Shown piece after piece: positions 1 to 64,000 of a DNA stretch of 64,000 nt. A program made the position numbers and the translations under genes. The notes beneath the pieces were generated by a model that was given only the letters and a program-made list of their open reading frames with translations, was not told the origin of the DNA and did no database searches. The DNA comes from an uncultured Bacteroidales bacterium (lineage in GTDB: Bacteria > Bacteroidota > Bacteroidia > Bacteroidales > UBA932): NCBI GenBank assembly GCA_900320545.1, contig ONSU01000004.1, forward strand, positions 1-64,000. Reading direction: 5' to 3'. How positions within the stretch are numbered: position 1 is the first letter of the stretch; every line of letters begins with the position of its first letter.

Positions 1-669
1 ATGCTCATGACAGTACTTCGGGGAGATTTGGCCATTCAGCAGAGCAGGGCACTCATCCGCACATTTCGTGCTATGAAGGATTACATTGTACAGAACCAGT
101 CTCTAATAAATCAACGTGATTATCTTCGCCTGTCCATGCAGGTTTCTGATACACAGCATACTGTGCAGAGCATTCAGTCTCAGCTGATCGATCAGGGAGA
201 TAAGCTGAATGATCTGTTCAGTCAGATGCAGGACACAGTGAAGCGGTCCGAAATCTCCCCGTTCATGCTGGATTTCAGCAGGGAAGAGGACAAGAAAGAA
301 TATCTGATCATGAATGGTCAGCCGGCAAAAGCCGATGAAACATATATGGAAATCTACGGGGAGGCGAAAAAGACTGTCTATATTGTTGATAACTACATCG
401 GAATTAAAACGCTTCGGTTGCTGAGAAGTGTAAAACCAGGCGTGTCTGTCATCATCTTTACTGATAATCTGGGTAAAATGCATTTGAGTGATTACAATGA
501 CTTTCACACAGAATTCCCTTCTATTACAATAACTTTCCGGAAAACGGGGAGGACAACACATGACAGATTCATAGTCCTTGATTACGGTATGCCGGATGAA
601 AAGCTCTTTTACACCCTTTATGACCCTTCCGGGTTCGCTTCCCAGTTCTTCCAATTTCGAATGGAATGA
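1..669 (+). CDS. ORF6N/KilA-like protein with PLD-like C-terminal part, 5' cut by window, 3' end replaced
   Basis: Residues 1-30 match the end of an ORF6N-type DNA-binding domain, followed by a coiled segment (about 35-80) and a C-terminal alpha/beta part with the HDRFIVLDYG motif. ORF6N proteins are found on phages and mobile elements, where they are thought to bind DNA. The first codon lies at the window edge and roughly 80 N-terminal residues that the family normally has are missing, so the true start is outside. In relatives the IVLDYG motif is followed by a conserved HCGASSKDAG-type stretch; here it is replaced by an unrelated tail from about base 610, where antisense coding of another gene begins. 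I infer that a deletion joined the 3' ends of two convergent genes. Family call moderately sure; function of the C-terminal part unknown. Confidence 0.6.
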   Translation: MLMTVLRGDLAIQQSRALIRTFRAMKDYIVQNQSLINQRDYLRLSMQVSDTQHTVQSIQSQLIDQGDKLNDLFSQMQDTVKRSEISPFMLDFSREEDKKEYLIMNGQPAKADETYMEIYGEAKKTVYIVDNYIGIKTLRLLRSVKPGVSVIIFTDNLGKMHLSDYNDFHTEFPSITITFRKTGRTTHDRFIVLDYGMPDEKLFYTLYDPSGFASQFFQFRME

Positions 670-948
670 TTTTAAAACTCTTCCATATAAGAACTTCCTG
701 AAAGAATCGGCATTCTCATTCCTGAAAAGCCCTTTGGCATAGTCTTCCCTCGCAAGCTCGATGGCATATAAGGCCGCATCATTGACGAAAAGATCCAGAG
801 ACATTCCACAGCGCCCCGGGTCCCACTTCATCTCCACACTGCTGATCATTGACCCAATATTGTAACGGGCGTAATCCAGAAACTGTTTCCCGGTAGGGTT
901 CTGGACGAAGTCTTGTTCCGTCAATGGTTTTCTCGCTGTTCTTGGCAT
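610..948 (-). pseudogene. Fragment of an unrecognised gene fused tail-to-tail to the ORF6N gene
   Basis: From ATG at 948 the minus strand encodes about 112 protein-like residues (start MPRTARKPL, helical, ending near EELGSEPGRV). The frame then runs into the antisense of the ORF6N gene and stops only at 103. The antisense part does not look like protein. A TAATTTTG -7 element sits at 970-977, so the 5' end looks like a genuine transcription unit whose 3' end was lost. I do not recognise the family. Confidence 0.45.
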
Positions 949-1060
949 AAGGGAAGAAATTGTTGGAAACAAAATTACAATTTTCCGCCGATTTATCAAA
1001 AAAGCGGGTAACGATATTGTGGAATGCCCGTATAGATGGCAGATAAAGAAAGCAAGGACA

Positions 1061-1522
1061 ATGAAAAGATTCGAAATCATCGACGGCAAGTGCGTCATTC
1101 CAGAAGGAACCGGATACATTAAGGATTATGAGTTCTACTGCTGCGACGACCTCCGTGAAGTCGTTTTCCCGGAGACTCTTTCCTTTATAGGAGAAGAGGC
1201 CTTCAAGGGCTGCTGGAACCTCAAAGAGATCCACCTTCATGCTGGTCTATATGAGATTGAGGAGGCAGCTTTCTGCGGGTGCCGCAACCTCGAGGGCCTG
1301 AAAATCCCCGCGTCAGTGCACACCATCGGCTCGTATGCATTCTCCGAGTGCGGCCGCCGCGAGGAAACCAAGATTCCGGTTACGGTCCGGATGCTCGGAC
1401 ATGATGTGGCCAGCGCCTATGTTCCAGAGGAAATTGACGATGAGGACCATCTGGAGGAGGTGAAACGGGAAGAAGAATGCGATGTTGAACCGTGCGGCGG
1501 AGGAGATGAACTGCCTTTCTAA
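1061..1522 (+). CDS. Small BspA-type LRR_5 protein with SSB-like C-terminal tip
   Basis: About 153 residues. The first 105 carry four LRR_5 (BspA/TpLRR) repeats with the pattern AFxgCxxLxxIxIPxSVxxIG, a protein-interaction fold. There is no signal peptide, unlike the surface BspA proteins, so it is probably cytoplasmic. Residues 120-153 form an acidic linker ending in DELPF, which resembles the last residues of bacterial SSB (in Bacteroidota typically DDLPF). Two further proteins of the island (6159-6692, 10180-11235) end the same way. ATG 1061 is chosen because the longer frame from GTG 1019 adds residues outside the repeat fold. It leads a co-directional cluster with 1541-1747 and 1749-1985. 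Confidence 0.7.
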   Translation: MKRFEIIDGKCVIPEGTGYIKDYEFYCCDDLREVVFPETLSFIGEEAFKGCWNLKEIHLHAGLYEIEEAAFCGCRNLEGLKIPASVHTIGSYAFSECGRREETKIPVTVRMLGHDVASAYVPEEIDDEDHLEEVKREEECDVEPCGGGDELPF

Positions 1523-1540
1523 TCAACAATACAAACTATC

Positions 1541-1747
1541 ATGAAAGCAACAACAAAATACGACATCGGGGACCTGGTCTGGTCCCTCCGCGACAATCAC
1601 GCCGTCAGGCTTGATGTGACCAGGGTCATCGTCTCCATCGAGGGGGACGGCCTCTGCGAGGTGAGCTACTCGCTGAATTACGGCGACGAGGAGATCCCCG
1701 AGAGCAAACTGTTCAAGACAAGAGAAGAACTTTTAAACACACTGTAG
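1541..1747 (+). CDS. Small hypothetical protein, paralogue of the next gene
   Basis: A 68-residue protein with no recognised family. It starts 18 bases after the LRR gene and ends one base before the next ATG. The layout YDIGDLVWSLRDNHAV at the N-terminus and LFKTREELLNTL at the C-terminus recurs in the following gene (FDIGLGAEVWVIHSNHIV and LYLKKEDLLKSL), so the two are tandem paralogues. The predicted fold is mostly beta, SH3-like in length. Function unknown. Confidence 0.55.
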   Translation: MKATTKYDIGDLVWSLRDNHAVRLDVTRVIVSIEGDGLCEVSYSLNYGDEEIPESKLFKTREELLNTL

Positions 1748-1748
1748 C

Positions 1749-1985
1749 ATGGAAAAGACATTCGATATCGGCCTTGGGGCCGAAGTATGGGTAATTCACA
1801 GCAACCACATCGTGAAAGGAACGATAAGCAAGGTTTGGTACACCAAGTTCATCAGCCCTGTGGACCTCGAGTCGGTGGTGGAATCGGAGTGGTACTTCGT
1901 CTGTGATGCTGACGGTAAAAGGATCGATTCCTTCAGGAGGAAAGATTTGTATCTGAAAAAGGAGGATTTGCTGAAGTCCTTGTAA
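1749..1985 (+). CDS. Small hypothetical protein, tandem paralogue of 1541-1747
   Basis: A 78-residue beta-rich protein sharing the N-terminal (FDIG...VWVIHSNHIV) and C-terminal (KKEDLLKSL) signatures with its upstream neighbour, and separated from it by a single base, so the two are co-translated. There is no signal peptide or membrane segment. Function unknown. Confidence 0.55.
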   Translation: MEKTFDIGLGAEVWVIHSNHIVKGTISKVWYTKFISPVDLESVVESEWYFVCDADGKRIDSFRRKDLYLKKEDLLKSL

Positions 1986-2046
1986 AATAATTGTTAACTT
2001 TATAGGCGCTAAAACTACACATTTCGTCTATTTGATTCATAGAAGT

Positions 2047-2541
2047 ATGGAAAACATCAATTTTATCAACGGAAAGACCTTGGAAGGCGAGCAGATAACG
2101 TTCGACGGATTCAGGGTAGAATCCTATGCAATTTATGACGATGAAGAGGAGGGACTCCTCGTGGATCTCTATTTCAAGTCCGGAAGTTCGGTCACCGTTT
2201 ACGCCTATGCGGACGAGGAAAGTGAAAGCAGCGAAATCGTCGACAGCCTTCTCGAGTGTGCGGAAGCTTTGAAAAAGAATCCTGCTCTCCTGGTCAGGAA
2301 TTACCCTTGCGAACTCATCGGATGTGATTCCTCAAAGAATAAGGAGTATTTTTTTGACGGCAACTCGGTAGAATACTACACTCGCGATGAATGTGCCGAT
2401 GAGGACCTTGTAGAGTTGCATTTCGCTTCCGGCCATTTCGTAGCGGTGTTCAACGAACTTGACGAAAACCTTTACCCCGGAGAGAGTGTGGAAACCCAGG
2501 TGGATGAATGCATCTGTCGGTATTTTGATGATGATAAATAA
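2047..2541 (+). CDS. Acidic hypothetical protein with two repeated halves
   Basis: About 164 residues, strongly acidic, from ATG 2047 (MENINF); an upstream TTG at 2032 is in frame but has weaker context. The two halves resemble each other: each has a Glu/Asp-rich turn followed by LVDLYFKSGSSVTVYAY or LVELHFASGHFVAVFNE, suggesting a duplicated small beta domain. No family recognised. It follows an AT-rich gap (1986-2046) with a possible promoter. Confidence 0.55.
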   Translation: MENINFINGKTLEGEQITFDGFRVESYAIYDDEEEGLLVDLYFKSGSSVTVYAYADEESESSEIVDSLLECAEALKKNPALLVRNYPCELIGCDSSKNKEYFFDGNSVEYYTRDECADEDLVELHFASGHFVAVFNELDENLYPGESVETQVDECICRYFDDDK

Positions 2542-2728
2542 TAGCGCAACTAAGCGATTATGTAAAATATACTTCACAAATTTGCAAAACACATTTTTGA
2601 AAAATGAATTACGAAAGATAATACCTAGCCATATTGAAGAGTCGGATGGCGGAGAAAAGAGATTGGTGGAGAAACTCACGGCGTGTGGAAATATAGAGAA
2701 TAATAACGAAATGTTTTAATGGTTGTTT

Positions 2729-4321
2729 ATGGCTAAGATAGTTGGCAAAGGCCGCAAGACCTGGAAGGACGGATCTGTTATGACTTACACCATAACCGAT
2801 GATGGTGTGCTGACCATTTCCGGCACGCTGCCGTTGGAAGATTACGTGGATATCCGTTCTAAGGCTCCGTTCCGACATCTGGTGATTGAAGATGGCATTA
2901 AGTATATTGGCCGCAAGAATTTTGCCTTTTGGGAAGAACTCGAGGAACTGACCCTCCCTCCTTCTGTGAAAATTCTCCGAATAAGGGCTTTCGAAAAATG
3001 CACAAACCTCAAATGTGTCCATTTCTCAGAAGGGCTCGAAACTATCGGCAAGGAGGCTTTCTACGAGTGTAAAAGTCTTGAAAAGATAACATTTCCCAAG
3101 AGTCTTCAGAAAATAGGCCAGTTTTCATTTTTTTGCTGCGATTCCCTCAAAAAAGTGAAAATCCCAGGCAACGTGAAGGCCATTGAGTATAAGGCGTTCG
3201 CCGGTTGCGACAATCTGACGGAGGTGGTCTTGAGTAACGGACTTGAGAGTATCACTGACGAGGCGTTCAAGTGGTGCCCTGCCTTGGAGAAAATCAATTT
3301 TCCAAAATCGTTGAGCTCTATAGGCAGAGATGCCTTTGGACAGAGCGACAAACTGAAGGACATCGTTTTGCCAAACAAGAATATCTCGCTTGGATATGAA
3401 GCGTTCGGTCCAGACGAGGGAGACTCCGTTACCGGGGAGGACGGTAATAAGTATGACTTCTGGATTACTAACGTGAAAACCAATGTGAATGTGGTGTCTA
3501 TCGCACCTGCCAACGGAAAGTTGGTCAATGGAGACGTTGTCGTACCAGGGAAAGTCGTGTACAAGGGAAAAGAGTATTCGGTGACAATCATTGCCCCCGA
3601 GGCTTTTGCGGAATCCAAGGAACTGAAGTCCGTCCAGCTGCCGGATTCCATCGCGATGATTGAGGAATATGCATTCATGAAATGCACTGAACTCAAAATG
3701 GCAAAACTTGGTAAGTCATTGCAGGTCATTGGCGAGCAAGCGTTTGACCGTTGTAGTAATCTTGAAACCATTGAACTGGGCGAATCTCTTGTACACATCG
3801 GCATGGAAGCCTTTTCAGAATGCAGAAAACTCAAAGATCTCAATTTCCCGGATACGTTACAATCGCTTGGCTGCCGTGCGTTGGAATATACTTCCATCAT
3901 GGACGATCGGAAAGGGGCCATTTATCTGGGCCACGTTCTTTGCGGATACAACGGATATATTCCACCACATTCTTGGCTGGAGGTCAGGGAGGGCACCACG
4001 GTTATTGCGGAAAGGGCCTTCACCGAAGTCAGCAACATTGAAGCAGTTATCTTCCCCGATACCGTGAAGTATATCGGCTATTGTGCATTTACGGAATGCG
4101 GGGACCTTAAGTATATCAAGTTACCCAAGTCGCTCGTCGATATAGGGTCAGAGGCCTTCAGTTACACAAACGTGCAGGAAGTGGTTGCCCCTTGGAAGAA
4201 GCCTATAAAAATAGATTATCATTCATTCCCGAATAAGGCTGTCATTTATATTCCCAAGGGATCTACGGAAGCATACTCCCAAGCTGAGTATTGGAAGGAT
4301 TACAAACTGATTGAGAAGTAA
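2729..4321 (+). CDS. Cytoplasmic BspA-type LRR_5 repeat protein
   Basis: About 530 residues built almost wholly of LRR_5 repeats, in two arrays: residues about 45-220, and about 290-500 after a short beta linker. Repeat cores such as AFxxCxxLxxVxLPxSLxxIG are plain. There is no signal peptide, sorting tail or transmembrane segment, so unlike classical BspA adhesins it is probably intracellular. ATG 2729 is preferred over the in-frame TTG 2723. The stop is three bases before the next LRR gene, so the two form an operon. LRR_5 proteins bind other proteins; the partner is unknown. Confidence 0.7.
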   Translation: MAKIVGKGRKTWKDGSVMTYTITDDGVLTISGTLPLEDYVDIRSKAPFRHLVIEDGIKYIGRKNFAFWEELEELTLPPSVKILRIRAFEKCTNLKCVHFSEGLETIGKEAFYECKSLEKITFPKSLQKIGQFSFFCCDSLKKVKIPGNVKAIEYKAFAGCDNLTEVVLSNGLESITDEAFKWCPALEKINFPKSLSSIGRDAFGQSDKLKDIVLPNKNISLGYEAFGPDEGDSVTGEDGNKYDFWITNVKTNVNVVSIAPANGKLVNGDVVVPGKVVYKGKEYSVTIIAPEAFAESKELKSVQLPDSIAMIEEYAFMKCTELKMAKLGKSLQVIGEQAFDRCSNLETIELGESLVHIGMEAFSECRKLKDLNFPDTLQSLGCRALEYTSIMDDRKGAIYLGHVLCGYNGYIPPHSWLEVREGTTVIAERAFTEVSNIEAVIFPDTVKYIGYCAFTECGDLKYIKLPKSLVDIGSEAFSYTNVQEVVAPWKKPIKIDYHSFPNKAVIYIPKGSTEAYSQAEYWKDYKLIEK

Positions 4322-4324
4322 GTT

Positions 4325-5209
4325 ATGGAAACCGACAGATATACAATAGACGAAAAAGGTGTTCTCGTGGTTAAATCGGGAATTACGGCCATAGGTCAGG
4401 ATGAGTTCAAGGATTTTGACAGAATAACCAAGGCTGTTCTTCCACGCACTATCAAATATATATGCCATGGAGCGTTTCACGGTTGTAAGCGTCTTCGCTC
4501 TATCAACCTCCCGGCAGGATTGAGATTCATCGAATCTTGGGCTTTTGCAGGATGCGAATCGCTTACATCTATCGACATCCCGGAGGGAGTGAAGCGCATT
4601 GAGACCCAGACCTTTTACAAGTGTACAAAACTCAAGACGGTCAATCTGCCCTCTACGCTCGAAGAAATCAAAGATGAGGCCTTTTCTACATGCACGAGCC
4701 TAAAACAGATAGTGGTTCCAGATGGGGCAGAAATGATATGCAAGCGTATGTTCGGTTATTCCTGGAGCCCTTTTAAGTATTGTGACGCCTTGGAGAAGGT
4801 CATCATTCGAGAACTCAAACCCCGAGTCAGCAAGACTGAAATTAAGAAGGTTGTCCTTATAGAGAAGTCCCAGTATCACAGCAAAGGGAGAATCTATGGT
4901 GCAGTCATCGGGGTAGAGCCAGGAGATGAGATTGTGGAATATGCCCGCGAGGTGGTTAAGGATCTGCTGTTTGAAGCTTTCCGTCATACTGCCAGGTATC
5001 TGGACTTGACAGACTGGTCAGGAGACAGTTACAATCCAGCAGAAGAGATGGAATTTTCAAGCCAGCGCTTTGCTGTTGTCGACATTCCCAAAGGCGCCGC
5101 TCCTCATACCCGGACTTTTGACGGCCGCACATATCTTACGGATGAAGCTTTTTGCAAGTCACTCATGGAAGGAACGAAGATAGAATGGATGCCACTGGTA
5201 AAGAAATAA
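4325..5209 (+). CDS. LRR_5 protein with unrecognised C-terminal domain
   Basis: Of 294 residues, 1-150 hold five to six LRR_5 repeats. The remainder is a non-repeat domain containing EIVEYAREVVKDLLFEAF and ending TKIEWMPLVKK, which I do not recognise. No signal peptide. It starts three bases after the preceding LRR gene and ends seven bases before the next ORF, so 2729-6692 looks like one operon. It may be a repeat sensor fused to an effector or binding domain, but nothing in the sequence settles that. Confidence 0.6.
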   Translation: METDRYTIDEKGVLVVKSGITAIGQDEFKDFDRITKAVLPRTIKYICHGAFHGCKRLRSINLPAGLRFIESWAFAGCESLTSIDIPEGVKRIETQTFYKCTKLKTVNLPSTLEEIKDEAFSTCTSLKQIVVPDGAEMICKRMFGYSWSPFKYCDALEKVIIRELKPRVSKTEIKKVVLIEKSQYHSKGRIYGAVIGVEPGDEIVEYAREVVKDLLFEAFRHTARYLDLTDWSGDSYNPAEEMEFSSQRFAVVDIPKGAAPHTRTFDGRTYLTDEAFCKSLMEGTKIEWMPLVKK

Positions 5210-5216
5210 AGCATAT

Positions 5217-6155
5217 ATGAACGACTACATCGAAGTAAAAACATCTGTGGAGAATCCGGAGTACCCGACGAGGGTGAGGATTATTGGTTTCGACGGCACG
5301 TTTGAGCATGCCGGCGACTATTCCGCCCCGAGATACGATTTCTCCGTTCAGGTGGAAGTCCGATACAATAAGGTAGTGAACGGAAAGGAGGAGAACCTGA
5401 TTACCTGTACGTTTTGGACAACAGAAGACCACTCGACGTTCTCGTATGAGGACGACGACCTTGATGACGACTCTGTGGACGATTGGTTCTGGGAAGGACT
5501 GTCGGAAGACCTCAGTTTCCATGACCTCGAATGTTTGGAGAATCTGGACCTCTATGCACTTGACGTTCCTGCTTGCGAAGAGGACGCAGGCTACCAAGAC
5601 ATGGAGGATTACCTGACGAAAGCGTTCGACAAGTGTCTTGGGGACCATTACGAGGATTATGAATACCAGTGCACCAAACTATTCGAGCAGAGGCCGGAAC
5701 ACAAGCCCATTGAGAAAGAACTGACCTTCGAAAAGGGTGTTTGCAGGACCGTCTGGAGCCTCGAGGGAGTAGACTTTGAGCGAGATTATGAAGACGACAT
5801 TAAAGCAGCGTTCTATGTTAGTTGCTGCTTATATATCCAAGACGAAATGCTCTTTTGCGCGGAATTCAAGACCGAGATGGATTACCTCATGACTGCTGCT
5901 CCACATGACTTGCATCATCAGATTGTGAAAAAGGTTGAAAAAACTGACTTCCAAGAGCTTGTGTCCGCAGAAGACGAGAGTGGGGTGTGCAACAGTTTCG
6001 AGCGTTATGCTGAAATTATGCAGGAAAACGATTCCTTTGAGGAATATATCGCTGACTACTTCAAAAACGAATATAACTACGACGAATACGAGGATGTGGA
6101 AGTTACTCTCGGCGATCTGGCAGAAAAGTGGGAGAAAGACTATGAAAATATATAA
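5217..6155 (+). CDS. Acidic hypothetical protein (312 aa)
   Basis: Very acidic, rich in Asp, Glu and Tyr, with a run of Asp around residues 79-91 and several Trp/Tyr-containing beta segments. No family, signal peptide or membrane segment seen. It sits inside the LRR operon with gaps of seven and three bases to its neighbours. The charge pattern resembles DNA-mimic or immunity proteins in a general way, but that is only an impression. Confidence 0.5.
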   Translation: MNDYIEVKTSVENPEYPTRVRIIGFDGTFEHAGDYSAPRYDFSVQVEVRYNKVVNGKEENLITCTFWTTEDHSTFSYEDDDLDDDSVDDWFWEGLSEDLSFHDLECLENLDLYALDVPACEEDAGYQDMEDYLTKAFDKCLGDHYEDYEYQCTKLFEQRPEHKPIEKELTFEKGVCRTVWSLEGVDFERDYEDDIKAAFYVSCCLYIQDEMLFCAEFKTEMDYLMTAAPHDLHHQIVKKVEKTDFQELVSAEDESGVCNSFERYAEIMQENDSFEEYIADYFKNEYNYDEYEDVEVTLGDLAEKWEKDYENI

Positions 6156-6158
6156 AAC

Positions 6159-6692
6159 ATGGCCCAAAAGAAACTCGCAAAGGTCCAGGGCATCCCTAGG
6201 ATGAAAATCATAAAGGATAACATTGACCGTATCCCTCTCAATGAATGGGAGGACGATACGCATATCTGGGAAGTGATGCTTCCCGAGATACGGAAACACC
6301 TTGATGGCGAGCCAAGCATTTTTGACGGGATTCAATGCCCCCGCCAATTCGAAGGATTTACCGAAGCAGGCATCGCTTTGGTTGAATCGGCCGTAATCGC
6401 GCCGTGCCTGGAGAACTATTGGGAATGCTCCGAAAAGGGGGCCTACACTTTCGAGTGGACAGAAAATGACGACCAAGAATTCAGTGATTATATCAAGGCA
6501 CGCTGGTCATATATGATGTGGTTGGCATATGAGGCGATGAATGGCACACTGAGCGAGAATCCAGGAAAGACACTTGATGAGGCTGGGGAAAGGGATTTCA
6601 AAATCATGTGTCTGCTCTGTGGGAAAACCACAGCCCAAGATGTTCCAGCCCCCGCGGATGACAACAATTCATTTCCGGATCTTCCGTTTTAA
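6159..6692 (+). CDS. Hypothetical protein with SSB-like C-terminal tip
   Basis: A 177-residue protein with a Lys-rich N-terminus, a helical Trp-rich middle (YIKARWSYMMWLAYEAM, about 110-130), a CLLC pair near 150 and a disordered acidic end terminating in FPDLPF. The tip resembles the SSB C-terminal peptide, as in the products of 1061-1522 and 10180-11235. It is the last gene of the 2729-6692 operon. The family is not recognised. Confidence 0.5.
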   Translation: MAQKKLAKVQGIPRMKIIKDNIDRIPLNEWEDDTHIWEVMLPEIRKHLDGEPSIFDGIQCPRQFEGFTEAGIALVESAVIAPCLENYWECSEKGAYTFEWTENDDQEFSDYIKARWSYMMWLAYEAMNGTLSENPGKTLDEAGERDFKIMCLLCGKTTAQDVPAPADDNNSFPDLPF

Positions 6693-6762
6693 TTTTTCTT
6701 AGCAAACAGGTAACGATTCGAAAAAAAGTCGGTATTACTAAGAAAGCAAAGAATAAAAAAAT

Positions 6763-7413
6763 ATGAAGACAACAGAGAATATCAAACTTACCACAGTAGG
6801 CAAACTTCTCAAGGACCTGAAAAGGTATGAGAAGAAACATTGGGACCTCAGCGTCATCGCGTGGACGGATGAAGACCGCACCTTCGGCGTCGTAGGCACC
6901 TGGAAAGACGAAGACGGCGACTTCCAGATCGTGGTGGAAGAGATTGACGAGATTCTGGAAGGCATCTGGACAGTCGCGGATGTGATTTCTTCGCTGGAGG
7001 ATATCGGCAAGGAAACAAGGGTGTACCTGGCGGGTGACGGCTATTACTTCGCTATCGACAGCAACGGGTCATCCATCTTCACAGAGGCCGATGACGACGA
7101 TGCGGTGGGGTGCTATGTCACCGTCTTCGGAGAGTATGAGGAAGAGCCTCAGGACGGACAGGATGAAAAGGAGGTGCACCGCCCGTCCTGGAAGGAGGTC
7201 TGGAAGGAAAAGACCAGGAATTGGAAGGGCGTCCTTGAAGGTGTCACCTTCCTCCTTTGCATCCCCCTGACCGCCTACGGGCTCTACTACAACATCGCCG
7301 CACTGGTGAAACACTCATCTCCCGTATGGGAGAGTATCCTCTGGATTATCTTCCTCGGGCTTCTCCTTTACGTGTGCATCGACAACCTTTTCTTTCCCGA
7401 CCGTCACAAATGA
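6763..7413 (+). CDS. Hypothetical protein with C-terminal membrane anchor
   Basis: Of 216 residues, the first 130 form an acidic soluble domain starting TVGKLLKDLKRYEKKHWDL. Two hydrophobic helices follow (about 157-180 and 187-208), with a charged end. The N-terminal half is probably cytoplasmic and tethered to the inner membrane. No family recognised. It stands alone between AT-rich gaps, so it likely has its own promoter upstream of 6763. Confidence 0.5.
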   Translation: MKTTENIKLTTVGKLLKDLKRYEKKHWDLSVIAWTDEDRTFGVVGTWKDEDGDFQIVVEEIDEILEGIWTVADVISSLEDIGKETRVYLAGDGYYFAIDSNGSSIFTEADDDDAVGCYVTVFGEYEEEPQDGQDEKEVHRPSWKEVWKEKTRNWKGVLEGVTFLLCIPLTAYGLYYNIAALVKHSSPVWESILWIIFLGLLLYVCIDNLFFPDRHK

Positions 7414-7431
7414 ATCCCCATGCACACTTTC

Positions 7432-7493
7432 GGTTAGTCTAATAACCTTTTTCTTTAATTTTTTGGTTATTATACTAACCTTTTTTATCTTTG
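7432..7493 (+). promoter_or_regulatory. Paired palindromic operators and TAnnTTTG promoter of the ATPase gene
   Basis: GGTTAGTCTAATAACC (7432-7447) and GGTTATTATACTAACC (7465-7480) are near-perfect reverse complements of each other (15 of 16), and each is itself a GGTTA-N6-TAACC palindrome. They start 33 bases apart, about three helical turns. A -33 TTTG (7462-7465) touches the second copy, and the -7 TATCTTTG is at 7486-7493 with 20 bases between. The ATG follows at 7511. The layout suggests a repressor dimer pair covering the promoter. Confidence 0.6.
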
Positions 7494-7510
7494 TATAAAA
7501 CTTAAGGGAA

Positions 7511-8707
7511 ATGGAGACTCTTTTCAAGAAGCATCGACTGCTTATTTCGCAGGTGAGTACGGATATCGTACGAGACTCAATGAATACCATCAAATGGGAA
7601 AAACAGCTGGTGGCTATCAAGGGGTCCCGGGGTGTCGGCAAAACGACACTGATGCGCCAATATATCAAGCAGAAGTATGGTGTACAGGCAGGTGTCGCAC
7701 TGTACTGCGTCTTGGACAGTATGTACTTTACCGAGCATACGCTTCTTGAACTTGCCGAACAGTTCCATCTGCACGGTGGTGAGCATCTCTTCCTGGATGA
7801 AGTTCATAAATATCCCACTTGGAGTAAAGAAATAAAAGAAATACTGGACCTGTATCCGGAAATGAAGATTACCTTCACCGGTTCCTCGCTCCTTCAGATA
7901 CTGAACGCCGATGCCGATCTGTCAAGAAGGGTTTTGAGTTATGACCTCTCAGGGCTGTCTTTCCGTGAGTATCTGCGGTTTTATCACGGAATAGCGTTGC
8001 CGGTTTATAAGTTTGCCGAGTTGCTTTCGGATGCCGACGCCATATGTGACAAAGTATGTAAAGTATGCCGTCCCCATGCCCTTTTTGAAGAATATCTCCG
8101 TGCAGGGTACTATCCTTTTTATGACGGTGATATTGATGATTATTATAGCCGAATAGAGAATATCGTGAATTTTATAATAGAGCAGGAGATGACGGCTTTT
8201 TGTGGAGTGGAACCTGCCTATACCAGAAAATTGAAAGCGATGCTGATGTTTCTTTGTAACAACTTACCTTACGAAGTGAATATCGCCAAACTGGCTTCAT
8301 ATCTGGAGTTGAACAAGGCCACAGTGCTGGCCTATCTGTCCGGAATGAAGAAAGCGGAACTGCTTCATCTGCTCTACTCAAAGAATGCATCCGTAACCAA
8401 AATGCAGAAGCCAGACAAGATTTACGTGCATAATACGAATATACTGTATGCCCTTGCGACAAAAGAAAACATCGGAACAATTCGTGAATGCTTTTTCGTA
8501 AATCAGGTGTCAAAAGGGCACGAGGTCGAGTATGGGAAATCATCCGGAGACTTTCTTGTTGACGGCAAATACACAATCGAGGTCGGCGGGAAAGACAAGA
8601 CTTTCGACCAGATAGCCGACATTCCTGATTCATTTGTTTTTGCTGACGAGATGGAGTATCCCGTTGGCAAGAAACTGCCACTCTGGCTTTGTGGGTTCTT
8701 ATATTAA
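7511..8707 (+). CDS. AAA ATPase of the DUF4143 (AAA_14) type
   Basis: A 398-residue protein. Walker A is GSRGVGKTT (about 38-46), Walker B is HLFLDEVHKYP, and the sensor/arginine region TGSSLLQI...DLSRRV follows. The C-terminal half has a winged-helix-like segment (INIAKLASYLELNKATVLAYL style) and ends in a PD-(D/E)XK-like fold, as in DUF4143 ATPases. This family is abundant on Bacteroidota accessory DNA; its physiological role is not established. Walker residues are intact, so ATP hydrolysis is expected. It is preceded by paired palindromes (7432-7480) and followed at 21 bases by a small hypothetical gene. A second member is at 34757-36034 and a remnant at 22598-22891. Confidence 0.85.
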   Translation: METLFKKHRLLISQVSTDIVRDSMNTIKWEKQLVAIKGSRGVGKTTLMRQYIKQKYGVQAGVALYCVLDSMYFTEHTLLELAEQFHLHGGEHLFLDEVHKYPTWSKEIKEILDLYPEMKITFTGSSLLQILNADADLSRRVLSYDLSGLSFREYLRFYHGIALPVYKFAELLSDADAICDKVCKVCRPHALFEEYLRAGYYPFYDGDIDDYYSRIENIVNFIIEQEMTAFCGVEPAYTRKLKAMLMFLCNNLPYEVNIAKLASYLELNKATVLAYLSGMKKAELLHLLYSKNASVTKMQKPDKIYVHNTNILYALATKENIGTIRECFFVNQVSKGHEVEYGKSSGDFLVDGKYTIEVGGKDKTFDQIADIPDSFVFADEMEYPVGKKLPLWLCGFLY

Positions 8708-8728
8708 AATCAGACTGGAAATAGACAT

Positions 8729-9082
8729 ATGAGTATTACACAGGAAGAATTCCGCAAAAGAATTCACGAAATCATCCAGGACAAGATATTCTTCTCCAAC
8801 ATCAGCAACAACCCTGTGGAGGTGGTGGAGAAACTCCCGGAAGAGATTGTGCCCGGCAAAGTGTTATTTGATGGTTTGATGCTCTTTGACGGCATAGAGG
8901 GCATCGAGGACGACATCCAGCAGATGAACTCCTTTACCAAGGACGGCGAAAGGGTGAATCTGGAAGATTACTATACGGACAACGGCGCCTTCGAGGATGA
9001 CGGAAAGGACCGCTTCCTGGCGGCGCTTGAGCGCCTTATGACCCTTACGGAGTTTCTGAAATTTATGAGGAATCAAAAATAA
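8729..9082 (+). CDS. Small acidic hypothetical protein
   Basis: A 117-residue helical, acidic protein (start MSITQEEFRKRIHEII) lying 21 bases after the ATPase and 11 bases before the next gene, so probably co-transcribed with both. No family, signal peptide or membrane segment recognised. Confidence 0.5.
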   Translation: MSITQEEFRKRIHEIIQDKIFFSNISNNPVEVVEKLPEEIVPGKVLFDGLMLFDGIEGIEDDIQQMNSFTKDGERVNLEDYYTDNGAFEDDGKDRFLAALERLMTLTEFLKFMRNQK

Positions 9083-9093
9083 ACAACTTATTT

Positions 9094-10140
9094 ATGAGCG
9101 TAGAAGGTGATCTGTTCCGCGTCACGGTGAAGGGATCCCGTGAGAGCATCGTCAAGATGATGAATGCGGCACTGAAGAGTTTCAAATCGGACAATGTCAT
9201 CGCGGAAAGCGATGACATTAATACAATGAACTCAAAACTTGAAATGTTTACAGGCAAGGAAGGCAAGGACATCGGCATACCGGACCTTTTAGGCCCGGGA
9301 AATGATGAGGATATTTATAGGAATCTTGAACTGGTTCGGATAGAAGATGCCGCCCCTGGCCTGATTGCCAAATTCTCGTATTACTTAAGCGAGGCAGCAT
9401 ATTATTACGAGGAGGAGGATGACAAAGTTGATGAATCGGTCGACTGGGACACTGTCGCCCTTCATTATAACTGCCAAGTATTTCTGGACGACGACTGGTA
9501 CATCAATGGTCAATTCCTCAGATTTGGCGAGGCAACAATCTATGACGCTTCAGATGGAGAAATCCGAAAAATTTATCTTAGCTCGGGGTCCAAATATACC
9601 GCCGAAGAGTATCCCTTCTTTTTGAAGACTTTGGCCCATCTGTATCCGGACCACTATGGCGTTGATTGGGAACACTATCATAGCAAACACCCCGAGGTGG
9701 AAATCAGCGAGGAGGAGTGCCTGGCATGGTTTAATGAGCAAAAGCAGCCGTGGGATCAGAAGGAGGATTCAGAAACGGAAGAGGTTGAACCCGGGAGCAT
9801 GTCCCACCTCATCGACGAAAACGGCCACGCAGTCATTCCCGAAGGCACGGCCGAAATCATAGAAATGGCCTTTCAGGACTGCACCAACCTCGTCAGCGTA
9901 GAGATCCCCGGCAGCGTGAGGGCGATAAACTTTGGTGCGTTCTTCGGTTGTACGGGGCTCACTTCCGTGATTATTCCAGATGGGGTTGAAGAGATTTCTG
10001 AATGCGTCTTCAAGGGATGCACTTCGCTCGCTAGAGCAACTCTTCCGGAGAGCATCAAGAAGATCAGTTTCGACGCCTTTGATGGCTGTCCATGCGAAGA
10101 TGAGGTTTTCTCGAAACTGCCGGAGGAGAAGATATGTTAG
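9094..10140 (+). CDS. Two-domain protein: unknown domain X followed by LRR_5 repeats
   Basis: A 348-residue protein. Residues 1-225 form an acidic domain with the signature VKGSRESIVKMMNAAL near residue 10 and YNCQVFLDDDWY near 130. Residues about 240-335 carry three to four LRR_5 repeats ending in a Cys-rich cap. The next gene carries the same two modules in reverse order. It is cytoplasmic by absence of a signal peptide. It lacks the Pro-Phe tail seen in its partner. Function unknown. Confidence 0.6.
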   Translation: MSVEGDLFRVTVKGSRESIVKMMNAALKSFKSDNVIAESDDINTMNSKLEMFTGKEGKDIGIPDLLGPGNDEDIYRNLELVRIEDAAPGLIAKFSYYLSEAAYYYEEEDDKVDESVDWDTVALHYNCQVFLDDDWYINGQFLRFGEATIYDASDGEIRKIYLSSGSKYTAEEYPFFLKTLAHLYPDHYGVDWEHYHSKHPEVEISEEECLAWFNEQKQPWDQKEDSETEEVEPGSMSHLIDENGHAVIPEGTAEIIEMAFQDCTNLVSVEIPGSVRAINFGAFFGCTGLTSVIIPDGVEEISECVFKGCTSLARATLPESIKKISFDAFDGCPCEDEVFSKLPEEKIC

Positions 10141-10179
10141 GGCGTTCCCACTCCCCTCACGAAACTAAATGACAACACT

Positions 10180-11235
10180 ATGGCTGTACAATTATTCAAG
10201 AAACTGATAGACGAAAACGGTCACCTGGAGATTCCCGAAGGCGTGAGGAAGATTCTTCCCAATACGCTTATGAACTGTGAGAATCTCACGAGCGTTTCCA
10301 TTCCCGGAAGCATGACCATCATCGGAGCCTGCTCCTTCCTCGGCTGCAGGAACCTCAGGCAGGTTGAACTCCGGGAAGGATTGCGGACGATCGATGTCGC
10401 CGCATTCATGGGCTGCTCGAATCTGGAGAACATCGTTATTCCTGAGGGAGTACGTATCATCGCTCACGATGCCTTCAAGGGCTGCACAGGCCTCACCCGG
10501 ATTGTATTACCCTCAAGCGTGTCCATTATCGGCCGGGGAGCCTTCGAAGGCTGCACGAGCCTGACCGAAGACGACCTTAATCTCATATCACCAAAGGAAT
10601 CGCCCTTTGACGTTCTGACCATTTCCACCACAGCCTGCGTTGTGGCGCCGAAAGAGGCCATAGTCAAGGTACTCAACCAGGCGTTCCGCCTGTTCGGCCG
10701 CGACAAGATTGTCATTGGGGCCGATGCCAGCCTGGAGGAGATGAACGGGAAGATTCACGAAGCCCGTTACCGTTTGGAAGGGGATCCGGACCTGGAAGAA
10801 CAGCCTGCGGAGTGCGGCGCCGAGTTCACGCTCCTTGACTTTTTGGACGATTACAATAGGATGCACAGTCCGTGCAAGGACTTTGTCCTTTCCTATATCG
10901 ATGATGACGAACCCGACGGTACGGAAGACTACGGAGTAGGATTGATCGACGTGGCGGAAAACGGTGCTGAGTATATCCTCAAAATCCTGTCCCGGGTGAA
11001 TGAGAGCCAGGACACTTACTGGGACGAGGAATGGTGGGACTGGTGCGAGCGGATGGTACGCCTTTATGGATGCAAGGTGTTCCTGAACAAGGTTTCTGAA
11101 GTATATGAATCTGATATTCACGACGAGGAGACAAGGCTTTTCGAACTGGTCGGGGATTCTGTAAAACAGACCGCCCTTGACTCGTTCCCGTATAAGGAAC
11201 CTGCCCCGGAGCCCAATGATGAGATTCCCTTTTGA
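10180..11235 (+). CDS. LRR_5 repeats followed by domain X, with SSB-like tip
   Basis: A 351-residue protein. Residues 1-135 are five LRR_5 repeats. From about 140 comes domain X, recognisable by PKEAIVKVLNQAFRLF and LYGCKVFLNK, which parallel segments of the product of 9094-10140. The protein ends in a disordered stretch terminating NDEIPF, resembling the SSB C-terminal peptide. The stop overlaps the ATG of the PfkB gene (TGATG). The reversed module order relative to its neighbour points to module shuffling within the island. Confidence 0.6.
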   Translation: MAVQLFKKLIDENGHLEIPEGVRKILPNTLMNCENLTSVSIPGSMTIIGACSFLGCRNLRQVELREGLRTIDVAAFMGCSNLENIVIPEGVRIIAHDAFKGCTGLTRIVLPSSVSIIGRGAFEGCTSLTEDDLNLISPKESPFDVLTISTTACVVAPKEAIVKVLNQAFRLFGRDKIVIGADASLEEMNGKIHEARYRLEGDPDLEEQPAECGAEFTLLDFLDDYNRMHSPCKDFVLSYIDDDEPDGTEDYGVGLIDVAENGAEYILKILSRVNESQDTYWDEEWWDWCERMVRLYGCKVFLNKVSEVYESDIHDEETRLFELVGDSVKQTALDSFPYKEPAPEPNDEIPF

Positions 11236-12203
11236 TGAAGACAATGGAGAAAACAATCATAGGAACCGGAATATTTAATCTGGACATTATCGTAGTCAGA
11301 GAGTACCCCCAGTGGCCGGCTATGCGTCCGTTTGAGGACAAGGTGGTCCTCGAGGAAGTCGGTGGGACTTGTGGAAATGTTATGAGTATCCTGGCCTGGA
11401 TGGGCTGGAACGTAAGGCCGATAGCCTGTCTGGACGATTCCCCGGAAGGGCTTAAGATTACGGAAGATTTGAAGCGCTATGGCTGCGATTGCCAGTATGT
11501 GACGAATACGCCGGCCGGAGGAACTACGATACTTCGTTGCACGCACAAGAAAGACAAGGAAGGAAATCACACGATGAGCGTCCGCGCCGGTTCTCCCGGA
11601 GGAAGCCGTTTCCCCAAGCGGCACTTTCTGCGGGCAAGGGATGAAGCTCAGATATTTCTGGACCAGCTGATTGAGATGCCTTCCGTGTTCTTCTTTGACG
11701 ATCCCGCCGCCGGGAACCGCCTCATTGCCAAGGGGATGAGAGCGCGCGGAGCTTTGGTTTACTTCGAGCCGTCAAAGGTGTCAGGCAACGCTGAGCTTGA
11801 TGCCATAAAAGCGAGCGACATTATCAAATTCTCTGACGAAAATGTGCCGGATGTCTCTTTCGCTGATGACTTCCGTGACAAGGTTTTTATCCAGACGATG
11901 GGTGCCAGGGGCGTCAGATACAAGTATAAGAGCAGTCCCTGGGTATTCATTGAGGGGAAAAGGAATGACAACGTCGTTGACACTGAAGGGGCCGGCGACT
12001 GGTTCACTGCCGCTTTCCTGAATAAACTCGGAGAGAGGGGCTCATTCAGCATCGGAGGCTACATCTCTGTTGAGTATGGGGATATGATGCGTGAGGCCCA
12101 GGAAATGGCTTCGCGCAGTGTAGGGTATTTGGGGAGCAAAGGAATGTTCAGCGGGGCAAGTTCGTCCCTCCCTACAGCCGCTTCCAGTAAACCGTCTCGC
12201 TGA
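11235..12203 (+). CDS. PfkB-family carbohydrate or nucleoside kinase, C-terminus at island junction
   Basis: About 322 residues. The N-terminal GTGIFNLDIIV and VGGTCGNV segments and the C-terminal DTEGAGDWFTAAF motif (the DTxGAGD anion hole and catalytic Asp) mark the PfkB/ribokinase family, which phosphorylates sugars or nucleosides with ATP. The substrate cannot be read from the sequence. ATG 11235 overlaps the upstream stop. The last 11 or so residues are low-complexity (SLPTAASSKPSR) and are encoded antisense to the end of the DUF2147 gene, overlapping it by 32 bases. I infer that the gene abuts a recombination junction near 12170. Confidence 0.75.
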   Translation: MKTMEKTIIGTGIFNLDIIVVREYPQWPAMRPFEDKVVLEEVGGTCGNVMSILAWMGWNVRPIACLDDSPEGLKITEDLKRYGCDCQYVTNTPAGGTTILRCTHKKDKEGNHTMSVRAGSPGGSRFPKRHFLRARDEAQIFLDQLIEMPSVFFFDDPAAGNRLIAKGMRARGALVYFEPSKVSGNAELDAIKASDIIKFSDENVPDVSFADDFRDKVFIQTMGARGVRYKYKSSPWVFIEGKRNDNVVDTEGAGDWFTAAFLNKLGERGSFSIGGYISVEYGDMMREAQEMASRSVGYLGSKGMFSGASSSLPTAASSKPSR

Positions 12204-12627
12204 TGCCCATCAGGCTGCCTTTGACGGCGAGGCGGCCGTCCGGGGCGAAGCGGACCACGACATTGGCCCGGATGCCGCGCTGGGGATCATAGATCTTGGT
12301 GTCGCCCCACTGATTCTTTTCCGCATTGTAGCGGAGGCCGTCCATCAGCACGATGCGGTCGCAGGGGGTGTTGCGGAGCGCTTTGTTCGGATTCTTTTTG
12401 TCCTTGATCTTTTCGCCCGTCACGGGGTCGATGGAATTCTTCACCCAGATCACGCGGGCGATGTAGGTTCCGTCGTCCTTTCTGGAGATGCGGGCTTTGT
12501 ATTCATAGCCGGCCTGAACGGAGCTGTAGGTTCCGAGGATGGCATCCGCGCTGTCCTGGGCGGAAAGGCTCCAGGCAAACAGCAGCGGAAGGAGAAGGGT
12601 CAACCATTTTTTCATACGCTTACTCAT
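12172..12627 (-). CDS. Secreted DUF2147 protein
   Basis: About 151 residues with a signal peptide (MKKWLTLLLPLLFAWSLSAQ) and a DUF2147 beta-barrel-like domain containing ILGTYSS, KNPNKALRNTPCDRIVLM and WGDTKIYDP. DUF2147 proteins are small periplasmic proteins of unknown role. The ATG at 12627 overlaps the stop of the upstream TolC-like gene (ATGAGTAA), suggesting translational coupling; ATG 12615 is an alternative start. It ends the leftward run that begins at 22456. Confidence 0.75.
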   Translation of the reverse strand: MSKRMKKWLTLLLPLLFAWSLSAQDSADAILGTYSSVQAGYEYKARISRKDDGTYIARVIWVKNSIDPVTGEKIKDKKNPNKALRNTPCDRIVLMDGLRYNAEKNQWGDTKIYDPQRGIRANVVVRFAPDGRLAVKGSLMGISETVYWKRL

Positions 12628-13978
12628 TGATAAATCCCAGCCGGCTCCGGTAGGCGTTGACGGCAAGTCTGTAAGCGATCTGTTTATCCGTCAGGGCCTC
12701 CTTCGCCGAAGTCACGGCCAACTGAGTTTGCAAAAAGTCTGCCGAAGACACTTCCCCCGCCCGATAACGGATCCTCAGGCGGTCCAGGGTGTCCTCCGCG
12801 AGGGAAAGCGACTTTTCGGAAAGGCAAAGTTCGTCCCAGGCCGTTTCCACTTCCTGATACAGCATCCGCTCCTGCAGGCGGAGACGGGTGAGAAGGTAAT
12901 CCCGGTCGGCGGCCGCCTTCTGCACCTGGTATTCATATCGGCGGGCGCGGTAGACCGCCTTTGGGATATCGGTCAGCGGAATCTGCACCGTGGCGAAGAC
13001 CAGCCCGTTGAAAGTCCCGTCTTTCGGGGCCATCAGGGCTGAGTAGCCATAACCCGCACCGACCGCCACCTGCGGAAGCAGGGCTCCGACGGCCATCTTC
13101 TTCTCCTGCTGCCGGGCCTCCACCTGCAGGCCGAGCAGCCGCTGCTCCTCGCTCAGGGAAAGGTCGGGAAAATCCTGCAGCACCTCCGAAGGCGAGGGCA
13201 GACGCCCGAGCGAATCCGCCAGCGTGATGGAGCCGAGATCGATATACCGGTACGGGTAACCGATCCAGTCGAAGAGATCCATCTTCAGGAGGGCCATTCC
13301 GCCCTCGAGACGGCGGATCCCGGCCGCAAGTTCATTCTGCTTGAGGGCGAGTTGCAGTTGCTGGGGCTCCGTAGCCAGCCCGGCGGAGCGGGCGCTGGAG
13401 AGATCCTTGGAGAGAGAATCCAGGAAAGCGGAGGTCTCCGAGAGCGTCTGCCGCTTCTGCTGAAGGGCGACAATGCGCCAGTATTTACAGGCCACGCTGT
13501 CGCGGATGCTGCGGCGCAGCATACTGTCCTTGAGGACGGCCGCTTCCTCGCCAAGGTCCGCCAGCCGGTTGCCCGCCCGGATCCGGCCGCCCGCATAGAC
13601 GGGCTGCATCAGAGAGGCGGCGACCCCGTAGCCCCACTTGAAGGTCGAAAAGGACGGGGTGATTCCGTTTTCCCGGGCGACGGCGCTCAGGGAATTGTTG
13701 AGGTCGTTGGCGGCGTCGCTGTTGCCCAGCACGTCCTTAAGGGTGATCTCCAGCAGCGGATGGAGCGCCTTGTAGCCGAATGCCGTGACGCTTACCTTCG
13801 GAAGATATTCCAGCCGGGCCTCCGTACGCTGCGCCCGGGCCGAGAGGACATCCAGTTCCGAACTCTTCAGGGAAGCGTTGCCCGACTCGCTGTACCGGAT
13901 GCAGTCCCGGAGGGTAAGGGTCTGCGCCGATACCGCCTGGAAGGCGAGCAGCAGTATGAGAACGAGATATCTTTTCAT
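12620..13978 (-). CDS. TolC-type outer-membrane efflux protein
   Basis: 452 residues from ATG 13978 with a signal peptide (MKRYLVLILLLAFQAVSAQ). Two OEP repeats of long coiled-coil hairpins follow, with typical IRYRAGEVSSADFLQTQLAV and YEYQVQKAAADRDYLLTRL segments. It forms the outer-membrane exit duct of a tripartite pump. It overlaps the RND gene by four bases (ATGA), so it serves with the pump at 13975-17103 and the adaptor at 17105-18139. Confidence 0.9.
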   Translation of the reverse strand: MKRYLVLILLLAFQAVSAQTLTLRDCIRYSESGNASLKSSELDVLSARAQRTEARLEYLPKVSVTAFGYKALHPLLEITLKDVLGNSDAANDLNNSLSAVARENGITPSFSTFKWGYGVAASLMQPVYAGGRIRAGNRLADLGEEAAVLKDSMLRRSIRDSVACKYWRIVALQQKRQTLSETSAFLDSLSKDLSSARSAGLATEPQQLQLALKQNELAAGIRRLEGGMALLKMDLFDWIGYPYRYIDLGSITLADSLGRLPSPSEVLQDFPDLSLSEEQRLLGLQVEARQQEKKMAVGALLPQVAVGAGYGYSALMAPKDGTFNGLVFATVQIPLTDIPKAVYRARRYEYQVQKAAADRDYLLTRLRLQERMLYQEVETAWDELCLSEKSLSLAEDTLDRLRIRYRAGEVSSADFLQTQLAVTSAKEALTDKQIAYRLAVNAYRSRLGFINE

Positions 13979-16900
13979 CGCTTGTCGGCTTTTTTGTTGA
14001 GCTGCCAGTACGACACCGGCATCACCAGGGTGATCAGGAAGATGGTCAGCAGGGTTCCGAAACAGATGGTCACGCCCATCGGCATCCACAGCAGGTCACC
14101 GCTCAGGATCATCGGCAGCACGCCGAGGGCGGTGGTGCAGGAGGTCAGGAAGATGGGCCGCATACGCCGCTGTCCGGCCTGATAGGCGGCGTCCCGCACG
14201 CTTTCGCCCCGTTCGAAACGTGCCTCCTCCGCATATTCGAACAGAAGGATTCCGTTGCGGACGATAATGCCCACCAGCGAAATCAGACCCAGGACGGCCG
14301 TGATGCTGAAGTCGAGGCCGAAAATCCACAGTCCGAAAGAAGCGCCGAACAGACAGAGCGAACTGAGCGCCATCGTAAGGAGGGCGAGCGAGGCCTTGCG
14401 GAAGTGCAGGACCAGGAACAGGAAGAGGATGCTGCAGGCCGCCAGGAAAGACCATCCGATCTCGGGAATCACCTTGCTGTTGACGGTGGAAAGACCGCCG
14501 TAAACCACCTCCACGCCCTCGGGAAGCGTCGGTTCGATCTCCTCCCGGACGAACTGCTTCAGTTTCCTTTCCACGGCGGGCTGGCTGACGCCGAATTTGA
14601 GGTCGCAATAGGCGCCGACACTCTGGACGCCGCCTTCCCGGCACAGGCGGTCGAGCTGCCAGTCGGGCTGTACCGTGGCCACCTGCCGGAGCGGAACGCT
14701 GACCATCTGGATAGCGGTGGGGACCAGCTGGTCGCCGAGGGTGCTGTATACCGCCTCGTCTCCGACATCGCTGTAGATATTGACGGGAAGCGCCCGGTCT
14801 TTCTCCCATAGGGTCGCAATGGTCTCGCCGCCGAAAGTACCGCCCAGCGACAGGGAGAGCAGGGCTTTGGATACGCCGAGCCGGGAGGCCTCGTCCCCGT
14901 CGAGCGTGACATCCACGACCGGCGCCCAGTCTTCCGCATCGCTGTGCACCCACTGGGTCTCGGTGGGAAGCGAACGGAGGAAGGCCGCCGCCCTGGATGC
15001 CGGCTCCAGGAGGTCTTCCCGCTTCCCGCCGCGGAACTGCACGGCGACGGGCGCGCCGACGGGCTGGAAGTCCATCTGTTTGAAGCGGATTTCCGCATCG
15101 GGGAAGAGGTGCTCGTAGCGGCGCTCACATTCCCGGAGGACCTGCTCCGTCGCGCGGGTGGAGCGGGTGGTGACGATCAACTGCGCCGTCTGGGGCGAAG
15201 GAAGAACGGGCGTATAGGTCGCCGAGAAGCGGGGGGCGCCCGTTCCGACAAATGCGGTCACGGAAACCACCCGGTCGTCCTGGCGGAGGATCTTTCCGAG
15301 CGAATCGGCCCGGGCGCGGGTCGCGCGGACGCTCTTGCCCGGCCGTTCGTACATCTCCACGACAAAATAGGGCCGGGCCGCCTTCGGCAGCATCTGGATA
15401 TGGATCCGGGAGAACATCAGCGCCCCCAGCGCGAGTGTCGCCACGCCGCCGATCAGAGTCAGGTACGGATGGCGGAAGCACCAGGCGAGGCAGGTCTCGT
15501 AGAATCGCTGCAGCGCGTCGAAGAAACGGTCCTGCATCCGGGCGATAAAGTTCTTGCGGGTCTGCACGTTGAACGGCACGATATACTTTACCTCCAGGAA
15601 CGGCACCACGGTCACCGCATAGAACAGCGACATCATCAGCGCGATCAGGACGACCCAGGGGAACTGGCTCACGAAGTCTCCCAGATAGCCGGTAATGATC
15701 AGCTTGATCGGGAAGAACATCAGGCAGATGGCCAGAGTGGCAATGAACGTGGGCATAAACAGTTCCTGCGCGCTCCGGGCGGCGGCATCCAGGCCGGAGA
15801 ATCCCTTCCCCTGCTGGTTCATATAGCCGTCCATCGTGATGATGGAGTCGTCCACGATCATTCCCAGCACCACGATGAGGGCGGCGAGCGTCACCGTATT
15901 GAGCGGCATTCCGGTCAGATACATCACAGCGATGGCCACGCCGATGCAGATCGGGACGCCGGAACTCGCGATCAGGGCGGACCGCAGCGGGAACAGAAGC
16001 AGCATCACCGTGATGACGACCAGCATCGAGATCAGCAGGTCCCGGAGGAAAGACCACACGCTCCGCGCGACGACGCGGGGCTGGTCGCAGATCCGGTTGA
16101 TGGTGACGCTGGGAGGCAGCGTCGCCCGGTAGGCGGAGAGAACTTCCTCGACCTTGTCGCCGAAATGGACGATGTCGTTGTCGGGACGCATTTCGACGTT
16201 GATGATGAGGCAGGCGTGCCCGTTATAGGAAACTTCCTGCTCGGGATCTTTGAAGCGGCGTTCGATCCGGGCGATGTCCCGGAGACGGACGATATTGCCC
16301 AGCGGGTCGGTATAGACGATCCGTTCCGCCACCTCCCTTTCGCTCCCGACCGTTCCGATGACGTGGATCGCCTCCTTGTCGGAAGCCGTCTCGACGGCTC
16401 CGGCGGGGACGGAGAAAGACGCTGCCCGGTATTCGAGGAACAACTGCGCCGGATCGATGCCGTACACGGACAGTTTCTCACGGTCGATGATGACGGCGAT
16501 CTCCTCGGACTGCGCGCCCGACACCGAGGCCCTGGCGAGCTGGGGGATCCGGCGGAGGCGCTCGCACAGTTCGTCGGCATAGTCCTGCAGCTCCTGATAG
16601 CTCTTGTCGGTAGATTCGAGCGTGATGAGCATCGAACTCGTGGAGCCGAAATCATCCAGGACGGCCACGGCCAGCACCCCGGGGGGAAGAGTCAGCTTGC
16701 GGGCCTGGAGCCCGAGCTTGATCTTGGACCAGATCTCGTCCTTGCGGGACTGGGGGATATCCGTCCCGAGATCGACATAGATGTAGCAGATGCCGTCCCG
16801 GGTCACGGAATTCACGGTTTCACGGTTGACTTCCTTGAAGGTGAACAGATATTCCTCCAGCGGTGCGGTCAGCTGGGCCTCCACTTCCGCCGCGGTCGCC

Positions 16901-17103
16901 CCGGGATAGATGCCGGCCACCAGTCCCTGCTTGAGCTGGAAGACCGGGAATTCGTCCTTGTTCATCCGGGAAAGCCCGAAAATGCCGAGACCGGCGAGGG
17001 CGAGCACCACCACGAGCACAAGGCCCCTCTCGCGAACGGCCCAGCGCACCCAGGCGGCGATCCCGCCTTCCGGAACGATTCCCTTCAAATCCTTCAGATC
17101 CAT
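13975..17103 (-). CDS. RND-family efflux transporter (AcrB/MexB-like)
   Basis: 1042 residues from ATG 17103 (MDLKDLKG). One membrane helix is followed by the first periplasmic loop (PGATAAEVEAQLTAPLEE, the RND porter signature), a block of helices with GMIVDDSI in TM4 (the proton-relay Asp pair), a second periplasmic loop and a second helix block ending LLWMPMGVTICFGTLL. Length and motifs fit the HAE1-type proton-driven drug or metabolite exporter; no heavy-metal CzcA-specific features were noticed. It stands between the adaptor lipoprotein (1-base gap) and TolC (4-base overlap). Substrate unknown. Confidence 0.93.
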   Translation of the reverse strand: MDLKDLKGIVPEGGIAAWVRWAVRERGLVLVVVLALAGLGIFGLSRMNKDEFPVFQLKQGLVAGIYPGATAAEVEAQLTAPLEEYLFTFKEVNRETVNSVTRDGICYIYVDLGTDIPQSRKDEIWSKIKLGLQARKLTLPPGVLAVAVLDDFGSTSSMLITLESTDKSYQELQDYADELCERLRRIPQLARASVSGAQSEEIAVIIDREKLSVYGIDPAQLFLEYRAASFSVPAGAVETASDKEAIHVIGTVGSEREVAERIVYTDPLGNIVRLRDIARIERRFKDPEQEVSYNGHACLIINVEMRPDNDIVHFGDKVEEVLSAYRATLPPSVTINRICDQPRVVARSVWSFLRDLLISMLVVITVMLLLFPLRSALIASSGVPICIGVAIAVMYLTGMPLNTVTLAALIVVLGMIVDDSIITMDGYMNQQGKGFSGLDAAARSAQELFMPTFIATLAICLMFFPIKLIITGYLGDFVSQFPWVVLIALMMSLFYAVTVVPFLEVKYIVPFNVQTRKNFIARMQDRFFDALQRFYETCLAWCFRHPYLTLIGGVATLALGALMFSRIHIQMLPKAARPYFVVEMYERPGKSVRATRARADSLGKILRQDDRVVSVTAFVGTGAPRFSATYTPVLPSPQTAQLIVTTRSTRATEQVLRECERRYEHLFPDAEIRFKQMDFQPVGAPVAVQFRGGKREDLLEPASRAAAFLRSLPTETQWVHSDAEDWAPVVDVTLDGDEASRLGVSKALLSLSLGGTFGGETIATLWEKDRALPVNIYSDVGDEAVYSTLGDQLVPTAIQMVSVPLRQVATVQPDWQLDRLCREGGVQSVGAYCDLKFGVSQPAVERKLKQFVREEIEPTLPEGVEVVYGGLSTVNSKVIPEIGWSFLAACSILFLFLVLHFRKASLALLTMALSSLCLFGASFGLWIFGLDFSITAVLGLISLVGIIVRNGILLFEYAEEARFERGESVRDAAYQAGQRRMRPIFLTSCTTALGVLPMILSGDLLWMPMGVTICFGTLLTIFLITLVMPVSYWQLNKKADKR

Positions 17104-17104
17104 C

Positions 17105-18139
17105 TCAGAACTGCGTTTCCACCTGCATGCCGGTCGACACCTTGCGGCCGCCTTCCACAATCACGAGGTCCGCCGCATCCAGGCCCTCGGAGATGACGAT
17201 CCCGCTGCCGCTGTAACCGCCCACCGTGACACGCCGCTTGTCGACGATCCCGCCTGTCGCCGTCCACACGTAACGGCCGTCCATATCGGTCATCACGGCC
17301 GATGACGGCACGACGATCTGTCCGGTCTCCCCTTGCGGGAAATAGAGTTTGCACACCATTCCGGGCATCAGGCCCGGCACCCGCTCCCGCAGCGTCACGC
17401 TGCACATATAGCTGTGCGACAGCGGCGATGCGGTAATTCCCTTGACGGATAGCACCCCGGAAGCCGAAGCGTTCAGCGCCGGAATCTCGATCCGCAGCTT
17501 CTCGCCGGTCGAATGGGCGGAGAACTCATTCTCCGGCAGGGGGAACTGGATCTCCAGCGAACGGAGGTCCACCAGGCGGAGAATCTGTTCGGCGGGAAGC
17601 GTCTCGACCCCTTCGGTCAGCATCACCTTTTCCACGACGCCGGAGAAGGGCGCCCGGATCGTACAGCGGTCCCGCGTGCTCCGGGCCGCGGCGTCGGCCG
17701 CCCGCGCTTCTTCAAGCAATGTCTTGACTTTCATATATTCGACTTCCGTCACCGTTCCGCTCTCTTTCACGATCTGAATCCGCTTCCAGGCATCCTCCGC
17801 CTGGGCGAGACGGGAGGCCGCCGCCTCGCATGCGCTCGTCACGCTCTGCGACTCGACGCGGGCGAGAACCCGTCCCTTTTCGACCCGCATTCCTTCCCGA
17901 ACGGGCAGCGACGCGAGCGTGCCGGCGACAGGCGATACAAGACTGGCCGTATGACGGGAGACAGCCGTTCCGACATAACCGGCCGTACCGCTCCCTTCCG
18001 AAGCGGATGCCCGCTGCACCTTGACGACCACCGGGGCCGGCGGCTCCGTCTGGCGGTTCAGCAGCAGGCTTTTGCGTTCCCTGCAACCCGGGATGAGCAG
18101 GACCGCACACAGTAAAACAGCTGGATATATCCTACTCAT
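17105..18139 (-). CDS. RND membrane fusion (HlyD-family) lipoprotein
   Basis: 344 residues from ATG 18139, which overlaps the upstream stop (ATGAGTAG). The lipobox LLIPGC gives an inner-membrane lipid anchor. A biotinyl-lipoyl-like half (VSPVAGTLASLPVREGMRVEKGRVLARVES), an alpha-hairpin (EAAASRLAQAEDAWKRIQ), the second half (TIRAPFSGVVEKVML) and beta-barrel/membrane-proximal domains follow. It is the periplasmic adaptor linking the RND pump and TolC. Confidence 0.92.
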   Translation of the reverse strand: MSRIYPAVLLCAVLLIPGCRERKSLLLNRQTEPPAPVVVKVQRASASEGSGTAGYVGTAVSRHTASLVSPVAGTLASLPVREGMRVEKGRVLARVESQSVTSACEAAASRLAQAEDAWKRIQIVKESGTVTEVEYMKVKTLLEEARAADAAARSTRDRCTIRAPFSGVVEKVMLTEGVETLPAEQILRLVDLRSLEIQFPLPENEFSAHSTGEKLRIEIPALNASASGVLSVKGITASPLSHSYMCSVTLRERVPGLMPGMVCKLYFPQGETGQIVVPSSAVMTDMDGRYVWTATGGIVDKRRVTVGGYSGSGIVISEGLDAADLVIVEGGRKVSTGMQVETQF

Positions 18140-18638
18140 TCTCGGTCGCAATACATTTCACACCGGACTCCTCTACCGTTCCCTCCAGCCATCCGTCCCG
18201 GAAGTCGCCCTCATAGAGCAGGTCGAAGAGGATCATATTGTCATACTTCCGGCCGGTTCCGCTCACGGTAAAATCGTGGCGGATGGCGTCATCCCCGAGG
18301 GCGGGGCGCACCAGCACGCTGCGGAGCACCGGCTCGAGCACGATCGCCCCGTCGCTGACCGCCGCCGGGAACACGACCGGATCGCCGCCGGTGATATTCA
18401 TCGTGACAATCATCCTGTCTCCGCTTTCGCGAAGGACGTGCATCTGGCCGCTCTCGGCCACCAGATGGCGGACGAACGTGGTATCCCGCTTGCCGGAGAG
18501 GTCGGTGACCGTTCCCGCGATCTGCAGGAATCCGCCGGTCTTGAAGGAATAATATCCCGAGAAGGCCGAAGGGCCGGCCGGGTTGCAGGAAGCCATCAGC
18601 AGCAGAGCCGCCATCCCATAAAAAATCTTTCTCATCAT
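18132..18638 (-). CDS. Small lipoprotein of unknown function
   Basis: About 168 residues beginning MMRKIFYGMAALLLMASC, a type II signal with Cys at about 19, followed by a beta-rich domain (FSGYYSFKTGGFLQIAGTVTD, DNMILFDLLYEGDFRDG). No family recognised with confidence. It sits between guaA and the adaptor gene, overlapping the latter by eight bases. ATG 18635 is an equally possible start. Confidence 0.65.
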   Translation of the reverse strand: MMRKIFYGMAALLLMASCNPAGPSAFSGYYSFKTGGFLQIAGTVTDLSGKRDTTFVRHLVAESGQMHVLRESGDRMIVTMNITGGDPVVFPAAVSDGAIVLEPVLRSVLVRPALGDDAIRHDFTVSGTGRKYDNMILFDLLYEGDFRDGWLEGTVEESGVKCIATENE

Positions 18639-18655
18639 TCTAATCTGATAGGCCT

Positions 18656-20179
18656 CTATTCCCACTCGATGGTTGCGGGTGGCTTGGAGGAAATGTCATA
18701 AACGACGCGGTTGACGCCCTTCACCCCCCGGATGATGGCGTCGGATACTTCCGCGAGGAAATCGTACGGGAGCCGCGCCCACTCGGCCGTCATCCCGTCC
18801 ACCGAGGTGACGGCGCGCAGCGCGACCGTATTTTCGTATGTCCGGTAATCGCCCATCACGCCGACACTCCGCACAGGCAGCAGGATCGCGCCGGCCTGCC
18901 AGACCTTGTCGTATAGCTGACGGGCCCGGAGAGCCGCCGTAAAGACAGCGTCCGCTTCCTGCAGGATGGCCACCCTTTCGGCCGTGACCTCGCCCAGGAT
19001 GCGGATGCCGAGGCCTGGGCCCGGGAAGGGATGCCGGTGGAGAATGGCCGGATCCAGTCCGAGTTCCTTTCCCACCCGGCGCACCTCGTCCTTGAAGAGC
19101 AGACGGAGGGGCTCCACCACTTTCAACTTCATCTCTTTCGGAAGGCCGCCCACATTGTGATGGCTCTTGATGGTCACGGAGCCGGGGACCGCGGCGCTTT
19201 CGATCACGTCGGGGTAGATGGTCCCCTGGGCGAGCCAGCGCACGCCTTCAATCCGCTCCGCTTCGGCGTTGAATACCTCCACGAAGTCGCGGCCGATGAT
19301 CTTGCGCTTCCGCTCGGGATCGGTAACGCCGGCGAGGTCGCCGAGGAAGCGCGAGGACGCGTCAACGCCCTTTACGTTGAGCCCCATACCCCGATAGGAG
19401 GCCAGGACCGTGGAGAACTCGTCCTTGCGGAGAAGGCCGCTGTTGACGAATATGCAATGCAGTTGATCCCCGACCGCCCTGTGCAGCAGAAGGGCCGACA
19501 CGGAAGAATCCACGCCGCCGGAGAGACCGAGCACGACCTTGTCGGAGCCGATCTGCTCCCGAAGGGAAGCCACCGTCGTCTCCACGAAGCCGGCGGGAGT
19601 CCAGGATCCGGTGCAGCCGCAGATATCCAGCACGAAATTCCGGAGCAGTCGGGCGCCGTATTCCGAATGATGCACCTCGGCGTGGAACTGGATGCCCCAG
19701 ACGGGCCGCCCTTCCACCCGGAACGCGGCGTTCCCGACTGTCTCGGTCGAGGCGATCGCCCTATATCCCCCGGGAAGCGCCGTGATGGTGTCGCCGTGGC
19801 TCATCCATACCCGGCTCACGGTCGGAAGCCCCTGCAGCAGCGGATCCTCCGCATCGGTGACGCTGAGGGTCGCCCGGCCATATTCCCGCGAAAGCGAGGG
19901 GGAGACTTCCCCGCCCGCTTTCCACGCCAGCCACTGGGCTCCGTAACAGATGCCCAGCAGCGGAAGAGAGGAAGGAAGGCCGCTCAAATCGGGCTCCGGA
20001 GCGCCTTCTCCGCCCACGCTGGCGGGGCTCCCGGAAAGGATTACCCCCTTGATATCGGGGGTAATCGCAGGAATCTGATGATAAGGTACAATATCGCAGT
20101 AAACGCTCATCTCACGGACTCGCCGCGCGATGAGCATTGTATACTGCGACCCGAAGTCGAGGATGAGGATGCGTTCCAT
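18656..20179 (-). CDS. guaA: GMP synthase (glutamine-hydrolysing)
   Basis: 507 residues from ATG 20179 ([14 protein letters not shown]). The N-terminal class I glutamine amidotransferase has the GICYGAQ nucleophile Cys and QFHAEVHHS supplying His and Glu of the triad. The ATP-pyrophosphatase domain has the P-loop [10 protein letters not shown]. The dimerisation domain ends [14 protein letters not shown]. It converts XMP to GMP in purine synthesis. Its ATG overlaps the stop of the YKSDAD-repeat gene (ATGA), so a housekeeping enzyme is translationally coupled to a reverse-transcriptase gene pair, which is unusual. Confidence 0.97.
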
Positions 20180-20517
20180 CAATACATCAGATGCTTCTTG
20201 CTGTTGTTGCGCCAACCGGCGTCACTTTTATAATCACAGAAGAAGATGACAAGGTCGGCGTCGGACTTGTAATCGCAGAAGAAGATCTTCTTCTTCGCAT
20301 CGCTCTTGTAAGAGACGAAATGCCAGAGCCCCTTGTTGTCCTGTGCATCGGACTTATAGGCGCACTTGTACACGACGAGATCGGCGTCGCTCTTGTAATT
20401 GGTAACGTAGACCTTGACGTCGGCGTCACTCTTGTATTGCACGGCGAAAACCGTCTGCGCCGAGGCCGCCAGGGTGCCGGCGAGCGCAAGAATCACAATC
20501 AGGATAAACTTTTTCAT
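20179..20517 (-). CDS. Secreted YKSDAD tandem-repeat protein (DUF6150-like)
   Basis: 112 residues. The signal peptide [20 protein letters not shown] is followed by six copies of a unit of about 13 residues, YKSDADxxVYxxx. Several copies have Phe-Phe-Cys in the strand. The pattern resembles DUF6150 proteins, which are short repeated beta-strand proteins; that match is from memory and tentative. The ATG overlaps the reverse transcriptase stop (ATGA at 20514-20517) and its own stop overlaps guaA, so it is embedded in the operon. Role unknown. Confidence 0.65.
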
Positions 20518-21749
20518 AGCGGATGAATTTTGGGAGTTTTGTGTGCAAATATTGTACCTTGTCGGTAAAATTCGTGGACGAGGGACCGGTATCCGAGGGC
20601 CTTGAGGTCGGCATACCGGACGCGGAAATTGGCCTTTCCGTGACGGCCCGTAGCGATATAGCGGGCGTATTGCTGGAAGTACCGGTCGATCTCGCGGAGC
20701 CCTTCCGTGCGGTTGATGACCGGGAAGAACCAGCGCGACCAGGAGAGGGCGTCCGGGTCGTCCCCCTCGTAGAATTTGCCGTTGAACGTGCGGATAAAGC
20801 CCTTGACCGCCATCTCCGGGCTCTTTTCCTTGCGGACGCGCCAGCGGACCAGCGCCCTCGCGGCGCGGCGGATTTTCCCTTTCATCTTGGTCCTGGCCGC
20901 CTCCGAAATGTCGATGAAAGGGCCACAGCACTGGAAGCCGAGGAATTCGAACGGCTCGTCGGGCGCGTAGATGCGCTCCTTGTCGGGATTGATCTCCAGA
21001 CGGTACTTTTCCAGGAAGCCGAGGAGCGTCGCTTTGTGCGCTTCCAGCGTCCCGCGGTCGGGCGCGAAAAGGATGATGTCGTCCGAATAGCGGGCATACA
21101 CGACACCCGCATCGGCGAAATACCGGTCGACTTCCATCAGATACACGTCGGCCAGGAAGGGAGCTGTGGGCGTTCCGGCCATAATGCCCCGCGGCCCCCG
21201 GACTTCCCGGCCGTCCAGGACCGCCCGGTCGTCGGTCAGCATCCGCTCGAAAAAGGCATAGAGCGGAGGGTCGTCGGCGAGGAGGTCTCTCAGGATGGGA
21301 AGGAGGATCGGGATGGAGACCGAGTTGAAATAGTCGTGGATGTCCAGTTTGTAGGCCCAGACGGATCGTCCCTTGAGCTGCCGCCGGAGGGCGAAGATGG
21401 CGTCGCAGGCCCGGAGGCCGTGCCGGAAGGAATAGCAGTTGAGGGAGAACCGGTCATCGTAGCGGTAGAGAAGATAGGAGATAAGTTTGAGCACGCGGGT
21501 CTCGTCCGGCGGGAAACTATAGACCGTGCGCTTCTTGCCGGTTCCCATCTTGTTGATCCGCTTGCAGGAGGGAATCCCGAGGGATTCTCCCCGCATCAGG
21601 GTCTCTGCGACCGGAAGGTATCGCTCTTCGGCGACAAAATCATCGGCATCCTCGAACGTCCGCCAGGTAAACCGGCGTTTGACGAGCCGGTGCGAGAGGA
21701 ATTCCTCCCACACCGCCTGATCGCCCAGTTGTCCGATGATGCCGTCCAT
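20514..21749 (-). CDS. Reverse transcriptase, non-retron, non-intron, possible defence type
   Basis: 411 residues from ATG 21749 (MDGIIGQLGD). RT motifs: RVLKLISYLLYR and NCYSFRHG (about 104-111), catalytic LDIHDYF (Asp136), AGTPTAPF (191-198, in place of the QGxPxSP of group II introns) and YSDD (221-224). The thumb region follows with FEFLGFQCCG. No maturase X, HNH or endonuclease domain is seen, and the retron VTG motif is absent. A strongly structured leader RNA lies directly upstream (21759-21895). Such a standalone RT with a 5' RNA recalls defence-associated RTs, but the subgroup needs a tree. It is coupled downstream to a secreted repeat protein. Confidence 0.8.
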   Translation of the reverse strand: MDGIIGQLGDQAVWEEFLSHRLVKRRFTWRTFEDADDFVAEERYLPVAETLMRGESLGIPSCKRINKMGTGKKRTVYSFPPDETRVLKLISYLLYRYDDRFSLNCYSFRHGLRACDAIFALRRQLKGRSVWAYKLDIHDYFNSVSIPILLPILRDLLADDPPLYAFFERMLTDDRAVLDGREVRGPRGIMAGTPTAPFLADVYLMEVDRYFADAGVVYARYSDDIILFAPDRGTLEAHKATLLGFLEKYRLEINPDKERIYAPDEPFEFLGFQCCGPFIDISEAARTKMKGKIRRAARALVRWRVRKEKSPEMAVKGFIRTFNGKFYEGDDPDALSWSRWFFPVINRTEGLREIDRYFQQYARYIATGRHGKANFRVRYADLKALGYRSLVHEFYRQGTIFAHKTPKIHPL

Positions 21750-21758
21750 GACGAAAAA

Positions 21759-21895
21759 AGAAAAAGGGGAAGGATTTTGAATCGGCAAAATTGCCGATCA
21801 CGGGACGGGTACATTGTCGGGTCGCCTGCAAACCCGGAGTTATGGACAATGCTGCGTCCTTCGCAGGCGCGGCCGCGGCCGCATCCCCTTTTTCT
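21759..21895 (-). ncRNA. Structured RNA between 21902-22456 and the reverse transcriptase
   Basis: A perfect 12-bp inverted repeat (AGAAAAAGGGGA at 21759-21770, reverse complement at 21884-21895) closes a 113-nt region. Nested inside are ATCGGCAA/TTGCCGAT (21781-21798), CATTGTC/GACAATG (21812-21818 with 21845-21851) enclosing CGGGT/ACCCG (21818-21822 with 21832-21836), CTGCG/CGCAG (21852-21866) and a GC palindrome (about 21868-21882). Nearly every base can pair. The position just before an RT start codon suggests an RT template, primer or cofactor RNA; a cis-regulatory leader is the alternative. Confidence 0.6.
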
Positions 21896-21901
21896 ATACG
21901 G

Positions 21902-22456
21902 TTAACCGAGATACTTGTGGAGCCGGCCGATGACGTAGCCGCGCTGGTTGGGCATCTGCGTATAGAAGTTGATATAAGGGATATTCAACTTCTTGGCAAA
22001 CATCCGGGCCACCAGATACTTAACGTTGGAGTCATGGCTATGGCCGGAACCAAGCATAACGACCCCTTTCGGCGTCAGGCCCTGGTAGAGGACGAAGGTA
22101 TAGGGCTGCCCCCATTCGGCGCGATACACCTGGCGCGGACGGGTCTTGTAGAGCTTGAATTCATCGGAAGCATAACCGGCCAGCTCCGTCACGGGCACAT
22201 CCTCGCGGATGGTATAATTATAGCACTCCGCCTGCAGAATCTCCCGGAAATACGCCCGCCACTCGGCAGCAGACTTCTCCCGCACAGGGGCGCTATACGC
22301 CTGATTGGTACGGGTCGTCGTGGTCGTAGAAGGCCTGGGGTTATTGGATGCAGGAGTCCCGGTCGCACCGCCGGTAGCATTGTTAATCTGCTTCTGAATG
22401 GCATCGGCCAGCTGGTTGCCGAGCACCTTGCCCAAAATAGATGATAAAAGTCCCAT
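21902..22456 (-). CDS. Hypothetical protein (184 aa) upstream of the RT
   Basis: An amphipathic N-terminus (MGLLSSILGKVLGNQLADAI), a Thr/Asn-rich linker (about 30-55), then a globular domain with EWRAYFREILQAE, GVVMLGSGHSHDSNVKYL and IPYINFYTQMPNQRGYVIGRL. No family recognised. It is the first gene of the leftward run; its stop lies seven bases before the structured RNA, so the RNA may be processed from its transcript. Confidence 0.55.
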   Translation of the reverse strand: MGLLSSILGKVLGNQLADAIQKQINNATGGATGTPASNNPRPSTTTTTRTNQAYSAPVREKSAAEWRAYFREILQAECYNYTIREDVPVTELAGYASDEFKLYKTRPRQVYRAEWGQPYTFVLYQGLTPKGVVMLGSGHSHDSNVKYLVARMFAKKLNIPYINFYTQMPNQRGYVIGRLHKYLG

Positions 22457-22597
22457 ATTCGTAAGGTTTTAGGATGCTAAATTACGAATTATTTCTGAAA
22501 AGTAAAAAACTGGGAATTATCCCCCCATTATTGAAATTTACTCACCACTCTTCCCGACTTGCACCCAAATATGCAGTGTCGCTGACGATTTTTCGAG

Positions 22598-22891
22598 AAT
22601 ATCGTCAACGACGTTGCAAAATTTCACATAGAGAACCGCCTTGATGAAGGAATGTTCCTATTTGTCTATGCCGAGATTCCTGATTATGATTTTGACCGGG
22701 CCATCGAGATCAAGTCAACGGACCACGTGGAAACCGAGCACAAGAAAGGCTTAAAGAAATTCGCGGAAGAGCACCCGGATGCAAAATAAATCATTATATC
22801 CAGGGACTTCCTGTCCAGGTGCTCCGGCGATATTGACCTCTACTATGTGACCGATTTCTTCGAAGCCCTCCGGGCCGGGGAGATAATATAG
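22598..22891 (+). pseudogene. C-terminal remnant of a DUF4143-type ATPase
   Basis: Frame +2 from 22598 reads NIVNDVAKFHIENRLDEGMF, then YDFDRAIEIKSTD (the PD-(D/E)XK-like strand of DUF4143 ATPases), then HKKGLKKFAEEHPDAK. It hits TAA at 22787-22789 and resumes in the same frame as IIISRDFLSRCSGDIDLYYV to TAG 22889-22891. The missing N-terminal 300 or so residues and the internal stop mark decay. The flanks 22457-22597 hold no gene that I can see, only AT-rich sequence. Confidence 0.6.
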
Positions 22892-22897
22892 ATGAAA

Positions 22898-22928
22898 TCC
22901 CTTACATCGTCGAAGAAGACGTAAGGGA
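22898..22928. terminator. Hairpin between the ATPase remnant and the DUF262 gene
   Basis: TCCCTTA (22898-22904) pairs with TAAGGGA (22922-22928), with an inner CGTC/GACG pair around a GAAGAA loop. It lies 11 bases beyond the stop of the leftward DUF262 gene and probably ends its transcript. No long T run follows, so termination strength is uncertain. Confidence 0.4.
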
Positions 22929-22938
22929 ATATATGTGG

Positions 22939-24837
22939 TTACATATGTGTAAGTATATTATTTCCTTTATTTAAGAGTGCGCATACATCTTTAAAATGAT
23001 CATTTACTTGAGTCCCTCCCCACATACCTCGATAATCTCTTGTCATCTTATACATGATTCTCCTTTTAGGCTGAAGACCATCTAATGTCGTTGATGCTTT
23101 TTCTTTTGGAGCCTTGTCCTTTAAACTAGAATTTTTACGTCGACTTATTAAACACAAGTTGCCCAAATTGTCTATATTTACATCGTCGGTATCTTGATAA
23201 GATTGCGGAAGATGATGTTCTACCGAGTTGTAATAACGGAAATTAAAGTCCTTCACTTCGGAAATATATCTTATTCCATTTCTATTCCCCGTTACTGACT
23301 CAACCCAATATAGATAGTCAATGTAGTTGAATAGAAAGTGTGGAGTATTGACCCCAAGGTTAGCAAAAGAACAATTCGGCGCAGCCTTTTCGCCATCGAA
23401 AAGGTTATTATAATATTTCAAAATATACTCATCAATAAACTGAGAAAAATCTGTCGCATTAATATTTATATCATGAACCCCCGTATGCTCGCTCAACCAA
23501 CAAAGAATATCAAATAGCCAATTCTTCCACTTCTTACTTTTAAATGAAACCTGAAGCATTGATTCTTGTTTAATTATCCGATTCTGAATGTCTGTTATGC
23601 TTTCATTTTCAAAAGGCTCTGGTTCATTGCTATTGCCAAATGTATTTCGAAACTTCAAACTGTTATTGGATGAACGGTATGGTTTCTTTAATGACCATCT
23701 CAGATTATCATCCTCTTCATCATCAGAAGATGCTTTAATAATATATCTATCGAATAAAACCCTAATTAACAGCAACTTCTTAACGAATTCCATCGGATCA
23801 ATTCCGGCCTGGATCTTTTGATAAGAATCCTGCAAGTTATCACCATTAAGAGGGCAAGAATCATTGAACATTTTCATAACTTGCATAAGGAAATTCGGAA
23901 AATCTATTATCGCATTATAACGATTCTCGGGATCATCGTCCTTATACTCCACCGGCTTTTCAACTCTCATCTCGAGTACTTCGTCAATTGTTGCCGGAGA
24001 TTGCGTCCCATCTTGATCTGAATATTGCTCTACATATTCAATATTTAGCTCAGCATAATCTTTACCGAACAAAGGCCAAAACTGGTTTAACCTATAGTCA
24101 TTAAGTGCCTTCTGAATGGGTATCTCCATTTGAGAACAAGCATCCCATATCGCTGAAAAAATAGATCTATTCTTTGTGGTCATCTGTTCTTTTCCCAGCA
24201 TCATAGCTTTGACGATTTCGTGCTCTTGAAGTTGCTCTCCTCGATTATTCATTATTTCAAAATAGGCCGCAACATCAGTATCTTCCGGAAGTTCAGTTCG
24301 AACAAGAATAACTTGATTCTTCACGTAATCAGCAAAATCGGCAATGTTCTTTATTTTGAGGATTGAGAATACTTTATCATCTATGGTAGATACATTTGTG
24401 TGAATATTTTCACTCGCAATAATGTCTAGTGCGTCTACGAACTTGTAGATTTTTGATAGGTCTTTTTTATGGCACTCTTCCGAATAAACCTCTATCCCTG
24501 ACGAATTAAATAAACCCTTGAAGAATTCTTCTACCTCAGGTCTTGAATCATATGATAGTCTTGGCGAAGATAGAATATCCAAAGCTTTGCTGAGTAGGCT
24601 TAGTGTTGTTAGCCGCTGCTGCCCATCTACGACTTCATATTTTCCATCATTATTCCTTAATAAAACCACCAAACTGCCAATGTAATACCTTGAAGTCCTA
24701 TCAGTCTTATAGCTATCATATATATCCTGAATCAACTGGCAAATCTGTTTCTCTCCCCAAGCATAATTCCTTTGATACAAAGGAACCACATAGTCATCCT
24801 GCCAGATTTGTTCAATTGTTTTATTTAACTGTGTCAT
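22939..24837 (-). CDS. DUF262-DUF1524 protein (GmrSD-like type IV restriction enzyme)
   Basis: 632 residues. The DUF262 N-terminal part has VPLYQRNYAWG (about 18-28) and VDGQQRLTTLSLL (about 70-82), the DGQQR motif of the ParB/Srx-like NTPase core. A helical middle is followed by a C-terminal DUF1524 His-Me finger nuclease with VEHHLPQSY and NIDNLGNLCLISRRKNSSL. GmrSD-type enzymes cut modified phage DNA using NTP. Key residues appear intact. It overlaps the upstream DUF262 gene by 17 bases, so the pair is co-translated. Confidence 0.88.
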   Translation of the reverse strand: MTQLNKTIEQIWQDDYVVPLYQRNYAWGEKQICQLIQDIYDSYKTDRTSRYYIGSLVVLLRNNDGKYEVVDGQQRLTTLSLLSKALDILSSPRLSYDSRPEVEEFFKGLFNSSGIEVYSEECHKKDLSKIYKFVDALDIIASENIHTNVSTIDDKVFSILKIKNIADFADYVKNQVILVRTELPEDTDVAAYFEIMNNRGEQLQEHEIVKAMMLGKEQMTTKNRSIFSAIWDACSQMEIPIQKALNDYRLNQFWPLFGKDYAELNIEYVEQYSDQDGTQSPATIDEVLEMRVEKPVEYKDDDPENRYNAIIDFPNFLMQVMKMFNDSCPLNGDNLQDSYQKIQAGIDPMEFVKKLLLIRVLFDRYIIKASSDDEEDDNLRWSLKKPYRSSNNSLKFRNTFGNSNEPEPFENESITDIQNRIIKQESMLQVSFKSKKWKNWLFDILCWLSEHTGVHDININATDFSQFIDEYILKYYNNLFDGEKAAPNCSFANLGVNTPHFLFNYIDYLYWVESVTGNRNGIRYISEVKDFNFRYYNSVEHHLPQSYQDTDDVNIDNLGNLCLISRRKNSSLKDKAPKEKASTTLDGLQPKRRIMYKMTRDYRGMWGGTQVNDHFKDVCALLNKGNNILTHM

Positions 24838-26599
24838 ACTCTGATCCTAATTTAAATACTTCTCTAACTGGAGCAAGATCATAAACCACTTTTATTGTTT
24901 CTGAAATACGATGAGCCTTAACTTTAAATGTGTTCAAATCCGATAAATTTTTTGCATTGTTTATTGTAGTAAAAATCCAACTCACATTTGATGCATTCGC
25001 CATAGTTTTATATCTAACTTGTTTATTTTCTAGTCGGAACCGATATACACATTTGTATATGCTCTTATAGATATGATATACTCCTCTTTCCCCAAATCTA
25101 TCAAACACAAGCATTATTGCCGATTTATAAACTTGACGTACGTATCCATCACCAACGCGACTATCGAATCCGCCATATAAACAATGTTGTCGATAAAACT
25201 CTTTGAATAAGGTCATTTGGGATGTTTCAAGTTCTAAAAAAATGCGTTTGTATATTTCGACATACGTCTCGATATAGTCAAAGAAAGATTTTCCGTTCAA
25301 AATCATCTGATTAATGAAAGAGAACGGATCCAGGTTGTCTGGATCTCCATGAAGAAAACGATTTTTAATTTTAAAGATATTAGGGTTAAGGGAATGAAGA
25401 AGTTGGCAAGCCATATCCTTCTGTAAAAGAAAATTTTGGTATGCAAACTCTAATGAATTCGCTTTGCCAAGAGTCAATCCCTTAAATTCTTCCACGTCAT
25501 TCTTGGTAAAGGTATATGCCCCGTCCCCTCTTGACCAAACACGAGTTCTATACAGTTGTTCGTCAAACAACTGCTTCAAAATATCTTTCCTATTACCTTG
25601 GGGTGAAAGGTACATTGCAGCATTCTCCCATCTAGTATCACAAATAATTTTATCCTCCCTTGAATTTGAAACCATCGCCCTTATATGATATGCTTTGAGC
25701 AGATTATAGGGTTCTAATTCTTTGCCTCTGCCATTCTGCGACTCAAACATTTGAAATGCCTCAGACAGTTTTTTTACTGTTATTTGAACAAATTGGCATG
25801 AGTTAAATAGATAGGCTAAAAAAATTTGTCTGTTAGGCACATTTAAACCAAGCCAAGACTCAATCACATCAGAATTATGACAGATGTTGTAGAAAGAGTC
25901 TGTATGATTATATTTCAATTCCGGTAGCGTGCCCGTATAACCCAAACACTTCATAAGAAGGATAAGTGTAGTGATTCGTTGTTGTCCATCAACAATATTA
26001 AAGACAGATTTCTCACAATCCTCATGGAGTATAATTGATCCAATGAGATAATGCCGTTTCCCCTCACTCAAACTGTTGTTGATATCATTCAGAAGTTGGA
26101 ACACATTTTTCTCACACCATCTATATGGACGCTGATATTCGGGAATGGCCAAATCTTTGTTAAACAATTCGTCAAAATATACATAGTGAGCATCAATCGG
26201 AAACTCATCGTTTTCTGAAATTAGGGTATTTTCAAAACATTGTGATTCGAAACCAAGAATGTGCGGCTCCATTATATATCGTATCGTTCTAAAAGCCTCC
26301 ATAACTTCTTCACTACTATCAAGAGAGCGCTCTAAAGTCCAGCGACAATCATACCGTCCCCAATGATTGCCAGTAATACTGGGATCCTTAAGATTCTTCC
26401 TTAGGTAATCTCTTAATGGACGCCAGTTACCTCCTTCAATATCTAGATGGACTTTATCAGCATTATATTCATAATGAAGATATTGGCCTAAGCAAGTCCC
26501 TGCTTGAATATAGCAATAGCCATTCCCCCAGTAATATGGACTGCCGGGGAATTCAGATTCCGCAAATTGCACGAATTCTTCCTTTGTAATATTGTACAT
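24821..26599 (-). CDS. DUF262 protein lacking the HNH domain, with extra N-terminal domain
   Basis: 592 residues. The first 115 or so form a domain (HYEYNADKVHLDIEGGNWR, YDCRWTLERSLD) resembling DUF4268-like or nuclease-associated modules. DUF262 follows with IPEYQRPYRWCE and VDGQQRITTLILL. The C-terminal third is helical and lacks the DUF1524 H-H/N pattern, so cleavage would have to come from the partner protein at 22939-24837. Two-gene DUF262 pairs of complementary type are known from defence islands. The start at 26599 follows an AT-rich gap. Confidence 0.8.
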   Translation of the reverse strand: MYNITKEEFVQFAESEFPGSPYYWGNGYCYIQAGTCLGQYLHYEYNADKVHLDIEGGNWRPLRDYLRKNLKDPSITGNHWGRYDCRWTLERSLDSSEEVMEAFRTIRYIMEPHILGFESQCFENTLISENDEFPIDAHYVYFDELFNKDLAIPEYQRPYRWCEKNVFQLLNDINNSLSEGKRHYLIGSIILHEDCEKSVFNIVDGQQRITTLILLMKCLGYTGTLPELKYNHTDSFYNICHNSDVIESWLGLNVPNRQIFLAYLFNSCQFVQITVKKLSEAFQMFESQNGRGKELEPYNLLKAYHIRAMVSNSREDKIICDTRWENAAMYLSPQGNRKDILKQLFDEQLYRTRVWSRGDGAYTFTKNDVEEFKGLTLGKANSLEFAYQNFLLQKDMACQLLHSLNPNIFKIKNRFLHGDPDNLDPFSFINQMILNGKSFFDYIETYVEIYKRIFLELETSQMTLFKEFYRQHCLYGGFDSRVGDGYVRQVYKSAIMLVFDRFGERGVYHIYKSIYKCVYRFRLENKQVRYKTMANASNVSWIFTTINNAKNLSDLNTFKVKAHRISETIKVVYDLAPVREVFKLGSEYDTVK

Positions 26600-26839
26600 A
26601 GCGTTGTGTTTCTTACACGTAATAGAAAGGACAAATTTATTGATTTTTTCAACACCTTTGTAATTCCCTTCCTATTTTATTAAGATAAAAGGTTTTTCGG
26701 CAAATTATTGGCAATAATATAAAATGGCCATAAGGAGCGCCTCTCATCTCCGTATGTTTCGACGGGGGCCTTGAGCGCAGGATCGCCTCGGGACTCATGT
26801 CTCCTGCAGAGGACTGATTTCCTCGCCGCGGCTTCCCTC
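26600..26839. other. Intergenic region without a recognisable gene
   Basis: A 240-base gap between the start of the DUF262 gene and the end of the DnaB-like gene. The left part (26600-26720) is AT-rich and probably holds the DUF262 promoter. The right part (26730-26839) is GC-rich like the DnaB-like gene. Short leftward reading frames here look non-coding. No RNA gene recognised. Confidence 0.4.
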
Positions 26840-27286
26840 CTAAGGATTCTCCTGGTCCAAGGAATCGAAGAATGATTCGTCCACGACGCTCGAGAGGACA
26901 ATCGTGCATCCGAGGGGTTTCGCCCAGTTTTCGAGCAGGCTCTGCGTCTCGGCGTCCAGCGTGCCCGGGACACCTTCGATGACGATTGCGCGAACGAAGC
27001 GGCGGTTGACCATTCCCTTGGCTTTGCGGAGGATGACCTGGAGGTCGGGGTTCTTTTGGTCGATGGTGTATAGGCGGGCAACGGAGGAGCGGTTGTCCAC
27101 GAGCCCCTTCAGGGCCTCGCTGCGCCTGGTGAGGGAGAAGAACGCCACGTTGGTGTTCCAGTCATTCAGGAGCTCGGAGATCTCCTGGGCGACGTAGAAG
27201 AGGGATGCCACCTCGTCCGTGGTGCGGATGTGCTCCACCGCGCCAATCTCGAAGCCGGGAATCTGATTGAGGATTTCTTTTGCCAT
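26840..27286 (-). CDS. DnaB-like RecA-fold protein without Walker A (candidate helicase mimic)
   Basis: 148 residues. The order of motifs follows the DnaB helicase C-terminal domain: GFEIGAVEHI where DnaB has GFxxLDxxTSG; VAFFSL at 47-52, the hallmark of DnaB (VAFFSLEMS); a helix and RKAKGMV parallel to LRAKCRRLV; AIVIEG at 100-105 in place of the Walker B IMIDYLQL; and TIVLSSVVDES in place of PIIALSQLNRS. Walker A is gone (RTTDEVAS occupies the RPSMGKTA position) and the Walker B Asp is Glu104. The N-terminal primase-interacting domain and C-terminal loops are absent. It carries the shared operator at 27315-27347. The alignment is by eye; RecA-fold relatives other than DnaB are possible. Confidence 0.55.
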   Translation of the reverse strand: MAKEILNQIPGFEIGAVEHIRTTDEVASLFYVAQEISELLNDWNTNVAFFSLTRRSEALKGLVDNRSSVARLYTIDQKNPDLQVILRKAKGMVNRRFVRAIVIEGVPGTLDAETQSLLENWAKPLGCTIVLSSVVDESFFDSLDQENP

Positions 27287-27304
27287 AGCTTAACTTTTTT
27301 TTGG

Positions 27305-27347
27305 CAAAAATAATCATAGCTTCTGCAAAAATACGGCAGAAGCTATG
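27305..27347 (-). promoter_or_regulatory. Promoter and 12-bp-arm palindromic operator of the DnaB-like gene
   Basis: CATAGCTTCTGC (27315-27326) and GCAGAAGCTATG (27336-27347) form perfect 12-bp arms around nine bases. The core CTGC-N9-GCAG recurs at 29200-29221, 29236-29256 and 31416-31432. A -7 element TATTTTTG on the minus strand lies at 27305-27312, 19 bases before the start codon. A terminator function for the upstream nuclease gene is also possible, since T-rich sequence follows, but the sequence match to the other sites favours an operator. Confidence 0.65.
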
Positions 27348-27374
27348 CACAAAGATTATTTTTTCAAGAAGGGG

Positions 27375-28268
27375 CTAAAGACTTTCTACAACAGATTTAA
27401 AGTCATCCTGACTGCAAAATCTGAATTCGAACGCCGATATCATTTCTCTGATTACGGCCTCGTTATATCCATACCTCCTCACATCATTGAAATACCGGAG
27501 AATGGCGCCATATATTGACTTTATCATAGACGGATCGCACGCATCCTTCTCTTCTTTGTATAATTCCTGAATTCGCTTTTTGTCCGATGGCTTTTCAACA
27601 TACTCCAAGAGTTCCTCTGTCGGACGATAGACAAGGTATATAAAATTCACCTTCTTTTCTTCACCTCTCAGAACCTTATTTGCAATCCCACTAAGGTGAC
27701 AGAGCATTTGTTTCAAATCAAAATGGCCGGAATCTTTCCCATCCCAGGACAAATTAAGATCCCCATTCGGCGCAGAGTATGCTAATCTGCCATTCAGCGT
27801 AGGGACAATGCCATCCAAAAGTTTTTTATGTCCAACACGAAGTTTCGGCTTCGAGTAACCATATAATTCATGACATTTCGCTTCAACATACAGATGCTTC
27901 GACTTAAGATAACCGTCAAGATTAGCCGGAAAACCGCCCAAACCTGTCGTCAGTTGTTTCTCATACTCAAAACCGCCTACTGACTGACCCATTTTATACA
28001 TAAAACGACTTGATGAAGCATACGAGGCCATTTTCGGTGGGTAAGTATGCCCTTTCCTGGTGTATCTTTTCATCTCGCTGCCCTTGCCCTCATCAAAACA
28101 GTCCTTTGCTTCCTGCGGCATCTTTGCAACAAAATCTTCCCATTGTTCATTCGTATAATACACGCTGAATGTGTGCCGCCCAATCTTGTAACCTTCATTC
28201 AAGTTCCCACCTTCGAGCTGTTTCTTTGCCCGATCAAAGATTTCCGTAAGATTCATTTCTTTTTTCAT
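27375..28268 (-). CDS. PD-(D/E)XK-like nuclease (resembles PGN_0703 putative restriction endonuclease)
   Basis: 297 residues. Asp118 and YVEAKCHE (Glu129-x-Lys131) give the D-x10-ExK pattern of PD-(D/E)XK nucleases, and an upstream Glu (FEYEKQL) may complete the site. The protein resembles the PGN_0703-type putative restriction endonucleases known in Bacteroidota (from memory). No target-recognition domain or methyltransferase partner lies nearby. Its start overlaps the WYL gene stop by four bases, so regulator and nuclease are one operon. It is the only apparently intact enzyme of the 26.8-32.1 kb locus. Confidence 0.6.
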   Translation of the reverse strand: MKKEMNLTEIFDRAKKQLEGGNLNEGYKIGRHTFSVYYTNEQWEDFVAKMPQEAKDCFDEGKGSEMKRYTRKGHTYPPKMASYASSSRFMYKMGQSVGGFEYEKQLTTGLGGFPANLDGYLKSKHLYVEAKCHELYGYSKPKLRVGHKKLLDGIVPTLNGRLAYSAPNGDLNLSWDGKDSGHFDLKQMLCHLSGIANKVLRGEEKKVNFIYLVYRPTEELLEYVEKPSDKKRIQELYKEEKDACDPSMIKSIYGAILRYFNDVRRYGYNEAVIREMISAFEFRFCSQDDFKSVVESL

Positions 28269-29173
28269 TTTTTGTATAGTTTTGCTTGGTTTTCAGTAAT
28301 CATTGTCATTTGTTCTCTCAGTTCCTTCGGCTCCAGAACCTCCACATCATCGCCATAGTACAGGATGTCGTGGATGAAGTCATAGTTAGGAGCGAGAAAG
28401 TATGTGAAGATAGAGTACGTGTCCGTAGCCTCGGTCTCCTTCTGGCTGGGGTGCAGGGGGAGGGTGCGGAAGTACTTGGCCTGGCGCGCGGATGCTCTGA
28501 CCGTGATCCCGACCGGCTTTTCGCCCTCATACTGAAGGACGCCGTAGCGGGTCCTAAAGAAGGCCTGCGCGTCAAAACTTTTCGGGATGTTGAACGTCTT
28601 TTCGCTGACAGAGACCTTGTTCATCCTGTCCAGGGCGAAGGAATGCGGTTCCTTATCTATCCCGTGCTTACGCGCGAAGAGGTACCAGCGGCGCTTGTAC
28701 TCCTTCAGGCAGAACGGCTCCAGAAGGAAGTCCCTCGACTCTTCCATCGTGAACCCCTGATAGTTTACATCCAGCATCCGTCCGTCCCGGATGGCCCGGA
28801 TGATGTCCGTGAGGAAACGGTGACTGGACGGCACGCTCTCGAAGAGCAGCCTCGTGCGCAGGCCCACGCTCTCGTTAATGAGGTTGTTCAGGCTCAACGC
28901 CTCCATCATCCAGTCCCGGAGTCCCCGGCCGCCCAGATCCCCCTCGTTCTCGATACGATAGGTGTTGTCGTGCCGGTCACAGACAATGTCTATCCCAAAG
29001 ATGTCCGCGATGGCGGCGACATGGTTCGCGAACGTACGTGTCGCGAGTTCCCTGCCTTCGTCGTTGACGGCGCTGCGCATCCACAGGTCCTTGATTTCGT
29101 TTAAGGTCAGACGTCCCCTGGACTGGAGCGTCTCCAGCAGCCAGATGTAAGATTTGAAATAACTCTTTGCCAT
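28265..29173 (-). CDS. WYL-domain transcriptional regulator (first copy)
   Basis: 302 residues from ATG 29173 (MAKSYFKSY). An N-terminal winged helix (about 5-60, LTLNEIKDLW ... RTFANHVAAIADIFGIDI) is followed by the WYL ligand-binding domain with RMLDVNYQGF and CLKEYKRRWYLFARK, then a WCX-like C-terminal part (PVGITVRAS...ARQAKYFRTLPLHPSQ). Such regulators (BrxR/CapW type) repress defence loci and respond to nucleic-acid or nucleotide signals. It diverges from the DnaE-like gene; two copies of the CTGC-N9-GCAG palindrome lie between. A second homologue is at 37037-37936. Confidence 0.88.
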   Translation of the reverse strand: MAKSYFKSYIWLLETLQSRGRLTLNEIKDLWMRSAVNDEGRELATRTFANHVAAIADIFGIDIVCDRHDNTYRIENEGDLGGRGLRDWMMEALSLNNLINESVGLRTRLLFESVPSSHRFLTDIIRAIRDGRMLDVNYQGFTMEESRDFLLEPFCLKEYKRRWYLFARKHGIDKEPHSFALDRMNKVSVSEKTFNIPKSFDAQAFFRTRYGVLQYEGEKPVGITVRASARQAKYFRTLPLHPSQKETEATDTYSIFTYFLAPNYDFIHDILYYGDDVEVLEPKELREQMTMITENQAKLYKK

Positions 29174-29182
29174 ATACGACTG

Positions 29183-29270
29183 CAAATTTAACGATATATT
29201 CGGCAAAAATGTGGCAGAAGCAAAAATTTTTTATCCTGCCATATTCTTGCAGAAGCACAATGTACCTTTG
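29183..29270. promoter_or_regulatory. Divergent promoters with two operator copies (WYL / DnaE-like)
   Basis: Leftward -7 element TAAATTTG (29183-29190, minus) for the WYL gene and rightward -7 TACCTTTG (29263-29270) for the DnaE-like gene. Between them lie two operators: CGGC-N9-GCAGAAGC ending at 29221 and its inverted counterpart CTGCC...TTGCAGAAGC at 29236-29256. The first matches 19 of 22 bases, and the reverse complement of the second 19 of 21, with the site at 27319-27343. Each operator sits 6-9 bases upstream of its -7 element, where binding would block both promoters, including autoregulation of the WYL gene. Confidence 0.7.
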
Positions 29271-29291
29271 CGTCAGAAAAAAGTTTTAACT

Positions 29292-31370
29292 ATGTCATTT
29301 GCACACTTACACGTACACACCGATTATTCGGTGGACGGGATCGCAAGGATCCCGAAACTTTTCGCCGAAGCCGAGAGACTCGGCCTGCAGGGGCTCGCCA
29401 TCACCGACCACGGGACGATGGCTGGCGTCCCGGCATTCCTCCGAGAGGCGGAGAAACACCCCGGCATCAAACCCGTCGTCGGATGCGAGTTCTACGTCGA
29501 GACGGACACCCGTCTCTGCCACCTCATCCTTCTCGCGAAGGACCTCACCGGATACCACAATCTTGTCCGGCTCTGCTCCTTCGCCCGGCGGGGACCGAAC
29601 GACGCGCGTCCCCGTATCACGCATAACCTCCTGGAGCGGTATCACGGAGGGCTCGTCTGCTCCTCCGCCTGCATCGGCGGGGAAATTCCCCAAGCTATTC
29701 TTGCCGGGAACATCGACAAAGCAAGAGACATCGCCCGGTGGTACAAGGACCTCTTCGGGGAGGACTTCTATCTGGAGGTAGCGCTGCACGCGGGAGGCGA
29801 CGACGTCCCGCTCGCCAGCTGCGACGACCGCGAAGCCTACAACAGGTCAAACGACGGACTCGTCGCGAAGCAGATCACATCCGCTAACGGCATCTTCCGC
29901 CTCGGCGGGGAACTCGGGATAAAGGTCATCGTCACCAACGACGTGCATTTCGTCGGAAAGGACGACGCCATCGCGCAGGACGCCTTCCTCTGCCGCTCCC
30001 ACCGGAAGCGCATCTCGGACCCGGGCCGGATCCGGTACTCACACCTTGAATACCTGAAAAGCGAGGAGGAGATGCGGGCGCTCTATCCTGAGCACCCCGA
30101 GGTCGCGGACAACACGGTCGAGGTCCTTGGGAAGATCTCCCGGTACAGCATCGCGGAGAAGCCCTCTTTCCCGAAGCTCTCGGACAATCCCGACAGGGCG
30201 CTCCTCGACGCCGTCAGCGAAGGCGCCGCCGCCCGCTACGGAGCGGTCACCAGGAGTATCGAGGTGCGGATGCTGCACGAGGTCTCCGCCATCCGGGAAC
30301 GGGGACTGTCGAATTATTTCCTTATGCTCAAGGAGATGGTCGACTGGGCCCGTTCCCAGGGGATCGCCGTGGGGGTCGGGCGGGGTGCATCTCCATCGAG
30401 CATCGTATGCTACTGCCTGGGGATCACGGACGTGGATCCCCTCCGGTACGGACTCCTTTTCGAGCGGTTCCTCCGCTCAAGACACGATCCGTTCCCGCCC
30501 GTCGACATCGACTTTGAGGCAGACCGGAAGGAGGAGGTCATCGGCCACCTGAAGGAACGGTACGGGCAGGACTGCGTGGCTCTGGTCCCCTACTATTGGA
30601 CAATTGGGGAGCACACCGCTTGGGACATCGTTGATATGAATCCGCTGAGAGGCGTCATACGGAATCAGAGCATCTCCGACAATACAGTCATCCTCTCTCC
30701 ATATCCCCTGTGGGAGTGCCTGCCCGTGGAGGTGGCCGAAGGGCTGCCGGACGGAGACCACACGCTGTTATCCCAGTATGACGACCGCGGGGCGGAGGAA
30801 GCCGGCGTCGTAAAGATCAACCTCGTTTCCCTCGGCGTACTGGATGTCATCAAGGAGTCAGTCCGGCTTATCAGGGAGCGGCGCGGGACGGATGTCCGGC
30901 TCGAGGGGATCCCGCTCGATGACAGGGAGACGCTCAAGGTATTCGACTCCGGAGACACCGCCGACATCTTTATGTTCCAGAGCGAGGGCGTCAGGGAATG
31001 GCTAAAGGCGTTCGCTCCGAACACCTTCTCCGACCTGGTGCTGCTCAACGCCCTGTACCGTCCGGGGCCGCTAGAATTCCTTCCCGAGTGCCTGGCCCGG
31101 AAACGCGGGGAAGAGAAAGTGGTTTATGAGAGCCCGGGGCTGGAGGACATCCTCTCCGAATCCTACGGCCTCCCCGCATACCAGGAGCAAATCATGCGTA
31201 TCAATGACCTCGTTGGACTTGAACCAAAGGATTCGGACAAGCACTGGAAAGGCCACTATGCCTTTAACAAGTCCCACTCGGTCTGCTACACTCTCCTTGC
31301 CTTCCGCTGCGCCTGGCTGAAAGCCCACTACCCCGAGGAGTACGCGCAGGCGTATCGCGCATTCCTTTAA
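29292..31370 (+). CDS. Short DnaE-like protein with damaged polymerase site (candidate replisome mimic)
   Basis: 692 residues against about 1150-1250 for bacterial DnaE. The PHP domain is well kept (HLHVH at 5-9, ITDHG at 37-41, TNDVHF later). The palm keeps GVGRGASPSS in place of GPGRGSAAGS, and VDIDF with Asp405 and Asp407. The third catalytic Asp, in the KFDFLGL or KMDFLGL motif of DnaE, is Asn510 (KINLVSL). After YQEQIMRINDLVG about 50 residues are missing, including the segment usually reading SDKLRKAMGKK, and the chain resumes at YAFNKSHS. It ends soon after LKAHYPEEYAQAYRAFL, lacking the HhH, clamp-binding, OB and tau-binding parts. The frame is uninterrupted. I infer loss of polymerisation with retained PHP domain and replisome surfaces. 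Confidence 0.75.
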   Translation: MSFAHLHVHTDYSVDGIARIPKLFAEAERLGLQGLAITDHGTMAGVPAFLREAEKHPGIKPVVGCEFYVETDTRLCHLILLAKDLTGYHNLVRLCSFARRGPNDARPRITHNLLERYHGGLVCSSACIGGEIPQAILAGNIDKARDIARWYKDLFGEDFYLEVALHAGGDDVPLASCDDREAYNRSNDGLVAKQITSANGIFRLGGELGIKVIVTNDVHFVGKDDAIAQDAFLCRSHRKRISDPGRIRYSHLEYLKSEEEMRALYPEHPEVADNTVEVLGKISRYSIAEKPSFPKLSDNPDRALLDAVSEGAAARYGAVTRSIEVRMLHEVSAIRERGLSNYFLMLKEMVDWARSQGIAVGVGRGASPSSIVCYCLGITDVDPLRYGLLFERFLRSRHDPFPPVDIDFEADRKEEVIGHLKERYGQDCVALVPYYWTIGEHTAWDIVDMNPLRGVIRNQSISDNTVILSPYPLWECLPVEVAEGLPDGDHTLLSQYDDRGAEEAGVVKINLVSLGVLDVIKESVRLIRERRGTDVRLEGIPLDDRETLKVFDSGDTADIFMFQSEGVREWLKAFAPNTFSDLVLLNALYRPGPLEFLPECLARKRGEEKVVYESPGLEDILSESYGLPAYQEQIMRINDLVGLEPKDSDKHWKGHYAFNKSHSVCYTLLAFRCAWLKAHYPEEYAQAYRAFL

Positions 31371-31415
31371 TCTTAGGGCGCGTTATTATGAAGGGTTTTT
31401 ATCTTTGTTTAGGGA

Positions 31416-31450
31416 CTGCTGCGTTTAGGCAGAAAAAATGCTTAAATTTG
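31416..31450 (+). promoter_or_regulatory. Operator and -7 element of the ParE-like gene
   Basis: CTGC (31416-31419) and GCAG (31429-31432) are spaced by nine bases, with GCAGAA extending the right arm, as at the other three sites of the locus. A -7 TAAATTTG follows at 31443-31450, ten bases on, and the ATG at 31472. A second TATCTTTG at 31400-31407 could be another -7 element. This copy is less conserved outside the core than the others. Confidence 0.5.
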
Positions 31451-31471
31451 TAAACACCAACAAAAGAACCT

Positions 31472-32098
31472 ATGGAACAGACTCATAAACTCACAAAAGA
31501 TCAGTTTGATGACAATAGTATCAAGACCCTTGAATGGAACGAGCATATTCAAAAGCGGCCGGAGATGTATATCGGGCAGCTCGGAGATGGCACCGATCCG
31601 GAGGACGGAATATACACTCTGCTAAAGGGGGTTATAGCCTTGGCTGTGGATGAATTCCAAAAGGGTTATGGTAAGGGATTTTCAGTCGAGGTGAAGGAGG
31701 ACTATGCTATCATACGGAATTATGGCAGAGGGATTCCGTTGGACTCCGTTGTTTCGGCGACAAGTGGCATATCCGTTGGGATTGGAGCTAATCCGAAGGA
31801 TGTTTCCGTTCACCCCGTAAAAATGACCAACGCACTTTCCCTTGACTTTTATGTGGCATCTTACCGGGATGGGGAATGTTCCTGGGCCAAGTATGCCAAG
31901 GGGGATCTTCTCGAAAAAGGAATTGAGAAAACGAGCGAAGACAACGGCACCTACATCAAGTTTGTGCCAAATCCTAATGTATTTCCCGGCTATGCCTTCC
32001 AGGAAGGGATAGTAAAAGAGCTTCTCCAAAGAATCGCTCGTCAAAACAAAGGATTGTCCATATCTTTGAACGGGACTCTCGTCCCAGATTCCTTCTGA
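31472..32098 (+). CDS. ParE/GyrB-like GHKL domain lacking ATP-site residues (candidate topoisomerase mimic)
   Basis: 208 residues matching only the N-terminal ATPase domain of Bacteroidota topoisomerase IV subunit B: IKTLEWNEHIQKRPEMYIG (17-35), LGDGTDPEDGIYTLLK, GRGIPL (85-90) and NGTYIKFVPNPNVF. In active enzymes the helix reads EVIDNSIDEF; here it is GVIALAVDEF, so the catalytic Glu, the Asp and the Mg-binding Asn are Gly53, Ala56 and Leu57. The adenine-contacting Asp is Asn83 (RNYGRGIP). The ATP lid GLNGVGT is replaced by a short HPVKMT run (112-123). The transducer, TOPRIM and C-terminal parts are absent. The reading frame is clean, so I infer a selected pseudoenzyme rather than a decayed gene. 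Confidence 0.75.
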   Translation: MEQTHKLTKDQFDDNSIKTLEWNEHIQKRPEMYIGQLGDGTDPEDGIYTLLKGVIALAVDEFQKGYGKGFSVEVKEDYAIIRNYGRGIPLDSVVSATSGISVGIGANPKDVSVHPVKMTNALSLDFYVASYRDGECSWAKYAKGDLLEKGIEKTSEDNGTYIKFVPNPNVFPGYAFQEGIVKELLQRIARQNKGLSISLNGTLVPDSF

Positions 32099-32161
32099 CT
32101 TCCTCGAAATAAGACCCATTGAGAAAGGTGGTGCCTCCGATACATCCTGTGGGTGTCGGAG

Positions 32162-32183
32162 AAGGCAAATATCTTATTGCCTT
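32162..32183. terminator. Bidirectional terminator between convergent genes
   Basis: AAGGCAA (32162-32168) pairs with TTGCCTT (32177-32183) around eight bases. It lies between the ParE-like gene ending at 32098 and the leftward gene ending at 32189. A second weaker hairpin, CTCCGA/TCGGAG, lies just upstream in 32135-32162. Confidence 0.5.
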
Positions 32184-32188
32184 TAAAG

Positions 32189-32935
32189 TCAATCTTCCTT
32201 TGGGAAGAATTCCCGGATTGTGTCTATGATGGAGTTGACATAGAACTCCACATTGGAGCGAATCCCCGGATGATAGGCATCAAGAAGTAAACGGCCGTTA
32301 TATTTATAAAGATTGATGAAACAACGTCCTTCTTCCGGAATTCTCGCAATCGGCTTGGCATCCTCAGGAACAAAGACAGGCCAGCACGTGTCAAAAGTGT
32401 TGCCAAATATAATAACCTGGGGGTTGTATAGTTCAATCTGTTTTATCAGAATCGGCTTCCAACAGGCTTCATAACTCTGGGCAAAGGTGTAGTCTCCCGA
32501 TGTTGTCTGAGCGGGCATTTTGCTTAAATTCAAAATGACCGTTTCCTTCATTACATCGCCCATCTCCGGTTTGTTTCGAATATAATCCATATCCCCATAG
32601 CGCAGTCCATTTCGAAGGCCATACATAGTATATATAATTCTTTGCCATGTAATGTTTTTCTGCCAGTCCCTGTCCTCTCCTAAAAAACCTTCATATAATA
32701 GCCAGCCTCCACCAGTCGGTGTTCCATCTTCCTGAAAATAGTCATATGGTTCTTTTAGAATCCACATAACACGGGGCGAAGAGTTCAAATACTGGGCACA
32801 GTCGGCCACCCCATCTGGAATTGCAGCGATTTTATTCGTTGCCGACCCATTACTCTTGGCTTTAGTATAAATCTCTTTCTGGAGAGAAATCTGTTTTAAG
32901 TTCAACTCCTCCGGTGTCATCATTAGTTTATTCAT
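32189..32935 (-). CDS. Hypothetical protein, possible uracil-DNA-glycosylase-like fold
   Basis: 248 residues. The order VMWILKEPYDYF, ETVILNLSKMPAQ, NPQVIIFGNTFD and LLLDAYHPGIR is reminiscent of the UDG superfamily (an early Pro-Tyr motif, a central strand-Asn motif and a late His-Pro motif), but the residues are not canonical, so the match is weak. It could be a diverged DNA glycosylase acting on modified phage bases. It is the last gene of a leftward trio with 32957-33745 (22-base gap) and 33765-34545. Confidence 0.4.
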   Translation of the reverse strand: MNKLMMTPEELNLKQISLQKEIYTKAKSNGSATNKIAAIPDGVADCAQYLNSSPRVMWILKEPYDYFQEDGTPTGGGWLLYEGFLGEDRDWQKNITWQRIIYTMYGLRNGLRYGDMDYIRNKPEMGDVMKETVILNLSKMPAQTTSGDYTFAQSYEACWKPILIKQIELYNPQVIIFGNTFDTCWPVFVPEDAKPIARIPEEGRCFINLYKYNGRLLLDAYHPGIRSNVEFYVNSIIDTIREFFPKED

Positions 32936-32956
32936 TATAAAAAGTATTTAAGATTC

Positions 32957-33745
32957 TTATTTCAATATCGGATCTCCGCAGTATTGCCTGCATCCGCAGT
33001 CCTTGCATTTGAATCCGGCCCAGACGGCGTCAAACTGGTTCATCGCGGCCTCCACTAACGCGGGCTCATCGGTGAGAATGCCCGCCTCGAAGTTCCGGGT
33101 ACGAGTACTCTTCATCCCGATACCGGCTCCGGTGAGATTGGCGGAACCGATATAGGCCAGCTTGCAATCGAAGATAATCATCTTGAAATGCACCCGTGGG
33201 CAAAGAGCACGCTCCAGGCCGGTGAAAAGCACTGGATACCTGTCGAAGTCCTCGCGAAAATTCGGTCCCGGCTCCTTGGCGTGGATGAGGCGGACCTCCC
33301 TCCCCCGGCTTATGAGGTTGGCCAACACTCCCAGAAAAGGCCTCTCCTCGACGTAGAGGTCCTTAATGTCGGCCGTCCCGATCCAAAGGCTACTATTCAC
33401 CATCGGGACTCGCTCAATAACTTCCTTGAAATGGGCTTCGTCTGCGATGTACTGCGTCATATGTTGCGAATTTAGTGATTTTTGCGGAAACTTCACATCC
33501 GGGAAGAGCGCGGCCGCTCGACGGATGGCGTCGGCCTTGAGTTTCTCAAGGTCGGCATCCAGGTAGTGATCCGGGAACTTCAATTTGATGGTCTTCCTCT
33601 CCGAACTAATCTCGGCCTCCCAGGGGCCGGGCAGTGATTCATACCAGGGGGTCAAGTTAATCGTCCATTCCGTTCCATCGGAATCCTTGAATCCATAGCT
33701 CCACTCATCCAGGACGGTGTCCTCTATCCATTGATGTCGTTTCAT
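32957..33745 (-). CDS. PLD-like (HKD) nuclease-family protein with Cys-rich tail
   Basis: 262 residues. A C-terminal PLDc_2 domain carries one HKD motif, HFKMIIFD...GSANLTGAG, so activity would need a dimer. The tail CKDCGCRQYC has four Cys that may bind zinc. The N-terminal 120 residues hold a Trp-rich beta domain of unknown type. Single-HKD proteins include nucleases of the Nuc/BfiI type and DISARM-associated proteins. It is preceded by the frameshifted gene 33765-34545 at 20 bases, and followed by the UDG-like gene. Confidence 0.7.
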   Translation of the reverse strand: MKRHQWIEDTVLDEWSYGFKDSDGTEWTINLTPWYESLPGPWEAEISSERKTIKLKFPDHYLDADLEKLKADAIRRAAALFPDVKFPQKSLNSQHMTQYIADEAHFKEVIERVPMVNSSLWIGTADIKDLYVEERPFLGVLANLISRGREVRLIHAKEPGPNFREDFDRYPVLFTGLERALCPRVHFKMIIFDCKLAYIGSANLTGAGIGMKSTRTRNFEAGILTDEPALVEAAMNQFDAVWAGFKCKDCGCRQYCGDPILK

Positions 33746-33764
33746 TTGTCTTTCGTATTTATCT

Positions 33765-34545
33765 TAATCCCCCCAGGTCATCGACCGCTCGGAGAGGATT
33801 TTCCACAAGAGCATCCACGCCTTGTCGAAGCGGAGGCGCTGGGCGTCACTTTAACCTCCACCCCAAAGTCATTCATCCTGAGGAGATCGGGAATCGAATA
33901 CAACTTATTGCAGCAAAGGTCATGAACAGCATGGCAGATGCAGATGTCCTCGAACTCGGGGCGGTTCAGAGGCGCCTCGTCCCAGGATATCCCGTCATCA
34001 AGAAAATTATCCAACCCATACTCCGAAGCCGACATTCCCACACGGTGTCTGAGATTGAATGACGTCTCGCAGAAGGCGCACTCGGGGTCGCCGTCATCCT
34101 CATACAGGTCCGTGAGGATGTCCAGCATATCGGAGAACTGGGATCCGTAGATATTCTCCTCAACATAATCCCGAATGACGGAGTCGACATAGTTGCTAAA
34201 AACGAATTGAAGCGTCGCTTCCACCGTAATATCGTCGTCAAAATCAGGGTCGTGCCCCTCCTTCAGTATTCCCTCATAGAGACTGAGCGCCTTGGCGTGC
34301 ATCTTCCCGGTAAGATCAACAAGTAGATTATTTACTTTGCAGAATCGCTCCACCTCCTCCGGATTGCATTCGAACATCTGGTTAAGCAAGGAGCGGCGTT
34401 GAGTAAGAAGGACTTTCACATCCTCCTTTAATTCCTTCGTCCAATTGATCGGGGGACGGTATGCCCTGTGGCCGCCCACCAAGGGCAACTTAATCAGAAT
34501 CTTCTTCTCAAGGCGAGCGAGTTCTTGTTTTTGTTTTTTTGTCAT
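33765..34545 (-). CDS. Hypothetical protein with probable C-terminal frameshift
   Basis: About 255 residues, helical, with a CAFC...RHRVG and CICHAVHDLCCNKL pattern that may bind metal. In frame, the last 21 residues (from PSASASTRRGC to a stop at 33778) look like out-of-frame GC-rich translation. One frame over, the same bases read RLRFDKAWMLLWKIL and end at TAA 33765-33767, 19 bases before the PLD gene start, which fits an operon. I infer a one-base loss near 33845-33848, or a sequencing error. Family not recognised. Confidence 0.55.
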
Positions 34546-34633
34546 ATCACTTGGTTTTGGCTGCGAAGATAGAGTACTATCCTGCCGAATACCGACAGTT
34601 CATCAAAAAAAATTAAAATTTCTTTGTCAAACT

Positions 34634-34733
34634 CATCTTATCGGATTTTAAATACCCTTTTATTGCATTTTATCGGAATTCGCGGAATTGATTCAATCAT
34701 TTTATCGGAATTTGGATATTTTTACTACCTTTG
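34634..34733 (+). promoter_or_regulatory. Three 32-bp-phased direct repeats and promoter of the second ATPase
   Basis: CATCTTATCGGATTTT (34634-34649), CATTTTATCGGAATTC (34666-34681) and CATTTTATCGGAATTT (34698-34713) start exactly 32 bases apart, three helical turns, so a protein would bind all three on one DNA face. The last copy overlaps the expected -33 position of a promoter whose -7 TACCTTTG lies at 34726-34733. The ATG is at 34757. The arrangement fits cooperative repression. Confidence 0.65.
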
Positions 34734-34756
34734 TATCAACGATCTATGTAAAACGT

Positions 34757-36034
34757 ATGATTGAAGAAAGGATCATCCTGCAAGTCCTTGCAGAACAAAG
34801 AGATGAAATAAGGGGGTACGACCCCTCGAGGTGGGTGGTACGCCGGGAGGAATCACTGTTTGAGTTTGACAGTTCTTTAGCTCAGGTTGTCATTGGCGTA
34901 CGACGAAGCGGAAAGTCCACCCTCTGCCACAAAGTGCTACTGGAACACGGCATCCGGTACGGTTATGTCAACCTTGACGACGACAGGCTCCTGGGGATGA
35001 AAGCGGAGGATTTGAACACCGCCCTCTCGTGCGTATATCAGCTTTACGGTACCGACATTCCTTACCTCTTCCTGGATGAGATTCAAGACGTGGACGGCTG
35101 GCATCTGTTCGTAAACCGACTGCTCAGAAGCAAGATAAGGATATTCGTGACGGGAAGTAATGCCAAACTCCTCAGCAGCGAACTAGCCACACACCTGACC
35201 GGGAGATACAACGAAATCCGCCTCTTCCCGTTCTCATTCTCCGAGTATTGCGCCTTCCACCAGATCGACACGGCAGACATCACCACAAAGGCCGATGCGA
35301 CCCGCAAGAGCGCCTTTATGGACTACATCGTCACCGGAGGCTTCCCGGAACTCCAGAGCATCAGGAACAAACGCGGTTATATCGAGAGTCTCATCAGCGC
35401 CATCCTGGAGAAAGACATCAAGCGCCGCTTCAAGATCCGCAATGTCGATGCTCTCCGCAAGATTGCAAACCACCTCATCAACAATGCCTGCCAGGAAATC
35501 AACTACGACGATATGTCCGGCATACTTGGCATCAGCGACAAGACCTGCAAGAAATACACGGACTACCTCCGCCAGGCTTTCCTCATCCAAATTCTCATCA
35601 AGCACTCCTTCAAGAGCAAGAACCGAATCAGGAACCCGAAAGCCTATATCGTAGACCCCGGGTTCCAGAACAACCGCGAGAACTCAATGGCCGGGGAGAA
35701 TATCGGCTGGAGACTCGAAAACGTGGTTTACATCGAACTTCTCCGGCGCTGCGCGTATGATTTCCGGGACGTTTACTATTACAAGGCAAATCCTAGGGCA
35801 AAAGAAGTGGACTTTGTCGTCTGCGATAAAGACCAGACCCTCGAACTCATACAAGTCGCATACGAAATCGACACCCAAAAGTCATTCAACCGGGAAACTT
35901 CAGCCCTTATCCAGGCGGCAGGCCGACTCCACTGCGACAATCTCACCTTGGTTGCTTTTGCCCCCACGCGGGATATCCAGATCCACGGTAAAACCATCCA
36001 CATCCTCTCCGCCATCGACTGGCTCCTGTATTGA
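34757..36034 (+). CDS. AAA ATPase of the DUF4143 (AAA_14) type, second copy
   Basis: 425 residues from ATG 34757 (MIEERIILQ), 23 codons inside the longest frame; this start is chosen because the -7 element at 34726-34733 lies between the two. Walker A is GVRRSGKST, Walker B is YLFLDEIQD, sensor TGSNAKLLS and arginine-rich HLTGRYNE. A winged-helix part contains GILGISDKTCKKY, and the C-terminal DUF4143 part has AKEVDFVV...LELIQVAYEI (PD-(D/E)XK-like). All core residues are intact. Role in the cell unsettled. It converges on 36038-36904 with a three-base gap. Confidence 0.87.
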   Translation: MIEERIILQVLAEQRDEIRGYDPSRWVVRREESLFEFDSSLAQVVIGVRRSGKSTLCHKVLLEHGIRYGYVNLDDDRLLGMKAEDLNTALSCVYQLYGTDIPYLFLDEIQDVDGWHLFVNRLLRSKIRIFVTGSNAKLLSSELATHLTGRYNEIRLFPFSFSEYCAFHQIDTADITTKADATRKSAFMDYIVTGGFPELQSIRNKRGYIESLISAILEKDIKRRFKIRNVDALRKIANHLINNACQEINYDDMSGILGISDKTCKKYTDYLRQAFLIQILIKHSFKSKNRIRNPKAYIVDPGFQNNRENSMAGENIGWRLENVVYIELLRRCAYDFRDVYYYKANPRAKEVDFVVCDKDQTLELIQVAYEIDTQKSFNRETSALIQAAGRLHCDNLTLVAFAPTRDIQIHGKTIHILSAIDWLLY

Positions 36035-36037
36035 GAT

Positions 36038-36904
36038 TCACCAGGCGCCCGTCGACGGCCCGATGTGGTAGTCGATCAAACCGTACTGGTCTTTCTCCAG
36101 CCGGACGGCGTAGTACTTCTCGCCCGTCATCATCATCCAGCATTTGCGCTTCCTGTCGTACTCAAGGCTGACGATCTCCGGCCGGGGTGTCGTGTTCACC
36201 AGGCGGCAGGCGGTATCGTGCACCAGCTTGTGATACTGCTCACCCGAAAGGGAGGCCATCTTGTCCGGTGTGCCAAGGAGCGTCAGGAAGAGCTTCCGCT
36301 CGGAATAGACATCGTACGGAAGGCCTATCAGGCTGTCCTTCTTGTCGTACATCTCCTGAAGATCATCACCGAGCTGGTCGCAGACCTTCTCCTTCAGCTC
36401 GACGTACCTGTCCGACGTCGACTCCGCCGCCTTTATGTCACTGTCATTCCCCAACATGTCGTAGAGCCCTTCCCAGCCGAACAGCGAAAGGGCGTTGCGG
36501 GTCTGCTGCATGTCGCGGTTGCACTTCGCGATATATGTCTCTATGGCCTTGTTCCCATACAGGACCAGGATCGAGTCTATACGTTTATATTCCCTGTTGA
36601 AGGCGGCGAGGACGGCATCGTCCCAGAGGTCGTCCGGGACATTCTCCCGGATCCATTCGGACTGGGCCCTCCGGTTGATCGAGAAGAACTTGTCTCCCCA
36701 GTACTCCCGGATCTCTTCCCGGGCCACAACGTGGATGGCGCCCGCGCCGAAAAGGGCGACGGACGCGAGGGAATAAAGGACATAGCATACGATGTCCCCG
36801 GCCTTCTTGTCGGGGATGGTTGCCGTAAGGATCATATCAAGGATGAATGTCAGGAGCAGCACACCGCCGCCGCACCACAGGAGCCAGAGATAGATGGTCG
36901 TCAT
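36038..36904 (-). CDS. Hypothetical membrane protein (288 aa)
   Basis: Two N-terminal transmembrane helices (about 5-27 and 37-60) are followed by a soluble helical domain of about 225 residues with Trp-rich and charged segments and a C-terminal beta part (KCWMMMTGEKYYAVRLEK). Topology suggests inner-membrane anchoring with a cytoplasmic domain. Family not recognised. A minus-strand TATATTTG at 36929-36936 is a likely -7 element. It diverges from the second WYL gene and may be controlled by it. Confidence 0.55.
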   Translation of the reverse strand: MTTIYLWLLWCGGGVLLLTFILDMILTATIPDKKAGDIVCYVLYSLASVALFGAGAIHVVAREEIREYWGDKFFSINRRAQSEWIRENVPDDLWDDAVLAAFNREYKRIDSILVLYGNKAIETYIAKCNRDMQQTRNALSLFGWEGLYDMLGNDSDIKAAESTSDRYVELKEKVCDQLGDDLQEMYDKKDSLIGLPYDVYSERKLFLTLLGTPDKMASLSGEQYHKLVHDTACRLVNTTPRPEIVSLEYDRKRKCWMMMTGEKYYAVRLEKDQYGLIDYHIGPSTGAW

Positions 36905-36980
36905 ATTTTTACGGTTTTAGAATTCGGGCAAATATACCCTGCCAAACTGCCGAAACTTAGCAATAAAAATTTTATTTTTT

Positions 36981-37015
36981 ATGCCACTTTTTGGCATTTT
37001 TATTTCGTAACTTTG
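36981..37015 (+). promoter_or_regulatory. Palindrome and promoter upstream of the second WYL gene
   Basis: ATGCCA-N5-TGGCAT (36981-36997) is a perfect 6-bp-arm palindrome, ten bases upstream of the -7 TAACTTTG (37008-37015); the ATG is at 37037. Further TGCC/GGCA half-sites lie at 36925-36952 near the promoter of the divergent membrane-protein gene. The spacing differs from the CTGC-N9-GCAG sites of the first WYL locus, suggesting separate specificity. Confidence 0.5.
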
Positions 37016-37036
37016 CGGCAGAAACAAAGGATAACG

Positions 37037-37936
37037 ATGGCAAAGAACTACTTCGACCGTTACATCTGGCTGATCGAGACGATCAACCGCCACGGGTACA
37101 TCACCTACAAGGACATCAGCCGCAAGTGGGCCTTCAGCTCGATGAATACGAAGGGAGAGGATGAACTCCCCCAGCGGACCTTCTTCAACCACATTGATGC
37201 GATCCTCAGCATCTTCGGGATCGAGATCAAGTGCAACCGCAACAGGGGCTATTACATCGCCAACAACGATGAATTCGAGGACTCCGGCATCCGCCGGTGG
37301 ATGCTTGAGTCCCTGTCGCTAAACAATATGCTGACGGAGAGCCGCGATATGCGGGACCGAATCCTCTTCGAGGAAGTTCCTTCCAGCAAGCAGTGGCTCC
37401 CGGTCATCGTGAACGCGATGAAAGACGGGAAAACCGTTGAAATGACCTATCAGAGTTTTTCCTCCGACGAGCCCTACACCTTCGAGGCACACCCCTGGTG
37501 CCTAAAGCTCTTCAAACAGCGGTGGTACGTACTGGCCCAAAGCGGCCGGCACAAGGAGCCGCGCGTCTACTCCCTGGACCGCATCCACGACGTGTGGGAG
37601 ACAGAGGGTACGCTGAAGGTCCCGAAGAAGTTCAACGCGCAGGAGTTCTTCAGCCATTTCTTCGGGATCATTGTCGACGAGCGCAAGCCGGTCCGGGTAA
37701 CGCTGAAAGTGTATGGCAACCAGGTGAAATACTTCCGGTCGCTGCCGCTTCATCATACGCAAAAGGAGGTTGAGACCGCAGACACATACTCCGTCTTCGA
37801 GTATTTCCTTGTCCCCACCTTCGATTTCCGGCAGGAGGTCCTCCGCTACGGCCCCGCCGTCGAGGTCCTCGCGCCCAAAGATTTCCGGGAGGAAATCCGC
37901 ACCGACATTAAAGCTATGTTTGGGCGCTATGACTGA
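37037..37936 (+). CDS. WYL-domain transcriptional regulator (second copy)
   Basis: 299 residues from ATG 37037 (MAKNYFDRYIW). A winged helix (ITYKDISRKW ... QRTFFNHIDAILSIFGIEI), a WYL domain (KTVEMTYQSF, CLKLFKQRWYVLAQ) and a C-terminal WCX-like part (PVRVTLKVYGNQVKYFRSLPL) align end to end with the product of 28265-29173, so the two are paralogues. It overlaps the following exonuclease gene by eight bases. Regulators of this type often control phage-defence genes; the targets here may be the exonuclease and the divergent membrane protein. Confidence 0.88.
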   Translation: MAKNYFDRYIWLIETINRHGYITYKDISRKWAFSSMNTKGEDELPQRTFFNHIDAILSIFGIEIKCNRNRGYYIANNDEFEDSGIRRWMLESLSLNNMLTESRDMRDRILFEEVPSSKQWLPVIVNAMKDGKTVEMTYQSFSSDEPYTFEAHPWCLKLFKQRWYVLAQSGRHKEPRVYSLDRIHDVWETEGTLKVPKKFNAQEFFSHFFGIIVDERKPVRVTLKVYGNQVKYFRSLPLHHTQKEVETADTYSVFEYFLVPTFDFRQEVLRYGPAVEVLAPKDFREEIRTDIKAMFGRYD

Positions 37937-38423
37937 TTTCGCGGCGATCGATTTCGAGACGGCGAACGAACAGCCGTGCAGCGTATGCAGCGTCGGGGTG
38001 GTCATTGTCCGGAACGGGCAGGTCGTGTACCGTTTCTACAGTCTCATCCATCCCGAGCCGGAGTACTACCAGTGGTTCTGCCAGCGGGTGCACGGGCTCT
38101 CGGAGGAGGATACGGATGAAGCGCCTCTCTTCCCGGAGGTCTGGTCACAAATTGAGCCGCTTATCGAAGGACTTCCCCTCGTTGCGCACAACGCGCGATT
38201 CGACGAGGGATGCCTGAAGGCCGTTCACCAGGTCTACCGGATGGACTACCCGGACTATATCTTCCACGATACCCTTGCTGCCTCGCGGCGGCATTTCGGC
38301 TGCCTTCTTCCCAACCACCAGCTCCAGACGGTCTCCGCCGCCTGCGGCTACGACCTCACCCACCACCACCACGCCCTCGCCGACGCGGAGGCCTGCGCGG
38401 CTATAGCGATGCAAATCCTTTAA
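37929..38423 (+). CDS. DnaQ-like 3'-5' exonuclease (DEDDh)
   Basis: 164 residues. Exo I is AIDFETA, Exo II is LVAHNARFDEGCL and Exo III is HHALADAEACA, giving a complete DEDDh site, so it should be an active 3'-5' exonuclease of the PolC/epsilon type. ATG 37929 lies inside the end of the WYL gene (8-base overlap), indicating coupled translation. Unlike the pseudoenzymes at 26.8-32.1 kb, nothing is missing. It may trim DNA or RNA ends in a WYL-controlled response, or act as a general proofreading-like nuclease. Confidence 0.87.
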   Translation: MTDFAAIDFETANEQPCSVCSVGVVIVRNGQVVYRFYSLIHPEPEYYQWFCQRVHGLSEEDTDEAPLFPEVWSQIEPLIEGLPLVAHNARFDEGCLKAVHQVYRMDYPDYIFHDTLAASRRHFGCLLPNHQLQTVSAACGYDLTHHHHALADAEACAAIAMQIL

Positions 38424-38466
38424 CCGCAAAACATAAACTTTCCTAAGGAAATTCGCCGAAATTGAT

Positions 38467-38474
38467 TATATTTG
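38467..38474 (+). promoter_or_regulatory. -7 promoter element upstream of the transporter and arginine operon
   Basis: TATATTTG fits TAnnTTTG and lies 27 bases before the ATG at 38502. A small GTAAG/CTTAC hairpin (38475-38493) follows in the leader. The -33 element is not clear. Confidence 0.45.
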
Positions 38475-38501
38475 TAAGTTAAAACAGCTTACAATCAATC
38501 A

Positions 38502-39398
38502 ATGCGTAACTGGAAGGCATATCTAGCGGCAATCGGGACGATCATCCTGTGGGGGATGTCGTACATCTGGGCGGACCGGCTGCTGGACCTGAAAATCCCG
38601 GTGGAATTCTTCGTGCCGGTAAGGATCCTGCTGGCAGGGACGCTGCTGTACATCCTCAACCGGATCGCCGGATACGACATGCGCATCCGGCGGAAGGACT
38701 GGCTCAAGTTCCTGCTGCTGGCCCTTTGCATGCCGTTCGTCTACTTCGTCGCCGAGACATACGGACTCCAGTTCACCGATTCCCCGACACTCACCTCCCT
38801 GATTATCGCGACCAATCCGCTGTTCGCGATGGGCGTGGGGATGCTCATCTTCAAGGAAAAATTCAGCCCGGTCAACATCCTCGGCGTGTTCATCACCCTC
38901 GGGGGCCTCTGGCTCGTCACCTATACGCGCACCGAGACCGGCCCGCTTTTCTACTGGGGCATCCTGATCCTGTTCATCGCCGTCATGGCGGAAGTCAGCC
39001 AGATCGCCTTCACCAAATCCCTGTCCGACACCTACGCGCCCCCGGTGATCGTGATGTACCAGTTCCTGCTGGGCACGGTATTCTTCCTTCCGCTGTTCTT
39101 CACGCGGGGGATCGCTTCTTTCGACGCATCCCTCTACCTGACCTGGAAGGTCCTCTACCCGACCCTGGCCCTGGCGCTGCTGTGTTCCGCCACCGCATTC
39201 ACCATCTGGGCGTACGCGATCAAGCATCTCGGCGTGGCGCATACCAGCGTCTTCCTCGCCGTCTGCCCCCTGCTGACCGCCATCCTGTCCTTCCTCTTCG
39301 GGGACGAGCGCCTCACCGCCCTGCAATGGACCGGAATGGCCGTGGCGATGATCGGCATCTACCTTACCCAGCATCTTTCAGAAAAAAAATCCGCATAA
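38502..39398 (+). CDS. EamA-family (DMT) transporter
   Basis: 298 residues with ten hydrophobic helices in two EamA halves (LAAIGTIILWGMSYIWAD and the second half from YWGILILFIAVMAEVSQIAF). GDERLTALQWTGMAVAMIGIYL is a typical end. It is an inner-membrane permease for small metabolites. It lies three bases before the arginine deiminase-type gene, so it may carry an amino acid or product of that pathway; this is inferred from context only. Confidence 0.88.
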   Translation: MRNWKAYLAAIGTIILWGMSYIWADRLLDLKIPVEFFVPVRILLAGTLLYILNRIAGYDMRIRRKDWLKFLLLALCMPFVYFVAETYGLQFTDSPTLTSLIIATNPLFAMGVGMLIFKEKFSPVNILGVFITLGGLWLVTYTRTETGPLFYWGILILFIAVMAEVSQIAFTKSLSDTYAPPVIVMYQFLLGTVFFLPLFFTRGIASFDASLYLTWKVLYPTLALALLCSATAFTIWAYAIKHLGVAHTSVFLAVCPLLTAILSFLFGDERLTALQWTGMAVAMIGIYLTQHLSEKKSA

Positions 39399-39401
39399 CC
39401 C

Positions 39402-40319
39402 ATGCAGCAACTTCACATACAATCCGAAACCGGCCGCCTGCGGGAAGTCGTCCTGGGACTTCCGTATGCCAACGGCCCCGCACCCAGACTGGACGAAACC
39501 TTCGACAGCAAGTCCTACGAGTCGGTCCTGCACGGGGTCTATCCCGCCGAGGCCGACATCGTCCGGGAAATGGAAGCCTTCGAGGGCGTCCTCCGGAAAT
39601 ACGGCGTCACCGTCTACCGGCCCGAACTCGTCCCCGGCTGCAACCAGATCTTCTCGCGGGACGTGGGATTCGTCATCGACGACAAGATCATCGTCTCCAA
39701 CATCATCCCCGACCGGCAGGAAGAGATCGACGCCTACGAAAACATCTACCGGCAGATCCATTACAAGCAGATCTACAACCTGCCCGAAGCCGTGCACGTG
39801 GAGGGCGGGGACGTCATTCTCTACAACGACACCATCTTCCTCGGCCAGTACGCCTTCGAGGATTATCCCGAGGTCAAGACCGCACGGACCAACCGGCTCG
39901 CGCTGGATTATCTCCGGATGATCTTCCCCGGCAAGACCATTATCCCGCTCAACCTCCGCAAGAGCGACACCGACCCCTACGAGGGCATCCTGCACCTCGA
40001 CTGCACCTTCATGCCCGTCGGCCGGGGAAAAGCCATCATCTACCGCAAGGGCTTCCTCAACCCCCGCGACGCCGACCACCTCGTGGAGATGTTCGGCAAG
40101 GAGAATGTCTTCGAACTCACGACCGAAGAGATGTACTATATGAATTCCAACATCTTCTCCATTTCGGAGGACGTGGTGGTGACCGAAGAGCACTTCACCC
40201 GCCTCAACAACCACCTCCGCAATGCATGGGGAATGACGGTCGAGACGGTTCCCTACCGCGAAATCTCCAAGATGGGCGGCCTGCTGCGCTGCTCCACACT
40301 ACCCCTGAGACGTGATTAG
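39402..40319 (+). CDS. Arginine deiminase-family amidinohydrolase
   Basis: 305 residues, the short DDAH/ADI-like form rather than the classical 400-residue ArcA. Guanidine-modifying enzyme motifs are FSRDVGF, VHVEGGDV (Glu/Asp), ILHLDCTFM (His) and the nucleophile Cys in LLRCSTLPL. It likely turns arginine into citrulline and ammonia, given arcC and an ornithine carbamoyltransferase directly downstream; dimethylarginine or another guanidine is the alternative substrate. The stop is one base before arcC. Confidence 0.82.
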   Translation: MQQLHIQSETGRLREVVLGLPYANGPAPRLDETFDSKSYESVLHGVYPAEADIVREMEAFEGVLRKYGVTVYRPELVPGCNQIFSRDVGFVIDDKIIVSNIIPDRQEEIDAYENIYRQIHYKQIYNLPEAVHVEGGDVILYNDTIFLGQYAFEDYPEVKTARTNRLALDYLRMIFPGKTIIPLNLRKSDTDPYEGILHLDCTFMPVGRGKAIIYRKGFLNPRDADHLVEMFGKENVFELTTEEMYYMNSNIFSISEDVVVTEEHFTRLNNHLRNAWGMTVETVPYREISKMGGLLRCSTLPLRRD

Positions 40320-40320
40320 C

Positions 40321-41244
40321 ATGAAAAAACTGGCAATGGTGGCCTTCGGCGGGAACGCTCTGCTGCGGGCCGGAGAGAAAGGGACCTTCGAGGAGCAGCT
40401 GGCCAACGTCGAGCGGACGTGCGGGCAGCTGTGTCACCTCGTGTCCCGGGGATATGACATCGTCATCGGGCACGGCAACGGTCCCCAGGTGGGGAACGGC
40501 CTGCTGAGGCAGGAGGCTGGGAAGAAGGTCTTCGGCCTGGAGGCGATGCCGATGGACTTCTGCGGCGCCGAGACGCAGGGCTCGATCGCCTATCTGATCG
40601 AGACCGCGCTGGATCGGGTCCTGAGCCGGTCGCAAGACCCGCACCCGGTCGTTTCGCTCGTGACCCGGGTGGAAGTCCGTTCAGACGATCCCGGTTTCCG
40701 AAACCCGACGAAGCCCGTGGGACCGTATTACAAGGAGCCCGGAGCGGACGGGGCGACGTACCGGCAGGACCCGGCAGGACGGGGATGGCGGAAGGTGGTC
40801 GCATCTCCCGCGCCGGTCCGCATCCTGAACATCGACCTCGTCGAGCGCCTCGCCCGGGAGGGATACATCGTCGTCACCGTGGGCGGAGGCGGCATTCCCG
40901 TCGTCCGGGATGCCGACGGAACGCTCCGCGGCGTGGAGGCCGTCATCGACAAGGACCTCGCCAGCGCCCTCGCAGCCGTCACGATGAAGGCGGACGAATT
41001 CTACATCCTGACCGACGTCCCCAAAGTCTATATCCATTTCCACTCTCCGGAGCAGCGGGCCCTGGACACGATGACCGTCGCTCAGGCCCGCCAGTACCTC
41101 TCAGAAGGCATGTTCGCGGAAGGATCGATGGCGCCGAAAGTCCGCGCCGGCATCTATTTCGTCGAAAGCGGCGGCGGCGCGTGCGTCATCACCGAGGCCT
41201 CGGAACTGGGCAATCCCGCCTGCGGAACCCGAATTATACTTTAA
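40321..41244 (+). CDS. arcC: Carbamate kinase
   Basis: 307 residues from ATG 40321. Amino acid kinase fold with VAFGGNALL, GHGNGPQVG, VVTVGGGGIPVV and VIDKDLASALAA, all signatures of carbamate kinase. It uses carbamoyl phosphate and ADP to make ATP, CO2 and ammonia, the energy-yielding step of the arginine deiminase pathway. ATG 40321 is preferred to the in-frame GTG 40312, which lies inside the upstream gene. It lies 12 bases before the ornithine carbamoyltransferase gene. Confidence 0.95.
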   Translation: MKKLAMVAFGGNALLRAGEKGTFEEQLANVERTCGQLCHLVSRGYDIVIGHGNGPQVGNGLLRQEAGKKVFGLEAMPMDFCGAETQGSIAYLIETALDRVLSRSQDPHPVVSLVTRVEVRSDDPGFRNPTKPVGPYYKEPGADGATYRQDPAGRGWRKVVASPAPVRILNIDLVERLAREGYIVVTVGGGGIPVVRDADGTLRGVEAVIDKDLASALAAVTMKADEFYILTDVPKVYIHFHSPEQRALDTMTVAQARQYLSEGMFAEGSMAPKVRAGIYFVESGGGACVITEASELGNPACGTRIIL

Positions 41245-41256
41245 AATCATACTGAC

Positions 41257-42258
41257 ATGGCATTCAACCTCAGAAACCGCAGTTTTCTCAAACTGCTGGA
41301 CTTCACTCCCCGGGAAATCAACTTCCTCCTCGACCTTGCCGCCGACCTCAAGAAGGCAAAATATACCGGCACCGAACAGCCCCGCCTCAGGGGAAAGAAC
41401 ATCGCCCTGATCTTCGAGAAGACATCGACCCGCACCCGCTGCGCCTTCGAAGTCGCCGCCCACGACCAGGGCGCGCACGTGACCTACCTCGGGCCGACCG
41501 GCTCGCAGATCGGCGTCAAAGAGTCGATGAAAGACACCGCCCGCGTCCTCGGAAGGATGTATGACGGCATCGAATACCGCGGCTTCGCGCAGACGACCGT
41601 CGAGGAACTGGCCGAGTATTCCGGTGTCCCCGTGTGGAACGGCCTCACCAACGAATTCCATCCGACGCAGATTCTCGCCGACTTCCTGACGATGCGGGAG
41701 CACGCCGGTAAGCCCTTGCAGGAGGTCACTTACGCCTATCTCGGCGACGCCCGTTTCAATATGGGCAACTCGCTGCTGGTCGGCGGCGCCAAGATGGGGA
41801 TGGACGTCAGGATCGTCGCCCCGAAGGCCCTTCAGCCCGCCGCGGAGCTCGTGGCGAAGTGCCGGGAGATCGCCAGCAAGACCGGCGCCCGGATTACCAT
41901 CACAGACGATGTCGACGCCGGCGTCAAGGGATGCGACTTCATCTATACGGACGTATGGGTGTCGATGGGAGAGCCCGACGAGGTCTGGAAAGAGCGCATC
42001 GCCCTGCTGAAACCCTATCAGGTCAACGCCTCCCTGATGGCGCGCACCGGCAATCCGGACTGCAAGTTCATGCACTGCCTGCCCGCGTACCACAACCTCG
42101 AGACCCGGGTCGGCCGGGATGTGCACGAGAAATTCGGCCTCGACGGCGTGGAAGTTACCGAGGATGTGTTCGAAGGCCCGAACAGCATCGTCTTCGACGA
42201 AGCCGAGAACCGGATGCACACCATCAAGGCCGTGATGGTCGCAACCCTCGGAGACTGA
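41257..42258 (+). CDS. argF: Ornithine carbamoyltransferase (catabolic context)
   Basis: 333 residues. The carbamoyl-phosphate site STRTR is in [16 protein letters not shown], and the ornithine site is given by [10 protein letters not shown]. Full length, no gaps. In this operon, with a deiminase and carbamate kinase, it should run as arcB, splitting citrulline to ornithine and carbamoyl phosphate; sequence alone does not separate anabolic from catabolic forms. Confidence 0.95.
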
Positions 42259-42269
42259 CGGATTTTTCG

Positions 42270-42277
42270 TATCTTTG
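42270..42277 (+). promoter_or_regulatory. -7 element upstream of the DUF4421-like gene
   Basis: TATCTTTG, nine bases before ATG 42286, fits TAnnTTTG. This leaves a very short leader, as is common in this phylum. No convincing -33 TTTG is seen. Confidence 0.4.
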
Positions 42278-42285
42278 CGGACGGA

Positions 42286-43302
42286 ATGCTCCGCAAAGCC
42301 CTTTTCATATTGGCGCTTCTGCTACCGGTCGCCTCCCGGGCGGCCGGCGAAACCGCATTGCCACCGGATTCGCTCAAGACGAAGGTGGTCCGGACGGCCC
42401 GCAAAGTGGATCATTTCCTGCTGAAGAACCAGCAGAAGCAGACCACCAACACCGACTACATCTTCAAGCCCCAGCAGAAGTGGCTCTTCCGCACCCGGTC
42501 CGACCTGGTATTTAACCTCAACGAATTCCACTACGACCACCGGGGAACGCTGCTGGACTATGGGATGGATCTCAAGGCGAAACCTCTTTTCCGACAGCAT
42601 TTCGGCGTCGGCTACCGCGGGGTCATCCTCGGCTTCGGCATCGCCATTCCCTTCAAGAACAAGGACAAGGAATTCAGTCTGAAAGTGTATGCCAACCGGC
42701 TGGGAGGCGAGGTGACTTACGGATCCATCGGATCGTATCAGGGCACGATGGACCTGCTCGGGATGGAATTTGACGTCAAGCCCGGCGACATGCCGAGCCA
42801 TTATATCCGGGTCGGAGGATATTACGCCTTCAACTGGAAGAAATTCTCGATGCCTGCGGCGATGACCCAGGCTTTCATCCAGCGCAAAAGCGCCGGAAGC
42901 CCGCTGGCGACGGTGGGATTCCGCGCCAACTGGGGGGAATATCGGCCGAACAAATCCAGAAACAGGCATTTCTTCTTCGGAATCGGCGGCGGATACGGTT
43001 ACAACTGGGTTCCTTCCGAGCACTGGCTGCTGCACATTTCGGCCACCGAAACGCTGGGGCTTGTGGGGGTGTCGCGCATCGCGGCATCCAAAGACAACGT
43101 GACGAAATTCGGCATGCGTTTCCTCCCGCTTCTGACAGCCGGCAATGCGGCCGTCATATTCTATTACAAGAGATTCTACACAGGGCTGTTCGCGACGGCG
43201 GACGTCCTGTTCATCCCCACGCAGGAGAAGCAGCATAAGGGGAAATACTTCTATACGATGAGCCACGTCACCGCGCATCTCACGGTCGGCTTCCGGCTGT
43301 AA
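42286..43302 (+). CDS. Secreted DUF4421-like beta-barrel protein
   Basis: 338 residues with a signal peptide (MLRKALFILALLLPVASRAAG) and many alternating beta strands rich in aromatic residues (FGVGYRGVILGFGIAIPF, HFFFGIGGGYGYNWVP), ending HLTVGFRL with a terminal hydrophobic strand as in outer-membrane barrels. The pattern matches DUF4421 proteins of Bacteroidota. Function unknown. Confidence 0.72.
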   Translation: MLRKALFILALLLPVASRAAGETALPPDSLKTKVVRTARKVDHFLLKNQQKQTTNTDYIFKPQQKWLFRTRSDLVFNLNEFHYDHRGTLLDYGMDLKAKPLFRQHFGVGYRGVILGFGIAIPFKNKDKEFSLKVYANRLGGEVTYGSIGSYQGTMDLLGMEFDVKPGDMPSHYIRVGGYYAFNWKKFSMPAAMTQAFIQRKSAGSPLATVGFRANWGEYRPNKSRNRHFFFGIGGGYGYNWVPSEHWLLHISATETLGLVGVSRIAASKDNVTKFGMRFLPLLTAGNAAVIFYYKRFYTGLFATADVLFIPTQEKQHKGKYFYTMSHVTAHLTVGFRL

Positions 43303-43380
43303 TCCAAAAAAATCGCATTTTTTTCCAACCTTTCGCCCCGGGTTTGCGTTATACGGGTGAACATTTAAAATTGATACGCT

Positions 43381-43800
43381 ATGTTAGAAGACATCTTGGT
43401 TCCCCTGGGAATTTGTGTGGCGCTGCCCGTCCTGATTGTCTGGCTGATCGGCCGGGTCCGGCAGAATGAAGTCAACCGCAAGGCGGAGATCATGCTCAAG
43501 GCCATCGAGGCCGGCGCGGAGATCAATCCGGACCTGCTGCAGCGGGCGAAGAAGCCGAAAAGTCTCAAAGAGCGCCTGCTCACAAGGCTCACGGCCGGCA
43601 TCGTCTGCACGCTGATCGGCATCACAATCCTTGTGGCAGGTCTCGTCACGCCGTTGCAAGAGGGTTTTGACGGATCCCGCATGCTCCTGACCTTCCTGGT
43701 TGATATCCCCGGTATGATTTTCATCTCCGGCGGCATCGGACTGTTCGTCTACTATTTTGCCGGCAAGAAGATGCTTGCCAAGGAACTCGGGGAAGAGTGA
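43381..43800 (+). CDS. DUF6249-like inner-membrane protein
   Basis: 139 residues: an N-terminal helix (ILVPLGICVALPVLIVWLIG), a charged linker (AEIMLKAIEAGAEINPDLL), then two helices (about 70-92 and 100-125). This architecture, with the NP-D-LL linker, is that of DUF6249-like proteins often found next to ECF sigma genes. Its end overlaps the sigma factor start by four bases. Confidence 0.7.
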   Translation: MLEDILVPLGICVALPVLIVWLIGRVRQNEVNRKAEIMLKAIEAGAEINPDLLQRAKKPKSLKERLLTRLTAGIVCTLIGITILVAGLVTPLQEGFDGSRMLLTFLVDIPGMIFISGGIGLFVYYFAGKKMLAKELGEE

Positions 43801-44267
43801 CGCGCGAGCAGTTCATCGCCGAAGTCCGGGTGTGTCAGGGATCGCTGCGGCGATTCCTGACATCGCTGTCGTCCGACGCCGCACTTGCCGACGACCTCGC
43901 CCAGGAGGCGCTGGTCCGGGCATACGTCAGTTCGGGGCAGTTTACCGGCAACTTCAAGGCCTGGCTGTTCCGCATCGCCTACAACTGCTTCATTGACAAT
44001 TTACGCAGGGTACCGCAGCACGCCGCCATCGGGCCGGAAGCCCTGGCCGTTCCCGACGGGGCGGCATCGGACGCGGCTTTCCGGCACGAACAGCTACAGA
44101 AAGCCCTGATGCTCCTTCCCGAGAAAGAGCGCACCGCCATCGCCCTGCATTATTTCGAAGACCTTCCCCTGAAAGACATCGCCAGCGTGATGCAGATTCC
44201 GCTCGGGACCGTCAAGTATCTCCTGTCCGTAGGCAGGAACCACCTTAAAGACCTGATCCGCTTATGA
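43797..44267 (+). CDS. ECF-type RNA polymerase sigma factor
   Basis: 156 residues from GTG 43797, overlapping the upstream stop. Sigma-70 region 2 (DDLAQEALVRAYVSSGQFTGNFKAWLFRIAYN) and region 4 (LLPEKERTAIALHYFEDLPLKDIASVMQIPLGTVKYLL) are clear. It is co-transcribed with membrane proteins on both sides, which may sense an envelope signal and hold the sigma factor. Its target promoters are not evident here. Confidence 0.92.
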   Translation: MTREQFIAEVRVCQGSLRRFLTSLSSDAALADDLAQEALVRAYVSSGQFTGNFKAWLFRIAYNCFIDNLRRVPQHAAIGPEALAVPDGAASDAAFRHEQLQKALMLLPEKERTAIALHYFEDLPLKDIASVMQIPLGTVKYLLSVGRNHLKDLIRL

Positions 44268-44620
44268 ACGACCTCGACCAATTCCTCCGTGACAACCGCC
44301 CCGAAATGCCGGCGGAAGGGCAGTTCCTCATCGAAACCAACGCCCGGCTCGCCGCCGTGGAGGGCATCAAGAAGACCGTAGATACGGAGCGCCGGCGTGG
44401 CCGGGCCGCCCTCCTGGTGGCCCTCGCGGCCGGCGTCGTGCTCGGATGCCTCGTAACGGCGGTCATCCTGCTGTGCCCCGCGTCGGCCGTACCCGAAAGC
44501 GACATCCTCTCCCGCACACACGCATTCCTGCGGGAACACCTCCTGTACCTGCTGGCCCCCACCGCCTGCGCCGCGCTTGCACTGGGCCTCCTCTCCCTCC
44601 GCAAACGCTCCGCATTCTAA
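44264..44620 (+). CDS. Small two-helix membrane protein, possible anti-sigma partner
   Basis: 118 residues: a cytoplasmic N-terminus (MNDLDQFLRDNRPEMP ... FLIETNARL) and two membrane helices (about 48-70 and 86-108). It overlaps the sigma gene by four bases. N-terminal segments of this kind occur in small proteins paired with ECF sigma factors in Bacteroidota, so an anti-sigma role is plausible but unproven; no zinc-binding HxxxCxxC motif is present. Confidence 0.6.
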   Translation: MNDLDQFLRDNRPEMPAEGQFLIETNARLAAVEGIKKTVDTERRRGRAALLVALAAGVVLGCLVTAVILLCPASAVPESDILSRTHAFLREHLLYLLAPTACAALALGLLSLRKRSAF

Positions 44621-44626
44621 AGGGGT

Positions 44627-44671
44627 CCAGCCCGCGGATCGTTCTCAAAAACGGCCCTTTTGAGCCGGGCT
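44627..44671. terminator. Bidirectional terminator, also a copy of a dispersed 35-base repeat
   Basis: CTCAAAA (44644-44650) pairs with TTTTGAG (44658-44664), and an outer AGCCCG/CGGGCT stem (44629-44634 with 44666-44671) encloses it. It separates the rightward gene ending at 44620 from the leftward nagB ending at 44670. Bases 44627-44661, read on the minus strand, match 48352-48386 at 31 of 35 positions. Confidence 0.65.
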
Positions 44672-45467
44672 ACAGATTCTCCGCCTCTTCTACGGCCTTG
44701 AAGTAACGGTAGGAGTTGACTTTGAGCTCTCCGACGGCGGGTTCGTCGCAGACGACGATGCCGTTGGGATGGTTCTGCATCCCCGAGAGGGTGCAGTAGT
44801 GGCTGATCGGCCCCTCGATGGCGTCTTTGATAGCGCGGGCCTTCTTGCCGCCGAAAGCGAGGATCACGACTTCCTTGGCGCCGAGCACGGTGGCTACGCC
44901 CACGGACATCGCCTGGGCCGGCACCTGCTTCCAGTCTCCGCCGAAGAAGCGGGAGTTGACGATGCGGGTGTCGAGGGTCAGCGTGACGACGCGGGTGCGG
45001 GACTGCAGCGAGGAGAAGGGCTCGTTGAAGGCGATATGGCCGTCTTCACCGACACCGCCGAGGAACAGGTCGAATCCGCCGGCCGCCTCGATGGCTTTCT
45101 CGTAGGCCTCGCATTCGGCCGCCGGGTCGGGGGCGTTGCCGTTGAGGATGTGGATATTCTCGGGCTTCTCATCAATGTGGTCGAAAAGATACTTGTGCAT
45201 GAAGCTGTGGTAACTCTCGGGATGGTCCTCGGGAAGGCCCACATATTCGTCCATATTGAAAGAAATGACATTCTTGAAGGAGACCTCGCCGGCCTTGACC
45301 ATACGGATCAGTTCGGCGTAGGTTTCGATGGGAGTTGAACCGGTGCAGAGGCCGATGACAAAGGGTTTACCGGGTTCTTTGGCGGCTTTTTCGTTGATCT
45401 TGGCCGCAATGTGGCGGGCCGCCCATAGGGAGGCCTCCGCCGAGGTGTTACGGATGATTACGTTCAT
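44670..45467 (-). CDS. nagB: Glucosamine-6-phosphate deaminase
   Basis: 265 residues, the usual length. GLCTGSTPIETYAELI, SFNMDEYVGLPEDHPESYHSFM and GVGEDGHIAFNEP are the NagB signatures (catalytic Asp of NMDEY, the His of DGHIAF). It makes fructose-6-phosphate and ammonia from glucosamine-6-phosphate. It follows the NagB/PIG-L gene at 11 bases. Confidence 0.96.
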   Translation of the reverse strand: MNVIIRNTSAEASLWAARHIAAKINEKAAKEPGKPFVIGLCTGSTPIETYAELIRMVKAGEVSFKNVISFNMDEYVGLPEDHPESYHSFMHKYLFDHIDEKPENIHILNGNAPDPAAECEAYEKAIEAAGGFDLFLGGVGEDGHIAFNEPFSSLQSRTRVVTLTLDTRIVNSRFFGGDWKQVPAQAMSVGVATVLGAKEVVILAFGGKKARAIKDAIEGPISHYCTLSGMQNHPNGIVVCDEPAVGELKVNSYRYFKAVEEAENL

Positions 45468-45478
45468 TTTATATAAGA

Positions 45479-47401
45479 TTAAAAGAGTTTCAGGAAGACT
45501 TCGATGGCCTGATATTCCGCCATGCCGAGTTCGTCATAGAGGCGGGCGGTGTTCTGCGTGCGCTCCTCGGCCCGCTGCCAGAATTCCCTCGGATCGTCAC
45601 CGGGGAAAGGAACGATGTCCTTCTGGGACAGATGACGGAAGATGGCGTGACGCTTTTTGATCATTTCGTCCGGCGAGAGCGGAACGGCCATGTCCACGCG
45701 GCCGAGTTCCCACTCCATCCAGGCGCCGCGGTAGAGCCAGACGTGGGTCTTGCCGATCCAGGGCGCACCTTCTCCGCGCAGTTGCTCCAGTGCCTCCAGA
45801 GCGGCCTCGGTGCAGACGCGATGCGTCCCGTGCGGGTCGGCAAGGTCGCCGGCCATAAAGATCATATCCGGCTTGAGCCGCTCCAGCAGGGCCTTGATGA
45901 TATCGATGTCCGCCTGGCTGCGGGGGAGTTTCTTGACGCCGCCGGACTCATAGAACGGCAGATTGAGGAAGTGCGCGTTGGTCTTGTCGTTGAGCCCGAA
46001 GGAGCGGACGGCTCCACGGGCCTCGCTCCGGCGGATGGCGCCCTTGATGTCCAGGAGGGCACGGGGCTCCGGCTCGCCGGGGATCTTGCTGTCCACCAGC
46101 GCCTTCACTTCGTCGAACTTGTCGGCGAATCCGAGCTGGTACGCAGCGTCCATATGCTGGAGCACCACGTCGTCGTGCACCGCCACGTTGCCGGAAGTCT
46201 CGTAGGCCACGTGGACGTCGTGCCCCTGGCTGACGAGACGGATGAACGTGCCGCCCATCGAGATGACGTCGTCATCCGGATGGGGCGAGAAGATCAGGAC
46301 GGTCTTCGGATACGGGGCCGCCGGTACGGGCCGCGTGCTGTCGTCGGCATTCGGCTTGCCGCCCGGCCAGCCGGTAATGGTATGTTGAAGGTCGTTGAAG
46401 ACCTCGATGTTGATCTTGTGATAAGGACCGTAAAGCTCGATCAGTTCGCCCAGGGAATTCTCCAGATAATCCTTCTCCGTGAGTTTCAGAATGGGCTTGT
46501 GAACCGTCTGGCAGAGCCATACGACGGCTTTGCGGATAAATTTCTTGTTCCACTCGCAGGGGCCGACCAGCCAGGGCGCCTCGACGCGGGTAAGCATCGC
46601 GGCGGAGTTGGTCTCGGCGAAGATGGTCGCATCATCGTGCAGTTGCAGGAAGGAAGCGGGGCAGGACGGGTCGACCGTTCCTTCGGCCACGGCCTTGACG
46701 GTCGCCGCCTTGCCTTCGCCCCAGGCCATCAGGATCACCTTCTTGGCGCTCAGCATCGTGCCGAGGCCGATGGTGATGGCCGCGGCGGGCGTGGAGGCCA
46801 TATCGCCGTTGAAGTTCTTGGCCTGCCGTTTCCGCGACTGATACGACAGCCGGACGGTCCGGGTGCGGCTCTTCTCGGAGGATCCGGCCTCGTTGAATCC
46901 GAGCTGCCCCTGCTCGCCCACGCCGATGACCAGCAGGTCGAGGTCGCGGGCAATCTTGTCGTATTCGGCGCAATAGGCGCTGACTTTGTCCTGCGGAACG
47001 GTTCCGTCGGGAATGTGGATATTCTCCTGGGGGATGTCGACCTTGTCGAGAAGGGCCTCGTGGAGGCGGAAATTCCGGCTCTGGCGGTCATTCTTCCCGA
47101 AGGGGTAATACTCGTCGATGGAGATGACCTCCACGTTCTTGAAGGAGATTTCTCCGTCCGCGTACTTGCGGGAGAGGATGTTATACAGGGAGACGGGGGT
47201 CCGGCCGGTCGTGAGGCCGAGGCGGAAAGGACGGTCCGTGCACGCCTTGACGGCCTCGGAGATGATTTCGGCGATCTGCAGGGACGCGGCCGCATCGTCT
47301 TCGTAGATTTCGACGCCCACTTTTTCGAAGGAATGCAGGATTCCTTTCGGGAGGTCTTTCTCAATCAGGCCGCCCTCTTTGGGAAGGTTGAATTTCATCA
47401 T
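45479..47401 (-). CDS. NagB-like / PIG-L (LmbE) deacetylase fusion
   Basis: 640 residues. The N-terminal 260 or so are a glucosamine-6-phosphate deaminase domain (GLTTGRTPVSLYNILS, VISIDEYYPFGKNDRQS, GVGEQGQLGFNEAG). In place of the DGHIAF His there is EQGQLGF, so deaminase activity is doubtful. The C-terminal part is a PIG-L/LmbE N-acetyl hydrolase with the zinc motif SPHPDDDVISMGG and DPHGTHRVC. Such fusions are common in Bacteroidota. It probably removes acetyl groups from an amino sugar before nagB acts. Confidence 0.9.
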   Translation of the reverse strand: MMKFNLPKEGGLIEKDLPKGILHSFEKVGVEIYEDDAAASLQIAEIISEAVKACTDRPFRLGLTTGRTPVSLYNILSRKYADGEISFKNVEVISIDEYYPFGKNDRQSRNFRLHEALLDKVDIPQENIHIPDGTVPQDKVSAYCAEYDKIARDLDLLVIGVGEQGQLGFNEAGSSEKSRTRTVRLSYQSRKRQAKNFNGDMASTPAAAITIGLGTMLSAKKVILMAWGEGKAATVKAVAEGTVDPSCPASFLQLHDDATIFAETNSAAMLTRVEAPWLVGPCEWNKKFIRKAVVWLCQTVHKPILKLTEKDYLENSLGELIELYGPYHKINIEVFNDLQHTITGWPGGKPNADDSTRPVPAAPYPKTVLIFSPHPDDDVISMGGTFIRLVSQGHDVHVAYETSGNVAVHDDVVLQHMDAAYQLGFADKFDEVKALVDSKIPGEPEPRALLDIKGAIRRSEARGAVRSFGLNDKTNAHFLNLPFYESGGVKKLPRSQADIDIIKALLERLKPDMIFMAGDLADPHGTHRVCTEAALEALEQLRGEGAPWIGKTHVWLYRGAWMEWELGRVDMAVPLSPDEMIKKRHAIFRHLSQKDIVPFPGDDPREFWQRAEERTQNTARLYDELGMAEYQAIEVFLKLF

Positions 47402-48270
47402 AACTGTCTGTCACTTAAAGAGAATGTATCGCCTTGCGAGAGATCGCCCGTCGTGAGGCCCTTCTTCAGCCAGCGTTTGCGCTGGGCGGCCGTACCGTGG
47501 GTGAAAGATTCCTCCACGGCATAGCCCTGGGCCTTTTTCTGCAGGTAATCGTCGCCGATCTTGTCGGCACAGTTGATGGCTTCGTCGATATCGCCGTCCT
47601 CCAGGGAGCCGAACATCTGCTTCTCATAGTATCCCCACACGCCGGCGTAAAAGTCAGCCTGCAGTTCGATGCGGACGCTGATCTTGTTGGCATTGGCCTC
47701 GCTGGTACGCGACATCTGCTGATGCGCCTGCCCGAGGGTGCCGAGCAGATTCTGCACATGGTGGCCGACTTCGTGGGCGATGACGTAAGCGTATGCGAAA
47801 TCGCCGTCCGCGCCGAGGGAACGCTTCATCGATGAGAAGAAACTCAGGTCGATGTAGAGTTTCTCGTCCGCCGAGCAGTAGAACGGCCCCATCGCGGCCT
47901 GTCCCTGGCCGCAGCTGGTGCTGGTAGAGCCCGTATAAAGCACCAGCGTGGGATTGCGGTACTGGCCGAGGCCGTGCCGCTGGAAATAGCCCGTCCAGAC
48001 ATCCTCCGTGCTGGCGAGGATGATCCGGGAGAAACGGGCGAGCTCCTGCTCTTCGGCGGTGAACTGCGCGTCATTGCCGTCGCCGGACACGACTTCCGTC
48101 CCGCCGCCCATACTGGATACATTGTTGATTACGTCACCGAGGTTTCCGCCCATCAGAAGGGTGATGATGCCCACGATGATCACGCCGCCGAGGCCGAGGC
48201 CGGCGATCTTGCCGCCACCGCCCCTGCGGTCTTCCACATTGCTGCTTTCGCGTCTTCCGTCAAGTCTCAT
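47398..48270 (-). CDS. Neutral zinc metallopeptidase (YpfJ/KPN_02809 family)
   Basis: 290 residues. N-terminal basic segment, one helix (KIAGLGLGGVIIVGIITLLMG), then a periplasmic peptidase domain with VIAHEVGHHVQNLLG (HExxH), the upstream FYCSADEKLYIDLSFF strand and SEANANKISVRIELQADFYAGVWGYY. Family members are YpfJ-like putative metalloproteases of unknown substrate. It overlaps the downstream NagB/PIG-L gene by four bases. A minus-strand TAAATTTG at 48295-48302 is a good -7 element. Confidence 0.9.
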   Translation of the reverse strand: MRLDGRRESSNVEDRRGGGGKIAGLGLGGVIIVGIITLLMGGNLGDVINNVSSMGGGTEVVSGDGNDAQFTAEEQELARFSRIILASTEDVWTGYFQRHGLGQYRNPTLVLYTGSTSTSCGQGQAAMGPFYCSADEKLYIDLSFFSSMKRSLGADGDFAYAYVIAHEVGHHVQNLLGTLGQAHQQMSRTSEANANKISVRIELQADFYAGVWGYYEKQMFGSLEDGDIDEAINCADKIGDDYLQKKAQGYAVEESFTHGTAAQRKRWLKKGLTTGDLSQGDTFSLSDRQL

Positions 48271-48350
48271 AGAAATAACTGATTAATGCATCCACAAATT
48301 TATATTTTTTCGCGGAAATCCGCAAGACCCGCAACGTAAGGGTCGTGCAC

Positions 48351-48386
48351 AAAAAGGGCCGTTTTCGAGAACGGCCCGCGGGCCGG
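48351..48386 (-). terminator. Rho-independent terminator of the NhaC gene, repeat copy
   Basis: On the minus strand GGGCCGTT (from 48377 down) pairs with AACGGCCC around a six-base loop, followed by TTTTT (48355-48351). It sits 9-17 bases beyond the stop of the NhaC gene. The 35 bases 48352-48386 are also a copy of the repeat at 44627-44661. Confidence 0.75.
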
Positions 48387-48394
48387 ACACTTCA

Positions 48395-49870
48395 TTACAC
48401 CTCCGGGGAGGACGACCTGGAGCGAACGATCCTCCACCCCGCCAGCGCGACGAGGAAGGACATCAGGGGCGAAAGGAGGTTGAAGAAGCAGAAGGGGGCG
48501 TAGACCAGGGTCGGGACGGACAGGATGGTGGCCTGGGTGAGCCCGCAGCTGGACCAGGGGAAGAGCGGCGAGGTGACGGTGGCCGAATCTTCGACGCTCC
48601 GGCTCAGCAGGCGGCCTTCGTAACCCTCTTTCTCGAAGGACGACCGATAGATGTTCGAGGTGAGGATAATCGCCAGATACTGATCGGACACAATGCCGTT
48701 CAGCGCGGTACCGGTGACCACTGTGGATCCTACCAGTCCCGCACGGGTACGGGTAAGCGGGAAGAGAATCCGCGCGAGATCCGCGATCATTCCGCTGGCT
48801 TTCATCGCCGCGCCGAAACACATCGCGCACAGGATGAGGAAAACCGTATTGAGCATTCCGACCATCCCCCGGGTCGAGACGAGCTGGTCCACGGCCGGGG
48901 AACCGGTCTCCAGCGACACGCTGTCGTAGATCATCCGCACCGTTCCGGAGAAATACAGCCGGGCGCGGGATCCCTCTCCGACGGCACGGCCGATCGTCCG
49001 GACGACTTCCGGCTGGAAGATGAGCGCGGCGACAGCGGCGACGAGAACGCCGAACGTGAGGACCACGACGGCGGGCTTCCGGCGGTAAATCAGCCAGGCG
49101 GTGGCGGCGGGGACGAGCAGCAGCCAGGGCGTGATGCGGAAGGTGGAGGAAAGCCCTTCGGTGTAGACTTCCATCTGCGAATCCGTCGCCCCGCCGTGCA
49201 GGAAACCGAGGACCGTGAAGGCGATCAGCGTGATGACGATCGACGGCACCGTCGTGAAAAGCATATACCGGATATGCTCGAAGAGCCCGACTCCGTTGAC
49301 CGACGATGCAAGCACGGTCGTATCGGAAAGCGGTGAAATCTTGTCCCCGAAATACGCCCCGGATATGATGGCGCCGGCCGTCATCGCGTCGCTGAATCCC
49401 TCCGCCCGGCCGATTCCGATAAGGGCCACGCCGACCGTGGCGATGGTAGTCCAGGAGGATCCCGTCATCACCGATACCACGGCGCAGAGCAGGCAGGAGG
49501 TCAGCAGAAACACTTTCGGACTGATGATCTTGATCCCGTAGCAGATGAACGCCGGGACCACGCCGCTCATTGTCCAGGTGCCCGAAATGGCGCCGATCAG
49601 CAGGAGGATGAGAATCGCCTGGGACACTTCGCCAAAATTACCGCGTACAGCCTTTTCGAAATCCTTCCAGGGTGTCTTGTACAGCCACGCCGACAATCCG
49701 ACGCATACCGCCGTCGCCGCAAGAAGCGCGACCTGGGACGCCCCGAGGATGGAATCCACCCCGAAAATCACGATATCCAGCGCGAGCAGCCCCATCAGCA
49801 CCCCGAGCGGAATCAGGGCGACGAGGGACCTCACGCGGGGGGATGTCTTCCGGGGAGAATCAGCGCTCAT
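48395..49870 (-). CDS. NhaC-family Na+/H+ antiporter
   Basis: 491 residues with about twelve membrane helices. LLIGAISGTWTMSGVVPAFICYG, TGSSWTTIATVGVALIGIG, GDKISPLSDTTVLAS and GTALNGIVSDQYLAIILTSNIY are NhaC-family signatures. It is an inner-membrane sodium/proton exchanger. Its ATG lies 11 bases inside the end of the phosphoesterase gene. Confidence 0.92.
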   Translation of the reverse strand: MSADSPRKTSPRVRSLVALIPLGVLMGLLALDIVIFGVDSILGASQVALLAATAVCVGLSAWLYKTPWKDFEKAVRGNFGEVSQAILILLLIGAISGTWTMSGVVPAFICYGIKIISPKVFLLTSCLLCAVVSVMTGSSWTTIATVGVALIGIGRAEGFSDAMTAGAIISGAYFGDKISPLSDTTVLASSVNGVGLFEHIRYMLFTTVPSIVITLIAFTVLGFLHGGATDSQMEVYTEGLSSTFRITPWLLLVPAATAWLIYRRKPAVVVLTFGVLVAAVAALIFQPEVVRTIGRAVGEGSRARLYFSGTVRMIYDSVSLETGSPAVDQLVSTRGMVGMLNTVFLILCAMCFGAAMKASGMIADLARILFPLTRTRAGLVGSTVVTGTALNGIVSDQYLAIILTSNIYRSSFEKEGYEGRLLSRSVEDSATVTSPLFPWSSCGLTQATILSVPTLVYAPFCFFNLLSPLMSFLVALAGWRIVRSRSSSPEV

Positions 49871-50957
49871 CTTCGGGCAGGAGTTTCAAGATCAGATATT
49901 CGGAACGGGTGCCGATGCGGAAGCGCGGGCCCCACAGGCCGATTCCCGAACTCACATAGTACTGCGTATTCCCCCGGCGGTGATGTCCCCACGACTTCTC
50001 GTAGAGGGCGTCCGTCACCCACGAGAGGGGCCAGACCTGACCGCGGTGTGTGTGGCCGCTGAACTGGAAGTCTACCCCGGCCGCCTCCGCCTCTTCCAGA
50101 TGATAGGGCTGGTGGTCGAGCAGAATGGTAAAAGAACTGTCCGCGGGAGGGACGAGCGAGGCCAGCGGCTGACGGTGCGGATTGGTCCTGTCGTCGCGGC
50201 CGATGACGGTCACCCCCCGGAAGCGGACGAGCGAATCCCGTAGCAGGACGATCTCCGCCTCGCGGAAGAACCGTTCCGAAGCCTCCCTGTCGCTGTAGTA
50301 CTCGTGGTTACCGAGGACAGAGATTACCGGGGCGGTAAAACGATGGAATTCCCCGGCGTAATCTTCCTCCAGCAGCGGACGGGCGCTCCGGTCGACGATG
50401 TCTCCGCCGATGAGGATCAGGTCCGGCTTCTCGGCGTTGATCTTATCCACCCAGCGGGCGAATTCCCGGGAGGAATTGTGGTAGCCGAGATGCAGGTCGC
50501 TCACGAGGACGATGGTCAGAGGCCGGTCCAGGGGCTTTTCGGTCCGGATCGTCAGGGTTTCCCGGTACTTGTGGGCATAGTGGATGCGTCCGGCAAGCAG
50601 AACGACCGCGAGGATGAGCGCGACGCCTCCTCCGAGGGCCGCATTTCCGTCCAGCATTCCCCGGGGCAATATCCGGCAGAGGGACAGGAGATCCGCCGCC
50701 AGGAAGAACATCAGCAGATACAGCATCACGATCCACCACGTATTGCCGACAATATAAAGCGAACGGGCCGCCTTGAGCGAGATCTTCTCTGTAAAGAAGA
50801 ATCCCGCAAAGGCGAGTCCCATCCAGAAAACGTACAGCGCGGTAACGAAGAGTTTGAACACCCATCCTCCCGGCGTGATGCGCCAGACATGCCAGGCGAC
50901 AAAGCCCGCCCCCGCCAGCGCGAGAAGAAAGACAAGCAGGAATCCGTAGCGGAACAT
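49860..50957 (-). CDS. Membrane-anchored metallophosphoesterase (YkuE/YaeI-like)
   Basis: 365 residues. Four N-terminal membrane helices precede a calcineurin-like phosphoesterase domain with VLVSDLHLGYHN, IGGDIVD, SVLGNHEYYSD and FSGHTHRGQ, a complete set of metal ligands. Related enzymes act on phospholipid or UDP-diacylglucosamine substrates; the substrate here is unknown. Confidence 0.92.
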   Translation of the reverse strand: MFRYGFLLVFLLALAGAGFVAWHVWRITPGGWVFKLFVTALYVFWMGLAFAGFFFTEKISLKAARSLYIVGNTWWIVMLYLLMFFLAADLLSLCRILPRGMLDGNAALGGGVALILAVVLLAGRIHYAHKYRETLTIRTEKPLDRPLTIVLVSDLHLGYHNSSREFARWVDKINAEKPDLILIGGDIVDRSARPLLEEDYAGEFHRFTAPVISVLGNHEYYSDREASERFFREAEIVLLRDSLVRFRGVTVIGRDDRTNPHRQPLASLVPPADSSFTILLDHQPYHLEEAEAAGVDFQFSGHTHRGQVWPLSWVTDALYEKSWGHHRRGNTQYYVSSGIGLWGPRFRIGTRSEYLILKLLPEDER

Positions 50958-50981
50958 CTTAATAATAGCCGTCGTTTTTCG

Positions 50982-51290
50982 TTAAAACCATTCGACCCCT
51001 GAAAGATCCAGCTCATTGCCAGGGAGGCCGTGGATGGGCGTAAAGAAGAAGCGGTACTCCTTCAGTTCCTTCGGAATCCGGTTGAGAAAAGAAAGCCGCG
51101 GCTCACCATAATCCCCCGAACTCCCGTAAAGGGTCATCGTCCTGTGCACATCATCCCGCTCGTACCATCCCCCGCCGTGCACCTTCCCATACCCTTCCAC
51201 AAGGTCTTTGTGCTGGCACACCATCCCGTACACGAATGTCCCTGTAAGCGGGGTTTTCGGATGGGAGATGAGAATGAATTTCGGATGCAT
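50982..51290 (-). CDS. Small hypothetical protein
   Basis: About 102 residues from ATG 51290 (MHPKFILISHPKTPLTG), chosen because a promoter (51309-51341) lies just upstream and the longer frame to 51362 would start inside it. The protein has VVHGG, a basic centre and the end LPGNELDLSGVEWF. Family not recognised. It lies 24 bases upstream of the phosphoesterase gene and may be co-transcribed with it and NhaC. Confidence 0.55.
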   Translation of the reverse strand: MHPKFILISHPKTPLTGTFVYGMVCQHKDLVEGYGKVHGGGWYERDDVHRTMTLYGSSGDYGEPRLSFLNRIPKELKEYRFFFTPIHGLPGNELDLSGVEWF

Positions 51291-51308
51291 CGAGTCGTTT
51301 CTTTTCTG

Positions 51309-51341
51309 CAAAGGTACACGAAAAATGCTTAATAATGCAAA
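51309..51341 (-). promoter_or_regulatory. Canonical Bacteroidota promoter
   Basis: On the minus strand TTTG (51341-51338) and TACCTTTG (51316-51309) are 21 bases apart, close to the ideal -33/-7 spacing, and the ATG of the small gene follows at 51290. This is the cleanest promoter in the window and probably drives 50982-51290, 49860-50957 and 48395-49870. Confidence 0.75.
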
Positions 51342-51399
51342 TATGTGTGAACCGGGAGTCACGTCCCGGCTGTTTTTTTCTTACTGCCCCGGGAAAAGT

Positions 51400-51474
51400 C
51401 CGCCACAAAACCCCGTAAAACGAGCGGAACCTACTCAAAAATGAATAGGTTCCGCCACAAAATGGGTCAAAACG
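51400..51474. repeat. Direct repeats and hairpin downstream of hppA
   Basis: Two copies of CCGCCACAAAA-N8-AAAACG (51400-51422 and 51452-51474) start 52 bases apart. Between and overlapping them GCGGAACCTA (51424-51433) pairs perfectly with TAGGTTCCGC (51446-51455). The hairpin is 28 bases beyond the hppA stop and probably terminates or stabilises its mRNA. Confidence 0.6.
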
Positions 51475-51482
51475 TGCTTTAC

Positions 51483-53687
51483 CTACCCGTGGAGCATCAC
51501 GGTGAGGCCGGCCATGACGACGGACACCATCGACATCAGCTTGATGAGGATGTTGAGCGAAGGGCCGGAGGTATCCTTGAACGGATCGCCCACGGTGTCG
51601 CCCACGACGGTGGCGTGGTGGCTCGGGGAGGCCTTGCCGCCGAAGTTGCCCTCTTCGACATACTTCTTGGCGTTGTCCCAGGCGCCGCCGCTGTTGGCGA
51701 GGAACACGGCGAGGACGAAGCCCGCGCCGAGGCCGCCGGCCAGGAGACCGATCACGCCCGCAGGGCCGAGAATGATGCCGACGAGCATCGGAACGACGAT
51801 CGCGAGGAGCGACGGGAAGATCATCTCGTGCTGGGCCGCCTTCGTGGAGATTCGGACGCAGCTCGTATAATCCGGACGCTGCTTGCCCTCGAGAATGCCC
51901 GCGATCTCGCGGAACTGGCGACGGACCTCGACCACCATCTTCTGGGCGGCGCGGCCGACGGCGTTCATCGTGAGACCGCAGAACAGGAAGGCCATCATCG
52001 AGCCGATGAAAATGCCCACCAGTACATACGGATTCATCAGGGAGATGTCGTAGTAGTTGACGATGTCCGTGATGGTCGCGGAGACGGTATCCACCGTGCG
52101 GTCACCCACCTGCAGGACCGTCTTGCCCACATGGCTGAAGCCGATCTTGATCTCTTCGATATAGGCGGCGAGGAGGGCGAGGGCCGTCAGGGCGGCGGAG
52201 CCGATGGCGAAGCCCTTGCCGGTCGCGGCGGTGGTGTTGCCGAGCGAGTCGAGGATATCGGTCTTCTCACGGACGGAAGGGTCGAGTTCGGACATCTGGG
52301 CGTTGCCGCCGGCGTTATCGGCGATGGGGCCGTAGGCGTCCGTCGCAAGGGTGATGCCCAGCGTCGAAAGCATGCCGACCGCGGCGATGGAAATGCCGTA
52401 GAGGCCGAAGGAAAGCGTCGCCGTCGAGAACTGGAAGTCGGTCGCGAAGCCGTAGGAGAGCAGGATGGCGACGGCGATGGTCACCACGGGAATGGCCGTC
52501 GAGATCATACCGAGGCCGACGCCGTTGATGATGACGGTCGCGGGGCCTGTCTGGGCGCTCTCGGCGAGCTTCTGCGTCGGTTTATAGGAGTGCGACGTGT
52601 AGTATTCGGTCACCTTTCCGATCACGACGCCGGCCAGCAGGCCGGAGATCACGGACAGGGAGAGTTTCCACCAGTTGGGGAAACCGAGTACGTAGAAGAC
52701 GCCGAAGCTCAGCAGCGCGATGAGGATGGCGCTGAGGTTGGTGCCGCGGCTCAGGGAGCCGAGGAGGTCTTTCAGGGAAGCGCCTTCCTTGGTGCGGACC
52801 ACGTAGATGCCGAGGATGGAAAGCACCACGCCGATGGCGGCGATCAGCATCGGAGCCATGATGGCCCGGAGCTGGACGGCGACGCCGTCCTGGAAGAAAG
52901 CGGATGCGCCAAGCGCCATCGTAGCGAGGATGGAGCCGCAATAGGATTCGTAAAGGTCGGCGCCCATACCGGCGACGTCACCCACGTTGTCACCCACATT
53001 GTCGGCAATGGTGGCCGGGTTGCGGGGATCATCCTCCGGGATGTCCTGCTCGACCTTGCCCACGATGTCGGCACCCACGTCGGCCGCCTTGGTATAGATA
53101 CCGCCGCCGACACGTGCGAAGAGGGCCTGCGTCGAGGCGCCCATTCCGAAGGTCAGCATCGTGGTAGTAATGACGACCAGCGTCTGGGCATCCGAGGCCT
53201 CGTGCACGAATGCGCGGAGAATGAGCCACCAGATCGAGATGTCCAGCAGACCGAGACCGACGACGGTCAGACCCATTACGGCGCCGCTGCGGAAGGCGAT
53301 CTTAAGGCCGGAATTGAGCGAACGCATCGTTGCATTGGCCGTACGGGCGGAGGCGTAGGTCGCCGTCTTCATCCCGACGAATCCGGCCAGGCCGGAGAAG
53401 AAACCGCCGGTCAGGAAGGCGAACGGCACCCACGAATTCTGCACGTGGAACCCGTACGCCAGCACCGCAAAGAGCGCGGCCAGCACGACAAACACGATGA
53501 TGACGACCTTGTACTGCTGTTTCAGGTAAGCCATCGCACCTTCGCGCACATACTGCGCAATCTCTTTCATCGTTACGGTCCCCTCGCTCTCCTTCATCAT
53601 CTGACGGAAGAAAATCCACGCGAACAGAAGCGCCACGACCGATGCCGCAGGGACCGCATAAAAAATAATATTCAGATCCATAAACAA
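51483..53687 (-). CDS. hppA: Membrane-bound ion-translocating pyrophosphatase
   Basis: 734 residues, about sixteen helices. Pyrophosphate-binding motifs are GGGIYTKAADVGADIVGKVE, DDPRNPATIADNVGDNVGD and DNAKKYVEEG. GNTTAATGKGFAIGSAALT has Ala (not Lys) at the potassium-determining position and Gly after TAAT, which marks the K+-dependent class. These enzymes pump H+, Na+ or both using PPi; the ion cannot be fixed from this alone. A minus-strand TACCTTTG at 53738-53745 is its likely -7 element. Confidence 0.95.
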   Translation of the reverse strand: MFMDLNIIFYAVPAASVVALLFAWIFFRQMMKESEGTVTMKEIAQYVREGAMAYLKQQYKVVIIVFVVLAALFAVLAYGFHVQNSWVPFAFLTGGFFSGLAGFVGMKTATYASARTANATMRSLNSGLKIAFRSGAVMGLTVVGLGLLDISIWWLILRAFVHEASDAQTLVVITTTMLTFGMGASTQALFARVGGGIYTKAADVGADIVGKVEQDIPEDDPRNPATIADNVGDNVGDVAGMGADLYESYCGSILATMALGASAFFQDGVAVQLRAIMAPMLIAAIGVVLSILGIYVVRTKEGASLKDLLGSLSRGTNLSAILIALLSFGVFYVLGFPNWWKLSLSVISGLLAGVVIGKVTEYYTSHSYKPTQKLAESAQTGPATVIINGVGLGMISTAIPVVTIAVAILLSYGFATDFQFSTATLSFGLYGISIAAVGMLSTLGITLATDAYGPIADNAGGNAQMSELDPSVREKTDILDSLGNTTAATGKGFAIGSAALTALALLAAYIEEIKIGFSHVGKTVLQVGDRTVDTVSATITDIVNYYDISLMNPYVLVGIFIGSMMAFLFCGLTMNAVGRAAQKMVVEVRRQFREIAGILEGKQRPDYTSCVRISTKAAQHEMIFPSLLAIVVPMLVGIILGPAGVIGLLAGGLGAGFVLAVFLANSGGAWDNAKKYVEEGNFGGKASPSHHATVVGDTVGDPFKDTSGPSLNILIKLMSMVSVVMAGLTVMLHG

Positions 53688-53770
53688 TAAAAACTAAAAT
53701 CTATAGGAAAGGCCGAAACCTTCTTGGTTATAGCATACAAAGGTAATAAAAAATTCGGAGAGTGCGCCAA

Positions 53771-53798
53771 TAAAAAAAGCCCGGAGGTCCGGGCTTTA
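53771..53798 (-). terminator. Terminator of the ribosomal operon
   Basis: On the minus strand AGCCCGGA (53795-53788) pairs with TCCGGGCT (53785-53778), followed by a run of seven T. It lies 24 bases beyond the rplQ stop and closes the spc/alpha operon. Confidence 0.85.
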
Positions 53799-53818
53799 TA
53801 AAGGGGGCGTCTTCCGAC

Positions 53819-54337
53819 TTACTCAGCGGCAGGCGCTTCGGCTGCGGGCTCCTCGGCGGGTGCCTCCACAGGGGCCTCGACGGGCGCTTCGGCTGCGGGA
53901 GCGGCCTCGGCCTTCTTGGCGCGGCTGCGGCGGGTGCCCTTCTTGGCTTCCTTCTTGGCGGTGGAAGCGAGGGCGGCCTCGTTGAAGTCGACGAACTCTA
54001 CGAGCGCCATCTCGCCGCCGTCACCCTGACGGAAACCGGTATGGAGCACGCGGAGATATCCGCCGGGACGGTCAGCGATCTTGGGAGAGATGGTGCGGAA
54101 GAGTTCCGACACGGCATACTTGTCCTTCAGGTAGCTGAAAACGGTCCTGCGGGAATGGGTGGAATCGTCCTTGGACTTGGTGATAAGCGGCTCGACATAC
54201 TGCTTGAGGGCCTTTGCCTTGGCAACGGTCGTCTCGATCCTCTTGTGAAGGATCAGGGAAGAGGCCATGTTGGCCAGCATCGCCTTGCGGTGACCGCTCT
54301 TGCGTCCGAGGTGATTGACTGCTTTATTGTGTCTCAT
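53819..54337 (-). CDS. rplQ: Ribosomal protein L17
   Basis: 172 residues: a canonical L17 core ([20 protein letters not shown], about 1-120) plus a C-terminal tail rich in Ala, Glu and Pro, with APVEAP-type repeats. Such tails are usual in Bacteroidota L17. It is the last gene of the operon, two bases after rpoA. Confidence 0.97.
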
Positions 54338-54339
54338 TG

Positions 54340-55347
54340 CTAAACGTTCTTTTTCTTGGGTTCAATATTATACTTCGTAACATCCATACCGAAGGACAGC
54401 TTCCGCTTCTCGACCAGGAGGTCGATCTCACCGAGGGACTTGCGTCCGAAGTTGCGGAACTTCATCAGTTCGGCGCGCGTGTAGGAGACCAGATCGGCGA
54501 AGGTGTCGATGTCGGCCGCCTTCAGGCAGTTGAACGCCCTGACGGAAAGGCCCTCGTCGGAAAGCTTGGTGAGGAGCTGGTGGCGCATCCGGAGTTCTTC
54601 TTCTCCCAGGGGATTGCGCTCGGTCTCCACCGCGTTGTCGAGCGTGACCTTGCGCTCATCGGTGAAAAGCTTGAAGTGGTAGATCAGAATGGAAGCCGCA
54701 TCCTGCAGGGCCGCGTCCGGGGAAATGGAACCGTCGGTTTCGATCTCGAGGTTCAGTTTCTCGTAGTCGGTCTTCTGCTCGACACGCCAGGGCTCGCGGG
54801 ACCAGTTCACCTTGCGGATCGGGGTGTAGATCGCGTCGACGGGAATCGTTCCGATCGGCGTATTCTCATCCCTGAGTTCCTCGGCGGGGACAAAGCCGCG
54901 GCCTTTGGTGATGGTGATGGTCATCTCGAGTTTGACGGAAGGTTCGAGCGAGCAGATGTGCTGCTCCGGATTCAACACCTGGAACGAAGACAATCCTTTG
55001 TAGATATCCTCAGCGGTAAACTCCTGTTTGCCGCTTACGGTGATGTTTGCTACCTCGCTGTCAACGGTCTCCACCATTCTCTTGAAGCGGACCTGCTTGA
55101 GGTTGAGGATGATGTCCTGCATTCCTTCGATGACGCCCGGGATGGTAGTGAACTCGTCGTCCACGCCCGAGATCTTGATCGAAGAAATGGCAAAACCTTC
55201 CAGGGACGAAAGCAGAATGCGACGAAGTGCGTTGCCGATCGTCTGCGCGTATCCAGGCTCGAGGGGTCTGAATTCGAAACGGCCGAAGGTATCCGTACTT
55301 TCGAGCAAAATGACCTTGTCCGGCTTTTGAAATGCTAAGATTGCCAT
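54340..55347 (-). CDS. rpoA: RNA polymerase alpha subunit
   Basis: 335 residues. The N-terminal dimerisation domain has [23 protein letters not shown]; the C-terminal domain has [19 protein letters not shown] and [12 protein letters not shown], which bind UP elements and activators. Usual length. It lies between rpsD and rplQ. Confidence 0.98.
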
Positions 55348-55368
55348 AATTCTGTGGGTGTTTGGATT

Positions 55369-55971
55369 TTACTTGGAATAGAGGTCGACGATGAGCTGCT
55401 CGTTGATGTTCTCGGGGATGTCCTCACGGGAAGGAACATTGAGATACTTGCCGGCGAGCGTAGTGGTGTCGAATTCGATCCAGGAATACTTGGTCGCGGA
55501 GGCGACGCTGTTCTGGATGACCTCAAGGCTCTTGGAACGCTCCCTGACGGCGAAAGCCTGTCCGGGCTTCACCTGTGCGGAAGGGATGTTGCAGATGTCG
55601 CCGTCGAGGGTGATGTGACGGTGAAGGACCAGCTGACGGGCCGCGGCGCGGGTCGGAGCGATACCGGCACGGTAGACGAGGTTGTCGAGTCTGGATTCGA
55701 GGAGGAAGAGGAGGTTGACACCGGTCTGTCCCTTCATGCGGGAAGCCTTCTCATAGGTGTTGCGGAACTGACGCTCCAGCAGGCCATACATATATTTGAC
55801 TTTCTGCTTCTCCTTGAGCTGGATGCCGTACTCTTTCTGTTTTTTGCGCTTGGCGGCGAGTCCGTGCTGTCCCGGAGGCGTGTTCCTCTTCTCGAAATAT
55901 TTGTCCGGCCCGTAGATCGGCTCACCGAACTTGCGGGCGATTCTTGTAGTAGGACCAGTATATCTTGCCAT
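55369..55971 (-). CDS. rpsD: Ribosomal protein S4
   Basis: 200 residues with a canonical start ([22 protein letters not shown]) and S4 domain ([20 protein letters not shown]). It lacks the zinc-binding Cys quartet of some S4 proteins. In many bacteria S4 represses the alpha operon. Confidence 0.98.
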
Positions 55972-55998
55972 AATACTCTGATTTTAAATGATCCGGAA

Positions 55999-56388
55999 TT
56001 AAACTTTACGACGGCCTTTGGGACGGCAGCCATTGTGGGGCATCGGGGTGACGTCGATGATCTCGGTCACGGCGATACCGACATTGCTGATGGTCCTGAT
56101 GGCGGACTCACGGCCTGCGCCGGGACCCTTGACATACACCTTGACGCGCTTGAGACCGGCGTCGAACGCCTTCTTGGCGGCGTCCTCGGCGGCCATCTGG
56201 GCGGCGTACGGAGTATTCTTCTTGGAGCCCCTGAACCCGCACTTACCGGCGGAAGACCAGCTGATAACCTGGCCCTGGGCGTTAGCCAGAGAAACGATGA
56301 CGTTGTTGAAGGTCGATGAAATATGAGCCTGACCTAAGGCCTCAACCTTGACAACTCTTTTCTTGGTGGTAGTTGTTTTCTTTGCCAT
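55999..56388 (-). CDS. rpsK: Ribosomal protein S11
   Basis: 129 residues with [40 protein letters not shown] and [18 protein letters not shown], all standard S11 features. It lies between rpsM and rpsD. Confidence 0.98.
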
Positions 56389-56401
56389 AATTCATCAAAC
56401 T

Positions 56402-56779
56402 TTATTTGGTTGCTTTCTTCTTGTTCGCAACGGTCTTCTTCTTACCCTTGCGCGTACGGGCGTTGTTCTTGGTGCTCTGGCCGCGTACAGGGAGGCCGAT
56501 ACGGTGACGGATGCCACGATAGCAACCGATGTCCATCAGACGTTTGATGTCCATCTGGACAGAACTGCGGAGCTCACCCTCGATCTTGTACTCGTTGTTG
56601 ATGAGGTTACGGATGGCCGCGACCTGCGCGTCATCCCAGTCTCCGACCTTGATGTTACGATCGATACCGCACGTGTCCAGGATCTTCTGGGCGCTGCTGC
56701 GGCCGATGCCGAAGATATAGGTCAGACCTATCTCTCCCCTTTTGTTGTTCGGTAAATCAACACCGGCGATTCTTGCCAT
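56402..56779 (-). CDS. rpsM: Ribosomal protein S13
   Basis: 125 residues with [22 protein letters not shown], the [10 protein letters not shown] helix-turn and the Lys/Arg-rich C-terminal tail that contacts tRNA. Usual length. Confidence 0.98.
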
Positions 56780-56814
56780 AATTCTATACTAATGCTAAAT
56801 TGTTATACAACCGA

Positions 56815-56931
56815 TTATCCCTGACGCATTTTGAACTTGGGGTTCTTCTTGCAGATCACATAGAGACGGCCTTTGCGGCGGACGATCTTGCAATCTTCGC
56901 TGCGCTTTTTGATGGATGTTTTGACTTTCAT
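56815..56931 (-). CDS. rpmJ: Ribosomal protein L36
   Basis: 38 residues from ATG 56931 to TAA 56815: [19 protein letters not shown] at the start and [12 protein letters not shown] at the end. It has two Cys, in DCKIV and ICKKN. In the zinc-binding form of L36 these would be followed by a further Cys and His, which are absent here. It sits between infA and rpsM as in other Bacteroidota. Confidence 0.95.
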
Positions 56932-56943
56932 TGCTCGAAAATT

Positions 56944-57162
56944 TTATTTGTATCTGAAAGAAATTCTGCCTTTTGTTAAATCGTACGGTGAGATCTCGAC
57001 TTTGACTCTGTCGCCGAGGAGGATATGGATGAAGTGCATCCTCATCTTACCGGAAATGTTGCAGAGGAGGACGTGACCGTTTTCCAACTCAACGCGGAAC
57101 ATTGCGTTGGGAAGGGTCTCGATAACCGTTCCATCCTGCTCGATTGCTACTTGTTTGGCCAT
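56944..57162 (-). CDS. infA: Translation initiation factor IF-1
   Basis: 72 residues, an S1-like OB fold with [20 protein letters not shown] and [16 protein letters not shown]. It lies 12 bases after map and 12 before rpmJ. Confidence 0.98.
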
Positions 57163-57173
57163 TGATCTTCGCT

Positions 57174-57953
57174 TTAAAATTTAACTTGTGAATCTTTCTC
57201 TATATAGTCGAAAGTAGAGAGCTGTTCCGCCCGGTCTTTACGGACAACAACCGTAAGTTCGTAATGGGCCGCGTTCCTGCGGTCGGCGGTGTGTACTTCC
57301 CAACCATTTTTAGCAACGTACACGCCGCGGCCTCCCGCACAGATCATCGGCTCGATACAGATAGTCATTCCGTCGTAGAGTTTGGCTCCGTGGCCCTGGC
57401 GTCCGTAATTCGGGACGCCCGGATCCTCGTGCATTCTCGTTCCGATTCCGTGTCCTTCCAGTTCGCGGACGACGGAGAACCCGAATGACTCGGCATACGA
57501 TTGCACCGCGTATCCGATATCGCCGGTGCGATGGCCCGCCACAGCCGCCTCGATACCCTTGTACAGGGATGCCTTGGTGACATCCAGGAGCCGGCGGGTT
57601 TCCGCATCCACCTCCCCGACGGGGAAAGTGTATGCGGAATCACCGTTGTAGCCCTTGTACAGGGTTCCGCAGTCTACGGACACGATGTCGCCCTCCCTGA
57701 GGACATAGTCCGACGGAAAGCCGTGGACGACGACGTCGTTGACCGAGATGCAGAGCGCTGCGGGGAAACCATCATAACCCTTGAAGCTGGGGATGGCGCC
57801 GTGATCGCGGATAAAGGTCTCCGCCACCCTACTCAACTCGAGAGTTGTCACACCAGGGGCGACGAGTTTACCGACCTCCGCGAGCGTACGGGACACCAGA
57901 TCTCCGTTGATGCGGAGAAGCTCTATTTCCTCAGCTGTTCTGGGTCTGAACAT
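57174..57953 (-). CDS. map: Methionine aminopeptidase, type I
   Basis: 259 residues. Metal ligands are in [38 protein letters not shown] and [10 protein letters not shown]. It removes initiator Met from nascent chains. Its place between secY and infA is the conserved one. Confidence 0.97.
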
Positions 57954-57977
57954 ATCCTGCTTCCTCTTATATCAATA

Positions 57978-59297
57978 TTACATACCGGAACGGCCGGAAA
58001 GGCGGCCGGTCTTCATCAGTCCGTCATAGTGACGCATAAGGAGATACCCCTCGATCTGCTGCAGCGTATCGAGGACCACGCCCACGGTAATGAGGAGCGA
58101 GGTGCCGCCGAAGAAGCTGGCAAACTGATTGTTGATGCCGAATGCGCGGGCGAAGGCCGGGAGGATGGCGATGAATGCCAGGAAGATGGAACCCGGGAGG
58201 GTCACCTTCGACATGATGTCATCCAGATATTCGACAGTCTTCTTGCCGGGCTTCACGCCGGGGATGAATCCGCCTTCCTTCTTCATATGCTCGGCCATCA
58301 TCGTAGGATTGACGGTCACAGCGGTGTAGAAGTAGGTGAAAACAACCACCAGAAGTCCGAAGACGAGGTTGTACCAGAAGCCGGTATAGTCGCTCATCAC
58401 GGATGCGAATCCACGGGTCGCCTCCCAGCGGGAGAACAGAATCGGGAACATCATCAGCGCCTGGGCGAAGATGATCGGCATAACGCCGGCCGCATTGATC
58501 TTGAGGGGGATATACTGGCGGACACCACCGTACTGACGGTTGCCGATCACGCGCTTGGCATACTGCACGGGCACGCGGCGGACAGCCTGGACGAGAGCGA
58601 TGGCGGCGATCAGGACGAAGAACCATACGACGAGCTCGACAATCAGCAGGAGCGGGCCGCCGACACCGTTGCCGGTGAACTTGGCGCCGAACTCCGCCAC
58701 GAGGGCGTACGGCAGACGGGCGACGATACCGATCATGATGATGATGGAGATACCGTTGCCGATACCGCGGTCCGTAATCCGCTCACCCAGCCACATCACG
58801 AACATCGAACCGGCCATCAGGATGATGGTGGAGATGAGGTTGAAGGCGAAGCCGCTCCAGGGGGCGACCACCGCGTTGGCGGGGATCATACCGGTCACAT
58901 AGGCCGGGCCCTGGATGCAGAGAATCAGGATGGTGAGATACCTCGTGATCTGATTCATCTTCCTGCGGCCGCTCTCGCCTTCCTGCTGGAGTTTGCGGAA
59001 GTACGGAACGAAGATACCGAGAAGCTGCACCACGATGGATGCCGAGATGTACGGCATCACACCGAGGGCGAAGACAGAGGCATTGCCGAACGCGCCGCCG
59101 GAGAACATGTTCAGGAGGCCTACCAGACCTTCCTGGGTGCTGCTCTGCAGATCGGCGAGCCGTCCGGGATCTATGCCGGGGAGAACGATGAAGCATCCCA
59201 GACGATAGATCAGGATCAGGAGGAAGGTATAACCGATCCGAGTCCTGAGCTCCTCTATCTTGTAGATATTCTTGATTGTCTGAATAAACTTCTTCAT
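57978..59297 (-). CDS. secY: Preprotein translocase subunit SecY
   Basis: 439 residues, ten membrane helices, with GIDPGRLADLQSS in the plug region, GITLMAGSMF-type helices and the cytoplasmic loop VRRVPVQYAKRVIGNRQYGG. It forms the channel for protein export. Confidence 0.98.
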   Translation of the reverse strand: MKKFIQTIKNIYKIEELRTRIGYTFLLILIYRLGCFIVLPGIDPGRLADLQSSTQEGLVGLLNMFSGGAFGNASVFALGVMPYISASIVVQLLGIFVPYFRKLQQEGESGRRKMNQITRYLTILILCIQGPAYVTGMIPANAVVAPWSGFAFNLISTIILMAGSMFVMWLGERITDRGIGNGISIIIMIGIVARLPYALVAEFGAKFTGNGVGGPLLLIVELVVWFFVLIAAIALVQAVRRVPVQYAKRVIGNRQYGGVRQYIPLKINAAGVMPIIFAQALMMFPILFSRWEATRGFASVMSDYTGFWYNLVFGLLVVVFTYFYTAVTVNPTMMAEHMKKEGGFIPGVKPGKKTVEYLDDIMSKVTLPGSIFLAFIAILPAFARAFGINNQFASFFGGTSLLITVGVVLDTLQQIEGYLLMRHYDGLMKTGRLSGRSGM

Positions 59298-59305
59298 CGC
59301 GTTTA

Positions 59306-59755
59306 TTACTCGATTACAGTTGTTTTGCCTCCGGCGGCTTCGATCTTCGCGATCGCGCTCTTGGAGAATGCGTGTGCGGTCACCTCGAGGGCGGCGGTGA
59401 TGTCACCGTTGCCGAGGACCTTCACGAGCTGGCCACCTTTGGTGTAACCGGCGGCGGCGAGGACCTCGAGGTCGATCACCTTGGTGCCGGCGGCCTCTGC
59501 GAGGGCCTGCAGGGCGGCGACGTTGACGGCCTGGTATTCAACCCGGGTGGGGTTCTTGAAGCCGAACTTGGGAAGACGCCGCTGAATAGGCATCTGACCG
59601 CCTTCGTAACCGATCTTGTGCTCGTAACCGGCACGGGCCTGTGCACCTTTGGTACCACGGGTGGCGGTACCGCCTTTGCCGGAGCCCTGGCCGCGGCCGA
59701 CGCGCTTGCTGTTGTGGGTGGAACCCTTGGCGGGTTTGAGATTTTCAAGTTTCAT
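59306..59755 (-). CDS. rplO: Ribosomal protein L15
   Basis: 149 residues from ATG 59755 (MKLENLKPAKGSTHNSKRVG). The glycine-rich N-terminus and the RRLPKFGFKNP motif are standard. A longer frame to 59848 overlaps rpmD and is not used. Confidence 0.97.
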   Translation of the reverse strand: MKLENLKPAKGSTHNSKRVGRGQGSGKGGTATRGTKGAQARAGYEHKIGYEGGQMPIQRRLPKFGFKNPTRVEYQAVNVAALQALAEAAGTKVIDLEVLAAAGYTKGGQLVKVLGNGDITAALEVTAHAFSKSAIAKIEAAGGKTTVIE

Positions 59756-59768
59756 CTTGCTTTCCTCC

Positions 59769-59951
59769 TTAGTCAATTTCCTCAACCTTAACGAGGTGAT
59801 GAACCTTCTCGAGCTGGCCGAGCGTAATGGGGGTCTTCTCCACCTCAACTGTCTGATGCATCCTGCGGAGTCCGAGGGCGCGGAGATTGGCGATCTGGCG
59901 GCGGGTTTCGCCGTTCTTGGAGATCACCTGGGTAATTCTGAGTTTTGCCAT
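59769..59951 (-). CDS. rpmD: Ribosomal protein L30
   Basis: 60 residues, MAKLRITQVISKNGETRRQI and a C-terminal VHHLVKVEEID. Usual length and position between rpsE and rplO. Confidence 0.97.
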   Translation of the reverse strand: MAKLRITQVISKNGETRRQIANLRALGLRRMHQTVEVEKTPITLGQLEKVHHLVKVEEID

Positions 59952-59963
59952 ATCCGTATCCTT

Positions 59964-60482
59964 TTATCCGTTAAACACTTTGCTCATGGGAATGCCGCGC
60001 AGGCCGGCGACGGTGTAGGCGTCACGCATTTCCGTAAGGGCGGCGATCGTGGCCTTCACAAGGTTGTGAGGGTTCGAGGAGCCCTTGCTCTTCGCGAGAA
60101 CGTTCTGGACACCGGCCGACTCGAAGACGGCACGCATAGCACCACCGGCCTTGACACCGGTACCGGGAGCCGCGGGTTTCATGAACACGCGGGCACCGCC
60201 GAAGGAAGCCTCCTGCTCGTGCGGGATGGTGGTGTTGATGATGGGAACCTTCACCAGGTTCTTCTTCGCATCCTCCACACCCTTCGCGATCGCGGCAGTG
60301 ACTTCATTGGCCTTACCGAGACCATAGCCGACGACACCATTCTCGTCTCCGACGACGACGATGGCGGCGAAGCGGAAGTGACGGCCACCCTTGGTAACCT
60401 TCGTAACCCTGTTGATGGCTACGAGTCTGTCCTTCAGGTCGAGGTCAGACGTCTTAACTCTTTGTACGTTTGAATTTGCCAT
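59964..60482 (-). CDS. rpsE: Ribosomal protein S5
   Basis: 172 residues with the double-stranded RNA-binding start ([20 protein letters not shown]) and [20 protein letters not shown]. Standard. Confidence 0.98.
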
Positions 60483-60494
60483 AGTCTTATTCCA

Positions 60495-60857
60495 TTAGAA
60501 ATCAAGGCCGCCTTCACGGGCAGCGTCTGCCAAACTTTTCACTCTGCCGTGGAAGAGGTAACCGCCGCGGTCGAAAGCGACCTTCGCGATACCGGCTTCC
60601 TTCGCGCGCTCCGCGATCGCCTTGCCGACGATGGCGGCCGCTTCGATTCCGCTCTTGCCCTTGCACTCGGCGGCAAGCGCCTTGTCGTTGGAAGAGGCGG
60701 CGACGAGGGTCTTGCCCTCGAGGTCATTGATGACCTGCACATAGATCTGCTTGTTGCTGCGGAAAACGACCATACGAGGCCTCTCGGCAGTTCCGTTTAC
60801 GTGCTTGCGAATCCTGTAGTGGATCCTTCTTCTTCTTGCAATTCTACTTAATGCCAT
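60495..60857 (-). CDS. rplR: Ribosomal protein L18
   Basis: 120 residues with the basic start [18 protein letters not shown] and the end [20 protein letters not shown]. It binds 5S rRNA with L5. Confidence 0.98.
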
Positions 60858-60873
60858 AATTGAGTCCTCCTAA

Positions 60874-61434
60874 TTATTTAGCCGCTGCAGTTTTGCCGGC
60901 CTTGCGACGCAGGGTCTCGCCGACGAACTTGATACCCTTGCCCTTGTACGGCTCGGGACGGCGGAATGAACGGATCTTGGCCGCAACCTGACCGACAAGC
61001 TGCTTGTCGGCGCTCTTCAGCACCAGGAGCGGGTTCTCACCCTTGCGGACCTGAGGAGTCTCGGCGGTGATCTCCTTCGGAAGGAGGATCTGGATGTCGT
61101 GGGAATAGCCGAGGGACAGCGAAATCGTCTGGCCCTGGACCGCGACACGGTAACCGACGCCGACGAATTCCTGCTTGATGGTGAAGCCTTCGCTCACGCC
61201 GACCACCATGTTGTGGACGAGCGCGCGGTAGAGGCCGTGCATCGAGCGGAAACGCGGGAGATCGCTCGGGCGGGTGAATTTTATCTCATTCCCCTCAACG
61301 GTGACGGTGATGTCCGGGTCAACCTTCTGGCTGAGCTCACCGAGGGGGCCTTTCACCTTCACCACGTTGCCGTCGAGGACCTGGACGGTCACTCCGGCCG
61401 GAAGGTTTACAGGTAATTTACCGATTCGTGACAT
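60874..61434 (-). CDS. rplF: Ribosomal protein L6
   Basis: 186 residues, MSRIGKLPVNLPAGVTV at the start and PEPYKGKGIKFVGETLRRKA near the end, the conserved RNA-contacting loop. Full length. Confidence 0.98.
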   Translation of the reverse strand: MSRIGKLPVNLPAGVTVQVLDGNVVKVKGPLGELSQKVDPDITVTVEGNEIKFTRPSDLPRFRSMHGLYRALVHNMVVGVSEGFTIKQEFVGVGYRVAVQGQTISLSLGYSHDIQILLPKEITAETPQVRKGENPLLVLKSADKQLVGQVAAKIRSFRRPEPYKGKGIKFVGETLRRKAGKTAAAK

Positions 61435-61451
61435 TGTAACTTTGTTTTAGA

Positions 61452-61847
61452 TTAGTAAACATAACATATTACTTCACCGCCGACGCCGAGTTCCTTGGCT
61501 TCCTTGTCGGTGATGACGCCCTTGGACGTGGAGAGAATGGCGATGCCGAGGCCGTTGAGGACGCGGGGCATGTTCTTCACGTCAGCGTATTTCCGCAGAC
61601 CGGGAGTCGAAACGCGGACGATCTTCTTGATGGCCGCGGTCTTGGTCTGGGGATGATACTTCAGCGCGATTTTGATGGTGTTGGCAGGCTCGCCCTCGAC
61701 CACTTTGTAGCTGAGGATGTAGCCTTTCTCGAAGAGGATCTTGGTGAGGGCGACCTTCATGTTGGAAGAAGGGCACTCGACGATCTTCTTTCCCGCCATA
61801 TAGGCGTTGCGGATTCGAGTCAGATAATCTGCAATGGGATCAGTCAT
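61452..61847 (-). CDS. rpsH: Ribosomal protein S8
   Basis: 131 residues, MTDPIADYLTRIRNAYMAGK and the C-terminal ISTSKGVITDKEAKELGVGG. S8 is the usual translational repressor of the spc operon. Confidence 0.98.
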   Translation of the reverse strand: MTDPIADYLTRIRNAYMAGKKIVECPSSNMKVALTKILFEKGYILSYKVVEGEPANTIKIALKYHPQTKTAAIKKIVRVSTPGLRKYADVKNMPRVLNGLGIAILSTSKGVITDKEAKELGVGGEVICYVY

Positions 61848-61909
61848 TTTTTTGTCGTTTTGTGGACCGGCGCCGTAGCGCCCGATATCCGATTGTTGTT
61901 AAATAATTA

Positions 61910-62179
61910 TTACCAGGACGCTTTCTTCACTCCGGGAAGCAGCCCGGCGGAGGCCATCTCACGGAACTGGATACGGCTGAGGCCGAAATCTCTCATATAT
62001 CCCTTGGGACGACCGGTGATGGAGCAACGGTTGTGGAGGCGGACAGGGCTCGCATTCTTGGGGAGCTTGTCCAGAGCGGCATAGTCGCCGGCCTCTTTGA
62101 GGGCCTGCCTTTTGGCTGCATACTTGGCAACCAGTTTCGCGCGCTTGACCTCGCGGGCTTTCATTGATTCTTTTGCCAT
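61910..62179 (-). CDS. rpsN: Ribosomal protein S14 (zinc-free type)
   Basis: 89 residues, [20 protein letters not shown] and [20 protein letters not shown]. It lacks the CxxC pairs of the short zinc form. It lies between rplE and rpsH. Confidence 0.98.
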
Positions 62180-62189
62180 CTTGTATCGA

Positions 62190-62789
62190 TTAATTGTTAT
62201 GTTTCTTGAACGGAAGACCGAACTCCTTCAGAAGGGCGTGGGCCTCTTCGTCGGTGCGGGCCGTAGTAACGAACGTAATCTCAAGACCGTGGATGCGCGG
62301 GTTCTTGTCGATGTCGATCTCGGGGAAGATGATCTGCTCCTTGATACCGAGGGTGTAGTTGCCCTGGCCGTCCATCTTCTCGGAAATACCGTTGAAGTCG
62401 CGGATACGCGGGAGGGCGACACGGATGAGCCTCTCGAGGAATTCGTACATCTTGACGTTGCGGAGGGTCACCTTGGCGCCGATGGCCATACCCTTACGGA
62501 GCTTGAAGTTGGAGATATCCTTCCGGGAGGAAGTGATGACCGCCTTCTGACCGGCGATGACGGAGAGTTCCTCGGCGGCTTCCTCGACCATCTTGTGGTC
62601 CTGGGTGGCGTCGCCGACACCTTCGTTGATGTTGATCTTGACGAGGCGGGGAACCTGCATCACGGTAGTATAGGAGAACTGCTTCATCAGAGCGGGAACG
62701 ATCTCCTCGTTGTAGACCTTCTTGAGGGAAGGGACATATCCTGCGGGAAGCGCCTGGGCCTCTGCGGGTTTTGCGTTTTTCTTTGCCAT
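62190..62789 (-). CDS. rplE: Ribosomal protein L5
   Basis: 199 residues with [20 protein letters not shown] and the [20 protein letters not shown] loop. The N-terminal [12 protein letters not shown] extension is slightly longer than in proteobacteria. Binds 5S rRNA. Confidence 0.98.
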
Positions 62790-62791
62790 AA

Positions 62792-63106
62792 TTACTTGAT
62801 CTCCTCTCCGGATTTACGGGCGAAACGAATCTTCTTTCCATCCTCGATCCTGTGACCGACCTTGACCGGCTTGCCGGTGGAGTCCATCAGCTGGACATTG
62901 GAAATGTGGATACCCGCCTCGCGTTTAACAATAGCGCCCTGGGGATGCTGGGAGTTGGGTTTGGTATGCTTGGACACCATATTGACACCCTCTACGATGA
63001 CGCGGTCTTTCTCACGGAGCACCTCGAGGACCTTACCGGTCTTGCCTTTGTCGTTGCCGGCGTTGACATACACGGTGTCGCCTTTCTTGATATTGAACTT
63101 TTTCAT
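62792..63106 (-). CDS. rplX: Ribosomal protein L24
   Basis: 104 residues from ATG 63106 ([20 protein letters not shown]). A KOW motif is followed by [19 protein letters not shown]. The longer frame to 63148 overlaps rplN and is not used. Confidence 0.97.
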
Positions 63107-63119
63107 AATCTCGTGCTTT

Positions 63120-63485
63120 TTAGAGGACCTCCGGTGCCAGTGAAACAATCTTCATATAGTTCTCACGCAGCTCACGGGCGACGGGACCGAAAATACGGGT
63201 TCCGCGAAGCTCGCCGGCATTGTTGAGGAGGACACAGGCGTTGTCATCGAAACGGATGTAGCTTCCGTCCGGCCTGCGGATTTCTTTCTTGGTGCGAACG
63301 ATCACGGCGCGGGATACCGTACCTTTCTTGGCATCACCGCCGGAAATGGCGCTCTTGACGGTCACGACGATCTTGTCGCCGACCGTGGCATAACGATGGT
63401 GGGTACCGCCCAGCACGCGGATGCAAAGGACCTCCTTCGCGCCGCTGTTGTCGGCCACCTGTAAACGTGTTTCCTGCTGTATCAT
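63120..63485 (-). CDS. rplN: Ribosomal protein L14
   Basis: 121 residues, [20 protein letters not shown] and [20 protein letters not shown], standard L14. Confidence 0.98.
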
Positions 63486-63489
63486 GGTA

Positions 63490-63744
63490 CTACTTGGCTT
63501 TTTCTACGATTTCTACTAATCTCCACCTCTTGGTCTTGCTCAGGGGACGGGTTTCCATAATGCGGACGGTATCGCCCTCTCCGCACTCGTTCTTGTCGTC
63601 CTGGGCGGTGAATTTGGTGGTCTTCTTGACGAACTTGCCGTACAGGGGGTGCTTCTCGCGGCTCTCGACGGCCACGACGATGGTCTTGTCGTTCTTGGCG
63701 CTGACCACGACACCTTGTCTTTCCTTACGAAGATTTCTTTCCAT
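63490..63744 (-). CDS. rpsQ: Ribosomal protein S17
   Basis: 84 residues, [17 protein letters not shown] and the C-terminal [20 protein letters not shown]. Standard length; five bases from rpmC. Confidence 0.98.
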
Positions 63745-63749
63745 AATTA

Positions 63750-63944
63750 TTACTGCTGATTTTCTTTCTCCGCAAGAATCGTGATCATACGAGCGATATC
63801 CTGACGGGTCTTCTTGAACTTGGACGTATCCTCCAGCGGAGAGATAGCGTGGTTGAGCTTCATCGTATCGAGGTTGTGTTTCTCGACCTCAATGCGGTCG
63901 CGGAGATCCGCAATCGACATTTCGCGGGCTTCTGATACTTTCAT
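63750..63944 (-). CDS. rpmC: Ribosomal protein L29
   Basis: 64 residues, [20 protein letters not shown], a two-helix protein near the exit tunnel that contacts SRP and trigger factor. Standard. Confidence 0.97.
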
Positions 63945-63962
63945 CTTGATTCCTCCACTGAT

Positions 63963-64000
63963 TTATTCTTCAACATAATCCCTGCGGACGACGAACTTGG
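63963..64000 (-). CDS. rplP: Ribosomal protein L16, C-terminal end only
   Basis: Only the last twelve or so codons lie in the window: minus strand KFVVRRDYVEE then TAA at 63965-63963, the known end of L16 in Bacteroidota. The rest of the gene, and the S10-operon genes before it, continue beyond the right edge. Confidence 0.85.
   Translation of the reverse strand, partial: KFVVRRDYVEE

What the first reader, a model, noticed from the sequence alone, without database searches (positions are those of the whole stretch)
26840..32098. WYL-controlled locus of three apparent replication pseudoenzymes plus a nuclease
Seen: five genes in two divergent groups (DnaB-like, PD-(D/E)XK-like and WYL leftward; DnaE-like and ParE-like rightward). 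Three resemble parts of the helicase, the replicative polymerase and topoisomerase IV, and each has lost the residues needed for catalysis while its frame stays open. Known: WYL regulators of the BrxR/CapW type commonly repress phage-defence loci. Inferred: the proteins act as decoys, sensors or dominant-negative partners that bind replication proteins of host or phage, with the nuclease as possible effector. I know of no described system with this composition.
Basis: partly seen in the sequence, partly recalled or inferred. Interest (0 to 1): 0.95.

Follow-up and report, generated by a model that had tools for sequence, protein, structure and literature searches.

The report
Dead replisome-protein mimics in WYL regulons
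A group of gut bacteria keeps what look like catalytically dead copies of parts of its own DNA-copying machinery (helicase, polymerase, topoisomerase) under WYL-type regulators and beside probable nucleases; selection preserves them, which suggests that they work by binding rather than by catalysis, perhaps to stop the replication of invading or damaged DNA.

Summary
The window has DnaB-like (148 aa), DnaE-like (692 aa) and ParE-like (208 aa) proteins that have lost their main active sites, beside a probable PD-(D/E)XK nuclease and a WYL regulator. The DnaB homology is probable only. They are not random fragments. In 300 genomes of the genus, 9 of 10 DnaB-like places lie beside the same WYL. 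Stand-alone ParE-like genes on long contigs have a WYL of that subfamily within 8 kb in 9 of 9 cases. At least one mimic stands in 12 of 14 WYL loci. dN/dS is 0.03-0.19 for 31 ParE-like pairs and 0.12-0.13 for close DnaB- and DnaE-like pairs. WYL, DnaB-like and DnaE-like promoters share an operator exactly 7 nt from TAnnTTTG (22 of 22 found). A related operator precedes a second WYL and some ParE-like genes. The WYL is nearer to DriD-like proteins than to BrxR/CapW. The DnaE-like protein keeps its PHP motifs. Best reading: inducible, host-derived replisome mimics that act by binding, in a defence-like island. Function is untested.

The parts
26840..27286 (-). DnaB-like mimic, 148 aa, RecA-type core without Walker A (homology probable)
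   Evidence: hhalign to own DnaB P 9e-5 to 5e-4; family profile in 9 of 300 genus genomes, 9 of 10 places beside WYL
27320..27338 (+). type-1 operator (1 mismatch) of the DnaB-like promoter, 7 nt from TATTTTTG
27375..28268 (-). probable PD-(D/E)XK nuclease, 297 aa
   Evidence: E..D..ExK motif invariant in 5 of 5 homologues; no significant HMM or PDB match
28265..29173 (-). WYL-WCX transcription factor (WYL1), 302 aa
   Evidence: PF13280 E 3e-12, PF25583 E 6e-11; PDB relatives; start
29198..29216 (+). type-1 operator (1 mismatch) of the WYL promoter, 7 nt from TAAATTTG
29237..29255 (-). type-1 operator, the only exact match in the genome, of the DnaE-like promoter, 7 nt from TACCTTTG
29292..31370 (+). 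DnaE-like mimic, 692 aa: PHP motifs kept, polymerase Asp D401->P and D555->N, ends after the fingers
31472..32098 (+). ParE-like mimic, 208 aa: N-terminal ATPase (GHKL) part only, catalytic Glu, Asn and ATP lid lost
32044..32223 (-). remnant of a metallophosphoesterase that is longer in sister loci
   Evidence: profile E 6e-4, 60-residue frame
32189..32935 (-). UDG-like protein, 248 aa; weak match, with a relative near the ParE-like gene of L045
   Evidence: PF03167 E 0.27, below cut-off; 46% relative in L045
32957..33745 (-). PLD-family nuclease
   Evidence: PF13091 E 6e-11, PF00614 E 1e-6
33778..34545 (-). unknown protein; relatives carry the type-2 promoter in four sister loci
22939..26599 (-). 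two genes (22939-24837 and 24821-26599) of PADLOC types HEC-06/Orf5 (DUF262/GmrSD-like is my recalled label); a type-1 site with 1 mismatch at 26695-26713 lacks a full -7 box
   Evidence: PADLOC E 2e-28 and 4e-30
36948..36996 (.). two type-2 operators (36948, 1 mismatch; 36982, exact) between the gene at 36038 and WYL2, each 11 nt from a -7 box
37037..37936 (+). second WYL regulator (WYL2), 299 aa
   Evidence: PF13280 E 2e-15
37932..38423 (+). DnaQ-like exonuclease in tandem with WYL2; the same pair stands in 6 of 7 sister ParE-like loci (L042-L046, L048)
   Evidence: PF00929 E 1e-16

Best explanation
This is one copy of a family of WYL-regulated loci, found in a single genus in my samples, that carry non-catalytic copies of the host's own replication proteins. 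Shown by computation: the ParE-like family and close DnaB-like and DnaE-like pairs are under purifying selection; DnaB-like and DnaE-like genes share the operator and promoter layout of their WYL gene; some ParE-like genes share that of a second WYL. Inferred: the WYL protein, related to ssDNA-activated regulators, senses ssDNA from collapsed forks or from replicating phage or plasmid DNA and switches the promoters on. The mimics then enter or block complexes of the replicative helicase, Pol III and topoisomerase IV (dominant-negative), while the nuclease, and perhaps the mimic's own PHP domain, attack DNA. The result would be an arrest of replication that protects the population or the damaged cell.
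For: Selection: dN/dS 0.03-0.19 in 31 ParE-like pairs, 0.13 for the 294-aa DnaE-like pair, 0.12 for the close DnaB-like pair. Co-location: 8 of 9 DnaB-like genomes are among the 13 of 300 with this WYL, Fisher P 8e-12; any mimic in 12 of 14 WYL loci; ParE-like within 8 kb of a WYL on 9 of 9 long contigs. Regulon: 22 of 22 type-1 promoters with gap 7 and 32 of 32 type-2 with gap 11; with exact operators 14 and 9 real promoters, 0 in 30 shuffles at any gap from 0 to 30. Host origin: the DnaE-like protein is nearer to own DnaE (39% over 492, 33% over 276) than to six viral DnaE (27-29%; one 34% over only 174); ten ParE mimics form one clade, 100/100, beside Bacteroidales ParE. Shared inactivation: the three PHP-bearing DnaE mimics all lost D401 and have D555->N. 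Restriction- or nuclease-like neighbours.
Against: No experiment, and no structure model (tool off). No binding partner shown. Activation rather than repression rests on homology and geometry. The 692-aa protein's own dN/dS is saturated, the window's DnaB-like gene gives 0.33-0.48 at dS above 1.1, and the other DnaB-like type gives 0.41. The 294-aa DnaE-like pair has no WYL in the stretches seen (12.0 and 9.3 kb). Relatives of the nuclease in two Clostridia/Bacillota contigs have neither WYL nor mimic in the stretches seen. Type-2 sites with one mismatch are not above chance in the window (6 against a mean of 5.3). Some copies are broken: C38 ParE-like, DnaB-like 346-aa homologues in G400 and G582. 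A sister ParE-like protein (353 aa, L018) keeps most ATP-site residues and a short DnaE of another family (G039) keeps its Asp, so not every truncated copy is dead.
Confidence: 0.4

Rival explanations
1. Decoy or guard: the mimics imitate host replication proteins so that phage proteins which seize or inhibit DnaB, Pol III or topoisomerase IV bind them, which triggers or frees the nuclease.
For: Mimics resemble host more than viral proteins; retained folds with lost catalysis; a nuclease-like gene in 8 of 14 WYL loci.
Against: No trigger link to the nuclease is shown; a WYL-controlled promoter, not a constitutive sensor, seems the switch; the ParE-like family shows strong overall purifying selection (no test for fast-changing contact surfaces was made).
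Confidence: 0.2
2. DNA-damage tolerance or repair cassette: the dead homologues are structural subunits of an accessory replication-repair complex, as the dead ImuA and ImuB serve DnaE2, induced by a DriD/PafBC-like regulator.
For: WYL nearer to DNA-damage regulators than to BrxR/CapW; DnaQ-like exonuclease, SLOG/DprA-like, PIF1-like and metallophosphoesterase genes recur in these loci; PHP motifs kept; ImuA/ImuB precedent (PMC3919608 passage).
Against: Patchy: 9 and 13 of 300 genomes; island with HEC-06/Orf5-type, PLD and PD-(D/E)XK-like genes; the part of DnaE after the fingers, where clamp and tau binding lie (recalled), is absent; no clamp motif was sought.
Confidence: 0.22
3. The mimics are partners or antitoxins of the neighbouring nucleases, holding them inactive or steering them to replication forks.
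For: DnaB-like and nuclease-like genes stand in the same WYL locus in the window, L056, L057, L062 and L066.
Against: The nuclease type changes (two families), none was found in the mimic loci L058, L059, L061 and L065 (L059 is cut), and nuclease relatives occur without mimics.
Confidence: 0.1
4. Decayed fragments of replication genes without function.
For: Some copies are frameshifted or split; the 692-aa gene's selection could not be measured.
Against: dN/dS 0.03-0.19, shared end points, conserved promoters, repeated co-location.
Confidence: 0.04

Closest known systems
BrxR/CapW WYL-controlled defence islands
   Same: WYL regulator with inverted-repeat operators beside restriction-like genes (PMC9122601, abstract and passages)
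   Different: The WYL here scores much lower against BrxR/CapW than against DriD-like entries; the controlled genes are replication-protein mimics, not a known defence system
DriD and PafBC ssDNA-activated WYL regulons
   Same: Closest solved relatives; DriD sites overlap the -35 element at one distance from -10 and its own promoter is divergent (PMC12340889, passages); PafBC is activated by ssDNA (PMC11804915, abstract and passages)
   Different: Target genes differ; ssDNA binding and activation not tested here
ImuA/ImuB-DnaE2 mutasome
   Same: Catalytically dead homologues of DNA-processing enzymes kept as non-enzymatic subunits (PMC3919608 passage)
   Different: There dead RecA and Y-family homologues serve a live DnaE2; here the Pol III homologue itself is dead, with dead DnaB- and ParE-like proteins
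C-family DNA polymerases (DnaE)
   Same: PHP, palm and fingers homology, E 1e-168
   Different: Two of three active-site Asp lost; the 2013 survey removed fragments without an intact active site and calls these Asp absolutely conserved (PMC3919608 passages); the 2026 survey discarded strongly diverged or truncated sequences before its trees (PMC12926913 passage)
GmrSD/DUF262 type IV restriction (label recalled; PADLOC names HEC-06/Orf5)
   Same: Two such genes at the edge of the island
   Different: Replication mimics are not part of GmrSD as I recall it; co-regulation in the window is only suggested

Membership tests
BrxR/CapW regulator | sequence relation to solved BrxR/CapW | tested here: inconclusive
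   CapW E 2e-4 (23.6 bits) and BrxR E 8e-3 (18.5 bits), WYL domain only, against 44-46 bits for DriD-like entries: same superfamily, not nearest
BrxR/CapW regulator | represses the downstream operon | not testable with these tools
   needs reporter assays
DriD/PafBC-like activator | WYL plus WCX domains | tested here: met
   PF13280 and PF25583 above cut-off
DriD/PafBC-like activator | operator at a fixed distance from the core promoter | tested here: met
   gap 7 in 22 of 22 and gap 11 in 32 of 32 promoters that passed the filters
DriD/PafBC-like activator | ssDNA binding switches it on | not testable with these tools
   not measured
C-family DNA polymerase | three active-site Asp (D401, D403, D555) | tested here: not met
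   first Asp is P, A or T and third is N in the three PHP-bearing mimics
PHP phosphoesterase/exonuclease | metal-binding motifs | tested here: met
   five motifs looked at are kept (HLHVHT, ITDHG, GCE, SACIGGE, NDVHF); activity untested
Type IIA topoisomerase ParE/GyrB | ATP-site Glu, Asn and lid; transducer and TOPRIM domains | tested here: not met
   Glu->Gly, Asn and lid lost in the stand-alone mimics aligned; nothing beyond the N-terminal part
DnaB replicative helicase | Walker A/B and N-terminal domain | tested here: not met
   only a 131-column remnant aligns, Walker A lost
PD-(D/E)XK nuclease | E..D..ExK motif | tested here: inconclusive
   motif invariant in 5 of 5 homologues, but no significant profile or PDB match
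Known anti-phage system (PADLOC) | hit of a system model | tested here: not met
   no hit for the DnaB-like, nuclease, DnaE-like or ParE-like protein; WYL and several neighbours do hit single models

The most novel reading that the evidence does not exclude
A dedicated, probably ssDNA-inducible regulon in which bacteria deploy catalytically dead copies of their own replicative helicase, Pol III and topoisomerase IV as protein mimics that jam or bait replication complexes, together with nucleases, as an immune or fork-arrest response: immunity by replisome mimicry.
Probability: 0.4. Interest if true: 0.95.

Novelty: categorically new. Interest (0 to 1): 0.85.

Why it matters
Dead copies of three separate replication enzymes, kept by selection and wired to WYL regulators, would be a new way to control or sabotage replication. 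A large polymerase survey removed copies without an intact active site (PMC3919608, passages), so such proteins are easily overlooked. If they block replication by forming mixed complexes or bait phage proteins, they would show which replisome surfaces phages and hosts fight over, and give ready-made dominant-negative tools. The operator and promoter rule also lets such regulons be read from genome sequence.

Tried and rejected
Random decay or a broken nearby replication island: rejected for the families, not measurable for the 692-aa gene alone. Phage origin: six viral DnaE are more distant than the own DnaE; the ParE-like query confirmed no viral relative (2 pattern stretches, neither confirmed); the nuclease has no match in 50,697 phage records; the island's DNA matches only 10 phage records over 1-2% of the query. 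BrxR/CapW membership: not the nearest. A single five-gene unit: the ParE-like gene has its own promoter of the second type, degenerate in the window. The 294-aa DnaE-like protein across the order: 99 of 295 genomes match at 1e-12, but outside the own genome every listed match is partial and in a frame of 630 aa or more. DnaB-like profile across the order: 1 of 393 genomes, the own one. Plasmids with the DnaE-like protein: 2052 records, all under 60% identity; of the 8 rows shown 5 are annotated dnaE and 3 have no annotation. One-mismatch type-1 sites elsewhere in the genome cannot be told from chance (29 in all against 21 for the reversed motif). Paper searches that listed no such system.

Rows left out of counts: one search printed 31 of 66 ParE-like pairs (those of 70% identity or more), and the frameshifted C38 copy and the 353-aa L018 protein were not in it. 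In the 14 WYL1 loci 26 sites have at most one mismatch and 22 gave a promoter by my filter; the four others are window 12729 and 26695, L059 206 (gene cut by the contig end) and L064 10353. In one search sites without a -7 box or an ORF were not counted, and one of the 32 is the window's type-1 site at 29237 read as type 2. The match list was cut by the tool, so mimic counts from it are lower bounds. The ParE-like loci L038-L041 (contigs of 3.5-8.8 kb) are not in the 9 of 9; one of them (L039) carries a WYL piece. L049 and L053-L055, fetched as possible mimics, proved to be ordinary ParE cut by contig ends; L051 and L052 are likewise pieces of ordinary DnaE at or near contig ends. The profiles were built partly from the same members that they then count.
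Full report
Observation. The five ORFs are real. Pfam finds PHP, a truncated pol3_alpha and the fingers in the DnaE-like protein; NCBIfam finds only the first ~209 residues of GyrB/ParE in the ParE-like one. The DnaB-like 148-aa protein has no meaningful family hit, and a protein search of the own genome finds only itself. Its family profile lists two DnaB chains at ranks 1 and 3 of the PDB, at insignificant E (0.21, 0.51), and aligns collinearly with the own DnaB at P 9e-5 to 5e-4 (probability 33-59%), against P of 0.098 or more for 12 unrelated proteins. A second DnaB-like type (L061, L062, L065) is clearly related to the first (P 1e-8) but does not reach DnaB on its own (P 0.1). A longer DnaB-like protein on contig C38 passes the DnaB_C cut-off (64.5 bits). 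So the DnaB homology of the 148-aa protein is probable, not certain.

Loss of catalysis. Aligned with the own DnaE, the window's protein and two relatives (840 aa in G501, 835 aa in G338) have P, A and T in place of D401 and Asn for D555, while D403 is kept. The E. coli numbers are from PMC3919608 (passages); the mapping is mine. The three form one group in the tree (90/99, in 94% of bootstrap trees, with long branches that can mislead) and keep the five PHP motifs looked at. The ParE-like proteins lost the catalytic Glu (now Gly), the Asn and the ATP lid (roles recalled). The ten stand-alone ones in the tree form one clade, 100/100. Not every short copy is dead: the 353-aa ParE-like protein of L018 keeps most ATP-site residues, and a short DnaE from another family (G039) keeps its Asp.

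Not chance, not decay. In 300 genomes of the genus the DnaB-like profile matches at 10 places in 9 genomes. Nine of the 10 places lie within 2.2 kb of the WYL gene that a separate search found in 13 of 300 genomes at E 1e-90; 8 genomes hold both, Fisher P 8e-12. The profile was built from members first seen beside WYL genes, which favours such members, though whole genomes were searched. Of the 14 WYL loci, 9 have a DnaB-like gene, 5 a DnaE-like gene and 12 at least one; the two without are on contigs of 4.8 and 6.1 kb. Locus L062 repeats the window's layout: DnaB-like, nuclease-like and WYL on one side, DnaE-like divergent. Stand-alone ParE-like genes occur in at least 11 of 300 genomes (list cut). 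On contigs long enough to tell, 9 of 9 have a WYL of the subfamily within 8 kb (window, L017, L042-L048). dN/dS is 0.03-0.19 over 31 ParE-like pairs, which are not independent and in part have high dS, 0.13 for the 294-aa DnaE-like pair and 0.12 for the close DnaB-like pair. More distant DnaB-like pairs, all those with the window's gene among them, give 0.33-0.48, and pairs of the 692-aa protein are saturated. The 294-aa DnaE-like genes have no WYL in the stretches seen.

Regulation. Upstream of WYL1-type genes I found the site CTTCNGCA-N6-TGGCA. The window and 13 sister loci hold 15 exact sites, against a mean of 0.1 in 30 shuffles; the window alone has 5 with at most one mismatch, against a mean of 0.25. 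Of 26 such sites in the 14 loci, 22 pass a simple promoter filter. All 22 lie exactly 7 nt from a TAnnTTTG box (the Bacteroidetes -7 box, recalled) and in one orientation, upstream of WYL (9), DnaB-like (7), DnaE-like (2, plus one small gene leading into a DnaE-like gene), SLOG, AAA+ and one unknown gene (the reversed motif gave 0). In the own genome the only exact site is at the WYL/DnaE-like divergence. Loci with the second WYL use TGCYA-N5-TGGCA, 11 nt from TAnnTTTG in 32 of 32 promoters found, before WYL2-type genes (9), ParE-like genes (4 directly, 2 through a small leading gene, of 13 stand-alone ParE-like genes in these loci), a DUF262-like gene, a 230-aa DnaE-like gene and others (five scrambled motifs gave 0). 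Taken without the -7 box, one-mismatch type-2 sites in the window are not above chance. Both types start 26 nt before the -7 box. The window's ParE-like gene has a degenerate type-2 site at that position. These loci were chosen for carrying WYL or mimics, so the rule is shown for them, not for whole genomes.

Sensor. Against the PDB the WYL family profile scores 44-46 bits with a group of WYL entries over WYL plus WCX (that these include DriD is recalled). PafBC totals 63.7 bits, but from two WYL domains of 29 and 24 bits. CapW scores about 24 and BrxR 18.5 over the WYL domain alone. PafBC is activated by ssDNA (PMC11804915, abstract and passages). DriD sites overlap the -35 element at one distance from -10, with a divergent promoter at its own gene (PMC12340889, passages). 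By analogy I infer activation by ssDNA.

Setting. The island, about 22-38 kb, has lower G+C in its left part (0.36-0.45 at 22-28 kb) and lies in a contig with ribosomal-protein and rpoA-like ORFs (53-64 kb, named by eye). It includes two HEC-06/Orf5-type genes (DUF262/GmrSD-like by recall), a PLD nuclease, an AAA+-like protein of PADLOC type PDC-S01 and the WYL2-DnaQ pair. Six of seven sister ParE-like loci also have the WYL-DnaQ pair. Outside the genus the DnaB-like family was not found (own genome only, of 393). Relatives of the nuclease exist in two Clostridia/Bacillota contigs without WYL or mimic in the stretches seen.

Mechanism. I commit to inducible replisome mimicry: host-derived, dead subunits produced on an ssDNA or fork signal, acting through binding. 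Dominant-negative blocking is my first choice, since the DnaE mimic resembles host more than six viral proteins and the ParE mimic keeps the N-terminal part that forms the dimer (recalled). A decoy for phage inhibitors, and a repair complex like ImuA/ImuB, remain open. Selection, promoter sharing and co-location are shown; sensing, binding and protection are inferred.

Novelty. Searches listed no description of such a set; the library is limited to open-licence PMC papers, and I saw listings, not full texts, in those searches.

Noticed in passing
L017 (G000 contig C38) 7459-8499 and window 32957-33745: The 346-aa DnaB-like protein and the window's PLD nuclease fall into one BLAST cluster; by eye the C-terminal domain of the first matches the N-terminal domain of the second, an accessory domain shared by a helicase mimic and a nuclease.
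   Followed up: partly
L038 and L041: Homologues of the 346-aa DnaB-like protein are split into two ORFs (frameshift or assembly error).
   Followed up: no
L057:17203-18708: A 501-aa DnaB with Walker A apparently kept stands about 7 kb after the WYL gene of this locus; not checked whether it is the host's main DnaB or an extra copy.
   Followed up: no
L056, L057, L060, L061 and L014 (e.g. L060:7133-7645): A small protein with a signal-peptide-like start (~167 aa) recurs in these WYL or mimic loci; function unknown.
   Followed up: no
L042:5754-6005, L043:9415-9666: A small protein with repeated C-x2-C motifs directly precedes the ParE-like gene and carries the type-2 promoter.
   Followed up: no
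L050 (G039 contig C46) 8427-10895: An 822-aa DnaE in another family ends after the fingers like the mimics but keeps the catalytic Asp residues.
   Followed up: partly
window 1-11235: A lower-G+C stretch with several leucine-rich/BspA-like repeat ORFs on one strand (naming by eye).
   Followed up: no
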